A DNA stretch of 64,000 nucleotides from Strigops habroptila. Lineage: Eukaryota; Chordata; Aves; Psittaciformes; Psittacidae. Below, in pieces: positions 1 through 64,000 of the stretch. The notes under the pieces were generated by a model. It made no database searches and had not been told where the DNA came from. It saw only the letters and a list, made by a program, of their open reading frames with translations. The stretch lies in the NCBI RefSeq assembly GCF_004027225.2, contig NC_046358.1:7223284-7287283 (forward strand), written 5' to 3'. Position 1 is the stretch's first letter. The number at the start of each line of letters is the position of its first letter. Both the position numbers and the translations under genes were made by a program.

Positions 1-176
1 AACCACAAGCTGACAAGGAAACAAGCTAAGCAAATTCTTCTACAGTGGAGGTCTTCCACTAACCACCTCTATACAGCAGAGAAATACAAACTTAGCACAG
101 CTGAGTCTGAACATCAGTATCATGCTAAATGTAAGTGCTGGCTCCCTTAGCAAGCCCATCCCACCCCTTCTCCTAC

Positions 177-257
177 CATGAAAGGAAGGAAACTCTTCAA
201 CATACTCAGAGAGCACTGTTGTTCCCTTCCCTGAATCTGAGTCATCCAGCAATTCCA
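177..257 (-). CDS. EXD1: EXD1 coding exon 3
   Basis: 81 bp, residues 66-92 (VELLDDSDSG...FPSFH). Acceptor is TTCTATTGCAG and donor is CATG|GTAGGA. Acidic stretch following the Lsm-like part. Confidence 0.8.
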
Positions 258-1933
258 CTGCAATAGAAAAAAACAATTTATACTCCAGTGTTGACATGCA
301 CTTGTTATCTCTCCCCCTACCCCCCAAAAAAAGGAGAACCATAACTAATACTAATCACCATAGGATATGGCCATACATGTGAAAAAATAAGTCGAACTCA
401 AAGTGTAGTTTAAATGGTTTAAAAATCACTCTGATATACAAATCTATATAAAATAACTTCCATGGGTAGTCTAGGCAAGGTGCATTTCAGAACACTACCA
501 GTTAAACGAGACTAATGGTTTAGCATCCCACCAAAACAAAGTCAGTATCAAACAACAATTACTTCGAAGACTACAAGGAAATTACTTTGAAGGTACAAGG
601 AAAAAGGCAGACTACAGTCAGTTAATCACTGGGTAAATCCAGTAACTGCCTTCTAGATATTTTCCCCTCAGAACTTTGCTCCTTGTCTCCAAAGAAAAGC
701 AGATGCCAACGGAAACGCACACGACCTTTATACACTAGAAACATTTTTCTTAAATAATTCCATATTCTTATCACAAGTGAATCACAGAAAGAGGCTCAGA
801 TAAACAGACCATTTAATAGAGATGCTTTTGCCTGTGTGAGTAAAAGCAAAACTGAGATAACTAGAATTTTAAGCAACTTCACTGACCAGCAAACTATTAA
901 CGAATGTCTTGCACATATAAGAACATACACAATGAATGTAACTTCCCTTCAGAATATAAACATACAATTATATAGTTGAGATAGTGCTTATCTCAACTGA
1001 TTACCTTCAGATGGGTTACTTTTATTAATGGTCTTATTGGATTTTATTATTTAACTAATAAGCTTTAATGCAGTACAGTCACTAGACCTTCACAGAGTGG
1101 GGAATACCACTGAGAGGTAACTGGGGAACAAAGGTTGTGTAGTTTATACAACATTCGAATTCCTACTGATTTTAGAAGATGTGCAACTGAAGAACTCAGT
1201 GGAGTGACCAAACAACGGATCCTGAACTAAGAGCAGGCACATCCCTGTGCCCCAAAATGCATTAAGAGAAGCCTCACCATTTACTATTTCAGGGCCAAAA
1301 AACATCTTTATTCCTGGACTGCTTCTGCCAGTTTCCAAGTTCTTCACTGAAATGAAAAAAACAGACATACATCAAGTTCCACTTCCACTGCTTGGGGTAG
1401 CAGCTTATCGTTTGCAGAGCGAAGCAGAAATATAGGACCGGGTAGTACTATTAATTAGGGAAAACAAACAAAGAGATCAAAAAATGAGTTATTTTCAGTG
1501 ACAGCTCTCGCACTGTCTAGAAGAGGGTTTCTGTCAGGACACTGCGCACCGAGCAGGACACCACTCGGGACTGCTACACCCGCACAGCCTCACACCTGAG
1601 CGCACAGGCAGGTGCTATCAACTCCTGCTTAACGTTCCATTTACCACAGCGCCGAGGCTTCCCGAGCCACCCGCGCCACAGCGGCCAGACTCAAACCGCG
1701 GGGCCTCCCAACGTCCCTTCACCACCACCCCCCTCACTGAGGCGGCGCAGGGCGTCCTGAGGGCGGGCGGACAGCGGCCCTGCCCACCGCCACGCCCGGC
1801 CCCGACCTGTCCGCAGGAGGAGACTCCAGTCGGGGTTCACGTGCTGCAGCACCCCCTGGAAGACGCCACATTTTAAGGTGACTTTAACGGTTCTGCCCAG
1901 CAGGGCAGCGAGCCGCTCGCTGCTCAGGGCCAT
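177..1933 (-). CDS. EXD1: EXD1, N-terminal part (first three coding exons; 3' end beyond window)
   Basis: Exonuclease 3'-5' domain-containing protein 1. In mouse it is an RNA-binding partner in the piRNA biogenesis machinery, with an N-terminal Lsm-like part and a nuclease-like domain thought to be catalytically inactive. Three minus-strand exons join in phase: 1933-1807 (residues 1-42), 1346-1278 (43-65) and 257-177 (66-92). Together they spell an Lsm-like fold: LLGRTVKVTLKCGVFQGVL (residues 11-29), then VKNLETGRSSPGIKMFFG, then EIVNVELLDDSD. The chosen start (MALSSERL) opens directly into the Lsm strand; an in-frame ATG at 2050 would add an unlikely Gly/Pro/Ala-rich leader. The exonuclease domain must lie to the left of the window. 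The exon 1 donor is the weak GTCGGG; the exon 2 and 3 donors are GTGAGG and GTAGGA. Identity rests on the Lsm-like sequence and on being head to head with CHP1, as in other vertebrates. Confidence 0.85.
258..1277 (-). other. EXD1: EXD1 intron 2
   Basis: AT-rich intron between EXD1 coding exons 3 and 2. I see no repeat, RNA gene or conserved-looking exon in it. Confidence 0.6.
1278..1346 (-). CDS. EXD1: EXD1 coding exon 2
   Basis: 69 bp, residues 43-65 (VKNLETGR...PEIVN). Acceptor is TTTCAG and donor is AATG|GTGAGG. Split-codon phase is conserved on both sides. Confidence 0.82.
1807..1933 (-). CDS. EXD1: EXD1 coding exon 1
   Basis: Encodes residues 1-42 plus one base. ATG is at 1933-1931 and the donor is ACAG|GTCGGG, a GT donor with a poor +3 to +6 match. 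Confidence 0.8.
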
Positions 1934-2381
1934 GCCGGGGCCGCCTAACCGGAGCTCCCCCAGCGCAACACCCGCGGCACTCAGCGCCGGCCGCACTGAG
2001 GCGCCACACCGAGGCCACGCCCCGGGGGGCGGGACCATCGGAGCCCACACCCAATCACAGAGGGGGAGCGCGCGTTGGCGGCGCGTGCTGCGCGCATGCG
2101 TGCCGGGTGCCCCTCGTCGGCCGGCTGAGGGGCGGGGTGAGGCGGGCAGCGAGGGCTGGGCCGAGCCGAGCCGGGCAGGGCTGGGCTGGGCTGGGCTGGA
2201 CTGGACGCGGCGGGCGGGGCGATAAGAGTCGGTGCGGGCTCCCCTTCCGCCTCAGTACAGCTGGGCGGCCGCGGTTGGGCCCGTGCTGGGGTGGCTGTGG
2301 TATAGCTGTCGCTGTTCGGCTGCTTAGCTCTTGTCGGCGCAGAGCTCGGCCCTTCCCTTCCCCTGAGGCCCAGCGGCGGCG

Positions 2382-2448
2382 ATGGGTTCCCGGGCGTCCA
2401 CGCTGCTGCGGGACGAGGAGATCGAGGAGATCAAGAAGGAGACGGGCT
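2382..2448 (+). CDS. CHP1: CHP1 coding exon 1
   Basis: Residues 1-22, containing the myristoylation signal and first helix. The start sits in GCGGCGATGG, and the donor is GGCT|GTGAGT. Confidence 0.95.
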
Positions 2449-5400
2449 GTGAGTGCAGGGCCGGGAGGGGCGGTGGGGGCTGGGCACCTGGAGCCGTCCG
2501 TCCGCCCCGTCGCGGCTGCGCGCCGAGCCCTGCCCCGGGCGGTCGGCCCTGCCCGGCGGGGGAGGCGAGCGCGGCCGCTGCGGTCCCGGCTGGGCAATGC
2601 CTGTTCCTAGCTGGCCCCGGGCTGGAGCTTCGCTGTCCCCAGCCTCCGCGGGCGGACGTGTCTTGTGGGACTGCGGAAACCTGGGAAGCGGCTCTCGGTT
2701 CGCCTGGTCGCCGCGCAGGAGCGGCCCTGGGCTGATAGGAATCCGCGGGCAGCGCGTTTCCTTTGGTGCTCCACCGGTCGCTTGGGGCTGGCCGCGGCCG
2801 CCAGCAGTAAATACCACTGCTAGCAAGGGGAGTGCTCCTTGAGTGAGGCTGGACATGGCAGGGGCGGCTGCGGGGTGTGGTGTTGCTCGGTGCACTAGAA
2901 CGCGAAAGCTGTCACCAAGCCCGCCGGGAGCTGCGAGTCCCTTCGGGTCCTGGGTGTGCTTGGAGCGGCGGGGGAGAGGGAGCCATTGCTGTGTGATCGG
3001 CTGCTCAACGGCAGCGAGATCTGGGTGGGAAGGGAGAGAAGCGGTGCGCTTGGAGTCCGCAGTATTGCACTGGGTCAGAGAGAACTCGTTGGATTTTTGA
3101 AGAGTTTTTTGTTTCTGGTGCTGGAGTTTCTCTCCAGCAGCTGCTTTTAGCCTGCAAAAAGCTCTCATGGTATAGTGATTTTTTTTTTTTTTCCTACCTG
3201 CTATTTGTTTCATAGGCTATCACGAAAGTTGCCTTAAGGGTATTCAGCATGAATGCTGAGTGGCATTTAAAGCATAAAGGAGGTAACACAACTTGTGAAA
3301 GTTGGGTGTGCTTAACTAAAAAAAAAAGTGAGAATCCCTGTGCTAGTCAACAACTGGGAGAGCATGATTGAATCAGGACTGCAGTATAGAGCTACTTTAC
3401 CCTATAGTTTTTGATCGAGTTGTTCTCAGTAAATATAAAGTACCTTAGAAAAGGTAAAACTCAGTGTTGTTAATTTGGCTGGTAGAACGGTTGCCTGAGA
3501 GTGTTAGCAAATACTGAGTGATAGTAAATGGAGGGTGCCCTCCTAACTGATTGGAGAGAGGAGGTCATAAATCATAGATATCATTCTGCTGTACACACAC
3601 ACCCCCAGGTAAACGAGGTCTTCCCAGATGAAACCTTTTTCTTGCTTGTGCTTGTTAATCTGCTCTTGCTACATGAAAGTACTTTCTTCAGTTTTCTTTC
3701 AAATAGGAATAGTATTATGTATTCTTTTTAGGTGATAGTTTACTTGTGTCAGGAAAATGAGTGGCTACAGAAAAGGAGTGGAAGAAAATGAAGGCAGTAC
3801 TGGCTAATGTAACAGACAGCTGAGCGAGTTAACATAGCTTCCATGATCCTTTTTCCATCTGTCAAGGGAACCTTCTCTAGGAAGGCTGTGATAAACAAGT
3901 AGTAATGTCCAAGTGTGCTTATCCAGCAATAACTTACTGTTTGGTTGTTGTGGGGTTTTTATTTTCTTAATCACAAAGATCATAAAGGTAGCATTCCCTC
4001 GTTTATAAAGATGCTTTAAAAACCAAACCCCAAATCTGGAATGTTCTTCCAAAAGGCTTTACTCTTTTTCTTGTGCCAATGTTTGATTCATTGTCAGTGG
4101 TATTTCATTCCTAGAGTTTTACTTGCATGGTAGTTAAATAAATACCACTGAGATGGCTGTATAGGCATTCTAAGCAATAAAACCACTCAGGTCTAGTTAG
4201 CCTCTTACGTCTTCAAAGTGGGGAGCTTAAGGTTGTGATGAGTTGGGCTTCAGCTTTGTGGCCTGTATTTTGTACTACTCAATTTTGTAAGTAATACCAC
4301 TTTGTTAATCAAGCATTGCTAACCTGAGCCATGCTTGTTGTCTCTGACTTCTATCAAACAAATATTTTTTTCCCCAGCCTGTAACCAGAGTTTAAGAATG
4401 TGATTTTTCCTCTACCTCTTATACTTCTCTAGTATAAGTAGAGAAGTACTTTCCATTTTTCTAGATGGAAAATTCCACCAAGCTCTTAGCACTGTTATAC
4501 CCTTCATATGGGTGCAAATATTTATGCAAGGTACAAGGTGGGGGGAGAACCCCAGGATGCTGGTTTATCTGGAGCAAAGTTCACAGGGAGAATGCTAAGT
4601 TAGTATTACTGACTGGAATATCCTGTGGTTTGTTAGAAACTTGATGCTGATGATACCTTTCCTATTAAAGAGTGAGAAAGGGACCTCTTAGATGTGAAAC
4701 AAACTGGCAGTACATGTCCATTCTGAACCCATGTTGTTCCTAAGGGTTCTTTCTTTTTCTGGCCTCCTTACTGTGAAACATGACTCCTTCAGTTCATCTG
4801 GGGTAAGTATGAGGTACTGAACAGAACACTTAACCGATTTGATTGAGTTCAAGTATGGAATTATACAACTTGCTCCTTGCTCAGGTTATGTAGCACAATT
4901 AAATAGCTAATGATACTAACACAAGTGATAAACCATATGTTAATGTTTGTTAGCTGAATGGATTAAAAAGGTATCTCTTAAGGGACTAGAGTAGTCTTTC
5001 AAAAGCCATACAATGACACTGAATCTCTTTAACGAAATCTAAGTTGGGATTAAAGTCATATATTGTGGTGAAAACCGCTCCTCAGCATAATAAATTTGGA
5101 AACCAGTAAAGTTTCCAGGAACTGGGGAATAAAATGTCCACTAAAACCTCTACTTAGTGACAGAAAATCTCCATCAAGTTCTCGGTAGCAGATGCTAAGC
5201 CTGAAGTTGACAGTCCTAAATCTTACATGACATTGTGTGGAAATTGTTTGCTTCGCATATAAACATTTTTAATTTTGAGTTTGAAAAAAACCTTCAAGAA
5301 GTCCTAATTGCTTTTATGTTTCATTAACAACTATAAGAAACAGATGAGAGGTCCAAGATGTTCCTTGTCTGCATTCTGTTGCAAGCTTTTGGAAAGCCAT

Positions 5401-8400
5401 TGGAATGTAACAGTATCCAAACTATTTGGTTCACACCCTTTGTTCCTGAGCTTTCAAGCATATACCTAAGGATTAATAATAAACTAATGCTCATAGAATC
5501 ATAGAATGGTTTGGGTTGGAAAGGACCTTAAGATCATCTAGTTCCAACCCCCCTGCCATGGGCAGGGATGCCTCCCACTAGACCATGTCACTTAAGGCTT
5601 AAGAGAAAAAAGTATTTTAGTGCTAAGAGGTGATGAATTTTCTGATGGTATCTCTTTGTTTTCCAAGTATATAAATGTGAGTTTATGTTAATGTTTTAGA
5701 CAAGAGTTTGAGAGTGTCTAATTGCAAAGAAATATGTGAAGATTTAAAGAAGTAAACTAGAGGATACAGTTCCTATTTTAGATATCTTAGAAGGGACCTT
5801 GGTGGGGGAGCAGAATAGGTAAAATAGTGTTTCAACTAGCTTTGAGCCGTAACTTCTGACTTTTAAGAAGCAGCCATGAATTGCAGATCTTTTTTCTATT
5901 TCTTGTATTGTTGGCAGGGAATGACAAAATCTTTATTTTGTATGAGAAGGCTCTGAAAAGTGTCTGGTGATGCAGCTTTCATGAGAGATGAGAGCCAAAA
6001 ATGAAATTATGAAAGAATACAGTGGTGGACCTGAATCATCTTCCTTTCTTCTATAGCAATGATGTGCTTTTTGTCTAGTATGAGATTAACAAAAACATTT
6101 CTTCTCCTGTCAAGAGTTACATACTATTGATCACATAGTAGCTGTTACGGAGGTGTTGTAGAAATGGAGATGCTGACATTAGTTTGGAAGTGGTACCTGA
6201 GCAGAATTTTCCTCATGCTCTCTGTTTCCAGGAAGGAGTTGGGAGCACAGGGCTTCTTAGTGGAGAACTCCAGCCTATTCTGTTTTCACCATCAGTTGTT
6301 GTTAGGGCATATCATGTCTAAAACACTAAATCAGAAATGCAGAGATTTGAAGTCTTTAAAATACTGGTGCCTGCTTTCCAGTGTGTTCTAGTGTCTTAAC
6401 TTGAAATTGAGTAAGCTGCCCACTCTATGGAGTGTTGGCTTAGGCGGAACTGAGCAAATTGCCCAACCTTATGCAAAGAATGAAAGTTGCCGAGGAGACA
6501 AGGGAAGGAAAAAAAAAAAAACCTCACACACAGTTGCTGGCAGGTCACCCTAAGGGAGGGAGCAGTTGAACCTAAATAAATAGGCTGGAGAAAGAACAAA
6601 CCTGGGGGAAAAGAAAGAGAACCTAATAAAATGCCTCAGTTGTCACAGATCAGACAACTGCTGTGCAACCTGTTCCCATATGTTTTAGCAAAAAATAAAA
6701 GTATTGTGCTGGTGAAGGCTTTTAAAACAATTGAATCTGAAAATGACACAATGTCCTAGTTTAACAATATAGAAAAATCACATTTTTACTGAGTAAACAT
6801 TAACATTCAATTCAGTCTTATTTCATTAACTTCATCCGAAGAGGCTCTGAAAAGCCAAGGTCTTGTGTAGAGTTCTTTCAGTGTTAAAGGAATTGCTGTT
6901 CTACATAGGTTTAACCTGCTCCCATCATGGATTGATCTAATCATCTGGATGTCTGGTATCTTGGGTTGTCTAATATCTTGGTAATGTTGGCAGCATTATG
7001 CTAAATTTAGTACTGGCTTTAAAATTTCTGTTTCAAATTGCAAATTGAGGTCTGCAATAACTTTCTGCTTGCTTTATGTCCTAACTCCTTCCCAAACTTC
7101 TTTACAAATAGGCTTTTTAATTTTTTGAACTCCATGTCCTGGGAATTACTTCAGTGAATCCCCAAATGAACAAACTGTTTAGATTGAGGCAGCCCAGTCA
7201 AGGAGGAAGAGTGATCAGGTGTACAGTCTCTCTGACCACTTACCAGATGCAGAGAAACCGAGTGCACTTTCCATCTTTAGATGGAAAAAGACAACGGGAG
7301 TAGAGATAAGCAAAAGAGAAGGAAAGATACTATAGCAGAGGCCTGCAGTGTCATGAATGACGTAGAGGTCATCAGTGGAGGCTGTGTCCACATTATTTCT
7401 AGCCCCACAGGAATTAAGGGAAAGGGAGTAGAACTGTGAATCAAATACTTTCTCAATTGCCATTACTGACTCAGATAACCAAAAGATGCTGGAGACCAAA
7501 ACCATAAATGGATAGAAGACAGACAAATTTTTTGGGCTTATTTGTGGATTCTTGAATACTAAGATGTAATTTACAGCTCATGAAGTTCCTACACTGCTGA
7601 TTGCTTCGTGCTTCCGACGGAACTTGTTTCGTGTGATCTTTTTTGAGCAAAGTGGCTCAGTGTAATGAGATCTGTTCTGATGAGGAGTCATTAACATGCT
7701 AATTTGTGTTTCTTCTTTCGTTTTTTCTTTTTTTTCTTCCTGCAGTCTCCCACAGTCAAATCACCCGCTTGTACAGTCGCTTCACCAGCCTTGACAAAGG
7801 AGAAAATGGCACTCTTAGGTGGGTATCATCTTTGCGCTGACACGTCTGTGGTGGTGACTTGCTTTTGCAGGGTGCCTGCAGGTTTTCCACATACAGTGAA
7901 TCAGTGAGGCTATTCTAACAGGTTCTTTCATACCTACTGTCTACATGGACATGGAAGTTTGTTCTCTGTTAGGAAAGGTCAGGAGAAATCTGATTGTTGA
8001 ACTGAGGTACTCTAAATACCGATTGTCTTTGCTGTAGTGCTGAAAGTTCATAGCAGTTAATACAAGAAAGGTCATATTTGGTGTTCAAGGAATTACAACA
8101 CATGTTCAAAAATGTTAAACCACATTTTTAAAGTGTTTATTTCTTACCTTTCTTTATATATTGCTTCTAATAACTATTACAGGAAGGATTCCACTATGTC
8201 ATCTTCATCCTGGCTTTCATATGAAAAGATCATTTATAGTTTTGGGAGCATGGGCTCTTAATTGTTTCTGATACTCAGTGTCTTTTAACACTACTTTGAT
8301 CTGCAAGCCATTTATTATTGTTAACTTTGCACCTCTTGTTAAACACCCATGTCTATTAGTATGCTCAAAAATAAAAAAGAGCTGGAGCTGGGACCAAGTC

Positions 8401-11400
8401 ACTGTGAATAAGCAAATAGACGTTTTATTCTTTAAAATAGCAGTACAGGATATTCCAGGGCCTTTGAAGTGTTTGTCTTCTGTCTACAATTTGAAAACTA
8501 CACAAGTGAACTGGTTTCTTTCAGCTTAATCAATTAAATAAAGATGAGGCTTAAATTTTATCTGCAAAACATTTTTCACTTTGATGGACTGAGTCCACTG
8601 GAAAGAATATTCTCAACTGAAAGGTTAAACTAGTGGGATGATTGCCTATCAAAATACGTCTCTACCTGTGGTCTTTGTTCTCTAGCCTTCCCACTCTGGT
8701 TATTGTATTGTGTGTTGATATTGCTTTGCTCTTTATTTAATGAACTAATTATGAATTCTGATTGTATTAAATTGCTTATTAGTCTTCTCTTTTGATATTG
8801 CCTGTGGATTGCATAGTATTATGGAAACATGACAAATTAGAGCTGTCAATAGTTGCACCAGGGAGCCATTTTGCAACCAGCATAGTCGTTCTAAGACCAT
8901 CCTGCCTCTGAAAGTCTGTTGCTTTTCCATGTTGATGCTGGTATTCAAGGCTCATCTTTGGAAACTAACCTACAGCTTTGAAAACTTGCCAGAACTTGCA
9001 GAACCAGTGCACAGGGAAGCTGGAGAGAACGCAGGAGAGAGTAGGAAGGGGAAAAGGACTTTGTAGCATAGTATATGAGGTCTGGCTGGAATGGAGTTAA
9101 TTTCTTTCATAGCAACTCTATCCCAGTCTAAACCAGTAAACATAGATTCAGGGATCACCTGGGGTTTTGTATGTGATTGTAGGATGCACTATAAACCTAT
9201 GAAAGCTAGACCTATGCGTAAAGCTACAATCACTGCTTAGCAAGTGAAGGTGACAAGTTGTAAGATGCACTGGTTTTTGCTGTACTGCTGACTTACTGCA
9301 GTTTCCTTTCCTGAAGGAAATACACAGCTCCTTCTAGTGCCACAAATTACTGACTTCTGAGTTAACATTTAAGTAACTGGTGGTGGAATTGTGCTGTAAA
9401 CAGGACTACTGAGTATTTTTGGTTAAAAATATTTCTCTCTCCCCTTTTGGCTTGTGTAGGTATTTTAAGCTGGCTGGCTCCAGTGACTGGTACTGTGGCT
9501 GTGCTGTAAATGTCTGGATCGCATAGCTGAAGGGATGACAGAATGGATGATGGGTGTGGAAACAATGGGGGTGGGATGGGCAGGAACTCCTTAAGCCCAC
9601 TCCGTCACCAAAGCCAATGTATCATATAAACTGTAGCATTGGCTAATTGGCAATTGTGACATACAGATCAGCTGATGATACTGTAGGTAAGGTTAATACT
9701 ATTTATGTCTCACTATTAAGTTACTTGAAAAAGAGCACTGACAGCCTCTTCAAACTTTGTAGGTGGGTTTAGTCTTCACTGATGAATAAACATGATAGCT
9801 GCCACACGAGCCTAGCACAGTTTGAACCCAGCACACATTCTTCCTCAACTCTTCCATCCAACTTTAAATTTGTCTATTGACCCCATAAAGTTTGTGTAAA
9901 CTTCAAAGTGATTGTACTCGGTTTACGTAAGAGGAGTAATTAATTAAATATGCTGTGAATGTCTGTTGCACAATGCTTAGCTTCATAGTGTTATGGATGA
10001 GAAGATTGGACTTCTGTTGTTGATAATCACGTGGTACTTGGGAAAGGAAATGAAGTTTCTTTGGAAAATCCCAGTAACTGTGCAAATTGTGATCCCTTAA
10101 CTTGCAATCTTGGCCTCTAAGCATAGCCTGTTCCCAAACATGCCTGACAGTGGCATTCAAATTGTGAAACCTGTCCCAGCACCCACAATATGTGGAAACC
10201 ATTAAGTGATGGAAAATTACTTCCTGAAAAAAAACAATGAGGGCAGAGTAAGAATGATAGCTTGGAAGGTTGTAAATGTTGGTTTCTGAAATACTGATCA
10301 AAGAGAACTTGCTACTGTGAGGCAAGTGAGATGAAGTTATCACTTGCTTACTACTGCCAAACAGTTTAGAAGGCATGTCTTGTGTTTGTTTCCTGTGAGC
10401 AAGAAGAACTGTTTCCGTAAGGGTGACTTACATCTTTGACTTATAAATCAGACATGACAGAAGTCACTCGTGACTGATCAGTAAAAGAAGTGGTAGGCAG
10501 TTCTTTATGGCGTGAAATACATCTTTAAATGTGTACCACTGTTCTGAAGAAGGGGTTTGGATCATGAAATGATAGGGTACTAGAGTAGTTTGTACTTCCA
10601 TTCCTTTCCTCTCCTGCTTCTATATTACATATGGTTTGTTTTCTTTCCATTGCTTTACTTTCCATAAGGTCTAGATAGCTCTACCCTTCTCATCCCTGTT
10701 GAGGGAACAGTACTCTACTACTATTTAGAAGTAAAAAGGATGAACAACCAGAAATAATGGAAGAAGGGTCTAGTAGGTTTCTTCCAACCTTTAGGGTAAG
10801 GCAGAGCCTTCTTTACGGTAGGGGTCTGCTGTGTGCTTTGGAGGATATACTTATGCTTAGAAATACTTGTCTGTCTTAGAATACACAAATCCCTTACTGC
10901 AAAGTATGTCTAAATATGAATGCACTGGCATATATATTAAGTGGTTGGCCTGCATAATGATAGCATGCAGTCAAAGGTTGCTCCGCGTGTTATGTTTAAG
11001 CAAGGATTTAATAGAAGCCAGATTCCTGGAGAGGTATTTTAGAAGAGCCTTGTTGCTATGGCATGTGAACACAGAAGAAATAGAGGGCATCTCATTTCCT
11101 GTAAGCTCCAGTCTCAGCCAGGTGAAGTCGGTCCCTAATGACTGCAGGAAACCTTAGTTTATAAAGTGCAGAATAACTTGCCTCATGCATTCATTTACTT
11201 TTATGGCTGTTACAGCTATTCCAATTATAACACTTGCTCAGTAACGTGCTCTTAATAAGCAAAAATGGTCTACTGCAATCCTGATAATGACAAGACAAAG
11301 AGATTTGAAACCTGGGGAATTGTTTGTGGTTAATTGTTAATCTCCTGTTAGAAAGCAGAATAACTGGAGGCTGAAATGCTGAGTGTAAATTGAGGCTGTA

Positions 11401-14400
11401 TATCAAAAAGCAGTGATATGCAAGTAGAAAATTCTGAAGCATTAGGATTTTGCTTTAAATGAAAGAGGGCAGCTGCTGCTTTTAGCTTGTAAATGTTAGC
11501 ATTGATGCTGAGCTGTTGGTAAAATATTGTTACTAGGACACAGGCTTTCCACATCGCTGCACCTCCTGCCTAAATGGCTAATGCATACTTTGCCTTTCAG
11601 CTATAGCTTAAAATGCAGCAGTCCTGAAGGGTCTGGTAACAAGCTGATCATGTTATACAGATGGTAACTTTGTCTATTAAAAATAATTCAGACCTGGTCG
11701 GAGCAGAAGTTTGCAGAAATAGTATAAGCACACAGTCAGGTCACTCAATTAGAGGTCAAACAGTTTAACCATGTTGCAACAGATTTATTATAATTGAGAT
11801 TCTCAACAGCACTGTGGTGTGACCGGGTGCAAGGTGTGCTTTAGAATGCATTTAAAACTAGAACGTCTTGCTGCTTTGCCTTTCCCAGCCCAGACTAGTA
11901 ATCAGGTTTGCCAATTCCTTCTTTTCCCCTGTGTTTTAAGATGACAGTGTTACAAAAGGCCAGTATACTTAATATCAAAACCTTTGTGTTTACTTTGCCA
12001 GTTTTTGGTATAATGACATGAATCAAACCTTGTTGCTGATTCATTCGTTTTCAAAAGTAGCAAACATTTCGTAACCAGGTTTGAGACTTTTGACCCAAAC
12101 TTCAAAACCAGCAGGACTGTATTTGACTTGGAGGGAATTGCTGATATTTCAAGAGATTGGGCAGGAAATCTCCTGCATCCAGACAGAATAGTTTGGGTTT
12201 TTTTACAGGCTCACCCCATTGCTGTTATGTTTGCAATTTAAAATCTAAATTATTATGGAGTACAGCTTGTGTTGACTGATAAATTGCTGTGCTCTGTTGT
12301 GGAAAAGACAAAGGCGGGGGGAACCCAAACATGTTGACCACAGTATTCACTAAGACACACTTGGTGTGTCTGTTTTGGTCACACCAAGGTTGTCTCACTT
12401 TCCTGTCAGTGACATTCTATTAGGTTGAAAGAAAAGAAAAATTATTATAGCAATTCTAGGAATAGAGTGAACCCTGTGTTCATGTCATAGTGATCTAAAA
12501 TGTGTTGACATCAATACAGCTCAGGACAACATCCAGATCAGGAAAAGCTATAATAATGTAAGCATAGCTGTGCTTATACTATCCTGTGGATATACAATCA
12601 TGAGCAGAGAAGAGAATGGCTGGCAAGAGCATTGAGTATTTGCAATGTACTGGTGAAGTTACATCTGGTGTACAGGCCCCTGTCAAAGTCGAAGTTTCCT
12701 ACTTTAAAACAGGAGTGCTGCTTGGTTGAATCTAAAATAATCTGAAATTTGGCATTTATAATAAGGTATAAAGTTGTTGCATAAATGAAAACTTCCATTA
12801 AAATATGCAGATCACCTGTGGTATGCTTGGAGGAGTATGGTATTGTCCCAAGATCTGGAATGGGGTAGTCTGGAAAAATGCCAACTCAAATGATGCCGTT
12901 CCAAAATACATTTTAAAAAAACATACATTATTTTCATTTTGAAGCCATATTTTCCTTCAAAGCCATTTCAGAAGCTTTCCTTGAATTGCAAACTAGTTGG
13001 CATCTTACAGGAAGGTTTCTAGCACAAATGACATCTGAGAAGCACTGTTAACGTGGTAAATGAGCACTGCAGGTGTGTAACATAATACAGGCTTGGCACT
13101 GTCTTTTGTGCCATTAGTTGTAGAGAAAACGTGATTTAAAGAGTTACATTTTAAAAACCACCAAGTGTCTGGCTGTGGAAATAGGGCCCAGTGGATGTTT
13201 TACTACGAATTCTCTTCAAGGAACTTTTTCTCATCCGACTTCAACTTAATGCAGCTTCTTGTGTTGTTGCTTTACTTAGCCGGGAAGACTTCCAGCGGAT
13301 TCCAGAGCTTGCCATCAATCCACTGGGAGACAGAATTATCAATGCCTTCTTTCCTGAAGGGTGAGTTCCAATAAAACAGGTACAAAATTTGTAATTCATC
13401 AGAAGTTTTGATAGGACTGAAATGCTGGTAATTAAAGCACAGATTTTGAATTTACTAATAATTGAACACCTCAAACTTGACATGAAATGTGTGTGGGTAC
13501 ATTGGGTCCTCAGCATGTTTTTATTCTGTAATGAGAAATGCTTACCAACCTTAAAAGTCTTCTGTGTGCTTTGTTAGTTGAGAAACTCAGGCTTCATGTC
13601 ACAGTTTTCTGTTCTTGCTGTGCTGCTGAACACTTAGAAAGCAAGTAAAGGGCATGTATTTACTTCGGTTCTTAAAGCAAACTTATAGCAATACTATTTT
13701 ATGCTAAGTAGTATTGCAATTAACTAATTCAGTCTCTTTTTTCACCTTTAAGCTTCTAAGTATACCTTTGTTACTAGATCAGGTTTTTTTTTTTTTTTTT
13801 TGTTTTCAGTTTTTGATCACATTTAAGACCTAGCTTATGGCACTTCTAAATCCAAAGAGAGATGAAGTTTGCAGTACTGTTTCTCTATTTTACCTCTCTA
13901 GATTGTTCTATGGAATCTGCTGCTGTTCTTGAACACATTTGCCATTACTGATTCATGAAGATCAGAGTGACTAATCAAGTCATAATATAAGCTAATACCA
14001 GGCAGGCTTTCCTGAATAGAATGCAGGAGTCATGGAAAGTACTTAAGTAGCTGGTTCCCACGGAGTTAGAGAAGAGAGCTATTTGTCAGAGCAGTGAGCA
14101 ATGGCTGCCCCACAGACATGAGCCAAGTATGACAATAAAGCTGGCAGGGACAATGTACTTAATGACAAAGGGCACAGCACCTGAACAAGAAAAGCAGAGC
14201 AGCTCCAGTGACTTGTCAGGTCAGCCAACAGTCCAGTGGTTGCCAGACAAGTTGACAGGTCAATCCAGAGAATAGGGGTCCAGGTCAGCAAGATCTACTG
14301 CCAGACTCAGGCACAGCTGCAGGATAGCTCAAGCAAGGGCCAAGGGTGAGGGCTTGAGCTTAAACAGAGCTTGCAGGCAGGGACTGGGGAGCCCTCAAGA

Positions 14401-17400
14401 AGACTTCTCATGGCTTCTTTTTTTTATACATCCTACTTCATAACCGTGTGATCCCAGGCTGGAGCTGCTCTGTACCAGAGCTGGGTTTGAGCATAGGCAG
14501 CCAAACCCTGGGGAGGTGGGAGTGTAAGAATCTGCATGGTCTCAATACTTTAGACATTCATACTCTCTACTGAAGTACAGAACCTGTGTAAGCTGTGCTA
14601 AAACTGACTTGCTGAAATGCTTATGCAGAGAGGACCAGGTGAATTTCCGTGGATTCATGAGGACACTAGCCCACTTCCGACCCATAGAAGATAATGAAAA
14701 GAGCAAAGACCAGAATGGACCAGAACCACTGAACAGCCGAAGTAACAAGCTCCACTGTAAGAAATGTGAACCTTCCTGTTGGAGCAATTATTTTTCCTTT
14801 TTTTTGTGATGTGTGGGGTTTTTTTTGTTTGTTTTGTTTTCTGGGAAGTGAGTGAAGGCATTTGGGGTCTTCTGTAGAGTCCTTCCCCATGGAAGGATAT
14901 CCTCTAATACATGATTAAATGGTTCACCTGCAAAGTCATTTCAGATTTAGAAGCACCATCCCTTACATGAATGGTCTTTTCTGCCATTTTCTCCAGTTTT
15001 CCATATAATACAGGGCTTTTTCCTTACCTTCAGCTGAGTACTTTCTTGAGTGTTTGGATGACTGCCTACAGCATATGAGCAGACTGCTCTTGCTCACTAA
15101 TCAAAGTTGGCAACAGTTTCCTCAGAGCACTTAAAATTTCTGTCTTATCTCATGCAGGATATAGTCAAAGAGAATTAATGGTAATGTAAAAATGGTTGGC
15201 TCTGAGGTTAAAGGACTGAATGTATCTTAGTGCTAATTATACTTCCATGACTCGGGACATTAAAGAAATACCTCTGCAAGCACAGTGCTTCTGAAAAGTA
15301 CTCTTACTGAGTACTTCACTAAGATTTTTCACTGGCAATAATTTTACTCCTGTATGCAGTAATAACACTATGAAACTGAAAATGAATTTTTATGGGGAAT
15401 TGAAATTCTAAGCTAATTCTCTTAAAATAACTTAGTAACACTTGCTTTTCTTTTATAAGTGTATTGCTACAAAGAAAAATAATAGCACTTGAATTAAACT
15501 GCTTATTCTTTTCTTCCCTGTAGTTGCTTTTCGGTTATATGATCTAGATAAAGATGACAAGATTTCCAGGGATGAGCTTCTTCAGGTAAATAGCACAGGG
15601 CTGCTTTGAATGACTCCATCCTGACCTTTTGTGTGACTACTCTCTTCGTTCTAAATGGGTGTGGAGTTACAACAGTCTTCTCAAAAGAGGAAATTTGGTG
15701 ACTAATTGCTTATCTCTGGTTTAAAGCTTTATATATAGTGCGAGACTTTGATCTCATTTGGTAGCCTAGGTTGTTCTGTCAGACTGGGAATGCTAGATTC
15801 ATGTTTAAACCAGAGCGTTAGGTTAAGCAGATTCTGTTGGAAATGATACCTAAATATCCAACAAATACACTAAGCCCCTTATGAACTACCTTCTATTCTA
15901 ATAGAACTTCACAGGGATAGTCCTTGAGGTTGTTTGGCTGATCCTCTGTGCATCCTCTCAATAGAATAAAACTTGAAATTGCAGCAAAGGTAATCAAAGT
16001 TCATCACTGCTGCATATATACATGAAACTAGGCTTGAGCTAGGAGTAATGACATACTACTAATCCTGGGAAGTAGACGTGGCAATTTGTGGTTCCTGTTG
16101 CAGGACAAGGATTTGCTTTTGACTGAAATTGCTCTCTATCTGCACAGGAAATACTAACTGTAGAGAGTAATGGCAGTTATCATTTGACCATATACTTAAA
16201 AGCTTCCTGCAGGCAACTATCTCAACAGCAGATACTTGATTAAATGTTGGTACGTTTTGTGGGGAAAAATATAGACAAAAGCATTGGAACAAAACATACT
16301 CATTCCTAGTTCCAGAAGCTTTCTCATACTCTGCCTCTTCCTGCTGTCTAGTGAAAAGGCAGGATTCTTTGTTGAAGGTGGCTGCAGAAGGAAACTCTTT
16401 CCTGAAAGCAGTGATGTACAAAGGACAAATAAAAGTCTGTCTAGAAATGACTTCCGTGAAAATCCTCCAGGATTGTTCTTGTATGGTGTTATTTCAACAG
16501 TGTACACAAGAAACAGCACTAAGAATACTTCTATTCCTATATCAATAATGGCTATTCTGTTTTCATTACAAAAATAGTAATCTGGGGAATTCTGTATGTT
16601 TCAGGTATTACGGATGATGGTTGGTGTAAATATTTCAGATGAGCAGCTGGGCAGCATTGCCGACAGGACAATCCAGGAAGCTGATCAAGATGGAGATAGT
16701 GCCATCTCCTTTGCAGAGTTTGTAAAGGTTGGTAAACTACACTGTTAATGACTAAAGGAAACTGCTCAGTAATGGGCAAGTCATTCAGACTTAAATGCAA
16801 ATGGAAACAGAGAGGAAGTTGTTCAAATAGTCCTGCCTGAATTTGGGCAAAGCAAGCTTTCTGCTGGCTCGTTTTCTTCCCTTCTTCATCAGGACCCTTT
16901 TTTTTATATTGTCAGGGTACTAATAATTAGTCCATATGTTCCTTCATGCTCTTACGTGAAGAAACATATGCCGTAGCTCTTACAAGCTGAATTACTGAAT
17001 TACTGAATACACTGCAGAATTTCCACTTTTTGCAACCACTTCTTTCTACAGAAGTAGCCTGACTAGCACAGTTACAACAGAGTAATTCTTCTCCTCTACT
17101 TGTGCTGATCAGTTTTCACTTGTAGATTTTATCTTGTTAGCAAAACAACTAATACTAGCATTCAAGTTCCTAGTTCTAGTCCTTTGAATTACATCTTTTG
17201 TTAGTCAGAAATAGGTAATAGTAAGGAACCATTACATAGTCAGTGGAGAAAGCTGCTATAGCAGAGCAGTTTCAACTACCTAATGTAGATGGCATTGACA
17301 AGAGGAACCAGACTCATCTTGGAGGTGGACCTGAGGCAACAGAAACAAGTTGCAACATAGGAAATTCTGGTTAGCTATGAGGAAGACTTTTTACCAAGAG

Positions 17401-18105
17401 GATGATCATAGCTGCTGAAGATGTAGAACCTCTTTCATGGAGAAACTTAAAACTTAACTGGACAAGGCCCAAAGCAACCTGATCTAGCTGGTCCTGCTTT
17501 AAGTAAGAGTTGAGGGAATTGACTAAAAGACCTCAAGTCTTTTCAAATTTAAATTACTCTCATCTTAGAACAGTGAAGTCTACTGCCTGGAGCAGGCTGT
17601 CTTTGTACCTCAGTGTTAATAGCAATTCAGTGAATGAAGTTGTCACCTCAGTTTTACAATGATTTGTGTTAGTGATGCTGTGCTCTTGATTTTAGCTCTT
17701 CAGTGACTGCTCATGCCCCTTCCTCTGCTCCGTTCTTCCTTCTGTTTCCTGCCTGTGCATTCCCACACAATCTAATTTTGGGAATCCAAGCCTTTCTGGG
17801 CTTTTGGCAGACTGAAAGTGCATAAGTTACATGTTGGTTGACAGCCTTTGTCCAGCTTTAATGGATGAAGTTTCTTTCTTTGGAAGGACCTTAGTCCAGA
17901 ATGAAAAACAGCAGTCTGTAGATGAAAGACCAGCATGCCAAATTGAAGACATCCCATCTTCCTGCCCACTTCCTCTACACTAGAGTAAGAAACCTTGTAG
18001 GAGAGAAGTATGCACAGTAACTTAAGTAGCTGTTTCTGAATTTTATTGCAGGTTTTGGAGAAGGTGGATGTAGAGCAGAAAATGAGCATTCGATTTCTTC
18101 ACTGA
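2382..18105 (+). CDS. CHP1: CHP1, calcineurin-like EF-hand protein 1 (complete, 7 coding exons)
   Basis: An obligate, Ca2+-binding partner of Na+/H+ exchangers such as NHE1. It also inhibits calcineurin and supports membrane traffic, and acts N-myristoylated at membranes and in the cytosol. Exons: 2382-2448, 7746-7818, 13280-13360, 14629-14756, 15524-15585, 16605-16727 and 18052-18105, all with GT-AG borders and consistent phase. They give 195 aa, the same length as the human protein. Gly2 follows the initiator Met in a myristoylation context (MGSRAST). The two canonical Ca2+-binding EF loops are residues 123-134 ([12 protein letters not shown]) and 164-175 ([12 protein letters not shown]); the N-terminal two EF-hands are degenerate, as in the family. 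The protein ends MSIRFLH. The gene diverges from EXD1 and lies upstream of Cyrano on the same strand. Identity is very secure: the protein is nearly identical to the mammalian one. Confidence 0.97.
2449..7745 (+). other. CHP1: CHP1 intron 1
   Basis: About 5.3 kb. Apart from the CpG-island tail at its start, one CR1 fragment (5491-5590) and paired small hairpins at 4422-4471, I see nothing beyond AT-rich unique sequence. Confidence 0.85.
5491..5590 (-). repeat. CR1 LINE 3'-end fragment
   Basis: Minus-oriented CR1 tail: a TCATAGAATCATAGAAT terminus followed by the conserved GGTTTGGGTTGGAAAGGACC core. About 100 bp, 5'-truncated. Confidence 0.95.
7746..7818 (+). CDS. CHP1: CHP1 coding exon 2
   Basis: Residues 23-46, first degenerate EF-hand ([19 protein letters not shown]). 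Acceptor CTGCAG, donor TTAG|GTGGGT. Confidence 0.95.
7819..13279 (+). other. CHP1: CHP1 intron 2
   Basis: About 5.5 kb of AT-rich sequence. I recognise no repeat family, RNA gene or additional exon in it. Confidence 0.8.
13280..13360 (+). CDS. CHP1: CHP1 coding exon 3
   Basis: 81 bp, residues 47-73 ([14 protein letters not shown]...FFPEG). Acceptor TACTTAG, donor GAAGG|GTGAGT. Confidence 0.95.
13361..14628 (+). other. CHP1: CHP1 intron 3
   Basis: About 1.3 kb with a poly-T run near 13785-13802. No other feature seen. Confidence 0.8.
14629..14756 (+). CDS. CHP1: CHP1 coding exon 4
   Basis: 128 bp, residues 74-116, second EF-hand and central linker ([20 protein letters not shown]...). Acceptor TATGCAG, donor CACT|GTAAGA. 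Confidence 0.95.
15524..15585 (+). CDS. CHP1: CHP1 coding exon 5
   Basis: 62 bp, residues 117-137, carrying the third EF-hand loop, a Ca2+ site ([12 protein letters not shown]). Acceptor CCCTGTAG, donor CAG|GTAAAT. Confidence 0.96.
15586..16604 (+). other. CHP1: CHP1 intron 5
   Basis: About 1 kb of unique AT-rich sequence. Nothing recognised. Confidence 0.75.
16605..16727 (+). CDS. CHP1: CHP1 coding exon 6
   Basis: 123 bp, residues 138-178, carrying the fourth EF-hand loop at 164-175. Acceptor GTTTCAG, donor AAAG|GTTGGT. Confidence 0.96.
17280..17552 (+). repeat. Degraded CR1 LINE fragment in CHP1 intron 6
   Basis: Plus-oriented, old CR1. Recognisable blocks include the GAGAAACTTAAAACTTAACTGG segment and the following CAACCTGATCTAGCTGGTCC, but the terminal repeats are gone. 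Confidence 0.65.
18052..18105 (+). CDS. CHP1: CHP1 coding exon 7 (stop)
   Basis: Residues 179-195 plus TGA at 18103-18105. Encodes the C-terminal helix containing [14 protein letters not shown]. Acceptor ATTGCAG. Confidence 0.96.
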   Translation, partial: VLEKVDVEQKMSIRFLH

Positions 18106-19931
18106 TGGATGGAGAGCCTGTTCCTTTGTACCCCTATTATAATGAATAGAACTTCATTTTCTCCTTAGCACCTTCCCCCAGAGCGTTGCTACTGGTGCAT
18201 ATACAGTACATCTCCAACCCCTCCCTGATTTGTTCTACCAATGTGAACATTCCCTGTGCATCAGGAACAAAGGGAAATGGCTGCCATGAAACTTGGAAAG
18301 GAGCATTTTTTTAAATCTTTTCCTTCAGGTTTTTTTTTTTTTAATCCTTTCTCCCTTGGCTCCTTCTGCACTACTGTTTCAGCAAAAATGTCTCTCCTTA
18401 TGTACTGCTGTTTAATCTACAAACTGATTCTTCTGAGCTCTGAATCAGAATGGAAAACGGGAACATGCCACAGAAATGCCCTCTGAAACATTTTGGAGAC
18501 AAGCATCTACTCAAATACTAGGTGCAGTGATAAACGATTCACTTTTGTTTCCAGTAGCAATACCATGTTACAACTGCCTTTCCCGCCCCCCCACTTTCCC
18601 ATTTGGCTCTTTACATGCAGATGTGTTTCTTCCAAGTCTGCCTTTTACTTGAGGACTTCTCAATTTCTAAGGTTTCATTGTACAACTAGCACTGAATGCA
18701 TGATGGTGGCCTGGAGTACTTTAAAGTGCTGTGAATAGATTTTATTCTTTGTGAGATGAATTCACAGGGACAATAGGAGAATCTGTGGCAGAGACAGGCT
18801 GTGATGTCCTCAAAAAGAATAGGAATTCTGCACTAAGTTGTTTAAATTGTTCCAGTAGCACATGCAGAAACTTGTTTTTGTCCTTGACAGCCACTGGACC
18901 ATGAAGTGCCCTCTCCAGGTTACTTTGCTCTAGGATCCTTCCTCCCATCAGGGTGGTTTTGCCTCTGAAACTGTAAACTTGTTTACCAGTGTACATAATG
19001 CAAGAAAACTACTCATGCCAAAATCTGGATTTGTAGTTCTGTTACTGCCCCTGGAAATGGTGTGAACTGGGTTGTTTTTTTGCTTGGTTTTGTTTTTTTT
19101 CTTTTAATCATAGTGGCCTGTAATTATTTACATTTTCCAGTATGGAAGTCCTGGTCTGTTAGATTTGTGTTGAGGGTGGTAGCTGTATTTATGAAAGCTC
19201 TGGCATAATATGTTCTTCCCCAAATTATATTCTTATCTCAAATATTTTAGGATATATTTCTACACGAATCTTTTAGTAAGTGTAAGATGATTAATACTGA
19301 TAATATAGTGCTAAAAGTTCAAGTGGTAAAGATCATTGAAGATTCAATAGCACCATAATTTTCTGTGGCTAGATTGGTAAATCATCTCATCCAGTTCAGC
19401 TGAAGCATCCTACAGCCTTGGAGATCCTTCCAATGAAACCAAAAAAACCCTGGGAGCTTCCTTGTTGAAGAATCAGTGTAATAACTGCTTCTCTGTGTCG
19501 TGTGTTAACATTTCTATAAATACTTACCAGTCTCAAACTACTCTCAAATGTGCATTTCCTTTTTTCTCAGTTCCTTTAATCATCACTTGTGTTAAAGAAT
19601 AACATGCAAGTGTCTGAAGGATTTGTGATTTGTTTTAAGGAATGGAGAAGTGAAATGTTGCACTTCATTGTTTTGCAGAGTGCAGCACAATTCCAGAAAG
19701 AAATGTAAATTAAAGACTTCTACTCTGTATGAGAGAGGAACATTATAGTTTTATGACCATGTCATGTAAAATAGGAATGTAACAATATGAACAGACTGAA
19801 AAGTTAAAAGTGTTTGTAAGCTTTGTGATTTGCTTAGAAATAGGTGTTGCTCTCTTCTGGCTCCATAGTTGTAACCTACGGTCGTGCCTTATTGTCCCAG
19901 TGAGACTGGAAATTGTATTTATCAATCCATA

Positions 19932-19937
19932 AATAAA
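19932..19937 (+). terminator. Candidate CHP1 poly(A) signal (proximal)
   Basis: AATAAA in the CHP1 3' UTR, about 1.83 kb after the stop. Confidence 0.45.
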
Positions 19938-20622
19938 CCTTCCACTCCATAAAAAAAATCCCACACCAAAATATTCCTGTATGGTAACTGACTATCCTTT
20001 AATGATTAGAGAAGTTAAATACCAGTAGAGTGGTGCTAGCAGGCTTTACAAATCAGTTTCTTATCACTGAGCTTTTATTTGGCTGGTAGAGTGGAGGAAA
20101 CTAGTGTAAAACATGAGCTCCAGAAGAGAGGGCACACACCCATACTACTGCACTATGGATCTTGTAACAACATGAGCTTTACCCCTCCCCATGGTTCCAA
20201 ACTAGGCTTTCTTTTTTTTTTCCCCTCTCCACAGTGTCATAGCATTGTTCTGATTAAAGGGTATATAATACCAATCTAGTTTGTGATGTCTGTCCTTAAG
20301 TCCCCACCTTAGGCATCAGGTATTCTTGCTAATGTGCTTTAGGGTGAACACAAATACTCTAATAGGTGCACAACCAACAAAACCAAATGGAACAAAGACC
20401 AGCTAACCCTCCTGCAATAAACCAACCAACCCCCAACTATCAGAATTTAACTTTGCTGTTAGCTGTATAAATCACATGGAAGCCACTGAGTATTTTATTC
20501 AGTGTCCTGAAATCTGCGTATTTAATATGTAACTTAAAAGGCGGTAGACAGTAAGAGAAGGAGTTTTAGGGTTAAGATGTTAAATTTATGTTGAATTTAA
20601 AATTGTTCAAAACTAAGCTATA

Positions 20623-20628
20623 AATAAA
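20623..20628 (+). terminator. Candidate CHP1 poly(A) signal (distal)
   Basis: AATAAA about 2.5 kb after the CHP1 stop and before the Cyrano CpG island. Confidence 0.45.
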
Positions 20629-21162
20629 CAAGTAAATTTCCACGAAAGTCATACTTTGCTTGGAGAAATTAAGTCTTCTGAGGACTAAAGCTCATCTGTG
20701 AAGCTTAGTCAGGAAAAGGAATAAGATTATCAGCTCAAAGGCAGAGCTACTGACTATTTCATCTTTCTCTTATGGAAGTGCAGTGTAAGGGATAGGTATT
20801 TAAATACAGATGAACCATTTCCAAGTCTACTAACAAGCAGGAAGTAAAGTCTGTTACGCTGAGACTCTCTGGATGGATGGCTGCAGAAATGCATGGTTGC
20901 TACCAGATTTCATTAGCTGTTACAGTATTATGAAGACTACAGGAAGCAGAAATAGGTTTTAGAATACTGAGAGATGGCAAGTGAGTTGACTTAAATAGTT
21001 GTAGGCCCATTAGTGTGGCATTAAGTCTGTGCAAAACAAAATACTGTATTCAGTACAGGATTTGACTTGTGAAAACCGGGACTAAAAATGATGTTAGTTT
21101 CCATAATGTTACAATAGAAAATGACTTTAAAATCTGCTTTTAGTTCTTTGAATTGACAACTT

Positions 21163-21279
21163 TGGTTGGACAGAGGCTTGGGTGACATAGTCTAGGTTGC
21201 AGTGTCCCTGCCCATGGGAGGGGATTGGAACTAGATGATCTTAAGGCCCTTTCCAACCCAAACTACTCTCTGATTCTCT
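21163..21279 (+). repeat. CR1 LINE 3'-end fragment
   Basis: Plus-oriented. GTGTCCCTGCCCATGGGAGG, then GGAACTAGATGATCTTAAGG, ending at a TCTGATTCTC terminus. It lies between CHP1 and the Cyrano promoter. Confidence 0.9.
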
Positions 21280-21559
21280 AAGCACGTGTGTGGATATAAC
21301 ACTTAAGTTGGCAGAAGTGTTTCATTTTGTCAGTCTGCACTGAAACACTACTTAGTAGCAAAGTGTGCATTAAATGGATTAAGATTTCAACTGAAAGGGT
21401 TTGTAGTAGCTGTCTGCGATGAATCACGGCCAGACGGGGGTGTTTCTCCAGAGTTTTCTGAATGGGTAAGTACTCCTCTTCACACGGTTCCACCCTTCAG
21501 CTTGAAGTGTAAAATTACCGCTGTTTAAAAAGAATAATAGTTTTCGCAGCTGACACAGA

Positions 21560-22760
21560 CCCCGGCGCTGTGAATGAAGGTTGTCATTCACACACCCGAC
21601 AGCCGCGGGCGGCGCTGGCTCCGCCGGGAATTCGCGCGGGCGGCGGCCGCGGGCACATTGCTGCGCAATGAAATGGAGGACGGGCAGGCGGGCCGTGCCT
21701 GCGGGGCAGCAGCGCAGCGGCTGTCCGGAACCCGCTCCCCGCGCCTCGGCCCCGTGGCTCTATGCGGGTCCCGGCAGAGCTGGCGGGACGCGGCCCCTGC
21801 GCCCTCTTCCCTGCCGGGCCGGGCCGCGGTCCCTCGCCCCGGGAGCGGCTCCTTTAAATCCCCCTGGAGGTCACTGGAGGATTCTCCCCGGCCAGCCCTG
21901 CTCGCGCGGCTCGAGCCAATCCTTTTCCAGGCGTGTGCCCTCCCCGGGACCAATCAGAAAGGAAAGCCTTGGAGGCGGGAGGCCAGCCTCCGTGATGGAC
22001 GGCGCTGCTGGCCAATCACTGCCCAAACTGGACGGCTGATGCATTGGTGCAGCACCCAATAGGCTTGCGGCCGGAGTAGGCGGGCCCGGCGTCGCCGGGC
22101 GCTGCGAGCCCCCCGTCGGGTGGCCGCGGTGAGGAGGGGAAGATGGCGGAGTGAGAGGGAGAGGCGGAGGGGCCGGGGCCGGCTGCGGCCCCGCGGCCTG
22201 GGCCGCGCTCAGGTGAGTGCGGTGGGGAACAACGACGACCTTGGGCGCGGAACCGCACCCAGCCCGGTGCCTGGTGCCCCGCTCCCTGATTGGGTTGGGG
22301 CCGGGTGCCCGCGCACCCGCCTCCCCGTCCTGCTCCGTGATTGGGCTGGGCCTGGGCATGTTCGCGCCCGCCGCTTCCTGAGGCGGGTGGTGCCCGCCGC
22401 CCAGCGCCGCGGACTCGGGCCGGGCCGGGCAGCGCAACTGCGCGGCTGCCCGCCCGCCTCACCCGGCAGCGCGGCCTCCGCTCCGGGGCGGGGGGCCGAG
22501 TGTGCGTGTGAGGGTCCGTGAGGTGACGGCCGGCGCCAGGCGGGGCGCGGCGGTGGGAACGTGGCCCTTCGAGCCGCCCGGAAAAGTCCGAGTAACTTCG
22601 GAGCTGGGGCGAGGCCGTGAGCGGGTGGGCAGCGGTGCGGGGCTGCAGCAGATGGCTGGGAGGGGAGAGCCTGCCTCCCGCCCAGCAGAACCTCCGGCCG
22701 AGCTGGGAACAGCCGGAACGCGCTTTCGGCGAACAGCTGCCGCTCACAGCGAACGTGGAG
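21560..22760 (+). promoter_or_regulatory. CpG island: Cyrano (OIP5-AS1) promoter with NF-Y box array
   Basis: GC-rich island containing five CCAAT boxes within 145 bp: 21916-21920, 21950-21954 (GACCAATCAG, full NF-Y context), 22012-22016, 22043-22047 (reverse) and 22056-22060. A YY1-type element AAGATGGCGGA follows at 22140-22150. There is no TATA box. The order (NF-Y array, start site, YY1 motif, donor at 22213) is that of a strong housekeeping promoter. No protein-coding start was recognised in the island, which fits a noncoding transcript. Confidence 0.75.
22100..22212 (+). ncRNA. OIP5-AS1: Cyrano exon 1 (start approximate)
   Basis: GC-rich first exon ending at CTCAG|GTGAGT (22212/22213), a near-consensus donor. 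The start is placed just after the last CCAAT box and is not resolvable to the base. Confidence 0.6.
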
Positions 22761-23998
22761 ACGAGAACCCAAAATGTACCATCCGAAATTAGCCTGTTTG
22801 TCTCCGGCTGCAAGCATAGCGCTGGGTACAGTTACTCTTCTGTTATAGTTGTTATTCCTGGAATCTGTGTGCTAAATGGATTTGACTAATCTGAATAGTT
22901 TTATCCTTCTTTTCTGATGTCTTTATGCCATAGTGACACAGACGTGCACAAAGGGGGTGGCTTCTGTGTCGTTTGACAAAATCAGAACGTGCGAGTGGTC
23001 TGTGGCACAAAATAACTTTTATGGAGAGTGGGGAGAATATAGAGGAATTGATTGTAGCCTTATGAGTTCGTGGGATTGTTGGTAATGAGACAGAAAGGAT
23101 TTTACACGTGATGAAACGTATAAAACCAGTGTCTCTCATTTCCATGTTAGTAACGTGCGCGTCAGGTATGCCATGAATGTTTCAGAATTGTTGGAGGTAT
23201 TTTGTGCTATGGAATGGAACTTTGTTTAAATTAACAAAAGGAGGGGAGGCTTCTTACTGAAAACAAAAGGCTTACTGTCATAGCATGAGATTCCTGATGT
23301 TCTGTATTTGATAACAAACCTTTAAATCTCAAGTTTGTAATAGAATTCGAAGTGACTGCATTTTCAACGTGCATGTCAGGTAAAAGTGAAAAATGGAGGT
23401 AGTTAAACGAGAAGCTTGGTTTTAGATCATGTGGAAACGTGGTGTGTTATCTTACGTGATGTAATAATAGATTAGTTGTTTGTAACTGGTGAAATAACTC
23501 AAAAGAAATACGGTGAGTGTGTTTGTCACAACCAGTTCCAAAAGCAGTAGCTGCTCATGAGAAAAATTTCCCAGGCCATGAGTTACCAGTTTCATGTGCT
23601 GTATTATTCACATAGTAACAATAATAGCAGCTTATGAGCAACGTAACATTAAGGCATAGTAAGGCTGCTACTGATGAGTATTCCTCCTGATGAATAGTCT
23701 GTGTGTGAATTGTTAAAATATACCAGGGGAATTTGCCTTTGGCATATTGCATATAAAGATAATTCTGCTTTATGTGATCATTAAAAGAATAATAACCAAT
23801 TAGCTTTCTTTCACAGGAAGTTGGATGCTATTTTTGCATTAAGTAAATTCAGTCGGATTAATATTTGTTCTGAAATGCTTTGCATGCACAAGAGCTGCGA
23901 GAAGTATCTTCAAAAGACAAAGCAACAAAAAAAATCAGAGTTTTCTGTTACTCTGGTCTATGTCAGATCAACTATTGCTGTATGATCTTGTGCACAGC

Positions 23999-24137
23999 GC
24001 TGTGAAGCTGCACGAGCAGGGTTTGCATCTTACGATGGTGACCCGTCGTTCAGGGGTGTCAAAAACCGTGGGCCAACGAAGGGTAAAAATTCTGACCGAG
24101 CCTGCGAAGAGTCGAGAGTATCTCTTGAGCGCCAAGA
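23999..24137. other. CpG-dense patch of unknown origin
   Basis: Eleven CpG dinucleotides in about 140 bp, far from any annotated promoter and surrounded by CpG-poor sequence. It shows no CR1 similarity and no coding motif I recognise. It could be a young transposable or viral-element fragment, a cryptic exon or a small regulatory island; I cannot decide. Confidence 0.35.
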
Positions 24138-24433
24138 TCCCTTGTAGAGGACAGGGGACACATCAGCTGGTGGGTCCTTAGATCTTCTGGCCTCTTCCTA
24201 GGCTGGCTTCCATTCTAGGTTTCAGATATGCCTTTGTGTACCCTTTTGGAGGTGATAGTGGTCTGTGTCTCTACCACCCCACTCTGTGGATAACCAGGGT
24301 TCCTTATCTCCAGATCTCCTGGGATCTTGATGAGCTGCTAACCTTATGCTGTTTACACAAGGCTTTTGAGAGCCCTGTTCCTATTCTATGTTCCTTTTGG
24401 CACCTTCACACTCAGGCACTCCCTTTCTTAAGG

Positions 24434-24672
24434 GGGCTGGAGCACCTCCGTGTGAAGAAAGGCTGAGAAAATCTGGACTGTTCAGCCTGGAGAACAGAAG
24501 CTGCGTGGAGACCTCAGAGCAGCTTCCAGTGTCTGAAGGGAGCCTATGAGGATGCTGGAGAGGGACTCTTCATCAGGGGCTATAGTGATAGGACAAAGGG
24601 GTAATGGGTTTAAGCTTAAATAGGAGAGGTTCAGGTTAGGTATAAGGAAAGTTCTTTCTCCAGTCACCCCAG
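24434..24672 (+). repeat. CR1 LINE internal fragment
   Basis: Plus-oriented CR1 from the end of ORF2 and 3' UTR: GGCTGGAGCACCTCCGTGTG, then TTCAGCCTGGAGAACAGAAG, then GATAGGACAAAGGGGTAATG. The terminal repeats are missing. Confidence 0.9.
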
Positions 24673-26865
24673 TCTTAGCCTTTCTATTACAGTTCTCTAC
24701 ATTGGGTTTAGATGACTTGTTAAAAGTTAGTTAGAAAGTGGAAGGAGCACAAAGACAGCTGATTTTTTTGCAGGACTCTAAGTTACTTCTACTGTATTTT
24801 GTGCTTCTGATTTAAGCTTTTGTCATTATCAGCTTTTCAGGTTAAATTTGACCCTTTTTAAAGCATGGGAAAGACCTTAGTGGAGTTGTGGTCTGGAGCA
24901 CTTTCTGTATGTTCACACATCACCACAGTTAACTTTCAAGTTTTCCTGTCTTGGTCTTTTTACCTAAACCTGCTTCCAGATCTTTCCTTCCTCACATACT
25001 TCTCAGGCTGTAGGGAAGAGAAATTATCTTCTATGTCCCTGTTAAAACTGCTTATCTCCTGGAGCATTTGCATATGTGGGAGAGAAAAATAGTATTTTGG
25101 AAAGCTGGATTTGGTGGATCTGAGTTTTTCCTGACCAGTGTAATTAAAACTAAAGGTACCTTAAAAAGGAGTGTGTGGGGTGGGGTGAAACTTGGTAGCA
25201 TAACTGTAAGCTGTTGATTTTAGTATAGTTTCCAATCCTGTGTACTGATTATGTCAGAACATTGACTTTTTGTCCTCTTTTCTTTTTTCCCCATTGGTGC
25301 ATTGGTAATAGGGCATGTGGAGCTATACAGAAGGATAAATGCTGCCATTTTGCTGGTAAATTTATTCATGAGATACTACTTCATCTCTTTTTGGCTTTGA
25401 AATTCCTGAAGTTAAGTTGCCTGTATCCAAGAAGTTGTCTATCTGAATGTGAGATTTGAAGTTCGTGGAAACTAACCTTTAGTTATGGTAGTTAAAAAAA
25501 AAAAAAAAATGGGCAATAGGCCAAAACTTAATAAAAATAATACTTTCTGAACCCTTATCAGAAAAAGATTATATGATATATTTTTGAGTTATAATAATAT
25601 ATAATTGAGTTTTCATAAATATTTCATGTCCTAGTTCAATAGATAGTATGTTCAGGAAGGTATGAAACAAGAAAAATAGTCCTTTTTTTTTCTTCCTTCA
25701 TAATTTTCACTAGCTTTTAAGTGTAGAGTTGATCTTGTCACCATCACTTTCAGTGCCTGCTGATTTTCAGTAGCCTTGATTTATATCCAGTTGCATTTGC
25801 AAGTTCTGTTGGTACGAGTGTGAACTCTGCTCCCACACAATCTATGAAAGTCTGATAGAAAGTATATCAAGCAAAGCAGTTAAAACCCAGGGCATGCAAA
25901 GGCAGTGAACTTGTTATAATGAAAATTAAAAATAAAGTAGATTAAAGCCAACTAAATTTCAGTATTGGATAAACCATTCCTTTGTATGAGTTGCTTTAAG
26001 TGTCACCTCCTGCTTTCTTATAATAAGCCTTACTTTAATGTTTAGTTTAGTTAATTCATAGTTTTAGAACAAGTGAAAGAAAACCCAACTTTTCAAAGAT
26101 TGGCCTTGGGAATTGTTTCTGTTCTGATAAGTAAGTTTGGGAGAGTTCCTGATAGCTGTTCCTTATCAAATTAGTTGGTTTGTGAATCATTTGCTGTTTG
26201 TTCCTCAACCTCTCAAAGCTGAATAGTGCTTGGCAGGCGCTTGAGGGAGGATTTGAGTAGGAAGGGTCAGAATTGACAAGACAAGAATGGAGTAACTACC
26301 CTGAAATCCAGGGCTAGGGGTTATCTGTGGATTTTCTGAAGGTGTAGGGCCCTGGTGCTTGCAGAAATGCTATTGTGCAGGAGGTGCTTTGGTGAGGATA
26401 CTGGGAGGTTTTAATAGCGTAAGTCTTGTGTGATGAAATAGCTCTGCCTGTAGCAATCCATTATTCTTGCAGTTAGGTTGTCTCCTCAGCATCCTGGAGA
26501 ACAGTCATTATGCTTCCTTGCTACAGTGGTTTGTTATTAATGTGAAAGAATTTCTTGCCTTACTGGAGGCTGAAATTGTGTCTAAGTTCCTATGAAATGT
26601 GTGTCTGTTGATGATAGCTTACCATAACAAGGGCATTTATCTTCAGAATATGCACAATTAAAAAGTTATTTTGGTAGTGATGTATATTTCATGCTCCAGG
26701 GATAGTGTGTTGAGCATGGGCTGTACGCTGCTCTCAATAAGTAGAAACCAAGAAATTCCAGGGAAAAAGGGAGTTCAGTACTGTGTAAACTACATTCTCT
26801 GGAATGAATGACAGGCATGATTTTATTCCAGGAAGCAGAATGGTTTCTGAACAAAAGCCTTTCAG

Positions 26866-27370
26866 GCATGTGCACCTGGAATACTGTGCTCAGTTCTGGG
26901 CCCCTCACTACAAGAAAGACATTGAGGTGCTGGAGTGGGTCCAGAGAAGGGCAGTGGAGCTGGTGAAGGGTCTGAAGCACCAGTCTGATGAGGAACGGCT
27001 GAGGGACCTGGAGGGGTTTACTCAGGAGAGGAGAAGGCTCAGGGGGGATCTTATCGCTCTTTACAACGATCTGAAAGGAGGTTCTAGTGAGGTGGGGTCG
27101 GTCTCTTCTCCCAGGTAACAAGTGATAGTAGGTAGTGGCTTCAAGCTGTGCCAGGGGAGGTTTAGATTGGATATTAGGAACTATTTCTTCATGGAGAGTG
27201 TGCTCAGGCATTGGAACAGGCTGCCCAGGGCAGTGGTGGAATTGCTGTCCCTGGAAGTGTTCAAAACTCAGTGACATGGGTTAGTGGTGGCCTTGGCAGT
27301 CCTGGGGTAATGGTTGGACTTGATGATCTTAAAGGTCTTTTCCAACCCAGTTGATTCTGTGATTCTGTAT
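26866..27370 (+). repeat. CR1 LINE fragment with intact 3' terminus
   Basis: Longest CR1 in the window, about 505 bp. It begins within the last part of the reverse-transcriptase ORF (peptide [20 protein letters not shown]) and ends with the terminal repeats GATTCTGTGATTCTGTA. It is 5'-truncated and not a host gene. Confidence 0.95.
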
Positions 27371-27644
27371 GCTTCCCTCCAGCCTGTTTGTAATTCAGGT
27401 TTGCTCTCCTGGGTCTTCCCTACTTGGGCCCAATTCACTCCACCATCCTTTTCCTTAACTAAAGGAAAGGGGTGGGTATAATAATTTGAAAAGTAACATC
27501 AATATTTTTTCTGTAGAATGTCCAAAACCATCAACTGGTTCCTGGAAGGTGCAGCTAATCTTTTGTGTCTTGTGCACATAATCATGTATGAACCGAATAG
27601 CTTCCTAGATGCAAACTTAATTTCGTTTGTTCATCTCTCTCTAG

Positions 27645-27681
27645 GCTCAATGAAGAGAATGTGGATTGATCAAAAATAATG
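27645..27681 (+). ncRNA. OIP5-AS1: Candidate 37-nt internal exon of Cyrano
   Basis: A pyrimidine-rich acceptor (TCATCTCTCTCTAG) and a strong donor (AATG|GTGAGTAA) flank 37 nt on the plus strand. The good paired signals support an exon, but chance pairs occur in long introns. Confidence 0.4.
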
Positions 27682-30600
27682 GTGAGTAAAGCCATAGGTA
27701 CTAAGTATCAGGTACTAAACTTGTCAAGTTTGTTGGTTGATTTAGGGTTTTTTTAGGTTTTTGGTTGGTTGGTTTGGTTTTTGTTTTGTTTCTGTCCAAA
27801 GAAATCAGTCATTGAGATTTTAGTATTTCATAGGATACTTCCAGAGAACTGGAATGTTGCCACAGTGCCAGCTTTCAGCTTGGCCTTCTCTTGAAAGAAC
27901 CTTGATCTGTCTATATATTCTAACAGGAATAAATGCTTTAAAGTTAGACAATTCCTGTCCCATGATATCATTTTGCTCTGCTAAGAGACACTAATTGTGT
28001 AACTGTATTAACTTGGAGTAGTTATCTTAAAAGTTGTATTTGTTAAACAGTAGGATTGGAAGAATGATAACACAAACAAATGTCAATTATCAAACAGGAA
28101 GTACATTCAAAATGTCTAAGGATGATCATCAACTTGTGGTGTTTTAATTTTTTATTTTCTTTTTCCATTGAATGAAATAAAGATATTTTGGTAGTTAAGA
28201 TGTGTAATGCAGTGCTATATTCTGTTCTCAGCTCTGCCACAAACTTTTGGCATGTTTTGTTGCTGCTCTCCAGGTCTGTTTTCCCTCATCTTCGTCATAA
28301 GAATAAGACTTTCCCAACAGTGTGAGCATGGATGGTCGAGCTCATGATCAGCTGAAGTATTTGAGTGCCTCAGAGAGAACGTGATGGTGATGTGTGCTCT
28401 ATTTCCATTTTCATAATCTACTCTTCACTTTTAACATAGGAGTTGAAAATTGTCATGGGAAGATTATTTCTGAACTTGATCAACTAAAGGGTTAAGGTAA
28501 TTAGAATAAGGTAAGAAATACAGACAGAGAAGAGAGGAAGGGGTTACAAAATACACTGTATCCTCATGTTCTTGTATGTGAGAAAGAGAAACCAAGGGAA
28601 AAAATTCTCTTTCACGTCTCTCGTTGTAGTACAGGAGAATGATAATAAATATACCTGGCACTAGGTATGCAGGAGCACATGCCTGTTTCCTTCCAAGCCA
28701 GCCTGGCATCAAACTTAAAGCAAGAAAACAAAAATTATGTCTTAACAGCTACTGTGACTCGGTGATACAAGGTGAGTGTCACTGTGAAAGGCCAGGAGAT
28801 CAGGCAGAAGATGAGTTACTGAAGTATATCTGCGCTGTGGATAAGTGGGGAAAAATGAGTAAAAGTAAATACCTGATCTGTGTGATCTTACAACTGTCAT
28901 TAAGTGCTTTTTTCCTCTACAGCACTGACAGTTTCGTGGTCAATTAGGGGATAGTTTAGGGATAGTTATTTCTTTGAATTGTGACCTGCCATAGCAGAAC
29001 ATACTCTGTGTGCAGGCAGTGTGCATTCAGGTGCTTCCTCAACATTGTGATGCTGTATGTTGGAGCCACAGTTAAGGAGCCCTGTACCTAATTAACAGTG
29101 GTATGTTTTGGATGCATTGCTCCTGAGTGAGCGTAGAGTTCAGTGTTTCTGTAGCATTTCCTTAGACAGTTTATGGAGATCTACAGTTACATAAAGAATC
29201 TTGGAGCAAGGGATTATTGCAGGTTGGGAAGCCAGCTAATTTTGTCTATTACAATTAGGCTTTTAAAGTAATGAACCAGTAGGCATGTTAATGTTGAGTG
29301 TATTTTATTCTGATTGCTAAACTACCTCTCCTTTTTATTTTGGGATTCCAGATCCTCTCCTGACATTCAAGAAGGTGGTCCTGTTGCTTGCTCGTAGGCT
29401 GTGAAGTGTTGATGTTTCTCTTCTAGCAAGCAAAAACCTGTCCTTCGCTTCCATGGAGCTGAACGAACAAAGATCTCTCCACTTCCTGTTTCAACCATCT
29501 CACCCAACATTTGATTCACCAGATGACTTCTCCCACAGAAGTACCCCATCATTTTATCAAAACTCAAAAGCAGAGTAACAGAAATCAGCATTTGTTTCCC
29601 TGAAGAAATGCCTTCTGTGCCAGCTCTTCATCCAGCTCTTAGCATTCTGTTTTAAAATAAGAATTGTTTTGTAATCAGGTGCAAGTGGAAGCTGGTGTTC
29701 TTCACTGATATCTCCTGCTTCATTTTAGGAAGGTTAAGTACTTCACTGTGTTATATTGGAAGTCCTAGCAGATAAAGTGTCTGCATGCATTGCTGTGTTG
29801 AACTGTCTTGACATGCTTAAAAATTTGCAGTAGGAAAACCAGAATGTATTTTCTGCTCTGACATGAGGAAGAAACTTGCCAAGCAGTTGGAGACATCCCA
29901 TACAGGTATTTTCTAGTCCAGGACCCAGGCTTGACTTTGTAGATAGATGTCTTTGATGTCAACTTGCATAAAGCAGCTAATGCAGAGGAACAAATGCAGA
30001 ATCACCTTGTCTATAGTGTGTAAATGCATTGTCCCAGTCTGTGATCAAAATGTGTATTTGCATGTCTAAACCTATGTAAGTGCTGGATATGAAGAGCTTT
30101 CACCAGAAGGAGAAATTACTCTGCACCATTTCATTTTTAGCGAAGAAGAATGAAGCTTTAAAGGCCTCTGGGGTAACACGATAATGATTAGGTTTATGTT
30201 AAATCATTCGCCCTTCTGTCTTTTTATGAATCCTTAGCAGCAAAAGGAAGAAAACCAGGAGCATATGGTAGAAGAGATGGGGCAGAAACTTCTTTCTTTA
30301 AGAAATTAACTTCTGGTGGGATGGAAGAGACCAGAGAGGTGAAGTCGCAGTTTATCCACTTGGCTTCCTTGGCGCAGTTTGAGTTTTCCATACTGCTGAT
30401 GGAATCAGTTTTTTGATTCTTCTGTGACTGAGAACTGACATGACCTGTATGTTACCACCTTTAAGGTAGGAACAGGCCCAAAAGAACAGGCTGTTACCAC
30501 GTAAGAGGGATGATTTGAGAGAAAAGAAATACTTAGGACAGGCCTTTTTTGGTTCCTCTTACTCTTTCCCAAACTAAGACGTAATCTGTTGTTCTTATGT

Positions 30601-32188
30601 TTACACAAGATTCTTTGTTTCCATCATTTGTGATTATATAGGATGTTTTCTGTTGTTCTGAGATGGGAGCCTATATTGGTTACATGTTCCCTGCTGTGGT
30701 ATTATATATGGGAAGTAAGATTTCTTGGCGAAAAACCCCACAACTGGGATATGTATTCTATTCCACTTCAAATCTGGAGCTCTTCTTAGTGCACCTTATT
30801 CCAAGCTTGTGATTTAGCAAATGTGACTTACTAGCTTAAAGTAATATTTTCAAATCTGGATCAAATAAAGGTATATAGGTTCTGTTAATAGGTTTGGGGA
30901 GATAATAGAATCGTTGGGGGTGGGGGGTGGTGGTTTAGATTTCTTCTTTTGTTCTGTTTTGCCTTTTAGAAAACTGCTGGAGAGAGTCAGACAGCCTGAA
31001 AGTGGCTGACAAAGCCGACGACTGAAATCCTTAAATCTTAATGATTGATTGCAAGGGCAGTATGCTGATATTTAAAATGTGGTCACATTTTATGGGACCA
31101 AGTTCCATATAGCAAAGTAAGGGCAAGTGTTGATGTCGATCCTCCTCTTCAGAGTTAAGTCTGTGTTTAGACTTGCATTGTAACAACACGATTTAATGAC
31201 AGCTTTCCCATTTTTTGTGTCCATGAAGAAAAGAGCAGACATGAAAGTGGTGGGCAAGACACCGCCTATCAAAGTAATGCCAACTGTAATGAGCACTAAA
31301 ATTTTGTGTAACATTGCAATGAGCTGTTCGATCACAGTCACGTTGGTCTTGATGAGGCAACCACCAGCTTGGCCTGACTTTTAAGAACATAGGATTGCTG
31401 AACATGGTCTGAATTTTCTGGCACTGGAGGCAAGTAGAAAAGCACACTTCCTTTTAAGGCCTCCTTTTGTTGAAACCAGTGGGATTTAAAGTAGATGTCT
31501 GTAGAAGCAGGATCCTTCTCTAAGTGATGGAAAATACTGTCAATGTCATAGGATTGTAAATGGTTGGGAGGTATCTGGTGGAAGAAACAGCTGATTTTAG
31601 ATTTGGGAATTTCCTTTTCTTCCTTCTGGTGTTAGGGCTAGCAGTTGTTTCTTGCATAGCTTGATGACAAAATAACTGGGGGACAGGAAGGTATTTTTGT
31701 TTCCTGTGGACATGTACAAAAACAAAGCATCTGTCTGACTGGAGAGTAGACACTTTAAGCTCTTTGATTTATTTTTCCATAGAAATAACCCTCACCATTT
31801 TGTAACCCTGCATTGTAACAAAAAATAGAATTGCTGACTTTTCCTGACTCTTCTCCATAGCAATGTTAACATCAGTTTTCCAGTTTAATTTTAGAACATA
31901 ATATTTCTAGCAGGCTAAGGATCTGTGGCTTTCACGGAAGTCATACCCATGCATGCCCAGAAGACCCCCACTGCCGTACATTTCTGGCCAGCACCTTTAC
32001 AAAACTGCTGTGTTGGGAAATGCTGCCTCAGCCTACTTTTTATTGTTCCACTTTTTTTCTCTGTGTTGGTTGGAAATCTTCCCATGTGAAACATGACAAA
32101 AACAAGGGGCGTGTGCAATAGAACATATATATATACATATATATATTTTAATACTTGTGGACAAAATGATGTTACAAGTTGTTTGAAA

Positions 32189-32213
32189 ACAACAAAATCA
32201 CCAATGTCTTCCA
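32189..32213 (+). promoter_or_regulatory. Cyrano miR-7 target site (target-directed miRNA degradation type)
   Basis: The 3' half is GTCTTCCA (32206-32213), pairing miR-7 positions 1-8. The 5' half is ACAACAAAATCAC (32189-32201), pairing the whole miR-7 3' region. The 4-nt CAAT between them faces 2 nt of miR-7, giving a small internal loop. Known Cyrano function depends on exactly this architecture: seed plus extensive 3' pairing with a short central loop. Confidence 0.93.
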
Positions 32214-32865
32214 TTTTGAGATGTGTATAGTTCCATAAGCATTAGTGCTTTGTAGCAAACTGTAGTGCCATGTTAGGATCAGTGCATGAGCCTAGTAGTA
32301 TTTTTACAATTTGAGTGACAAATTTATTAATAAACAGTGATAATAATGTAATTAACAATAGAAAGGATACAATAGAAATGTCACAAACATGGTCTAAACA
32401 TGCAGTATCCTCCCTTTGACAATGGCAACGCTATCTTTAGAAATGAATGCCTTTACCTGATGGGCTTCATAGAATCATAGTTGACTTTGTGCTTTTAGTC
32501 TGTCTGTTCAACTGCAATAGTAAGCTGCTGTATGTAAGCATCCAGGATCCTCATCTATATCGGTGGGATTCTTTTTAGTCTTTGTTTAAGGTGTTTTCTT
32601 TCATGGGCAGCTCTTGCAATTTTATTATTACCCATCCTGTGATTGATAGACTCAGAAACGTACAAATATGTTGATGAGTTTGTGTGCATTTTGTGCACAT
32701 CTCTGCTACTGTGAGATCATCTGCAACAGCTCTTAGGTAATTTTTTCTTCAGCTATGACTATATAATCGTTACAACTAGTTAAACATTATCCTCATTATA
32801 TAATAAGTTGATGGTTGCAAAATGCTTTCTGCCAGTTATGCGTAGAAGACTTTTATCCATTATTG

Positions 32866-33054
32866 CAGGAATGGGGAACCTTTTTTGACTGAGGTCCTGT
32901 TGAATCTTTTAATACCTGTGGTGGATCCTGCATTTACATACATCTTAATAAGAGAGATTGTAATAAGGTCAAGGGCTGTTGAAAAACAATATTGCAGACT
33001 GTATCTGTGCAGCAGGCTATCTTGAGCCTATGGGTCAGAGATTCCCCACCCCTG
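32866..33054. mobile_element. Non-autonomous hAT-type DNA transposon (MITE) with 8-bp TSD
   Basis: Terminal inverted repeats: the left end CAGGAATGGGGAACCTTTTT matches the reverse complement of the right end (CAGGGGTGGGGAATCTCTGA) over the first ~16 bases with few mismatches. Flanking 8-mers CATTATTG (32858-32865) and TATTATTG (33055-33062) agree at 7 of 8, the duplication length of hAT transposases. It is 189 bp with no coding capacity. The CAGG-TGGGGAAcCT terminus is typical of Charlie-like hAT elements. Confidence 0.8.
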
Positions 33055-36000
33055 TATTATTGAGAATTCAATATCCTGTATTTTAGGTAACTTCCAGTGT
33101 TGCTTTCCGGCTCTAAGCTCAATTTTAATAATTTCTGTCTCTCCCTCTGCTTTTTTCAGAAAGAAAGTTTAGACCAGGGGAAGTCCAAATGGTTTAGCTC
33201 TCAGTGGGCAGCTTGGACTGGTCAAATAAGAGGCTGGTATGATTCCAGATGTCCGATGCTCTGTGGATGGCATCCTCTGATTTCCTAGGAGAAAGTCTTT
33301 TATTTGGTGACAGTATTGCTCTTCACCCATTTGTATCTTCTACAAGAACAAAATTCTCCTTCAGCTTAGAGAGGATACTGCATCTTTTTTTCCTGAGACC
33401 TGCCTGTAAATGGCCATTAGGGGGAGGGAGGGAATGGGTAGCTTGGTTTTGATATGATATATCTCTAAAGTGATTAATCAAGAAGCATGTACCTGGGTTC
33501 AAAACCAGTAACCCGGGCAGAGTTAATGTATGTAACAGGGAAAGCAAACAAACAAACCTCCCCAAACAAATCCAAACAACCAACCCTCTGCATCTAATAG
33601 ATTTGCAAGAAAATTGGTCAGGAGGGCCATTTACAGCAGAGCTCTGGGGACCTTTGCTGAGAGTTAGTTTCAATGCTCTATGGAAGTAGCTGTACCATTG
33701 AATATAGTAGTTTTAGCGCTTGGGAGAATCATTTGAAAAATACCTCTGAAACTGGAATGCAAAATAGCACAGTATGTAGGGGGAAGAATCCCTGATGCAA
33801 ACAAAGCCATAAGATGATTTAATAAGAAAATAGAACTTTAGTAGCAATAACTGTTTTGCATGTGATAGTAACTAACTTGCTTTAGCAAGACTGTACAGTA
33901 GAATAAGTGGGTAATAACCAAATAAGTTTGTGGCGCTCTGTGCTGCAGGGAGTTGCGTGAAGAGTCTCTTCCTGAGAACATGGGTGAATTCCTCTTACGT
34001 TCCTCTCATTCGAGGGAATTTAGCACTTGAATACTTTGTTAATGAACCTGAGATATATATATCTATAGAAAACAAAAAAGCTCTGTGACATGTCTGAAGC
34101 ACTGCAGTGAGTGCTGGGGAAGAGCAGACAGGTCTTTTTGAGAGGATAGCTGAAGTTTCCCTATATTTCTTTCTCTTTTGTAGTCTAGCACTTCTGTTTC
34201 TCTGAGAAGAAACTAAACCCTTCCAAATACTGGAGCGTGAAGAGAACCTGATTCTGAAGTTAAAAGCTTTTATTGTGGGAAGTACTTCTTGTTTTCTTTG
34301 GTTAAAAAGACCAATCTGAGATGGTCTTTAAGAAATTAGAGAACACTTGACGCTCAACCCATTTGTGCAGCCCCAGCACAATTGTAGAGTTCTACAAATG
34401 TGGCTTTGCAGCAAAATAATTTTAGCCTTGCTAAACACTGTTTGAAACCATAATTGATTTCTGTTGATGCCTGAAGTTTTGCAGAGGCAAGTACTGTGGA
34501 GCCTCTGGTAAAGGCTTATTGATCTACAACTGTAGCCTCTGCACCCAGCAAAGTATTTGCTATCGCAGGGTTACATAAAAGAGCCACAGGAGTTCTAAAA
34601 TGTTCATAGTTGATGCTGCTTTCAGTGTGGATAGGTAGAGACAATAGGGCCTAAGAGATAGTAACTCTGTTCAGAATACATTATTACATCAGAGGTTTGA
34701 ATCTCTCTGGCTGGATTTCTTCTAGGAAGCTGAGGCAATTTGAAGTGTAACTTACTTACAGCTGAAAGGAAGCTTCTAATGTTTAGAAATTATGGAGGTG
34801 AAGCCCTTTGGCTCTTCAGAAGTTGAGAATGGGACTGTGAGGGCTGTGAGCATTTTTGCAGTATAAAGCAACCAAGATAAGCATGAGAATGTCTAAATTA
34901 AGTGTTGGATAATTTGTACTATGTGTATGAAAAGCTAATTGATCTGGAAAGTTGTAATCCGCTTAAATTCCAGCTAATGAATTATTGATCAAATTGGCAG
35001 CTGCCCATAGGGGACTTTAATTTGATTGTTATCTGCTTACATTAGAGAAATTATAAATTTATCTAGACTGTGGTCAGCAAATACATTTCCATAGTAATGA
35101 AAACACGGTCATTTTCCTGCTTCGGAAGTATGAACTTGTGGCTAAATAGAATTCAAGGGTTTCTTCATTCAGAGAACGGGAAAGGGAGAGGGGGAAGGAA
35201 TCAAGACTCCTGTAGCCAGGCGAGCTGTCTGTCTATTCTTCCCAGATCAGCCTTCTTATAGTGGTATGTATTTTATTGTCTACTAGACTAGAAATCACTG
35301 TTCACAGCAGCAAAAGGAATCCCTTTGCGTTTCAGCTCTTGTAGTCTATGGCAGGACTTTTGCCCCAACCCCCTTGATTACACTGCTAAAACTGAATGGT
35401 GTGTTAGATGCTACCACATTTCGGTGTGGGATATCAAAGGTCTAGTGACCAGTACTGACATGCCTCTTAGCAGAGCTAAACCCAGATGATTACAAGTACG
35501 TGCTATTTCCATATCCATTAGTGCTGCTGCAGAAGGTCTAGCCAGAACTTGTGTTGGGAATTGCACCTTCAGGAATTGCACCTTCTCCAAGTAAGGATAA
35601 TTGTCAAATTCAGGACAAAAAAGAAAGTCTTGCAAAGACTCCTGGATAGTGAGAAGAAAATGTACAGAGCTTCAGGACACTGACACGTTACACAAGGGTT
35701 ACATTGTCAAGAGTTGGCAGTGGGTTTTGGGCAGAGAAGGGAAAAATATGGAAGAACAGGTTCCAGTGAATAATCAGTCTTGGAAATAACTACTTCCTGC
35801 ATCCCTAGGAAACTGTCTGGTCTTCCTCCAAAACTAATGTTGCTGTTCAGATACAGAGCTGCATAATGGCAGTTCAAATACTGAATGTTCCAGCATTTTG
35901 CCCCTGTACTGCTTTGGCTGGCACACAAAGGCCAACAGTTGAACCAGGGTGTCTGGTTTAACAGTGCAGAACACTTAACGATGGATTCTGATGTCTCTTC

Positions 36001-37578
36001 CCTTTCAGTCTGCTCTACACTTTCTCCTGAGTTTTGGAGAAGGTGTCAATGTTCATGATGTAGGCAGGGTGTGTTTCTGTGTCTGAGCCTATGTACCAGG
36101 TCATAATATAGGCAGATTCCCTACGGCTTTACAACATCTAAAGTTAAAGATAAAAAGTAATTTAGTGTTTAGTGTGTCCTATGTAAATCCTGTCTGCTTC
36201 TCTCCACTTGCCCTCCAAGTGAGCGTGCTTGCAGGTCAAATTAAAGGTGTCTAGTTCGGAATGACTTAGGCATGAAGAACTGCATGGAGAAACTGAAGGC
36301 AAGCGGCACAGGCCCACAAACCAGATCTTAGAGCTAGTATTCTAATTATGCATGATTCAAAATGTCTAGTGTAATGTAGTTATTACCAGTAAACTGAGAT
36401 ATGCATTTATACATAACGAAGCAATAGGAATTAATATACCAATAGCTTGAACTTCCTGCTTTGATTCTCAAATTTTGGGTTTTTTGGTTTTTTAGAGAAT
36501 GTGCTGCCCCTGTAGAGAAAGGGGCAGAATGTATAGATAGGGACAGAAGCATGGCACCAAAACTGTAAATCAGGAACCAGGATCAGCAGAACTCGCCTTT
36601 ATAACCTCTTGTCTGGTTCATAGTAGTGCCCTGAGCATGTAAAAAGCAGGGCATGGACTAAGCATGTTTAGGGGCGAGATGAGGTTTCTCACCTGCTGCA
36701 GCTGTAGCAAGGAAAAGGGTGCAGAGTTTCTTACAAGGTGCAGGGGGGAGGAACTGGTGAGGGGAAAAAAAACAACAAACAAATAAGTAATGGAAATCAC
36801 AGATTCAAATTGAGTGTAGTATTTCCCAGACAGTAAGGTCATAAGCTTGGTTGTGGTGAGAGAAATTATTTGAAGACTGAAATTAATAAGCACAGTACAT
36901 ATATTTCAGGTGTTGAATAGCTTTTTAATAGACAGTATTTTCAGGTAACTCTCTAGCCACATAGGCAGCTGTACTGAAGCATACTGGTACCAGCCAGCAA
37001 TAATGGCACCTGCAGGAATGAACCTGAAAATACTGGTAATCTTCTTGTATAGTTCTTAAGTTCTTTAAAGAGATTTTTAAAAACAGTAACTGAGATTTGA
37101 GCACTGAAGGTCTTTATCTTCTGCAACACAGGTTGCAATAGTGGGGTTTTTTTCCTTTATTTCACTTACTAATAAAAGGGAATTTGGGTGCCATCTTTCT
37201 GTAGGCTTTTAGGGTGTTCTCTGGAATACTTCCCAAGTCCTTCAGTGAATAATGCAGTGAATTTCTGCTGGCAGTTTGAAAATAGAACATGTGGCATAGC
37301 CTACGTCACTAATACTTTTCCAAGTTTAAACTTGTATTCAGACACGTAGAATACTAGCTTTTAGTGCAGATTTCCATACTTCTAGCTTAGCTTAATTTTG
37401 TAGGTGGGCTTAACTTGTGCAGAACACTTCTCCATGTACAGGGGCACAGTCCTCTTAAATAGCAAGTGTCTTGGAGGAAGAAATTGTGTGTCAAGTTAAC
37501 TCCTGTTCATGCTTCATAGCCAACCATCCACAAAGCACCGTGATTTGGGTTAGAATGGGGGTTGTGTTTTTCTCATGA

Positions 37579-37716
37579 ATGTTCTTTCTAGATTTAGAAG
37601 AATTGCCAAATGAAGCTAGGAATGTTCTAAGAGAAGATGACTATTTAATGGCATCAGAAGTTAGACTAAATGAAATCCTTGGAGCCAACTTCTTCAAGCA
37701 AAAAGGGAATTTGTAA
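37579..37716 (+). CDS. Unidentified 45-codon ORF in the Cyrano 3' region
   Basis: ATG 37579 to TAA 37716. The peptide begins MFFLDLEELP and ends GANFFKQKGNL. It is acidic and helix-like, with no membrane segment or low-complexity run. The composition (many Glu, Asp, Asn, Leu and Arg) looks more protein-like than neighbouring short ORFs. A splice-acceptor-like TTCTTTCTAG ends at 37591, so it could instead be the terminal exon of an unseen transcript, a coding relic, or chance. I do not recognise a family. Confidence 0.3.
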   Translation: MFFLDLEELPNEARNVLREDDYLMASEVRLNEILGANFFKQKGNL

Positions 37717-38263
37717 CACAAGTTTAGCTCAGCAGTAAACCATGGTCACCTGCTTCTTAGTGGGTATTCTTTAGAACACTTTGCATGCTTTTAAACTTTC
37801 ATGTTTTCTTTTGTGTGGTGAGTAAGCAGTTGTATCCTTTGTTAATGCTTATTCCCCTCAATATAAAACCTGGGAATAAGCTACTTTAGGATGTCAGTGA
37901 AGATTATCTCCTTTTCAAAAGCATGATACAACAGCAAAGGAGAAGTATTAGTGTTTAAAAATTACCTTAGTACTTAAAAAACAAGCTAGAAAATACTTCT
38001 TATGTTGAACTTCTGATGCTGTGCTCACATGGGTTATTATTGGTGTCACTAGGAACTACGTATTCCCATTGCACTTGTTTTACATGGTAACAGTGAAAGA
38101 ATGTCTCCCTGCAAATTCTGATGTTTTTCCAAAAGGCAGCTTGCTTTTATATCTATGCATCTTTGAGGATTTCAAGATAAGATTTTATTCTTTTGACACT
38201 GTAAAGAGGAACTGTTTAAAAATGAACTTGGAAACTCTGCACCTGTATACAAATTTTTTTAGC

Positions 38264-38269
38264 AATAAA
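38264..38269 (+). terminator. Candidate Cyrano poly(A) signal
   Basis: AATAAA on the plus strand before the convergent OIP5 3' end. Alternatives are at 39095 and 39738. Confidence 0.35.
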
Positions 38270-38890
38270 GCAGCACAGGCTGAGAATGCACTAAAACTGG
38301 ATGTGTCATTTGTTCAGAAGACAAATTAACCGACTTGCCATACACTCTGCTTCTGAGGTGTGTTTGTACTTGCTCTACCTGTGTCTAAACTCAACAATTT
38401 AGGCTGAACCTACAGGTCCAGCTGTCCCAGCACACTTCAGGCACAGGAGCCTCACGACTTCTCAGAAGGCAGCTAAAGAAAAGTTACTCTGCTCATACTA
38501 AGATGGGCAACATCTCAGATAAAGCTTTAAGGGCTGGTTTAGATGGTCACAGAAAGCTTCTTGCTTGCAGATTGGCCGAATTAATAAGCCCTTTAAAAAA
38601 CTTTCATAGAAGTGCATTGTTTATTGTTTGGGCGACTCCATCTCTGAATAACTCCTCCTATGGCTGGCATCTCTCAACCTGCAGGGAAGCACAACTTCCC
38701 TTGCAGTTGGTGCCAAAATGCTGTAATGCAGCAGGACAGTGTGTCAGCTCAGGACAGTGCTGAAGAAGCCATGGTTCCCAGCCCTGCTACGACCCTTCCA
38801 AAGCCTGTTCTGGATTGCTAACCCTTAAGCTAGTTTATAGAAGGTTTTCAGTATGATTGTTACTTCAGTAGCCTGTTCAATCACCTTTGT

Positions 38891-38896
38891 TTTATT
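38891..38896 (-). terminator. Candidate OIP5 poly(A) signal
   Basis: Reverse-strand AATAAA about 0.9 kb after the OIP5 stop. It would give an OIP5 3' UTR of 38870-39806. Confidence 0.4.
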
Positions 38897-39806
38897 TTCT
38901 AGTTATTTTTGTCTCCAGATTCCAGAGAAGACAGCTCTTGGTAAGGCCTGACTTGTTTTCTAAGTGGCTCTATTCACTTAAATAGAGAATCCATCCTTCC
39001 CAAGCCAGACTGGCCCTGGCTGCATTTAAAGCTGGAATGCATTTCTCCAGATGCCTGGTTAGTGGAAATTAGGTCCTACACTAGAATAGGAACAATAAAT
39101 AATCACTGATCAACCATAGCTTAAGAGGAATTTGAATCTGGGACAGGCTGTGGGATCAAACACTGAATCTTTCAGGAATAATAGTTTATAAGCATCACTT
39201 AAACTACACATGTAGGTTTAAGTTAATATAGCAGTAATGTTCATTTCAAGTTACTGAAGAGAATGCATTTGTGTGGCTTATTTCTTAAAAGAGAGAAAGA
39301 ACAGGAGGCCCTTTAGCAGTGCCTCAAGTACCAGATGTAGCTTATGAGCCACTCTACCAACAGCTACCTGCCATTAACACTGTATCTCTATGAAAAGGAA
39401 GGACAAGAACTTTAGATCTCTGTAAGAATGTTCAATTTGTAATAGCTCCTCTTGAATATCATCTTGTTAGTATGTTTTGTATGTTCCAGAAACGTTATTT
39501 TTGTATTTCAAAGGCTGGTTTTCCTCCTGAAGTCATTAGAGAGAATCACTGTGAAACTGTCAGAGTGATGTGCTGCATGGGTGAGCTATTCATTTTTCCA
39601 AGCATATCTTCAGGATGTCAGATATTCAGGTGTTCCCCTTAGACTGAAGGGACGCACTTAAGCATCAGTTCTTTCCGTGCAGAGATAACGTGACACATCA
39701 ACCCTCAAAGCTGTTCTGGTGCGTTAGTTCATCATAAGGAATAAACTCAGCAGAGATGCAGAAACAACTGCAGCAGTTCTTGAAATGGGGTATTAGCTGA
39801 CCCTGA

Positions 39807-39947
39807 CTATTGCATATCCTCACAGTAGCCCAGCTGCATCTGATGCAAAGCTCTGCTCTTCTGCCCATTGGTTTTTTTCTCCAGTTTCTCCAGCTTCTCA
39901 ATCAGTGATTCCATGCGAGTGTGGGTCTCCACAAGCTTTTCCTTCAG
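39807..39947 (-). CDS. OIP5: OIP5 coding exon 5 (stop)
   Basis: Residues 178-223 and TAG. Amphipathic, probably coiled-coil C-terminus. Acceptor with a long pyrimidine run, CTTTTTTTTTCTAG. Confidence 0.92.
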   Translation of the reverse strand: MKEKLVETHTRMESLIEKLEKLEKKTNGQKSRALHQMQLGYCEDMQ

Positions 39948-42900
39948 CTAGAAAAAAAAAGAACTAAGATATTAAGACTGCAACAGAGAAATATCCTAAC
40001 ACTGGATCTTTGAATGATCTGCACCCCTCTTGCAGTGGTTGTAGAGCAGTTGGCTTTCAAGATGGAAAATTATACTGGGCTTTAATCTCTATACTGCATG
40101 TCTAGTCCAGCCAAAACTGGCACCCAAATCAGGCCTGTGCTACAGAGAGACAGATGAATGTGTGGCAGCATAGCCCCTTTCAGAGCTGTATGGAAATACT
40201 CAAGGAGACAGAGCTGCTGGAACCTTTTTACGAGCAATCCAATATTCCCTAACTCATGTTTTCACACAGACAGAGACCTTGACAGTCTCAGGACAGGCTG
40301 TTTCATCATTAGCTTAGGGAAACAGATGGACAGTCCTTCAAAAATGCCATTTCCAGAGGCTGGGGTTTAAGTTAACACATTAAAAGCACAAGAGGAAAAT
40401 CCTGCTGACATTGTGTGTCAAAAAGCAAAGACCAGATTCTTGTTAATGAGCAAACTCTCCACAGTTACATGATTTGTGTTTGCACTCAAGAACTACTATT
40501 GTTTTACTTAAGAATAAGCTTTAAGTCTTGCCTTTCTTTTAGCCTCACTTGACCTGTAAAAATACTCTGATCTTACAGCAAGACACTGGAAGATGACTTT
40601 AAGGAGGGCAAAACTCAAGAAATGCCACGGGCCCATTTCCATGCTTAGAGCAGAAGCTAAAAAGAAAAGAATTTAAGAAACAAGCATGTGAATATCAGAC
40701 ACATGTGAATACCGGATACACTGGCTGTCTCCCACATGCAGGAGCTTTATTTGAGCTATGGGACAGACAATTCAGTAAGACAACAACTAACCAACTTACA
40801 GAAAAACGCATCCAATTTAAACACCCAAAAAAGAGGGAGGTTCTAGTGGTGCCTCTGAAGCTACAGTAAACGCTGCCATGCTGCTTTGAGCTCACATAGC
40901 CTTGAATACACCTTCCAAATTAACAAATTGCTGTTCTTTAAAGTCTCCAATGGTGACTGATCAATTCCAGGCACAACACAAGTAGGTTGAGGCGTCCCTG
41001 CTCATGGCAGGAAGGTTGGAACTAGATGATCTTAAGGTTGTCTCCAACCCAAACCATTCTATGGTTCTATGATACTTGAACAAAGTCTGTCTAAAAGATT
41101 CTTGGGCTTTTTTCTTTTCAAAGTATAGAGATAAAAGTGTGCCATACACACTTTGGCAAGAAAGTAGCTAGAACCGGATATGTTTTGGAGATAAGTGGTT
41201 CTAGAAAATGTTTGGCATGTCTCACACACTTAAGTCAGTCACTGTGTTATACGTCACTATTTTCTCCATCTTATGCACTTAAAACTGTATCAATATTTTT
41301 GGACTAATATAAAAAAATACTCCTTTTAATATTTTCCATACAAATGAATGTAGAAACCTTACATGTTGCATTTGTTCCCTTAAGGTCACAGTAGGAAAAT
41401 TCACCTTAGAAGCTTCTACTACGATGTGGGATTTTAAGAGGTAACTGGAAAACAAAAGAAGAAACAAAACCAAGAAAAACAATTAAAGCACCCATAGCTG
41501 AATTCATTGTTTAGACAGATTATTTAAGATGATTTTAAAGCAGATAAAAAGTTGTTGCCAAAAGTAGTCAATACACTATGAAAAGATTAAAAACATAACA
41601 AGGGTTTTACTTGGAAATCATAAGATCCTCTCATCACCAGCTATAATTTTCAGTTACTACAGTCAAGTCCTCAGTCTATCATGGAACTACTTTGACACCT
41701 TATGTTAGCTTAGTGAATCTGGAACAGAAGATTTCAGTATTGCAAACCTTGATGTTACATGAGGATAAGAAGCACAAGTCAAATGGAGTCAGGCCAACAC
41801 CAACAATTAAAACCAGAGGATATTGCAATCCCACATCAATGCGCTCGGTCAAAATGAGCTGTAGATTAGTTATAATGACTTACAAATTGCCATGCAACCA
41901 CTGGCCATAAGAACAGAGCACGCTCACCAGAGGATGCTGTCCTTGAAGAAACAGAAGAGGCCTCGGAGATACGCCAGGTCCCTGGGGGCAGAATAAAGAA
42001 TGAAGCCCACGATCAAGCCACACAACCGACAGGCCAATGTGTTGTAAGCACTAAGAGGAGCAAGGGGAAAATAGTATTAAACAGAAGCATCTGAAACCAT
42101 AGATACAGCACGCTTGTGAGAAGACAGCAAACCAGGGCATAATAATAATGCTTTCTCCTTAAAGAAATATTACATACAAAGAGAACATAAATGTAAAACG
42201 TTTGGGCATGTTGTGCAAGAAATAATCTCTGTAAGAAATGAAGCTGCAATTAAGGAAGAAAATAGATGTCTTATTATCACAGAGTGGTTTAGGCTGTAGT
42301 ACTCAAAAGAAGATTTAACTGGTAAAACACCTGTGCCGGGTCATAGATGTGACATTTCCTCCTGATAAAACAGATTGTTACCTCATACAGAGAGAGGAAG
42401 GGGAAAAAAAAAAGGGAAAAAATAAAAAGCAAGTCTTATAAAGTTCCCAGGCCCTATAATTAGTAAAATACCCTTTAAATGCCATTTAAACAAACAGGTT
42501 CTGTAAGTCCTCAGGTGGTATTTACAGTCTTCCCATCAGACTAACCCGAGTTATCGAGCCTGTTGATAACTGTAGGCTTGTGAACGGAGCAGCAGGAGAT
42601 AATAATTTTCAGTACATATATATATATATATATATAAAAACAACAAACAACCAAACCCCGAAGAGAGATGCTTTAATTCAGGTAACAGACCTTCAAGGGA
42701 AGGAGAGAAGAGCCTCAAAGGCTTCTGCTCAAACGCTCCTTCCCACCACCAAAGGTTTGAGCAGCAGAACTTCTGATTCTGACCAAATGACAGCCGCGCA
42801 CCCTCACGAGCTCCCTCGCTCCGCAGCGCACCCCAGCGCCGGCCCAGCCCGCTCAATGCCCCGCGGAGGCAGCTCCCGGCAGGCCGGTGCCCCGAGCAAG

Positions 42901-43353
42901 CGGTAGGCGAGCTACGCACCATCCCAGCAGGGCTCCCTCCAGGCCGATCATCAGCGAGTCCTTCGAGATCACGTCGTTTGTGACTCCTGAGGAGAAAGAC
43001 GGACCCGCTGAAACCCGGACCCGCCGCACCAGCCACCCGCCGGCACCCCCAACCCGCGCCCCCAGGGCACCCCCCGCCCGAGGCGGGCACTGACGGAAGC
43101 AGATGAGGATGCCGAGCAGCTGCTCCTCCTGCGCGCACAGATGCAGCGAGTCGCCCAGCACCGTCCAGCAGCCGCGGCACTGGAACACGGCGCATGGCTC
43201 CGGCAGCGACACCGGCTCCGCAGCCTGCGGCGAGGAAGGCGGCAACACCTGGACCCGCGGGACAGCGGCGGGTGACGACGGCTGCTCCACAACGACGATG
43301 CTGCTGGGCTCCGGGTCGTGCAACACCTCCCCCAGCTGCCGCCGCACCGCCAT
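39807..43353 (-). CDS. OIP5: OIP5 / Mis18-beta (complete, 5 coding exons)
   Basis: Mis18-beta, a subunit of the Mis18 complex that licenses centromeres for CENP-A loading after mitosis. Exons on the minus strand: 43353-43095, 42986-42920, 42050-41928, 41444-41363 and 39947-39807. They are in phase and give 223 aa (human 229). The Yippee-like Mis18 domain uses two CxxC zinc pairs, both visible: C59-C62 (FQCRGC) and C116-C119 (ACRLCG). The C-terminus is a helical segment rich in Leu, Lys and Glu (from LKEKLVETHTRMESLIEKLE), the part that multimerises Mis18 subunits. The N-terminal ~50 residues are Pro/Ser/Val-rich and poorly conserved. Start chosen at MAVRRQ; an in-frame ATG at 43395 would add 14 residues. 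The exon 1 donor GTCAGT and exon 2 donor GTGCGT are slightly unusual. Confidence 0.95.
39948..41362 (-). other. OIP5: OIP5 intron 4
   Basis: About 1.4 kb with one CR1 fragment (40981-41072). Otherwise nothing recognised. Confidence 0.8.
40981..41072 (+). repeat. CR1 LINE 3'-end fragment
   Basis: Plus-oriented: CGTCCCTGCTCATGGCAGG, then GGAACTAGATGATCTTAAGG, ending CATTCTATGGTTCTATGA. Confidence 0.93.
41363..41444 (-). CDS. OIP5: OIP5 coding exon 4
   Basis: 82 bp, residues 150-177 (CYLLKSHIVVEASKV...). Acceptor TTTTCCAG, donor CAT|GTAAGG. Confidence 0.93.
41928..42050 (-). CDS. OIP5: OIP5 coding exon 3
   Basis: 123 bp, residues 109-149, with the second zinc CxxC (C116, C119). Acceptor CTCTTAG, donor CTCTG|GTGAGC. 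Confidence 0.94.
42051..42919 (-). other. OIP5: OIP5 intron 2
   Basis: Contains an (AT)n microsatellite at about 42615-42638 and the edge of the CpG island. Nothing else recognised. Confidence 0.7.
42615..42638. repeat. (AT)n microsatellite
   Basis: About 24 bp of alternating A/T in OIP5 intron 2. Confidence 0.9.
42920..42986 (-). CDS. OIP5: OIP5 coding exon 2
   Basis: 67 bp, residues 87-108 (RVTNDVISKDSLMIGLEG...). Acceptor TCTCCTCAG, donor GATG|GTGCGT. Confidence 0.93.
43095..43353 (-). CDS. OIP5: OIP5 coding exon 1
   Basis: Residues 1-86: variable N-terminus and the first zinc CxxC (C59, C62). Donor TTCC|GTCAGT. Confidence 0.9.
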
Positions 43354-43762
43354 CTTCTCCCGCCCCGCGCTCGAGCGCCGCGCCCGCCTTCCCAATTGGA
43401 GCGCGCTTCACGGGTCTGCGCTGCCATTGGTCAGGGCTTGCGTCAATCCTCATCGCCTGCGACTATTGGGAAGTGGGCCGCACCGGGTCATTCCATCGCC
43501 CAATCACGCAGGGGAAGGCGGGGCTTTCCCTCGCCTGGAGCGCCTATCGCGTTTAAACAATAGAAGCGCTCCCCGGTAGCCACGCTGCTATTGGTGGTAT
43601 TCCTGCCCATAGTCCCAACCCCTCTGCCTCATCCAGCCAATGGCGTGGCGCGGCGGGCAAGTTCGAACGGCGGGGGCGGGCTGAAGCGAGGCGCGACGCG
43701 TCAGTTGGGCGCGAGGTTGGGAGCGCGGCGGTTGAGGCGAGGCCGGTCGGTCGGTGCTCGCC

Positions 43763-43858
43763 ATGGCGCCGTCCCCGCTGCGGCAGCAGCTCGAAGCGCT
43801 GAAATACGCCGAGCTCCAGCGGATCGCGAAGGCCGCTGGGCTGAAGGCCAACCTGCGG
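43763..43858 (+). CDS. NUSAP1: NUSAP1 coding exon 1
   Basis: Residues 1-32, first part of the SAP-like segment. Start in CTCGCCATGG; donor CGG|GTGAGG. Confidence 0.93.
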
Positions 43859-46800
43859 GTGAGGGCGGGAGCAGCACCGCGGGTCTGAGCGAGGGGTGGG
43901 CGGGAGAGGCGCTGGGGCTCCCGCAGTGCCCGGCTGGGAGCTGAGGGGGCGGGTGTCGCGCAGGGAACGCGCCCGTCTCTGTGGACGTCGTTCTGGTTTT
44001 GGGTACGGCGGGGTCGCTGTCCGGGCCCGCGGGAGCAGCTTCGCGCCGAAGCGTCCCTTCATCCCGGCCGTCAGCTGCCGTCCGCGGGGCTGGGAGCTGC
44101 GCCCGTGCGCCGTCCTCTAGGGCTCAGAGGAACGGCTGCTTGTGCGGGCTCCGTTCAACCGGAGATATCGAGGAGGGGATGTGCGGGGCTGCCCCACGGG
44201 GTCCGCCCGCGGCTCTGCCCCTGGGCTGGGGCACCGCGGGGTTCACCGCGGCGGGCAGCTGTGCTTTGGGTTGTTTGGTTATTTAAGACTCGGAAGAATA
44301 GGAACAGGAGGGTGCCCTGAGGGACGAGAATGCGAGTGTTTGTTTACCGCTGTGGTTAAGGAGGGGTTTAAGCTCACGCCGGTGCCTCTTCCCTAGAGCC
44401 ACATGGTGATGCCCGTGCCCTGCCCTCGCCTGGAGGGTACCTCACCCGCGGTAGTCACTGCTGCACTGCCGCGGGGAGAAGGAGCCTTAAAAGAAAGAAG
44501 ATCCAACACTTAAGTGGACAAGGGGACTCCTTGTGCTGCCAGGACAAAGACTTCCCCCTGGGCTTCTAGTTCTGGGATAATTTGTTCTTAAACCTCTAGT
44601 TCTGGTTGGATTTTATGCTGACCTTTTCAAGAGTCTTTCATAGCTTCAATACCAATAGCATAATTTTGTTATTTTGCTGCTGTTACTATTGAATAGATGC
44701 AAGGGGTGAGGAGAAGAATGCTTTGCATGTAGTTTGGGTGAGACAGAAGTTTGTGCAGATAGCTGATACATGCCCGGCTATGCAGTGTTACTAAAAATGG
44801 TCTTGTTCATCCTTGAATAATTAAACTTCCTGGGAAATAGGTAAACAGGAAGGAAGCTGCTCAGGGAAATCCATCTTTGTGTCAGGAGAATATGCTACAT
44901 GTTTATCTGTGGCTGTAAGCGCTTTCTCTAATCTAGAATCATGGATTGGTTTGGATTGGAACGGACCTTAAAGATCATCTAGTTCCAACCCCCTGCCACA
45001 GGCAGGGGCACAATTTGATTGACTTGAATGAAGCTTTAGTCTTCCATTGGATTCAGGAAGCATTCTGCTTGTTTGCTGGATCAATCGATAGGACACTGGT
45101 TGGGTTTATGCAGTTATTTTGTTGGATGACTTAATGTGATATTTGCTTCATATGTTGTCTTGGTTTCTCTCCAGGCAGACAAACTGTTGAAAGCACTGAA
45201 GCAACACTTTGATGGAACAAAACAACAGAGTGAAAATATGGTAATAGATGATAAATCAGCCCTTCTTAAGAGAGATAGACCTAACTGTGTAACTAGTAGA
45301 GCAGGGCATGTACTGAAAGTTATTTTTTTACCATTATAAGAACTGTAATAAAAATACCTTCATAGTGCCTTTAGTTTAATACACTCTGGTACTGACAGAA
45401 ACGGATGTGCTGATATCAGCTTTAAGAGGCCTCCTGTCTGACCCAAAGCTGATTTCCTTTCAGCTGCCAAAATGAACAATGTGGTTTTCAGCAGCAGTAC
45501 AATGATATTCTCTGTGAACATCAACATTTAATTTCCATTGAACGGATATTAATTCCTGCCTGTGTGACTGCAGGCAGTAGTCAGTACCAAATAGAAACAT
45601 ATTTTATTCACTTTACATACCTAGATCAAAGGGGATTAGATATTCATTGGAAAGCATTTGGTAGTTACTACAGCTTACTTACACTGACACTGCAATGAGA
45701 GTGATACAATTGTGATGTTTCCTTTATTTACCTCTTCATGTATTGGCTTCTCTTTTAAGTTTTCTGTGATCTGAATTATTTTGTTGGGTATGGTGATGGT
45801 TTCAAAGTTTTTGATAGTAAGTAAACTGGTATTTGCTTTTCCTAAATAATTTGCTTTTCCTAATATCTCTAAATGCTCCCTTTAAAAACCTTTTTTTAAA
45901 GGTTTGAAGAGCTGGTAGAACCCTTGTAAACTTCTTTTTAATTACAATAAGTATGGAAGTGGCTCTGAGTATTCCTTTTGGTGAAAAGCATTCCACAGAA
46001 ACATGAATCTGGGAGGGTCACAGCATCCTGCAAGTCACATTTCAGATATAAAGCATTAATCTTTTATAATCTTGCTAAAATGCTATATAATAAAACAATT
46101 GTAACCCTTTTAAAGCCTTCAAACATAGGCTGGGATATTTAGGGAAATCTAGATATTGCCAATTTCTTGATCACTGTGCTGTTAGGGACATGCTACTGCT
46201 TTTCCTCTGTATGAAATACTTCTTCCAATAATAAAATGGAAACTGTCTCTTTATAGTATATAATCTGTTTGGGTCAGAGATGTTCCACATGACAGTGTTT
46301 TTTCTGCTACAGGACTCTGAAAAAAGTGCATCTGCTCTCATCAAATCAGATGAACTGAACAATGAGGAGGAAATGATGCCTGATTCGGTGTCTTTTGTTA
46401 CAAGAAGATGTGGCAAAGAAAAGAAAGTAACCAGAAAAAAGAGGAACTCCACTGAGGATACTAGTACCTGTGAGGAAAATACAGAGCTTTCTGACGAGAA
46501 AGAGGTGATTCGCATTGCTTGGCTTTGTTGCTGGCTGCCCCCCTTTCCCCAACATGATGTAAACTCACTTGGTTTTTAACTACCACCATTTAGCAGGTGG
46601 TATAAATGTTATATATATGTGCCTGTGTGTGTGTAGATATAAGACTTTTGTAAGCAAATATTCTGGTACTGGTTTTCTGTACTTTGTAGTACTGATTCAG
46701 TCTATCTTGACTGTGCTGTTCCATAATGAACAGAGACTACTCACTAGTCACAGAAGTAAATTAAATTCCTCTAAGAAAGAAATGATATTCCAAACACTTC

Positions 46801-49800
46801 ACTAGTTCATTATAGTGTTCTGAACAGTAGACTACTTCCAGAATTTATCTAAAAATAAAGCTGTTCTCTCTTTATATAGAAAAAAATAATCAGGAATTGG
46901 ATGATTGCCTAAACCTCACAATTTTTTAACTCCCACTCCTCTCAGGGAGTTCTTTATTCATGGGTTGTATGGCTGAAGGAGGGGAAGATTCAATGTAAGA
47001 TGGGGTGGAATTGTTTTTCTTTAGCATTACATGCAATTAGTGGGTGAACTAAGAACCATGTGAAAGAACTTTTCCTGATTTAGAATGAGGGAAGGGAAAT
47101 AAGAGGAGTCTTAGTCTGCTAGTGTTAGAGAACTGTACAGTAACCAAAGCTACAATAGTAAAAAGTAACATAGCCAGGGAATTCATTTTTACTTGCAAAT
47201 ATTATGTTTGTCAAAGGCAATTTTATACTAGCATGTTAGAGCTGTGCAGGTAAAAGCTTTCTAATCTAGTTCTGTCTGTGAACTAACAGGATAAGTATTT
47301 CACAGGTTAATTCAGGTTGGACTTCAGAAAGTCTCTTGCTCAGTCTCCCAATCAAAGCAGGGTCAACTATGAGGTTAGACCACAATGCTTAAGGCTTTAT
47401 CTAATCTAATGTTGAAAACCTCAAAGGATGGAGGCTACACAACCTCTCCGGGCAGCCTGTTCCACTGGCTGCTCTCAGAACAACAGCTTTTCTTCATATC
47501 CAGCTGGAACAAACGATTTAAATGACATATGTCTTAAACTGCAGGTGTATTTGGAAATGAGAGAAAATGAGGTGCCTCAGGGTGAGCAAGGAAAAGGACA
47601 GAAGGTATTCCAACCTGAGGAACAAGTAACTAAAAAGAGAGCTATTGAGAGCACAGGGATGGGTACGGCGCAGAAAGAACAGCCAAAGATGACTTCTACT
47701 AAAAGTGCCAGCGGTGAATGTAAGTAGGAAATTCCAAAAAAGGAAGTTTAGTGATTCGTACTACTTTAAATGTACCTTTTGGTTACTTTGTTGTGTCTGC
47801 AAAGATTGTTGTGGCCTGTCCTGGTGATCAGCACCTTGTCTCAGGAGACCAGAAAAAATAGTAATGATTTTGTCTAATCTTACTGCCCCAGGTGATGGTC
47901 TTCAGGCAGGAGGGAAGATCCCTGTGTATGTAGGCCGTGCATCTAGGTCTGGGAAAAAAGGAATGAAAGCTACTACACCAAGTAAGCTACCCTATCATCT
48001 TTAGAAGTAGGTGTGTTTGTTTGTAAAGAGTGTTTTACAACCCAAATTTGTATTTCCGCTTGAAGAAGAGACCATCTCCTTTAAAAGCAAGCAAACAGAA
48101 AAGTTCCCAACAGTTACACTTTAAGGTTTATCTGCCAACTTGTAAGGTCATAGTAGTAAATGACTCACATATATGTTATAAAACTGGTTATCAACCACTT
48201 AGTAATCTTTTGGATATAATACTTGCATTCATGATTTTCAAAACCACAAAGAGCAGGGAGACATGCTATTATACCTGCTTGTTTAGTTCCACTTTATAAA
48301 CGCCACCTTTCGGGCTGCATTACTGTGTGTATTAGCTCATTTTCATCACTTCGTAAAATACATCAGTTCATTTAAAATATGGAAGTATTTATTGTTTTTT
48401 CTTTAACTGCAGAATTTGGGGGTTGGACCAGATGATCTTCAGAGGTCTCTTCCACCCCAAAGCACTCTGTGACTCTATAATTCTCCAGAGCATGCACGAC
48501 CTCACTGGCAATGTAGCTGGTGAAAGGGATTCTATTTCATCCTGTTTAGTTACCTGTGTATGGCCAGTCTTTAATTAGAGGGGTATGTTACATTTTTCTG
48601 TATCAGATATGTGACTCTTCTTATTTTTGGAACTTCTTAGACTTTAAGAAGTTGCATGAGGCTCATTTCAAGAAAATGGAATCTATTGCTGACTACATTG
48701 AGAGGAAAAAGAAAATTATTGAAAGCTGCAGCAGTTCTCTCAATGAAGTCAAGGTAAGTGACAACACCAGAAGATACACGTTGTTCCCCTACCCATCGAT
48801 GTCCAGAGCCTCTCTGTAACAGTCTTGTAGAGTCTCTTTAGAGGAGTAAGTAGTGATCATGTGTACATGCAGTGGAATGTTATGGTCAGTGAAATTTAAC
48901 TGCAGTCCTATATAACTAGTTCTATATAGCTATTTGTATATAACTTGTGAAGTCATATAAGTTTATAGATATTAACTGTGTACGGTTATAGTTATAGAAA
49001 CCAACAAGTAACTTGTCAGTTTTGAGTAAAAACTAATTCTGTCACGATTACTTTTGTGAAGAGTCTCCTGGAGCTTTTGTTTGAAACTGTCTGAATTGCT
49101 GCAGAGTTTAACCGAGGGGGTGGGTTGTTTTTCAAAGAGTAGGAGCTTAATATTAAAGTTCCTCTTTTGTGCATTAAAGCACCATTGTCCAATGGCTGCA
49201 TATGACTGTCCTTTAAGATACATGTGATACGTTGTTCTCAGTGGCCCTGATTCTCAGTTCTTGTATTTCACACTGGCATGGGTGAACGCTGCCTCTTTGA
49301 GAGTGTCAGTCATGTACCAAAAGATATGGATGAATACGTCAACAGAATCAGAGAATAGTTTAGGTTGGAAAAGACCTTTAAGATCATCAAGTCCAACCCT
49401 TAAACTTGCACTGCCAAGTCCTTATCGAAACAGTTAACACTGAAACTCCTGAACTACATTTCTCTTTCTAAGCCACGTAGACTTATGACAAATTACTCTT
49501 GGCAGGTGCTGACCAAAAAATCGAATAACTTAAGAGCACCAGAAAAAGGCACTCCCCATAGCACTTCTAAGGTATGTGTTTTCAGATCAGTTTTATTAAA
49601 CTACTTATGTTTTAAAGAAAAAAAGGGGAAAACTGAGGAGACTGTGTGCAGCTGATTCCCTGTGTATTTTCCCTTCCTCTTAGCTGCTTCTCTGATAAAC
49701 GTTTAGCAGTCTGCTAACTCGGGATTTGTTTTTCCCCAGAAACAAACCAGCAGCAAAACGTTCTTATTCAGCCCAAATCCAGAAAGAGCCAAATTCTCCC

Positions 49801-52800
49801 CCACCTGCACCCCCAGTAACCGCCGGCGCTCACTGCGCAGTTCTCTGAACGCCAGCAGGAGTATTTTATCCAAGAAATCTTCATTTAACCCTTCTGTCCT
49901 TTCAACAACCAAAATGAACGTCAGGTAAAAACAACAAACCAAACCTACCAGTGAGCTATTTGGTGTGATAAGCATGAAATAATCAACGCTGTGATTTCAC
50001 TACATTACTTCTGTTTTAAACATTATCTACGTGAGACTAATTCTGGTTACTAACTTTCAGTCCAGCTTTATGGCTGGTTTAAGCCTTACTGTGCTGTTAA
50101 GACCATGATTCTTCATTTTGACTTCTGCTGGCAGAGGAATCTTGCATCTCTTCCAGCTTTCATTTTGCTAAACCGACTGAGCCTAATTATTTTTCTTCTC
50201 TTAATGTGTTTTCTCTCTCGTCAGGTAACCTAATCATCTGTTATAGCCGAATTAATTCCTAATATTACTTCCTGCTATTAATGATGGCTCATAACTTGAA
50301 AATTGCCAGCAAAGTTGGTGTTAGTGTGGTTTATGCAGAAGCAGTGAACATCTTGTATACTTTCTACCTGTAAGGAAAACAGAACATGGAACATCATGTT
50401 CTTTCATGTTGCTTCTATTCCTTGTAGATCGCTAACTTTGTCTCTATTAATAACTTTCAGGTTCTCAGAAGCCACAAAAGATAACGAGCACAAACGCTCC
50501 CTTACCAAGACTCCATCTAGAATGTCTCCATACCTGGCGATGTGCACACCTGAAAGCCAGAGGAGCTGCAAATCAGGAAGTCGGAAAGACAGCGTGGGAA
50601 ATGCAAGAAATAACAATCCAACTGCACCAAAGGGTAAAGTGGAGGGTGAGTATTTGGCTCTTTCAGATCCAGACTTTTCTCTTACTGAATTCTTACATAA
50701 TTCTTTTTATAACCTAATGCCATGTAGACCCAGGTTTTAACTTAATTCTCTCATTTATGACTGGTTCTTTAGAAATTGCTGTAGTTTCTTTACTAAACCA
50801 GTTGGGTGCTAAGATTTAAACATATGGTGCTAGCTACCTACAGAAAAGGGGATAAAAAAATCTTACAGGGACTCTAGGGACTATGTAGCTAAAGGTTCAT
50901 TTAACAGGGAGATTTTGTCTGTGGTGAGAGGAGCTCCTGATGCCTTTCAGAGGTCTTGGTCTCCTTGTGGGTTTGACATGTACCAGGCTTCTAGCTGTGT
51001 TTTAAGACAACCTGTTATTATCAGCCTCGGCAACCCTCAGTAACTTGGGAACTAAAGCTCTGTAAGAAAAAGCAGAATTGTTTGTTGATTGTTAGTGATT
51101 TCTGCACTAGCACAGCTCTGCTACATAACCATTGATGCACCACAGGTACATTGGCACAGGTCAAGAACCCAGAGCTGCCTGTGTTGCTGTAGGACAATAC
51201 TGATGTGTTTTAGGGGGAAAGAAAAGTCCCACTGCTGATGAAGCTGGTGTGTTCTAGAAGAACGCTTCTTGTTTTAATGGAAAAATCCACTTGGTTCCAA
51301 ATAGCCAGAGAGACTGGCAAACACAATTTGTTCCGAAGGACTTGAAAAATAAGTAGAGTTATAGATGGAGTTGGAAGTAGATGATCTTAAGGTCCTTTCC
51401 AACCCAAACCATTCTATGATTCTATTGTACAGCATAATCAGAGCAAAACGACTAATACTCTACAATTCTTGCTCTCTCCAGACCTGAAAGCTGGCATTTC
51501 AAGTGAGCTGTATTTGTGCAACTCTGTTGTTAGAGGTAGCAGATGGTACCATTTAGCGGCTCTTTGGTCTTGATACTTTGTAAGGTGGTCTTCACAGGCA
51601 CTTTCTGAACTTGCTATGTCAGTGATGCTCTTGCTACTATAATGAAGAATAGTTATCTTGATGCCTTTTGTAGCTGTCACCCCCTTCAAGTTTTCAGCTC
51701 ACCCTGCAGAACCCACAAGCACCAAGAAGACGTTTGATCTCAAAGCAAGTCTCTCGAGGCCACTTCGGTATCAGCCACATAAAGGTACTATGATCCTGTG
51801 CAGTTTGTGTTGGTCACATCCCTTACACTCAGCTGCTTAAAAGGCACTGACACAAACCATGACAATGAAGTTTTCAGCCTCTTTTCCCCATCCCCTTCCC
51901 TTTCTCTCTGGGTTCCCACATGGTCTGTGGACTAATGGTAGATTTCTACATAACATACGCTTTAAGAGCCTCCCTACTGAAGCAGAAATCTTTATGACCA
52001 AAAGCCCACAAGAATAAACATCCTTGTATTCCACTGTGTGTACAGGAAACATGATATATTCCTCACACAATTAAAGTTATTTTTAGTTTAGCTTATTTTT
52101 TTAAAGCATACTGTTGTGTGAGAAGCTGAACTTTGTGTGGTGAGTGTCACTTCTAAGTACAGACACCTGCTACTACTTATAGAAGAACTACTTGTAGGGA
52201 ATGAGCTGGTGAAACTGATAATACAGCTGAAGAGGTATTTCATCTTAGAGTTGACCAGCAAAAAGCAGTCTAGCTAGTATAAAACTCACAACAAGAAGCA
52301 CACAATTACTAAACTAGTGATTCAATAGTCTCTCTTTTTTTCCCCTGAAACTGTAGGAAGACTAAAACCTTGGGGAGAATCTAAAGAAAATGCTGTCCCA
52401 AATAAGTCTGGTAGCAGCATCTCTTCACGTAAGAAAGACTACAAACAGCCCCATCTCCAGACGAGGTTAGTACACCACTGGCTTTCTATGAGTACTGTTA
52501 CTTAAAATAATATGGTGACTCCTTTGTCTTTTTAAAGGACATTATGCAGGATTTAAATATGCAGGATTTAAATATCCAAAGAATGCTTTTGTATTAAAGC
52601 AATTTTTGCCTCCAGTAGTGTGGTATCAGGGAGGCCAACAAGGAGGGCAGCTCCAAATCTGACAGGCTCTTACTCTGTGAATGCTATCAGCTCTAGTGTT
52701 TGGAGCTTTGCCTTCCCCTTGGAGGAGGCTGTGAATACTGATGTGCTGTTACCCTGAATGTTAGACCTGTGTATCTAAGCAGAAGTCTTTGCCTCAATGT

Positions 52801-53044
52801 CTGCAATCAGTCCAAACCTGTACTGCTCTGCCTGCTCATGGCGAACGCAGCACACTGGTTAAACGGATGTTAGGCCTTGGTTAGATTCCTTTGGTTGCTT
52901 GTGTCTCTGCCCTTAACATAACTTGATGTGGTCTGTCTCTTCTTTTTCCCCTTCAGGGAAGAAAGGCGGGAGAAACATGAGCAAGAGAGAAAGAAGAAAA
53001 AGGCTCAGGCTCTTGAAAACCGCAGAGGAATATCTGTGGGTTAG
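43763..53044 (+). CDS. NUSAP1: NUSAP1, nucleolar and spindle associated protein 1 (complete, 12 coding exons)
   Basis: A microtubule-bundling and chromatin-binding protein needed for spindle assembly. It is nucleolar in interphase and on central-spindle microtubules near chromosomes in mitosis. Exons: 43763-43858, 45175-45240, 46313-46504, 47545-47719, 47892-47981, 48641-48753, 49506-49571, 49740-49924, 50461-50645, 51674-51784, 52357-52465 and 52957-53044. All joins are GT-AG and in phase; the product is 491 aa (human 441). An N-terminal SAP-like DNA-binding segment spans about residues 6-45 ([19 protein letters not shown]...). Conserved blocks are [16 protein letters not shown] (from 207), [19 protein letters not shown] (from 328), [16 protein letters not shown] (ending at 426), a KEN box at 436-438 for APC/C-Cdh1 destruction, and a basic charged helix near the C-terminus. 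The gene diverges from OIP5. Confidence 0.95.
43859..45174 (+). other. NUSAP1: NUSAP1 intron 1
   Basis: The first ~450 bp are still CpG island. A CR1 fragment lies at 44936-45010. No other feature. Confidence 0.8.
44936..45010 (-). repeat. CR1 LINE 3'-end fragment
   Basis: Minus-oriented: AGAATCATGGATTGGTTTGG, then GATCATCTAGTTCCAACCCC. About 75 bp. Confidence 0.92.
45175..45240 (+). CDS. NUSAP1: NUSAP1 coding exon 2
   Basis: 66 bp, residues 33-54 ([18 protein letters not shown]), the end of the SAP-like segment. Acceptor CTCTCCAG, donor ATG|GTAATA. Confidence 0.93.
45241..46312 (+). other. NUSAP1: NUSAP1 intron 2
   Basis: About 1.1 kb AT-rich. Nothing recognised. Confidence 0.75.
46313..46504 (+). 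CDS. NUSAP1: NUSAP1 coding exon 3
   Basis: 192 bp, residues 55-118: acidic, then basic ([14 protein letters not shown]). Acceptor CTGCTACAG, donor GAG|GTGATT. Confidence 0.92.
46505..47544 (+). other. NUSAP1: NUSAP1 intron 3
   Basis: About 1 kb. Its last 240 bp are largely an old CR1 (47306-47505) that reaches to within 40 bp of the next exon. Confidence 0.75.
47306..47505 (-). repeat. Old CR1 LINE fragment abutting NUSAP1 exon 4
   Basis: Minus-oriented, diverged CR1. Recognisable pieces are CAGGTTGGACTTCAGAAAGT, GGGCAGCCTGTTCCACTG and CTTTTCTTCATATCCAGCTG, which mirror the CR1 sense blocks around TTGGAACAGGCTGCCC. Confidence 0.75.
47545..47719 (+). CDS. NUSAP1: NUSAP1 coding exon 4
   Basis: 175 bp, residues 119-176: charged, low-complexity linker with little cross-species conservation. 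Acceptor AACTGCAG, donor GAAT|GTAAGT. Confidence 0.9.
47892..47981 (+). CDS. NUSAP1: NUSAP1 coding exon 5
   Basis: 90 bp, residues 177-206 ([18 protein letters not shown]...ATTP). Acceptor GCCCCAG, donor CCAA|GTAAGC. Confidence 0.9.
47982..48640 (+). other. NUSAP1: NUSAP1 intron 5
   Basis: Contains one CR1 fragment (48411-48484). Otherwise featureless. Confidence 0.75.
48411..48484 (+). repeat. CR1 LINE 3'-end fragment
   Basis: Plus-oriented: GGGGTTGGACCAGATGATCT, ending ACTCTGTGACTCTATAATTCT. Confidence 0.85.
48641..48753 (+). CDS. NUSAP1: NUSAP1 coding exon 6
   Basis: 113 bp, residues 207-244: the most conserved block ([16 protein letters not shown], then YIERKKK). Acceptor CTTCTTAG, donor AAG|GTAAGT. 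Confidence 0.95.
48754..49505 (+). other. NUSAP1: NUSAP1 intron 6
   Basis: Contains one CR1 fragment (49343-49430). Nothing else. Confidence 0.75.
49343..49430 (-). repeat. CR1 LINE 3'-end fragment
   Basis: Minus-oriented: CAGAATCAGAGAATAGTTTAGG, then AAGATCATCAAGTCCAACCC. Confidence 0.88.
49506..49571 (+). CDS. NUSAP1: NUSAP1 coding exon 7
   Basis: 66 bp, residues 245-266 ([19 protein letters not shown]). Acceptor TTGGCAG, donor AAG|GTATGT. Confidence 0.9.
49740..49924 (+). CDS. NUSAP1: NUSAP1 coding exon 8
   Basis: 185 bp, residues 267-327: Ser/Arg-rich basic region, the probable microtubule-binding segment. Acceptor TTTCCCCAG, donor TCAG|GTAAAA. Confidence 0.92.
49925..50460 (+). other. 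NUSAP1: NUSAP1 intron 8
   Basis: About 540 bp. Nothing recognised. Confidence 0.75.
50461..50645 (+). CDS. NUSAP1: NUSAP1 coding exon 9
   Basis: 185 bp, residues 328-389, opening with the conserved [19 protein letters not shown]. Acceptor ACTTTCAG, donor GAGG|GTGAGT. Confidence 0.94.
50646..51673 (+). other. NUSAP1: NUSAP1 intron 9
   Basis: About 1 kb with one CR1 fragment (51366-51427). Confidence 0.75.
51366..51427 (+). repeat. CR1 LINE 3'-end fragment
   Basis: Plus-oriented: GGAAGTAGATGATCTTAAGG, ending CCATTCTATGATTCTATTG. Confidence 0.92.
51674..51784 (+). CDS. NUSAP1: NUSAP1 coding exon 10
   Basis: 111 bp, residues 390-426 (AVTPFKF..., [16 protein letters not shown]). Acceptor TTTTGTAG, donor AAAG|GTACTA. 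Confidence 0.95.
51785..52356 (+). other. NUSAP1: NUSAP1 intron 10
   Basis: About 570 bp. Nothing recognised. Confidence 0.75.
52357..52465 (+). CDS. NUSAP1: NUSAP1 coding exon 11
   Basis: 109 bp, residues 427-462, with the KEN degron (436-438) and [11 protein letters not shown]. Acceptor ACTGTAG, donor CGAG|GTTAGT. Confidence 0.95.
52544..52573. repeat. 15-bp tandem duplication
   Basis: ATGCAGGATTTAAAT occurs twice head to tail in NUSAP1 intron 11. Small replication-slippage type event. Confidence 0.9.
52957..53044 (+). CDS. NUSAP1: NUSAP1 coding exon 12 (stop)
   Basis: Residues 463-491 and TAG: Glu/Lys/Arg-rich helix ([17 protein letters not shown]). Acceptor CCCTTCAG. Confidence 0.94.
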
Positions 53045-54005
53045 GAGGAATAAGAAACACCTAACAGATTACTGTAAATACTAGTCCTGTCATGTAAATA
53101 TCTGTGCTCTGTGTGTGTGTAGTTCAGCTTGCTATTAGTTAGTAGAATCCAGAGAGCATTGAGTAAAACTTCAGAGTGCATCTGAGCATAATGTTTTAGT
53201 GATCAACTTCTCCACAGAGATGAGAGTTCTAAACTTTCAGGAGCTTAGAACTATCTCTAGTTGCTTGATGTTTTCATTTAACTAAAACACGTTAAAGGAG
53301 AAAACATAAGTGGGAGGGGAAAAGATGCTCAAGAAGCCTCCTTGCAACTAAGGATGGACTTTCTGGATGGATCAGACTGCATTTGTTTCTACCAGATGCA
53401 CACTTTCGATAGCAAGCTTCAAAGTGTTCCATTGGCAAACTACAATTAATTCAATTGCCCAATTCTGTAACAACAGTGACACCAATTATTCAGTGTTTCT
53501 CGTTGCCTATGAGGTAGTAGAGGATTTCCAAGAGGAGCTAAGACATGCAAGCTCTCTGGAAAACTCAAAGCTTCCAGATAACATAATGGTAATACACTGT
53601 ATTAAAGTCACAACTGAAACGGGGCTTTACAAATGACCAGTGGGATGCTTTGAACAGTTTAGGTTGTTTCGTTCCTTTCTATGCTAAATAGCAGCTGTTA
53701 ACAGAATTGTTCTGCTTTTCATGTCTCTGATGCTTAAAAGAGGTTACAGTAGTGTTGAGGCACATTCAGTATGTTAGATTTAAAAGCTGTTATTTTTACC
53801 TTTAAAAAATACATAGAAGAGCTGCCTGGATTCATGATGGAGCTGGAAAGGTACTTCAGCGGTCTTAATCTCAGCTACACTTCTGTGCCAGTAATTCTCA
53901 GTGAATTTAGTGTCCTATCGAATATAGGCTGAAATGTCAAGAACAAGCAATTGTTTTTAAAAAGAACTTAATGGAGGGAATAAATATTTTGTACATATTC
54001 TGTTT
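53045..54005 (+). other. NUSAP1: NUSAP1 3' UTR
   Basis: Runs from the stop to just after an AATAAA at 53979-53984, about 960 nt. No splice sites or repeats seen. Confidence 0.6.
53979..53984 (+). terminator. Candidate NUSAP1 poly(A) signal
   Basis: AATAAA followed by a T-rich stretch (TTTTGTACATATTCTGTTT). Confidence 0.6.
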
Positions 54006-54009
54006 ATCA

Positions 54010-54920
54010 CTGGTTCTCTATAATCATAGTGCACTATGTGTAACTACCCCCTTAGTGTAGCACTAGCTTTGTTCACACTTTTATTTACTACTCAGCCTCT
54101 TTTTGTGCCAAGTCTTCCTCACCAAAGAGCCTGCCTACCACTCTATGAAAGCAGTTTGTTCTGGTAGCTTTGGCAATTATAACCATCACCCCTTTTCTGC
54201 TCTTAAGCTATTCTATGCAAGAGGAAAATGATAGACACTGCTTCAGCTTGCTTTATGGTGGCCTCTTCCATATAAAAATATAGGTATGTTTGGTATTTGC
54301 CAAGTATTAAGGTCATTGCAGCAGAGGTCAGTGCTTTGATTAGGCAAGTTTATGATGAGTGAAGTGGAACAATTCAGCACTTGTTCTTCGAAGTGTTTCT
54401 CAGATCACCCAGAAGCAGACTTCTCAGAGAGCCACCAGCAGTGGCTGTGACTTCTCCCAGTACAGGCATGTTAAGCTAATTGCTCACATCAGACATGTAA
54501 TGGCTCTTAGAAAAAGGAGCTATGTCTCCTGAGGGAGCTAACAGGGATGGAGGCTTCCCCCAAGCCCTCCATGGAGCACTACTTCTGTTCAGCAACTTCA
54601 GCTCTGGCAAGCTGTAGGACTATCATTACCAGCTTTAAAGCAGAAGCCCAGCCTGCTGCACAGCTACTGTTTCAATCTTGGCAGGGGAAGCTACTTCTTT
54701 TTTTAGTTACTCAGAAGCCCAAATTAAAGGTTGAAATACTTGTGCCTTTTCCACTTCTGGGGCTGCTCTCTGTACGCTTCAGCACTGAGTCACACTTAAG
54801 CACCATCCCTCAGGGTGTTAATTCTCCTCATACTTTTTCCAATTTCAAACTAGTGGATACAAGTGGTTTACAACATCCACAAATCATAGACTGTAGAAAA
54901 TGAAATTGTGCAAATAAGAA
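54010..54920. other. Intergenic gap between convergent NUSAP1 and NDUFAF1
   Basis: About 0.9 kb between the two candidate poly(A) sites. I see no gene or repeat in it. Confidence 0.6.
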
Positions 54921-54943
54921 CTACAAGAAGCTCGTGAAATACT

Positions 54944-54949
54944 TTTATT
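54944..54949 (-). terminator. Candidate NDUFAF1 poly(A) signal
   Basis: Reverse-strand AATAAA about 270 bp after the NDUFAF1 stop, implying a short 3' UTR. Confidence 0.55.
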
Positions 54950-55219
54950 TCTGTGAAGGTCAGGACAGAAGCCAGAACTTACCCAGGCACCAGTTCCTAC
55001 CGGGTCACCCCTCTTCTCAGGCTGTGTTCCAGTCCATGTATGTACAGTCCCTCCAGCATCCTGTGTCTGGCAGCTTGAAGATGCCACTCTAAGTCAGATT
55101 ACTACAGTCAACACTTTATGCGCTTCTCTTTAACATCTACTTTGAATCTTCAAGTTACTGTAAGTTTTATAGAAATGAATGAAGCACCTGAAGGACGTCC
55201 CAAAAGCCATTTGCTCAGC

Positions 55220-55360
55220 TTAGAGTGGAGGATTCTTCTCATATGTTTCGTAGGCAAATTCTTCTGTATGAGCTCTATCGTTCAGCAGACCAATAAAATC
55301 AATTTCCAGCTGGAACGGACCATTTACTTTATCTCCAATAGTGAATCCCAGGGTACTAAT
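55220..55360 (-). CDS. NDUFAF1: NDUFAF1 coding exon 4 (stop)
   Basis: Residues 258-303 and [19 protein letters not shown], then LEIDFIG and AHTEEFAYE. Acceptor TTTTAATTAG. Confidence 0.96.
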
Positions 55361-58300
55361 CTAATTAAAAGATACATGCATTAGAACAGTATGTATAACA
55401 TTACAAGCAGGCACAGTTGTATCTATCTACCACAGTTGTATTTTACAATTCATGGTCATCTACTTCAGACTGGGATCTGTTCAAAGTGCAGCAGCATTTC
55501 TTAAGGCTTGAACACTTCACTGTCGTGTTTCCATGGAGCCTCAATGGGACACCACATCTCCCTTTCTACTGCTGTGTGGAGCCCTGTATTAGAGATAGCC
55601 TGAGCCTAAAGCAACACTGCAGTTTTTATCCTGCCAGGTTTGTGTGTGCCCAGTTTCATCATGACTGGGCGTACAAACACATTTTCATAAAGTCTGTTAC
55701 AGTCTTTCATGAGGTGGAAACAGTGTAATTGAGGATGGAAGGGAATGTCCACTCTGGATCAAGTCCTACACCTGGTATGGTGTGGAAGTGCACCAAACCA
55801 GATGTTTTAAAACACATGAATCTTTGCTACCAAGTTTTAAACTAAGGCAAGGTTCTTGGGTACTCTTTCCCAATTAGAATAAGGTTCTTAAGAACATTCC
55901 TTATTCCTTTCCCCTAATGTTCTCCCCCAACACTATTAAATAGCAAAAGCCACCTGCTCTGCACAATCTATTCCCCTGCAAGCCCACAATACATTGGCTA
56001 TTTCCTGACTCTTTATTCCTGTTTAGAACACCTTTCCTTGTTCCTGGGAAAACATAACAAACAGCAGCATCATCAGGGACCAAGGCATTTTATCAACATT
56101 TCTTTGATGCCTTCAAACCACTTTCCTATTTTTAGGTTTCTTCAAAATACATTTGTAAAACTGCACTTCATATTATAGGCACAGGTTGAACTGTGAAGTA
56201 TTAAGCATAAGGCAACGAGGAATGAAAACTAAGTAGAGGATGCTTAGGTCAAGCACTGTTCTGTCCCTTTAACTCGGGTAAATATGTTTAAACACCCCAT
56301 ATAGAACTTTATGTTTTCATTTACATTTTGAATGGCTCTATATTCTAAATCCTGATACAGTTTTCAGTGTCTTTATTCAATCATAGGCCTTTTATAACAA
56401 CTTCTTTCCATAAAGCCTATTTTTTCTTTTAGTTAATCCACCTTCCTCACATCATCCACCCTTACTTTCTACAGCTTCAACTTCTGGTTTAGAACAGATC
56501 GGTTTCAAGCTGCCAATCCCCAAATTGCCCTCAAAGTTTTCCTAATTTGTTTGCTTTTGATTTTTCATTACACAATTAGGAACCGAATGCAACATTATCA
56601 AAGAATGGTTCGGGTTGGAAAGGACCTTAAGATCATCTAGTTCCAACTCCCTGCCATGAGCAGGGACACCTCACACTAGACCATATCACCCCAGACTGTC
56701 CAGCCTGGCCTTGAACACTGCCGGGGATGGAGCATTTGACCAACACAAATTCAAGTAATGGGCCTTTTATTTTCTCCCCATATCTATTTCTAATATTGTC
56801 TGTTTTCCTGTTGGTAGTCACTGGGTTTTAAGCTGCCCTCAATTACATAGAGGAGGGTCACTGAATTTTAAGAGAAGATAAACACTATTTTCCAATGTCT
56901 CCTGTGAATCTGGGAATTAGTTCACTTATTTGCAGAAAGCAAATAGAAAATACAACATTTATTTAATACTTAGACTAAAAGGCCTGAAAAACTAAAAAAG
57001 AGCCTGTAAATCTATCAGTTTCCTGCTCAATCACCATCAAGGGCACATCCTCAAATAAAATCTCATGAGATGATAGTCTTCTATTGGTAAGAACATTTAC
57101 AGTACTTCTACAGCACTGTGCCAAGTGGCATTTGAGATTTCTCAGTCACTTTGATCATTCCTCAAAAGAAACTTACTAATTTTTTTCTTTCAAAAGCCAA
57201 ATGAGCAGTTTCTTGGTTATACAGATCTCTTAAAAATATTTTTTGGAGCTCCTTTGAAGTAAAAACTGACATTGCTGTGACAAAGTAGGCTTTGGACAAA
57301 TTTAAATGCAAAGACAAGCACACAGGAGTAAGCACCTTATAACAAGTAGCAGCTCTTCATTTTCAAATTCACAATCATTAAAGGATGTGTAAATTATATC
57401 ACGACAAAAGAATCTTAAAGGCAATTTCAGACAGATAAAGGCTATAGAAAACTTGCCTTGTCCAACCAGACAGGATGCTGGTCATCCTGGACTCTTCCCC
57501 GACTGGAGAGAAAGAATTTGGAGAATGGAATCTGACAGAAACAAACCAAAATCAGAGTTTAGTGTCACTAACACATAAAACAAAAGACTTAAGAAAATAA
57601 AAGCCTGCCTTAAGTAAATGAAGTAATGCTACATGTGGCCCCAGCACTACCAGGTCCATGGAGCAATGGGCCACATTAACCCCTTCACAGACCAGCCACA
57701 GGCAGCCACTGGGTTTGTAGCCATTGTGCAGGGTTGTTACCCTGTGAGGACACCAGGAGAGGCTGCAGCACAGAAGCTGCTGCTTACATCCAGAGTATCT
57801 CCTTCCAGTAACGTCATAAATAGAAGTTAAGGAGAAGTCTAGCATGTATGTGTCGACAGCTCATCTGTACCCAAGCTGTGTACTTCAGAGTGCAAACTTC
57901 ATACTGAGACATCAGTACTCTAGGCTAGGTTCAGAGTAACCTAAAAACGACTTTGCAGTGGGAGCAAGAAATAGGAGGGGCTGTGATAACAGGTAGGGAA
58001 CAAGAGGGTTGGCTGGTGAGAGGGAGAGGAAGACACACAAGCCAGCAACAACACTCTGATTTTCATCCTCCCAACTCCACACCTGTGAAAGAGGGGGCTG
58101 TTCTCACATGACTGGACATGGTATTACGAAGTACTCAGTGCCAGCGCATAAGGCGTGCAAACCTCCTCAACATTGCTGCCAGCAGCAAATTACAGACATT
58201 CCCCAATTTTGATCAGAAAAGAGCCAAAATTCCCACTTCTTACAAACGTGTCACAGATTCAAAGGCCATGAATGACAAACCACACTGAGTCTGACTGACT

Positions 58301-61215
58301 CCAGGAAGTCAGTGGGTTGAGCAAATTGTGTCACAGGGTACAAATCCTACCCCAGCCTATGTCCATTTGTACTACATGGTTATCACAGAGAATAATCATG
58401 GCAACACCTGCTAAGCTTCAATCGTAGGCATTGATTCCATTACTCCAGTAACAGCTCCAGCAGGTGTTCAGGTGAACACAAAGTGGGTCAAACATTTAGC
58501 ACAATTTGTATGGTGCGCCCTCCCACAGCCCAGTCTGGGCAACTCCCAAGCCAAAGGCACATGCCAGTTGCACAAGGATACATAACAAACAGCAACAAGC
58601 TGTGACTGTGGAAAGAATTCCCCTTCCATGGAGCCAGGACCCCAGGACAGTCTCGTTAGTTTGAAAGACTCATTAGTTCACCTTTATCTCCTCCCAGTAC
58701 GGGCCACCACGGGTGAACATGAAGTAGTTGTAGAGGTCATCCTTTTGATGAGAAAAGTAAGGGTCTGTGTAAATGTTTACCATCCAGGGTCTGCCATCAC
58801 CACGCACACGTAAATACAGACAGTTGAAGTTGGACCAGTCGTAATACTTCTTCCTAGCAAAAGATCCCTACAAATCAGTAAGAAACAAAATTATTCCTCC
58901 TTAATAAAGGGAAACTATGAAGAACAGAGCACTGCTGCTTTGAACATTGCCCTCATTATTATGTCAAATAGCATCCACTGTGACATAGTGAAAACTGGGT
59001 TGCTCTTATATCATACTAGCTGCTGATCTCTCTGAATTTCCTTCAGCACTGTATCAGAGCCCACAAATTGCAGTATTACCACTCTGCTGACTCCTGCTTT
59101 AACTATAAACCACAATCATGTAACAAGCAGAGATCAGACCTTCTTCCTAGGGCCAAAATCCCTACCAGGCAAGTACACAAACACTACAGTGATGAATCAG
59201 TAGTGATGTAGTTCATTAAGTTTAATACTCTGTGGTCAGTACTAGATTATTCAGAGGTGATTACAGGCAATAGAAGACGTGGGATAATTTATCCCCTGTG
59301 ATAACTTCTCCTATTGAAGACCGACATAAGCACTGGAAGCGCTTAATGTTTTCCAACGCTTTATGTCATTAACTGTGCATAATAATTGCAAACGTTTCTA
59401 TTTGTTGACTGTCTTTTTTCCCCCAAAGATCTTAAAAGTCCCAGTATTGTGATTTGCACATAAGCAGATCCAAGAGTCTTCAGAGAGTAACACTGAGGTC
59501 ATCTGTGTCAGGTCTATTCTTGGCCAGAATTGCTTAAACCAAGTCAAGATGAGCACCAAAACCTCAGAGGTTTCCCCTTTATTTTACAGAACTACTACAG
59601 TTACCTATCAGCTGTCCTTCTATCAACTCATAGGTAATAGGATGAGTAGATCATCAACAATACAAACAATAATAAACACATTAATAGCAGGCCTGTGGCT
59701 ATTTGATTTTACGGTTTTGCCAGATTTGAGCCTTTTTACTTAAATCAAGAAAAGCCTTTGTATTTATGTTTTCACCCTCTGATTTTAAACTGCATTATGA
59801 AGATGGATTGATACACTCCACTGCTTCAGAATCAGGAGGTGAAAGAGTCAGTCACATTTGCTCAAGTCTGGCAAGATTCAACTTGCTGTTCCATTCCTCT
59901 GACACAGTGTCACCATTTTAACCAGTGTTCATCTGCCCCTCATTTGCCCATTGATTTTGCTCACTCATTCTCTGCACTCCAAGATTCTGGCCCAGAAAAG
60001 ACTCTGTGTACCTGTGCCAAATCGCAAACAACAGAACAGACTGAAAAGCTAAGCACTTTACACACTGAGTCGAAATGTTCCTTTGATCTTAAAGATGATT
60101 TAAAAAAAGGAATAAAACAAGCAGTATCAATAATAAACATCCATTTCTGGTTCTATTTTGTTCAATTCTGAGCTATCAAAGATTGGTCTCTTGCTTTTTC
60201 TGATGAGCAGTAGGAGCCAGACCTTTAAAAAGTACGTTTCAAAGCATTATTCTGTTCCTGTGAGAAAAAAGATGAGCTCTTTCACCTAAACCAAGTTTAA
60301 TGAACATGCCAAGTCAAACCCCAGAAAATTTGTCCTTCTGACACATTCTTCAAAGTTAGAGCGACATCTCTTAATCATACCAATTCTGGATATAAAGTTC
60401 ATTACAGATCCTTCATTTGCAAGGAGGCTGCAAACAGGGCTGTCTGATTGAGTGGTGCCCTACTGTGCATAAGCAAACAATCAAACATTCCTTTCCTAAG
60501 AAAGGAAAACAAAATCCAAGACAAAGTTTCAGTTTCTTCCAGGTCAAAAGATACAGCAGCAATTACATCCCTGGAGAAATATCTAATACCCCTGAAATGG
60601 ATCAATTCCAACTGCAGTAAACAACAGCCCAGTTGTCACCGGCACTGCACAAACATGCTCTGGGATTCAATAACAGAAGATATGCAAACACAAAGCTGTA
60701 CTTACCACTAGTGGTTTAGCTCTCATACTACAATATCCACTGTATTTTGTCTCCCCATCACGAGGTACTTCTGTATTGAGGGTTCCATACAGCATGGCAG
60801 CCTGATTATTCCTACCCAATTTGAGGTAAACTTCACTTTTCCCTCCAATCTCTACATCAGAGGAAATAATCCATTTATTTAAATCTTCTTGGCTTCGAAA
60901 CTCCCACACCACCCTTGTCTGTTCCAACAGGTAATGGCTTAATGACTGGCCTCCAGGTCCAATTAAGTGATCTTTGGTCTCCTCCTTCAGCATGCTCAGC
61001 TGGGTCTTTAAGACTTCAATGCTCTTCTTAAAACTGAGATCCACATTTTGCCAAGTCGATTTTTTCTCAGGCTGTGACCCTGGCCTCCTGTAGCTGCTGT
61101 ATGCTTTTGACACAGGATCGCTGAGGAGAGGTCCAAGGAAGGGCTGCAAAGCTTTGTACCTGCAGCATCTCCCACAGAAGTAGGCGTTGTGCAGCAACGT
61201 GGCAGCCAGAGCCAT
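55220..61215 (-). CDS. NDUFAF1: NDUFAF1 / CIA30, mitochondrial complex I assembly factor (complete, 4 coding exons)
   Basis: NDUFAF1 (CIA30) acts in the mitochondrial matrix and inner membrane as part of the MCIA complex, which builds the membrane arm of respiratory complex I. Coding exons on the minus strand: 61215-60706, 58867-58682, 57531-57457 and 55360-55220, all phase 0. They give 303 aa (human 327). The first ~40 residues ([20 protein letters not shown]...) are Arg/Ala/Ser-rich with few acids, like an import presequence. The CIA30 domain, a galactose-binding-like fold, spans roughly residues 100-290. Conserved blocks are [65 protein letters not shown] and [21 protein letters not shown]. 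Intron 3 starts with GC rather than GT. A 5' UTR acceptor at 61267 implies an upstream noncoding exon sharing the RTF1 CpG island. Confidence 0.96.
55361..57456 (-). other. NDUFAF1: NDUFAF1 intron 3 (GC-AG)
   Basis: About 2.1 kb with one CR1 fragment (56598-56744). Otherwise AT-rich and featureless. Confidence 0.8.
56598..56744 (-). repeat. CR1 LINE 3'-end fragment
   Basis: Minus-oriented: AGAATGGTTCGGGTTGGAAA, TCTAGTTCCAACTCCCTGCC, then CAGCCTGGCCTTGAACACTG. Confidence 0.94.
57457..57531 (-). CDS. NDUFAF1: NDUFAF1 coding exon 3 (GC donor)
   Basis: 75 bp, residues 233-257 ([17 protein letters not shown]...WLDK). Acceptor TTCTGTCAG. The donor is AAG|GCAAGT, a GC-AG intron whose other positions match consensus exactly, as is usual for this class. 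Confidence 0.93.
57532..58681 (-). other. NDUFAF1: NDUFAF1 intron 2
   Basis: About 1.15 kb of unique sequence. Nothing recognised. Confidence 0.75.
58682..58867 (-). CDS. NDUFAF1: NDUFAF1 coding exon 2
   Basis: 186 bp, residues 171-232, core of the CIA30 domain ([29 protein letters not shown]). Acceptor TTTGTAG, donor AAAG|GTGAAC. Confidence 0.96.
58868..60705 (-). other. NDUFAF1: NDUFAF1 intron 1 (between coding exons 1 and 2)
   Basis: About 1.8 kb. No repeat or other feature recognised. Confidence 0.75.
60706..61215 (-). CDS. NDUFAF1: NDUFAF1 coding exon 1
   Basis: 510 bp, residues 1-170: presequence, linker and first half of the CIA30 domain. ATG 61215-61213; donor GTG|GTAAGT. The exon probably begins at 61267 (acceptor CAATTTCAG), with 52 nt of 5' UTR. 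Confidence 0.95.
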
Positions 61216-61925
61216 ACTGGTACACTTGAAGAATTCACGTCCAGTAAGGCAGTTAACAGGTTTGAAACTGAAATTGAAAACAACAAAACTAGTACCCAGA
61301 ACTACCTTAGTTTATCCCCACCTTCAATGAAAAAAAGAGAAAGATTAAAAAAATTCCACATGGGATGCTTGTAAAACTGTCTAGTTTTTAAAAGAGGTAT
61401 TAACTAGGAATCTAAGCCACTGGAAAAAGGAATAACATCAAGTATTACGCTTCTTTAGAGTTCTAGTTTACTTAGTGATTTCGACCCTATGTGTTCCCCT
61501 CTCTCTGTAGTGTGAAATACCCATGCAAACAAGAAAAACTAAGTAAAATACTTCAAATAAAACTGAAATAGAAAAAAAAAAAAGGCATTCCCATTTATCC
61601 CTTTTACTGTAGCTAAGTTTAGGTATTATGAGTAACACAAGCAAAGACAACCTCAAGAAGGTGTTTTCTAAAAGATGCCATCAATGTAACTGTAAAGTAT
61701 TATCCCCTGCAAGGAAATCAGAAATCCACAACAGGTAGAGCCTGCTGCTGTCTGGACCAGAACGACAGTCTCCTCTGACAGTCATGGATGATGAGACTTT
61801 TCAGATAGGAAGTCCTACAGCAGTATATGCAGCCCTATCTGCTCCTTCCTTAAGTTATCCAGCCCCTTGCCCCCTCAATGTATCTGGTTTGGGATTACGG
61901 AGAGGATTGTAGAGACCAAATAAAT

Positions 61926-62250
61926 TCACAGAATGGTTTGGGTTGGAAGGGACCTTAAAGCTCATCCAGCTCCAACCCCCTGCCATGGGCAGGGACACCT
62001 TCCACTAAAGCAGGTTGCTCCAAGCCGCTGGGTCCAACCTGGCCTTGAACACTGCCAGGGATGGGGCAGCCACAGCTTCTCTGGGCACCCTGTGCCAGCG
62101 CCTCAGCACCCTCACAGCAATAGATTTTTCCCTTGTATCTACTCTAAACCTCCCCTCTTTCAGTTTAAAGCCATTCCCCCTTGCCCTGTCACTAACACAT
62201 GCCCTTGTAAGAAGTCCCTCTCTGGATTTCTTGTAGACTGCAATTCAATA
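61926..62250 (-). repeat. CR1 LINE fragment (325 bp)
   Basis: Minus-oriented and well preserved: CACAGAATGGTTTGGGTTGG at the 3' terminus, then CAACCTGGCCTTGAACACTG, then CTTGCCCTGTCACTAACACA. Confidence 0.95.
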
Positions 62251-62798
62251 GGGGTTTTGGTTTTTTTTTTTTAATAAAGCTTTGGAAAAATTCTGAAAAT
62301 CTCCTCTTTGCTTTCTCTGCATCACTGTTGGTAGGAGCAGCTATGCCACACTGCTACTCTCTCATTTATAAAGAAGAGTCTTGATGTTCAATTCTCTGTA
62401 CAGAGGCTATTATCTGTGTCTCAGAAAATTAGACAGACCAGCTGCCTGGGTTTAGGTGTTTTTGATATATTTCTCCACCCACAGAATAAATCCTAAAACA
62501 ATGTCAAATCAATTCATCTTCTCTGAGCTCTTAAGGATGGAGCCAGTCACCCCTCATACATTCTCTATACGCCAACATACCTTCCTCTACTCATGGTAAA
62601 ATTCACTGCTACACTTCTTATACTCTGATTAAGTTATGCACTGTGGACTAAAACTATATCGAAGGAATTCACATTTGCTCTACCACACGCTTAGTCAGAT
62701 AGCCAGCAAGTTCCCAAATATGACACGCCACGCGCAGAGCTTCCATGTCCTCTGAGGCTGAGGTAAGTTGCTGGCAAACGTGCCTCAAACCAAAGCAC

Positions 62799-62937
62799 AA
62801 CCATCCCTGGCAGTGTTCAAGGCCAGGCTGGACAGGTCCTTGGGTGACATGGTCTAGTGCGAGATGTCCCTGCCCATGGCAGGGGGTTGGAACTGGATGA
62901 TCTTAAGGTCCTTTCCAACCCAAACCATTCCATGAAA
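62799..62937 (+). repeat. CR1 LINE fragment
   Basis: Plus-oriented: GGCAGTGTTCAAGGCCAGGC, then GATGTCCCTGCCCATGGCAG, ending CAAACCATTCCATGA. Confidence 0.95.
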
Positions 62938-63059
62938 GATGCAGAGAAGCAGTGACTCAACCTTGCTCTCTCCCTCCTCCCCTCGCCCCAGGTACCATGA
63001 AAAGGGGAAATTTTCATACGCTTTTGGGCGCTTTTCGTCCCTACGCAAGGTTTTAGCAG

Positions 63060-64000
63060 CACCAACCCACCACCCAGCAGTTCCAAAGCTCAGCTTCCAG
63101 CAACGACCTCCCTTACCCCCCACGGCACCCCCAACAGCAGCCTGAGCACGGGGCCCAGATCCGGCCCGCCTTCCCCACGCCCGAAGGGCAGAGGCAAAGC
63201 CAACACACGGCAATAAGCGACAGCGGCCTCACCATAAGCGCAGCCGCCTCAAACCCCTCTCCTTCCTTCACCGACTCCTCGACGCTGAGGTAACAGCGAG
63301 TCCCGCCGCTTCCGGGCCCGGCGGGGCAACACGTACCACACCGCTCAAGTTCCGCCGGCGGCTGTAGCCACCGAGCTCCCCCCTCATCGACGGCGGAGGG
63401 GGGGGTGTTCCTTCGGAGAGGTCGCTGCTCGGTGTGGGCTATTAAAGCATTCGTGGTGCTGCGAGAGCACCCTGAGGGGAGCGGGGCGCGGGGGGGAATG
63501 GGCCGATACTGCCGCATCCTCCGCGCCCCGCTCCCCTCACAGGGCGGCAGTCCCGCCCTCCTTCCCGCCCTTCTTCCCGCCCCGGCGCCGTGCGCATGCG
63601 CGGTGCCCTTTGTGTCCCGGGCGGGCGGGCGGCGCGGGGCAGGCCGGGCCGCTGTGAGCGCCGCCGCGCCGCCGCTGCCGCCGAGGGCGGGGAGGGTGGG
63701 AGGTAGAGAGGCGGAACAACCGGCTCCGCCATGGTGAAGAAGCGGAAAGGCCGCGTCCTTATCGACTCCGATACTGAGGATAGCGGTAGCGAGGAGAACC
63801 TAGATCAGGTGCGCGGGGCAGGCCCGGCCCGAACGCGGGGCCTGAGATCTCCGGGCCCAAGCAGGGCTTGGTGCCGCCATCCCTCCCTCGCTCCCGCCCA
63901 GGGGTCGAGAGCAGCCGTCCTTCTCCTCAGCCCCATGAGGGACCCCGCGGGAGAGAGGCCCGTTCCCCTCTGCCGGATCCCTGGCGGGTTTCGGGGGGAG
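63060..64000. promoter_or_regulatory. CpG island: bidirectional NDUFAF1/RTF1 promoter
   Basis: Very GC-rich, extending to the right edge. A palindromic NRF-1 core TGCGCATGCGCG lies at 63591-63602, between the inferred NDUFAF1 noncoding exon and the RTF1 start. NRF-1 is a master activator of nuclear genes for respiration, so the site fits NDUFAF1. No TATA box. Confidence 0.75.
63731..63808 (+). CDS. RTF1: RTF1, first coding exon (rest beyond window)
   Basis: RTF1 is a PAF1-complex subunit that promotes RNA polymerase II elongation and H2B ubiquitination in the nucleus. Only 26 codons are in the window: [14 protein letters not shown] then [12 protein letters not shown]. This is the typical N-terminus of vertebrate RTF1, with a basic KKRK nuclear-signal stretch and then an acidic Ser-rich run. 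The start lies in a strong context (CCGCCATGG), and the donor is CAG|GTGCGC. The human reference protein has an extra upstream Ala/Gly-rich leader from an earlier ATG; here the conserved start is chosen. It diverges from NDUFAF1, as in human. Confidence 0.92.

Follow-up and report, generated by a model that had tools for sequence, protein, structure and literature searches.

Does this bird genome encode a Cyrano RNA with an intact miR-7 site, and would such a site bring about the decay of miR-7 rather than the cutting of Cyrano? An earlier note on a 64,000-nucleotide stretch of Strigops habroptila DNA (hereafter the window) had proposed both, pointing to 13 nucleotides that match the 3' half of miR-7, the four letters CAAT and an 8-nucleotide seed match. 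We found these letters on the plus strand exactly as claimed (Table 1). The site is very probably the miR-7 trigger of the bird orthologue of Cyrano (OIP5-AS1), with decay extrapolated from work in mammals.

Table 1. Positions of the features discussed, numbered within the window unless a contig is named. Elements credited to PMC7798263 are as given in the available part of that paper.
Feature	Position	Strand	Detail or basis
CHP1 exons, upstream neighbour	2382..18102	+	Hand-joined translation against PDB CHP1 chains, E 5.4e-109
Putative Cyrano (OIP5-AS1) transcription unit, about 16.2 kb	22110..38290	+	Ends approximate, from elements
Near-TISU start, 5' end of Cyrano	22139..22154	+	GAAGATGGCGGA; element in PMC7798263
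Consensus donor, probable exon 1 end at 22212	22210..22218	+	CAG/GTGAGT
Candidate 3' splice site, exon start 31861	31830..31868	+	Crude consensus scan
miR-25/92 seed match, Cyrano element 2	32112..32120	+	TGTGCAATA; UGUGCAAUA in PMC7798263
Putative miR-7 trigger site	32189..32213	+	ACAACAAAATCAC-CAAT-GTCTTCCA
Segment pairing with miR-7 nt 11-24, 14 nt	32188..32201	+	13 nt if begun at 32189
Internal loop of putative trigger, 4 nt unpaired	32202..32205	+	CAAT; wild-type CYRANO loop length is 4 in available part of PMC13083262
miR-7 seed match, 8 nt	32206..32213	+	GTCTTCCA
Pumilio-like element, Cyrano element 6	32224..32230	+	TGTATAG (UGUAUAG); PMC7798263
Rbfox-type element	32283..32289	+	TGCATGA (WGCAUGA); PMC7798263
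miR-153 seed match	38153..38159	+	CTATGCA (CUAUGCA); PMC7798263
Polyadenylation signal / miR-137 site, Cyrano 3' end	38262..38269	+	GCAATAAA (GCAAUAAA); PMC7798263
OIP5 exons, downstream convergent neighbour	39882..43203	-	Yippee-Mis18 domain
NUSAP1 exons	43763..53032	+	NUSAP domain
NDUFAF1-like open stretch	60667..61308	-	CIA30 domain
Third miR-7 hairpin	contig 21 (5.65 Mb), 4880791-4880880		Mature nt 11 is A, not G

The miR-7 site and its predicted duplex

Using what we take to be the miR-7 sequence, we predicted a duplex of eight seed pairs, a 2x4 internal loop (two nucleotides of the miRNA facing four of the target) and 14 distal pairs, at -29.5 kcal/mol. The 13 nucleotides from 32,189 pair with miR-7 nucleotides 11–23, and the A at 32,188 extends contiguous 3' pairing to 14 – the same count that the available text of PMC10899785 gives for Cyrano. 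The features of a trigger of target-directed degradation (TDMD), namely a seed match, an unpaired loop and extensive 3' pairing, are all present at the site.

The seed match is predicted to be of average accessibility (46th percentile) and the distal part to be more accessible (74th and 95th percentile for two 8-mers). The local RNA fold around the site is ordinary (z -0.27; its stability is equalled or bettered in 83 of 200 shuffles), and we accordingly rejected a special RNA structure there. A cloverleaf proposed by others for Cyrano is described as inconclusive in PMC8250186 and as lacking covariation power in PMC10370758, in the parts of these papers available. A TA-repeat tract (window 32,125–32,146) lies between the miR-25/92 and miR-7 sites; one predicted fold, itself weakly favoured, pairs the tract with sequence shortly past the miR-7 site.

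We compared the site with chance expectation, with the rest of the genome and with other miRNAs. When the window was shuffled 100 times with its dinucleotide composition preserved, no match to the site arose, even with up to three mismatches allowed. A gapped pattern, in which the seed and distal parts are separated by 2–6 nucleotides, had three exact matches in the 1.15-Gb genome (a 1.149-Gb assembly of 89 contigs, with the window on contig 4 at 7,223,284–7,287,283): this site and two miR-7 genes, both matched on their antisense strand. The antisense matches are expected, since the pattern must be complementary to miR-7, and a backward-pattern control had no match genome-wide. That the only other exact genome matches are of this kind, together with the shuffles, argues that the site did not arise by chance. 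A 201-base piece around the site has one match in the genome, and the core is thus single-copy.

Energy predictions and pairing counts likewise single out miR-7. When both strands were scanned in 32-nucleotide windows at 5-nucleotide steps, the next-best non-overlapping duplex reached -20.3 kcal/mol, against -29.5 at the site; against the Cyrano unit, 30 versions of miR-7 whose 3' halves had been scrambled gave a best score of -26.0 and a mean of -20.5. Under a TDMD-like rule requiring a 7mer-m8 seed and counting contiguous Watson-Crick 3' pairs, a panel of 74 conserved miRNAs, miR-7 included, placed miR-7 first over 22,101–38,300 (+) with 14 pairs and miR-15a next with six, and none of the other 73 had a TDMD-like site in the Cyrano unit. 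On the whole plus strand the runner-up was miR-27b, with seven pairs at 10,314, and 200 panels with shuffled 3' halves reached at most 10. An Rfam scan of the window found no family at its gathering score, and a text search of the literature for the letters of the site returned no match.

Identity of the locus

By its sequence elements and its neighbours, the locus is the bird orthologue of the lncRNA Cyrano. Gene order in the window is CHP1, Cyrano, OIP5, NUSAP1 and a CIA30 gene, with OIP5 convergent on the opposite strand. CHP1 upstream and the OIP5/NUSAP1/CIA30 stretch downstream mark this as the Cyrano neighbourhood, in the order that we take to hold for CHP1, OIP5 and NUSAP1 around human Cyrano. 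The queries used for these three genes were presumed human sequences, and PDB and Pfam matches support the assignments. Elsewhere in the window, a CpG-rich stretch between OIP5 (-) and NUSAP1 (+) (window 42,501–44,500) is probably a shared two-way promoter, and six open reading frames tried upstream of CHP1 (window 1–1,500) had no Pfam match.

Conserved elements point to the same gene. In 2021, PMC7798263 compared Cyrano in 18 species with usable RNA-seq, chicken included; its available text reports nine elements conserved in all but shark, and for seven of these both of its tests gave significance. Of the nine, six are printed as letters and two are characterised by their pairing to either end of miR-7; these eight can be tested here, and every one was found, in order, over 22.1–38.3 kb. 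Spacing also agrees with that paper: 68 nucleotides separate the miR-25/92 element from the miR-7 site (about 60 there) and 52 the Pumilio-like from the Rbfox element (about 55), while the miR-153 site and the polyadenylation signal lie 109 nucleotides apart, start to start (about 100).

In shuffle tests whose distance ranges were chosen after the element positions were known, the miR-25/92 9-mer recurred in 0.3% of shuffled flanks, the Pumilio-like element in 1.5% and the Rbfox element in 2.9%. Of 20,000 flank shuffles, 0.05% held more than one of these three elements, and the pair of miR-153 site and polyadenylation signal recurred in 0.15% of 2,000 shuffles over 10 kb. For the start, the SAASATGGCGG form is significant (0.26% of shuffled islands), while bare ATGGCG, present in 52% of 5,000 shuffled islands, carries no significance.

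The unit would begin at a near-TISU start with AUGGCG at 22,143, which agrees with the TISU consensus at 11 of 12 bases and begins a three-codon reading frame, ATG-GCG-GAG-TGA. The exact 12-base consensus, as described in the available part of PMC7798263, had no match, the start here being one base off; this mismatch does not decide membership in Cyrano, because the conserved AUGGCG and the three-codon frame are both present. A crude consensus scan gave three candidate acceptors upstream of the miR-7 site (27,645; 31,636; 31,861) and, besides the donor at the probable end of exon 1, a further strong candidate donor at 28,771. Five open reading frames of the unit were tried and had no Pfam match. 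A CR1-tail-like remnant lies inside the unit about 250 nucleotides downstream of the miR-7 site (window 32,467–32,480), and another at window 5,491–5,504. Genome-wide, a 20-mer of the CR1 tail occurs 8,884 times (4,391 + 4,493) and its backward control not at all; such CR1 abundance in a genome of this size suits a bird, since crocodiles and turtles, CR1-rich as well, have roughly double the DNA.

Much of the earlier note stands on this evidence. Its assignment to Cyrano is borne out by synteny, by the eight testable elements in order and by a near-TISU start with a consensus donor after it, and its 16-kb noncoding gene agrees with the approximate extent of the putative unit. It had called the gene otherwise unannotatable, which does not hold: even without the miR-7 site, the gene can be placed from synteny and from the conserved elements at its two ends. 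Presence in other birds, on which the note had made its proposal depend, is supported for chicken by the statement of PMC7798263 rather than by sequence comparison.

Judged from published elements and synteny rather than from an alignment to human or chicken sequences, the locus resembles Cyrano/OIP5-AS1 of human, mouse, chicken and fish in its neighbours, its eight ordered elements, its loop of four and its 14 distal pairs; it differs in that the unit here is about 16 kb. The core is single-copy, whereas human and mouse have a second copy according to PMC8250186. That paper aligned 27 Cyrano sequences from 100 vertebrate genomes, and its available text mentions mammals, marsupials and fish but no birds. 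A bird Cyrano with a miR-7 site is a sound and ordinary result, and already known, since PMC7798263 includes chicken Cyrano.

Partner genes and the proposed fate of miR-7

TDMD requires a cognate miRNA and ZSWIM8, and both are encoded in the same genome. Among the best candidates scored, three miR-7 hairpins lie above the Rfam mir-7 cut-off, a count that leaves room for a further, diverged copy; a pattern search returned the same three. Two of the three encode the exact 24-nucleotide miR-7, which pairs fully with the Cyrano site, and one of these genes adjoins HNRNPK exons, identified with a query that we take to be HNRNPK. Exons of ZSWIM8 type cluster on contig 5 in three stretches, the strongest sharing 57 of 59 residues with ZSWIM8 of PDB 9rwz and the weakest with an internal stop in its aligned part.

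Under the mechanism proposed, AGO-miR-7 would bind the Cyrano site, and the internal loop would block slicing and bend the duplex. The 3' end of miR-7 would then exit the PAZ pocket and ZSWIM8-CUL3 would ubiquitylate AGO, so that miR-7 is destroyed and Cyrano survives. With human components, ubiquitylation of AGO2-miR-7 by ZSWIM8-CUL3 occurs essentially only when the trigger RNA is present, a change from the wild-type loop length of four substantially reduces binding and ubiquitylation, and about 25 nucleotides of flank per side suffice (PMC13083262, available part). Over 98% of miR-7 is lost to Cyrano in some mouse tissues according to the text available of PMC10899785. According to the available part of PMC11260338, zebrafish show a neurodevelopmental phenotype on knockdown, and mice with a knockout seem normal.

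Other readings of the site were weighed against this one. That it matches by chance, in unrelated intergenic or intronic DNA, is scarcely credible. Very large collections do contain chance matches, since two bacterial contigs in a 257-Gb genome collection carry the gapped pattern where rough arithmetic with even base composition gives about 0.6 expected (a viral contig collection had none); but the shuffles of the window yielded no match, the site is unique in the genome apart from the antisense miR-7 genes, and synteny and the order of the elements refute this reading. Very improbable, too, is a conserved DNA element, such as an enhancer, in place of an RNA function. Such an element would accord with the fact that expression in this bird rests on inference, but the conserved units are RNA-level sites (miRNA seeds, Pumilio, Rbfox and a polyadenylation signal) that all lie on one strand, a near-TISU start and a donor are present, and the complementarity is to miR-7. 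On these grounds we rejected it; chicken Cyrano, moreover, was curated from RNA-seq, as PMC7798263 states.

It is also improbable that the Cyrano site in birds serves chiefly as a sponge or an ordinary target of miR-7, with Cyrano lowered or miR-7 sequestered and miR-7 itself left undegraded. Seed pairing would recruit AGO for repression as well, and our search of literature listings and abstract openings found no work on miR-7 decay in birds. A single site nevertheless makes a poor sponge by established reasoning, also given in PMC11260338, and the 14-nucleotide distal pairing and loop of four are TDMD features that seed repression does not need; ZSWIM8 is, in addition, present in the genome. 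Target-directed degradation of miR-7 is thus the best reading, consistent with a loop length of four and with the miR-7 and ZSWIM8 genes encoded. The same loop length, the same distal pairing and the 8-nucleotide seed match make the mechanism known from mammals the best explanation of the site.

We also compared the site with other RNAs that bind miRNAs. The TDMD triggers libra/NREP and HSUR1 involve a different miRNA, gene and sequence, and are not known to be homologous to Cyrano. What libra/NREP with miR-29b and HSUR1 with miR-27a have in common with the site is seed pairing, an unpaired bridge and extensive 3' pairing (PMC10899785, PMC7798263 and PMC13083262, available parts). Cdr1as (ciRS-7) also binds miR-7, but is circular, has more than 70 seed-type sites and is described in PMC10899785 as eutherian-specific. 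Since the RNA that this decay protects in mouse is described as restricted in this way, the benefit of miR-7 decay in the bird must differ.

A miR-7 paralogue with A at position 11

At nucleotide 11 of its mature sequence the third miR-7 hairpin carries A in place of G and, in its other arm, U where the two other hairpins have C. Pairing within the hairpin can therefore be kept; in the predicted minimum-energy fold, A11 is bulged and A10 pairs with that U instead. On the Cyrano site, the A11 miR-7 loses the pair with C32201 that borders the loop, which would enlarge the predicted loop from 2x4 to 3x5 and weaken the duplex from -29.5 to -26.3 kcal/mol. Given the reported sensitivity of ZSWIM8 recognition to loop length, the A11 miR-7 may be a weaker substrate of Cyrano.

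This paralogue is a small new lead, and it may partly escape Cyrano. We hold only tentatively, as a possibility that is on balance doubtful, that Cyrano discriminates among the miR-7 paralogues of this bird and that the A11 copy is naturally Cyrano-resistant. Chicken mir-7-1, -2, -3 and 7b are placed on chromosomes Z, 10, 28 and 1 in PMC2777939, whose available part gives no sequences, and the available main texts searched did not contain the gga-miR-7b sequence for comparison with the A11 copy. If expressed, the A11 miR-7 would be a natural test of loop length as a determinant of TDMD.

The sequence architecture of Cyrano-directed miR-7 decay is present in a bird, alongside genes for miR-7 and ZSWIM8. 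Because Cdr1as is described as eutherian-specific, birds are a setting in which an older purpose of the link between Cyrano and miR-7 may be found.
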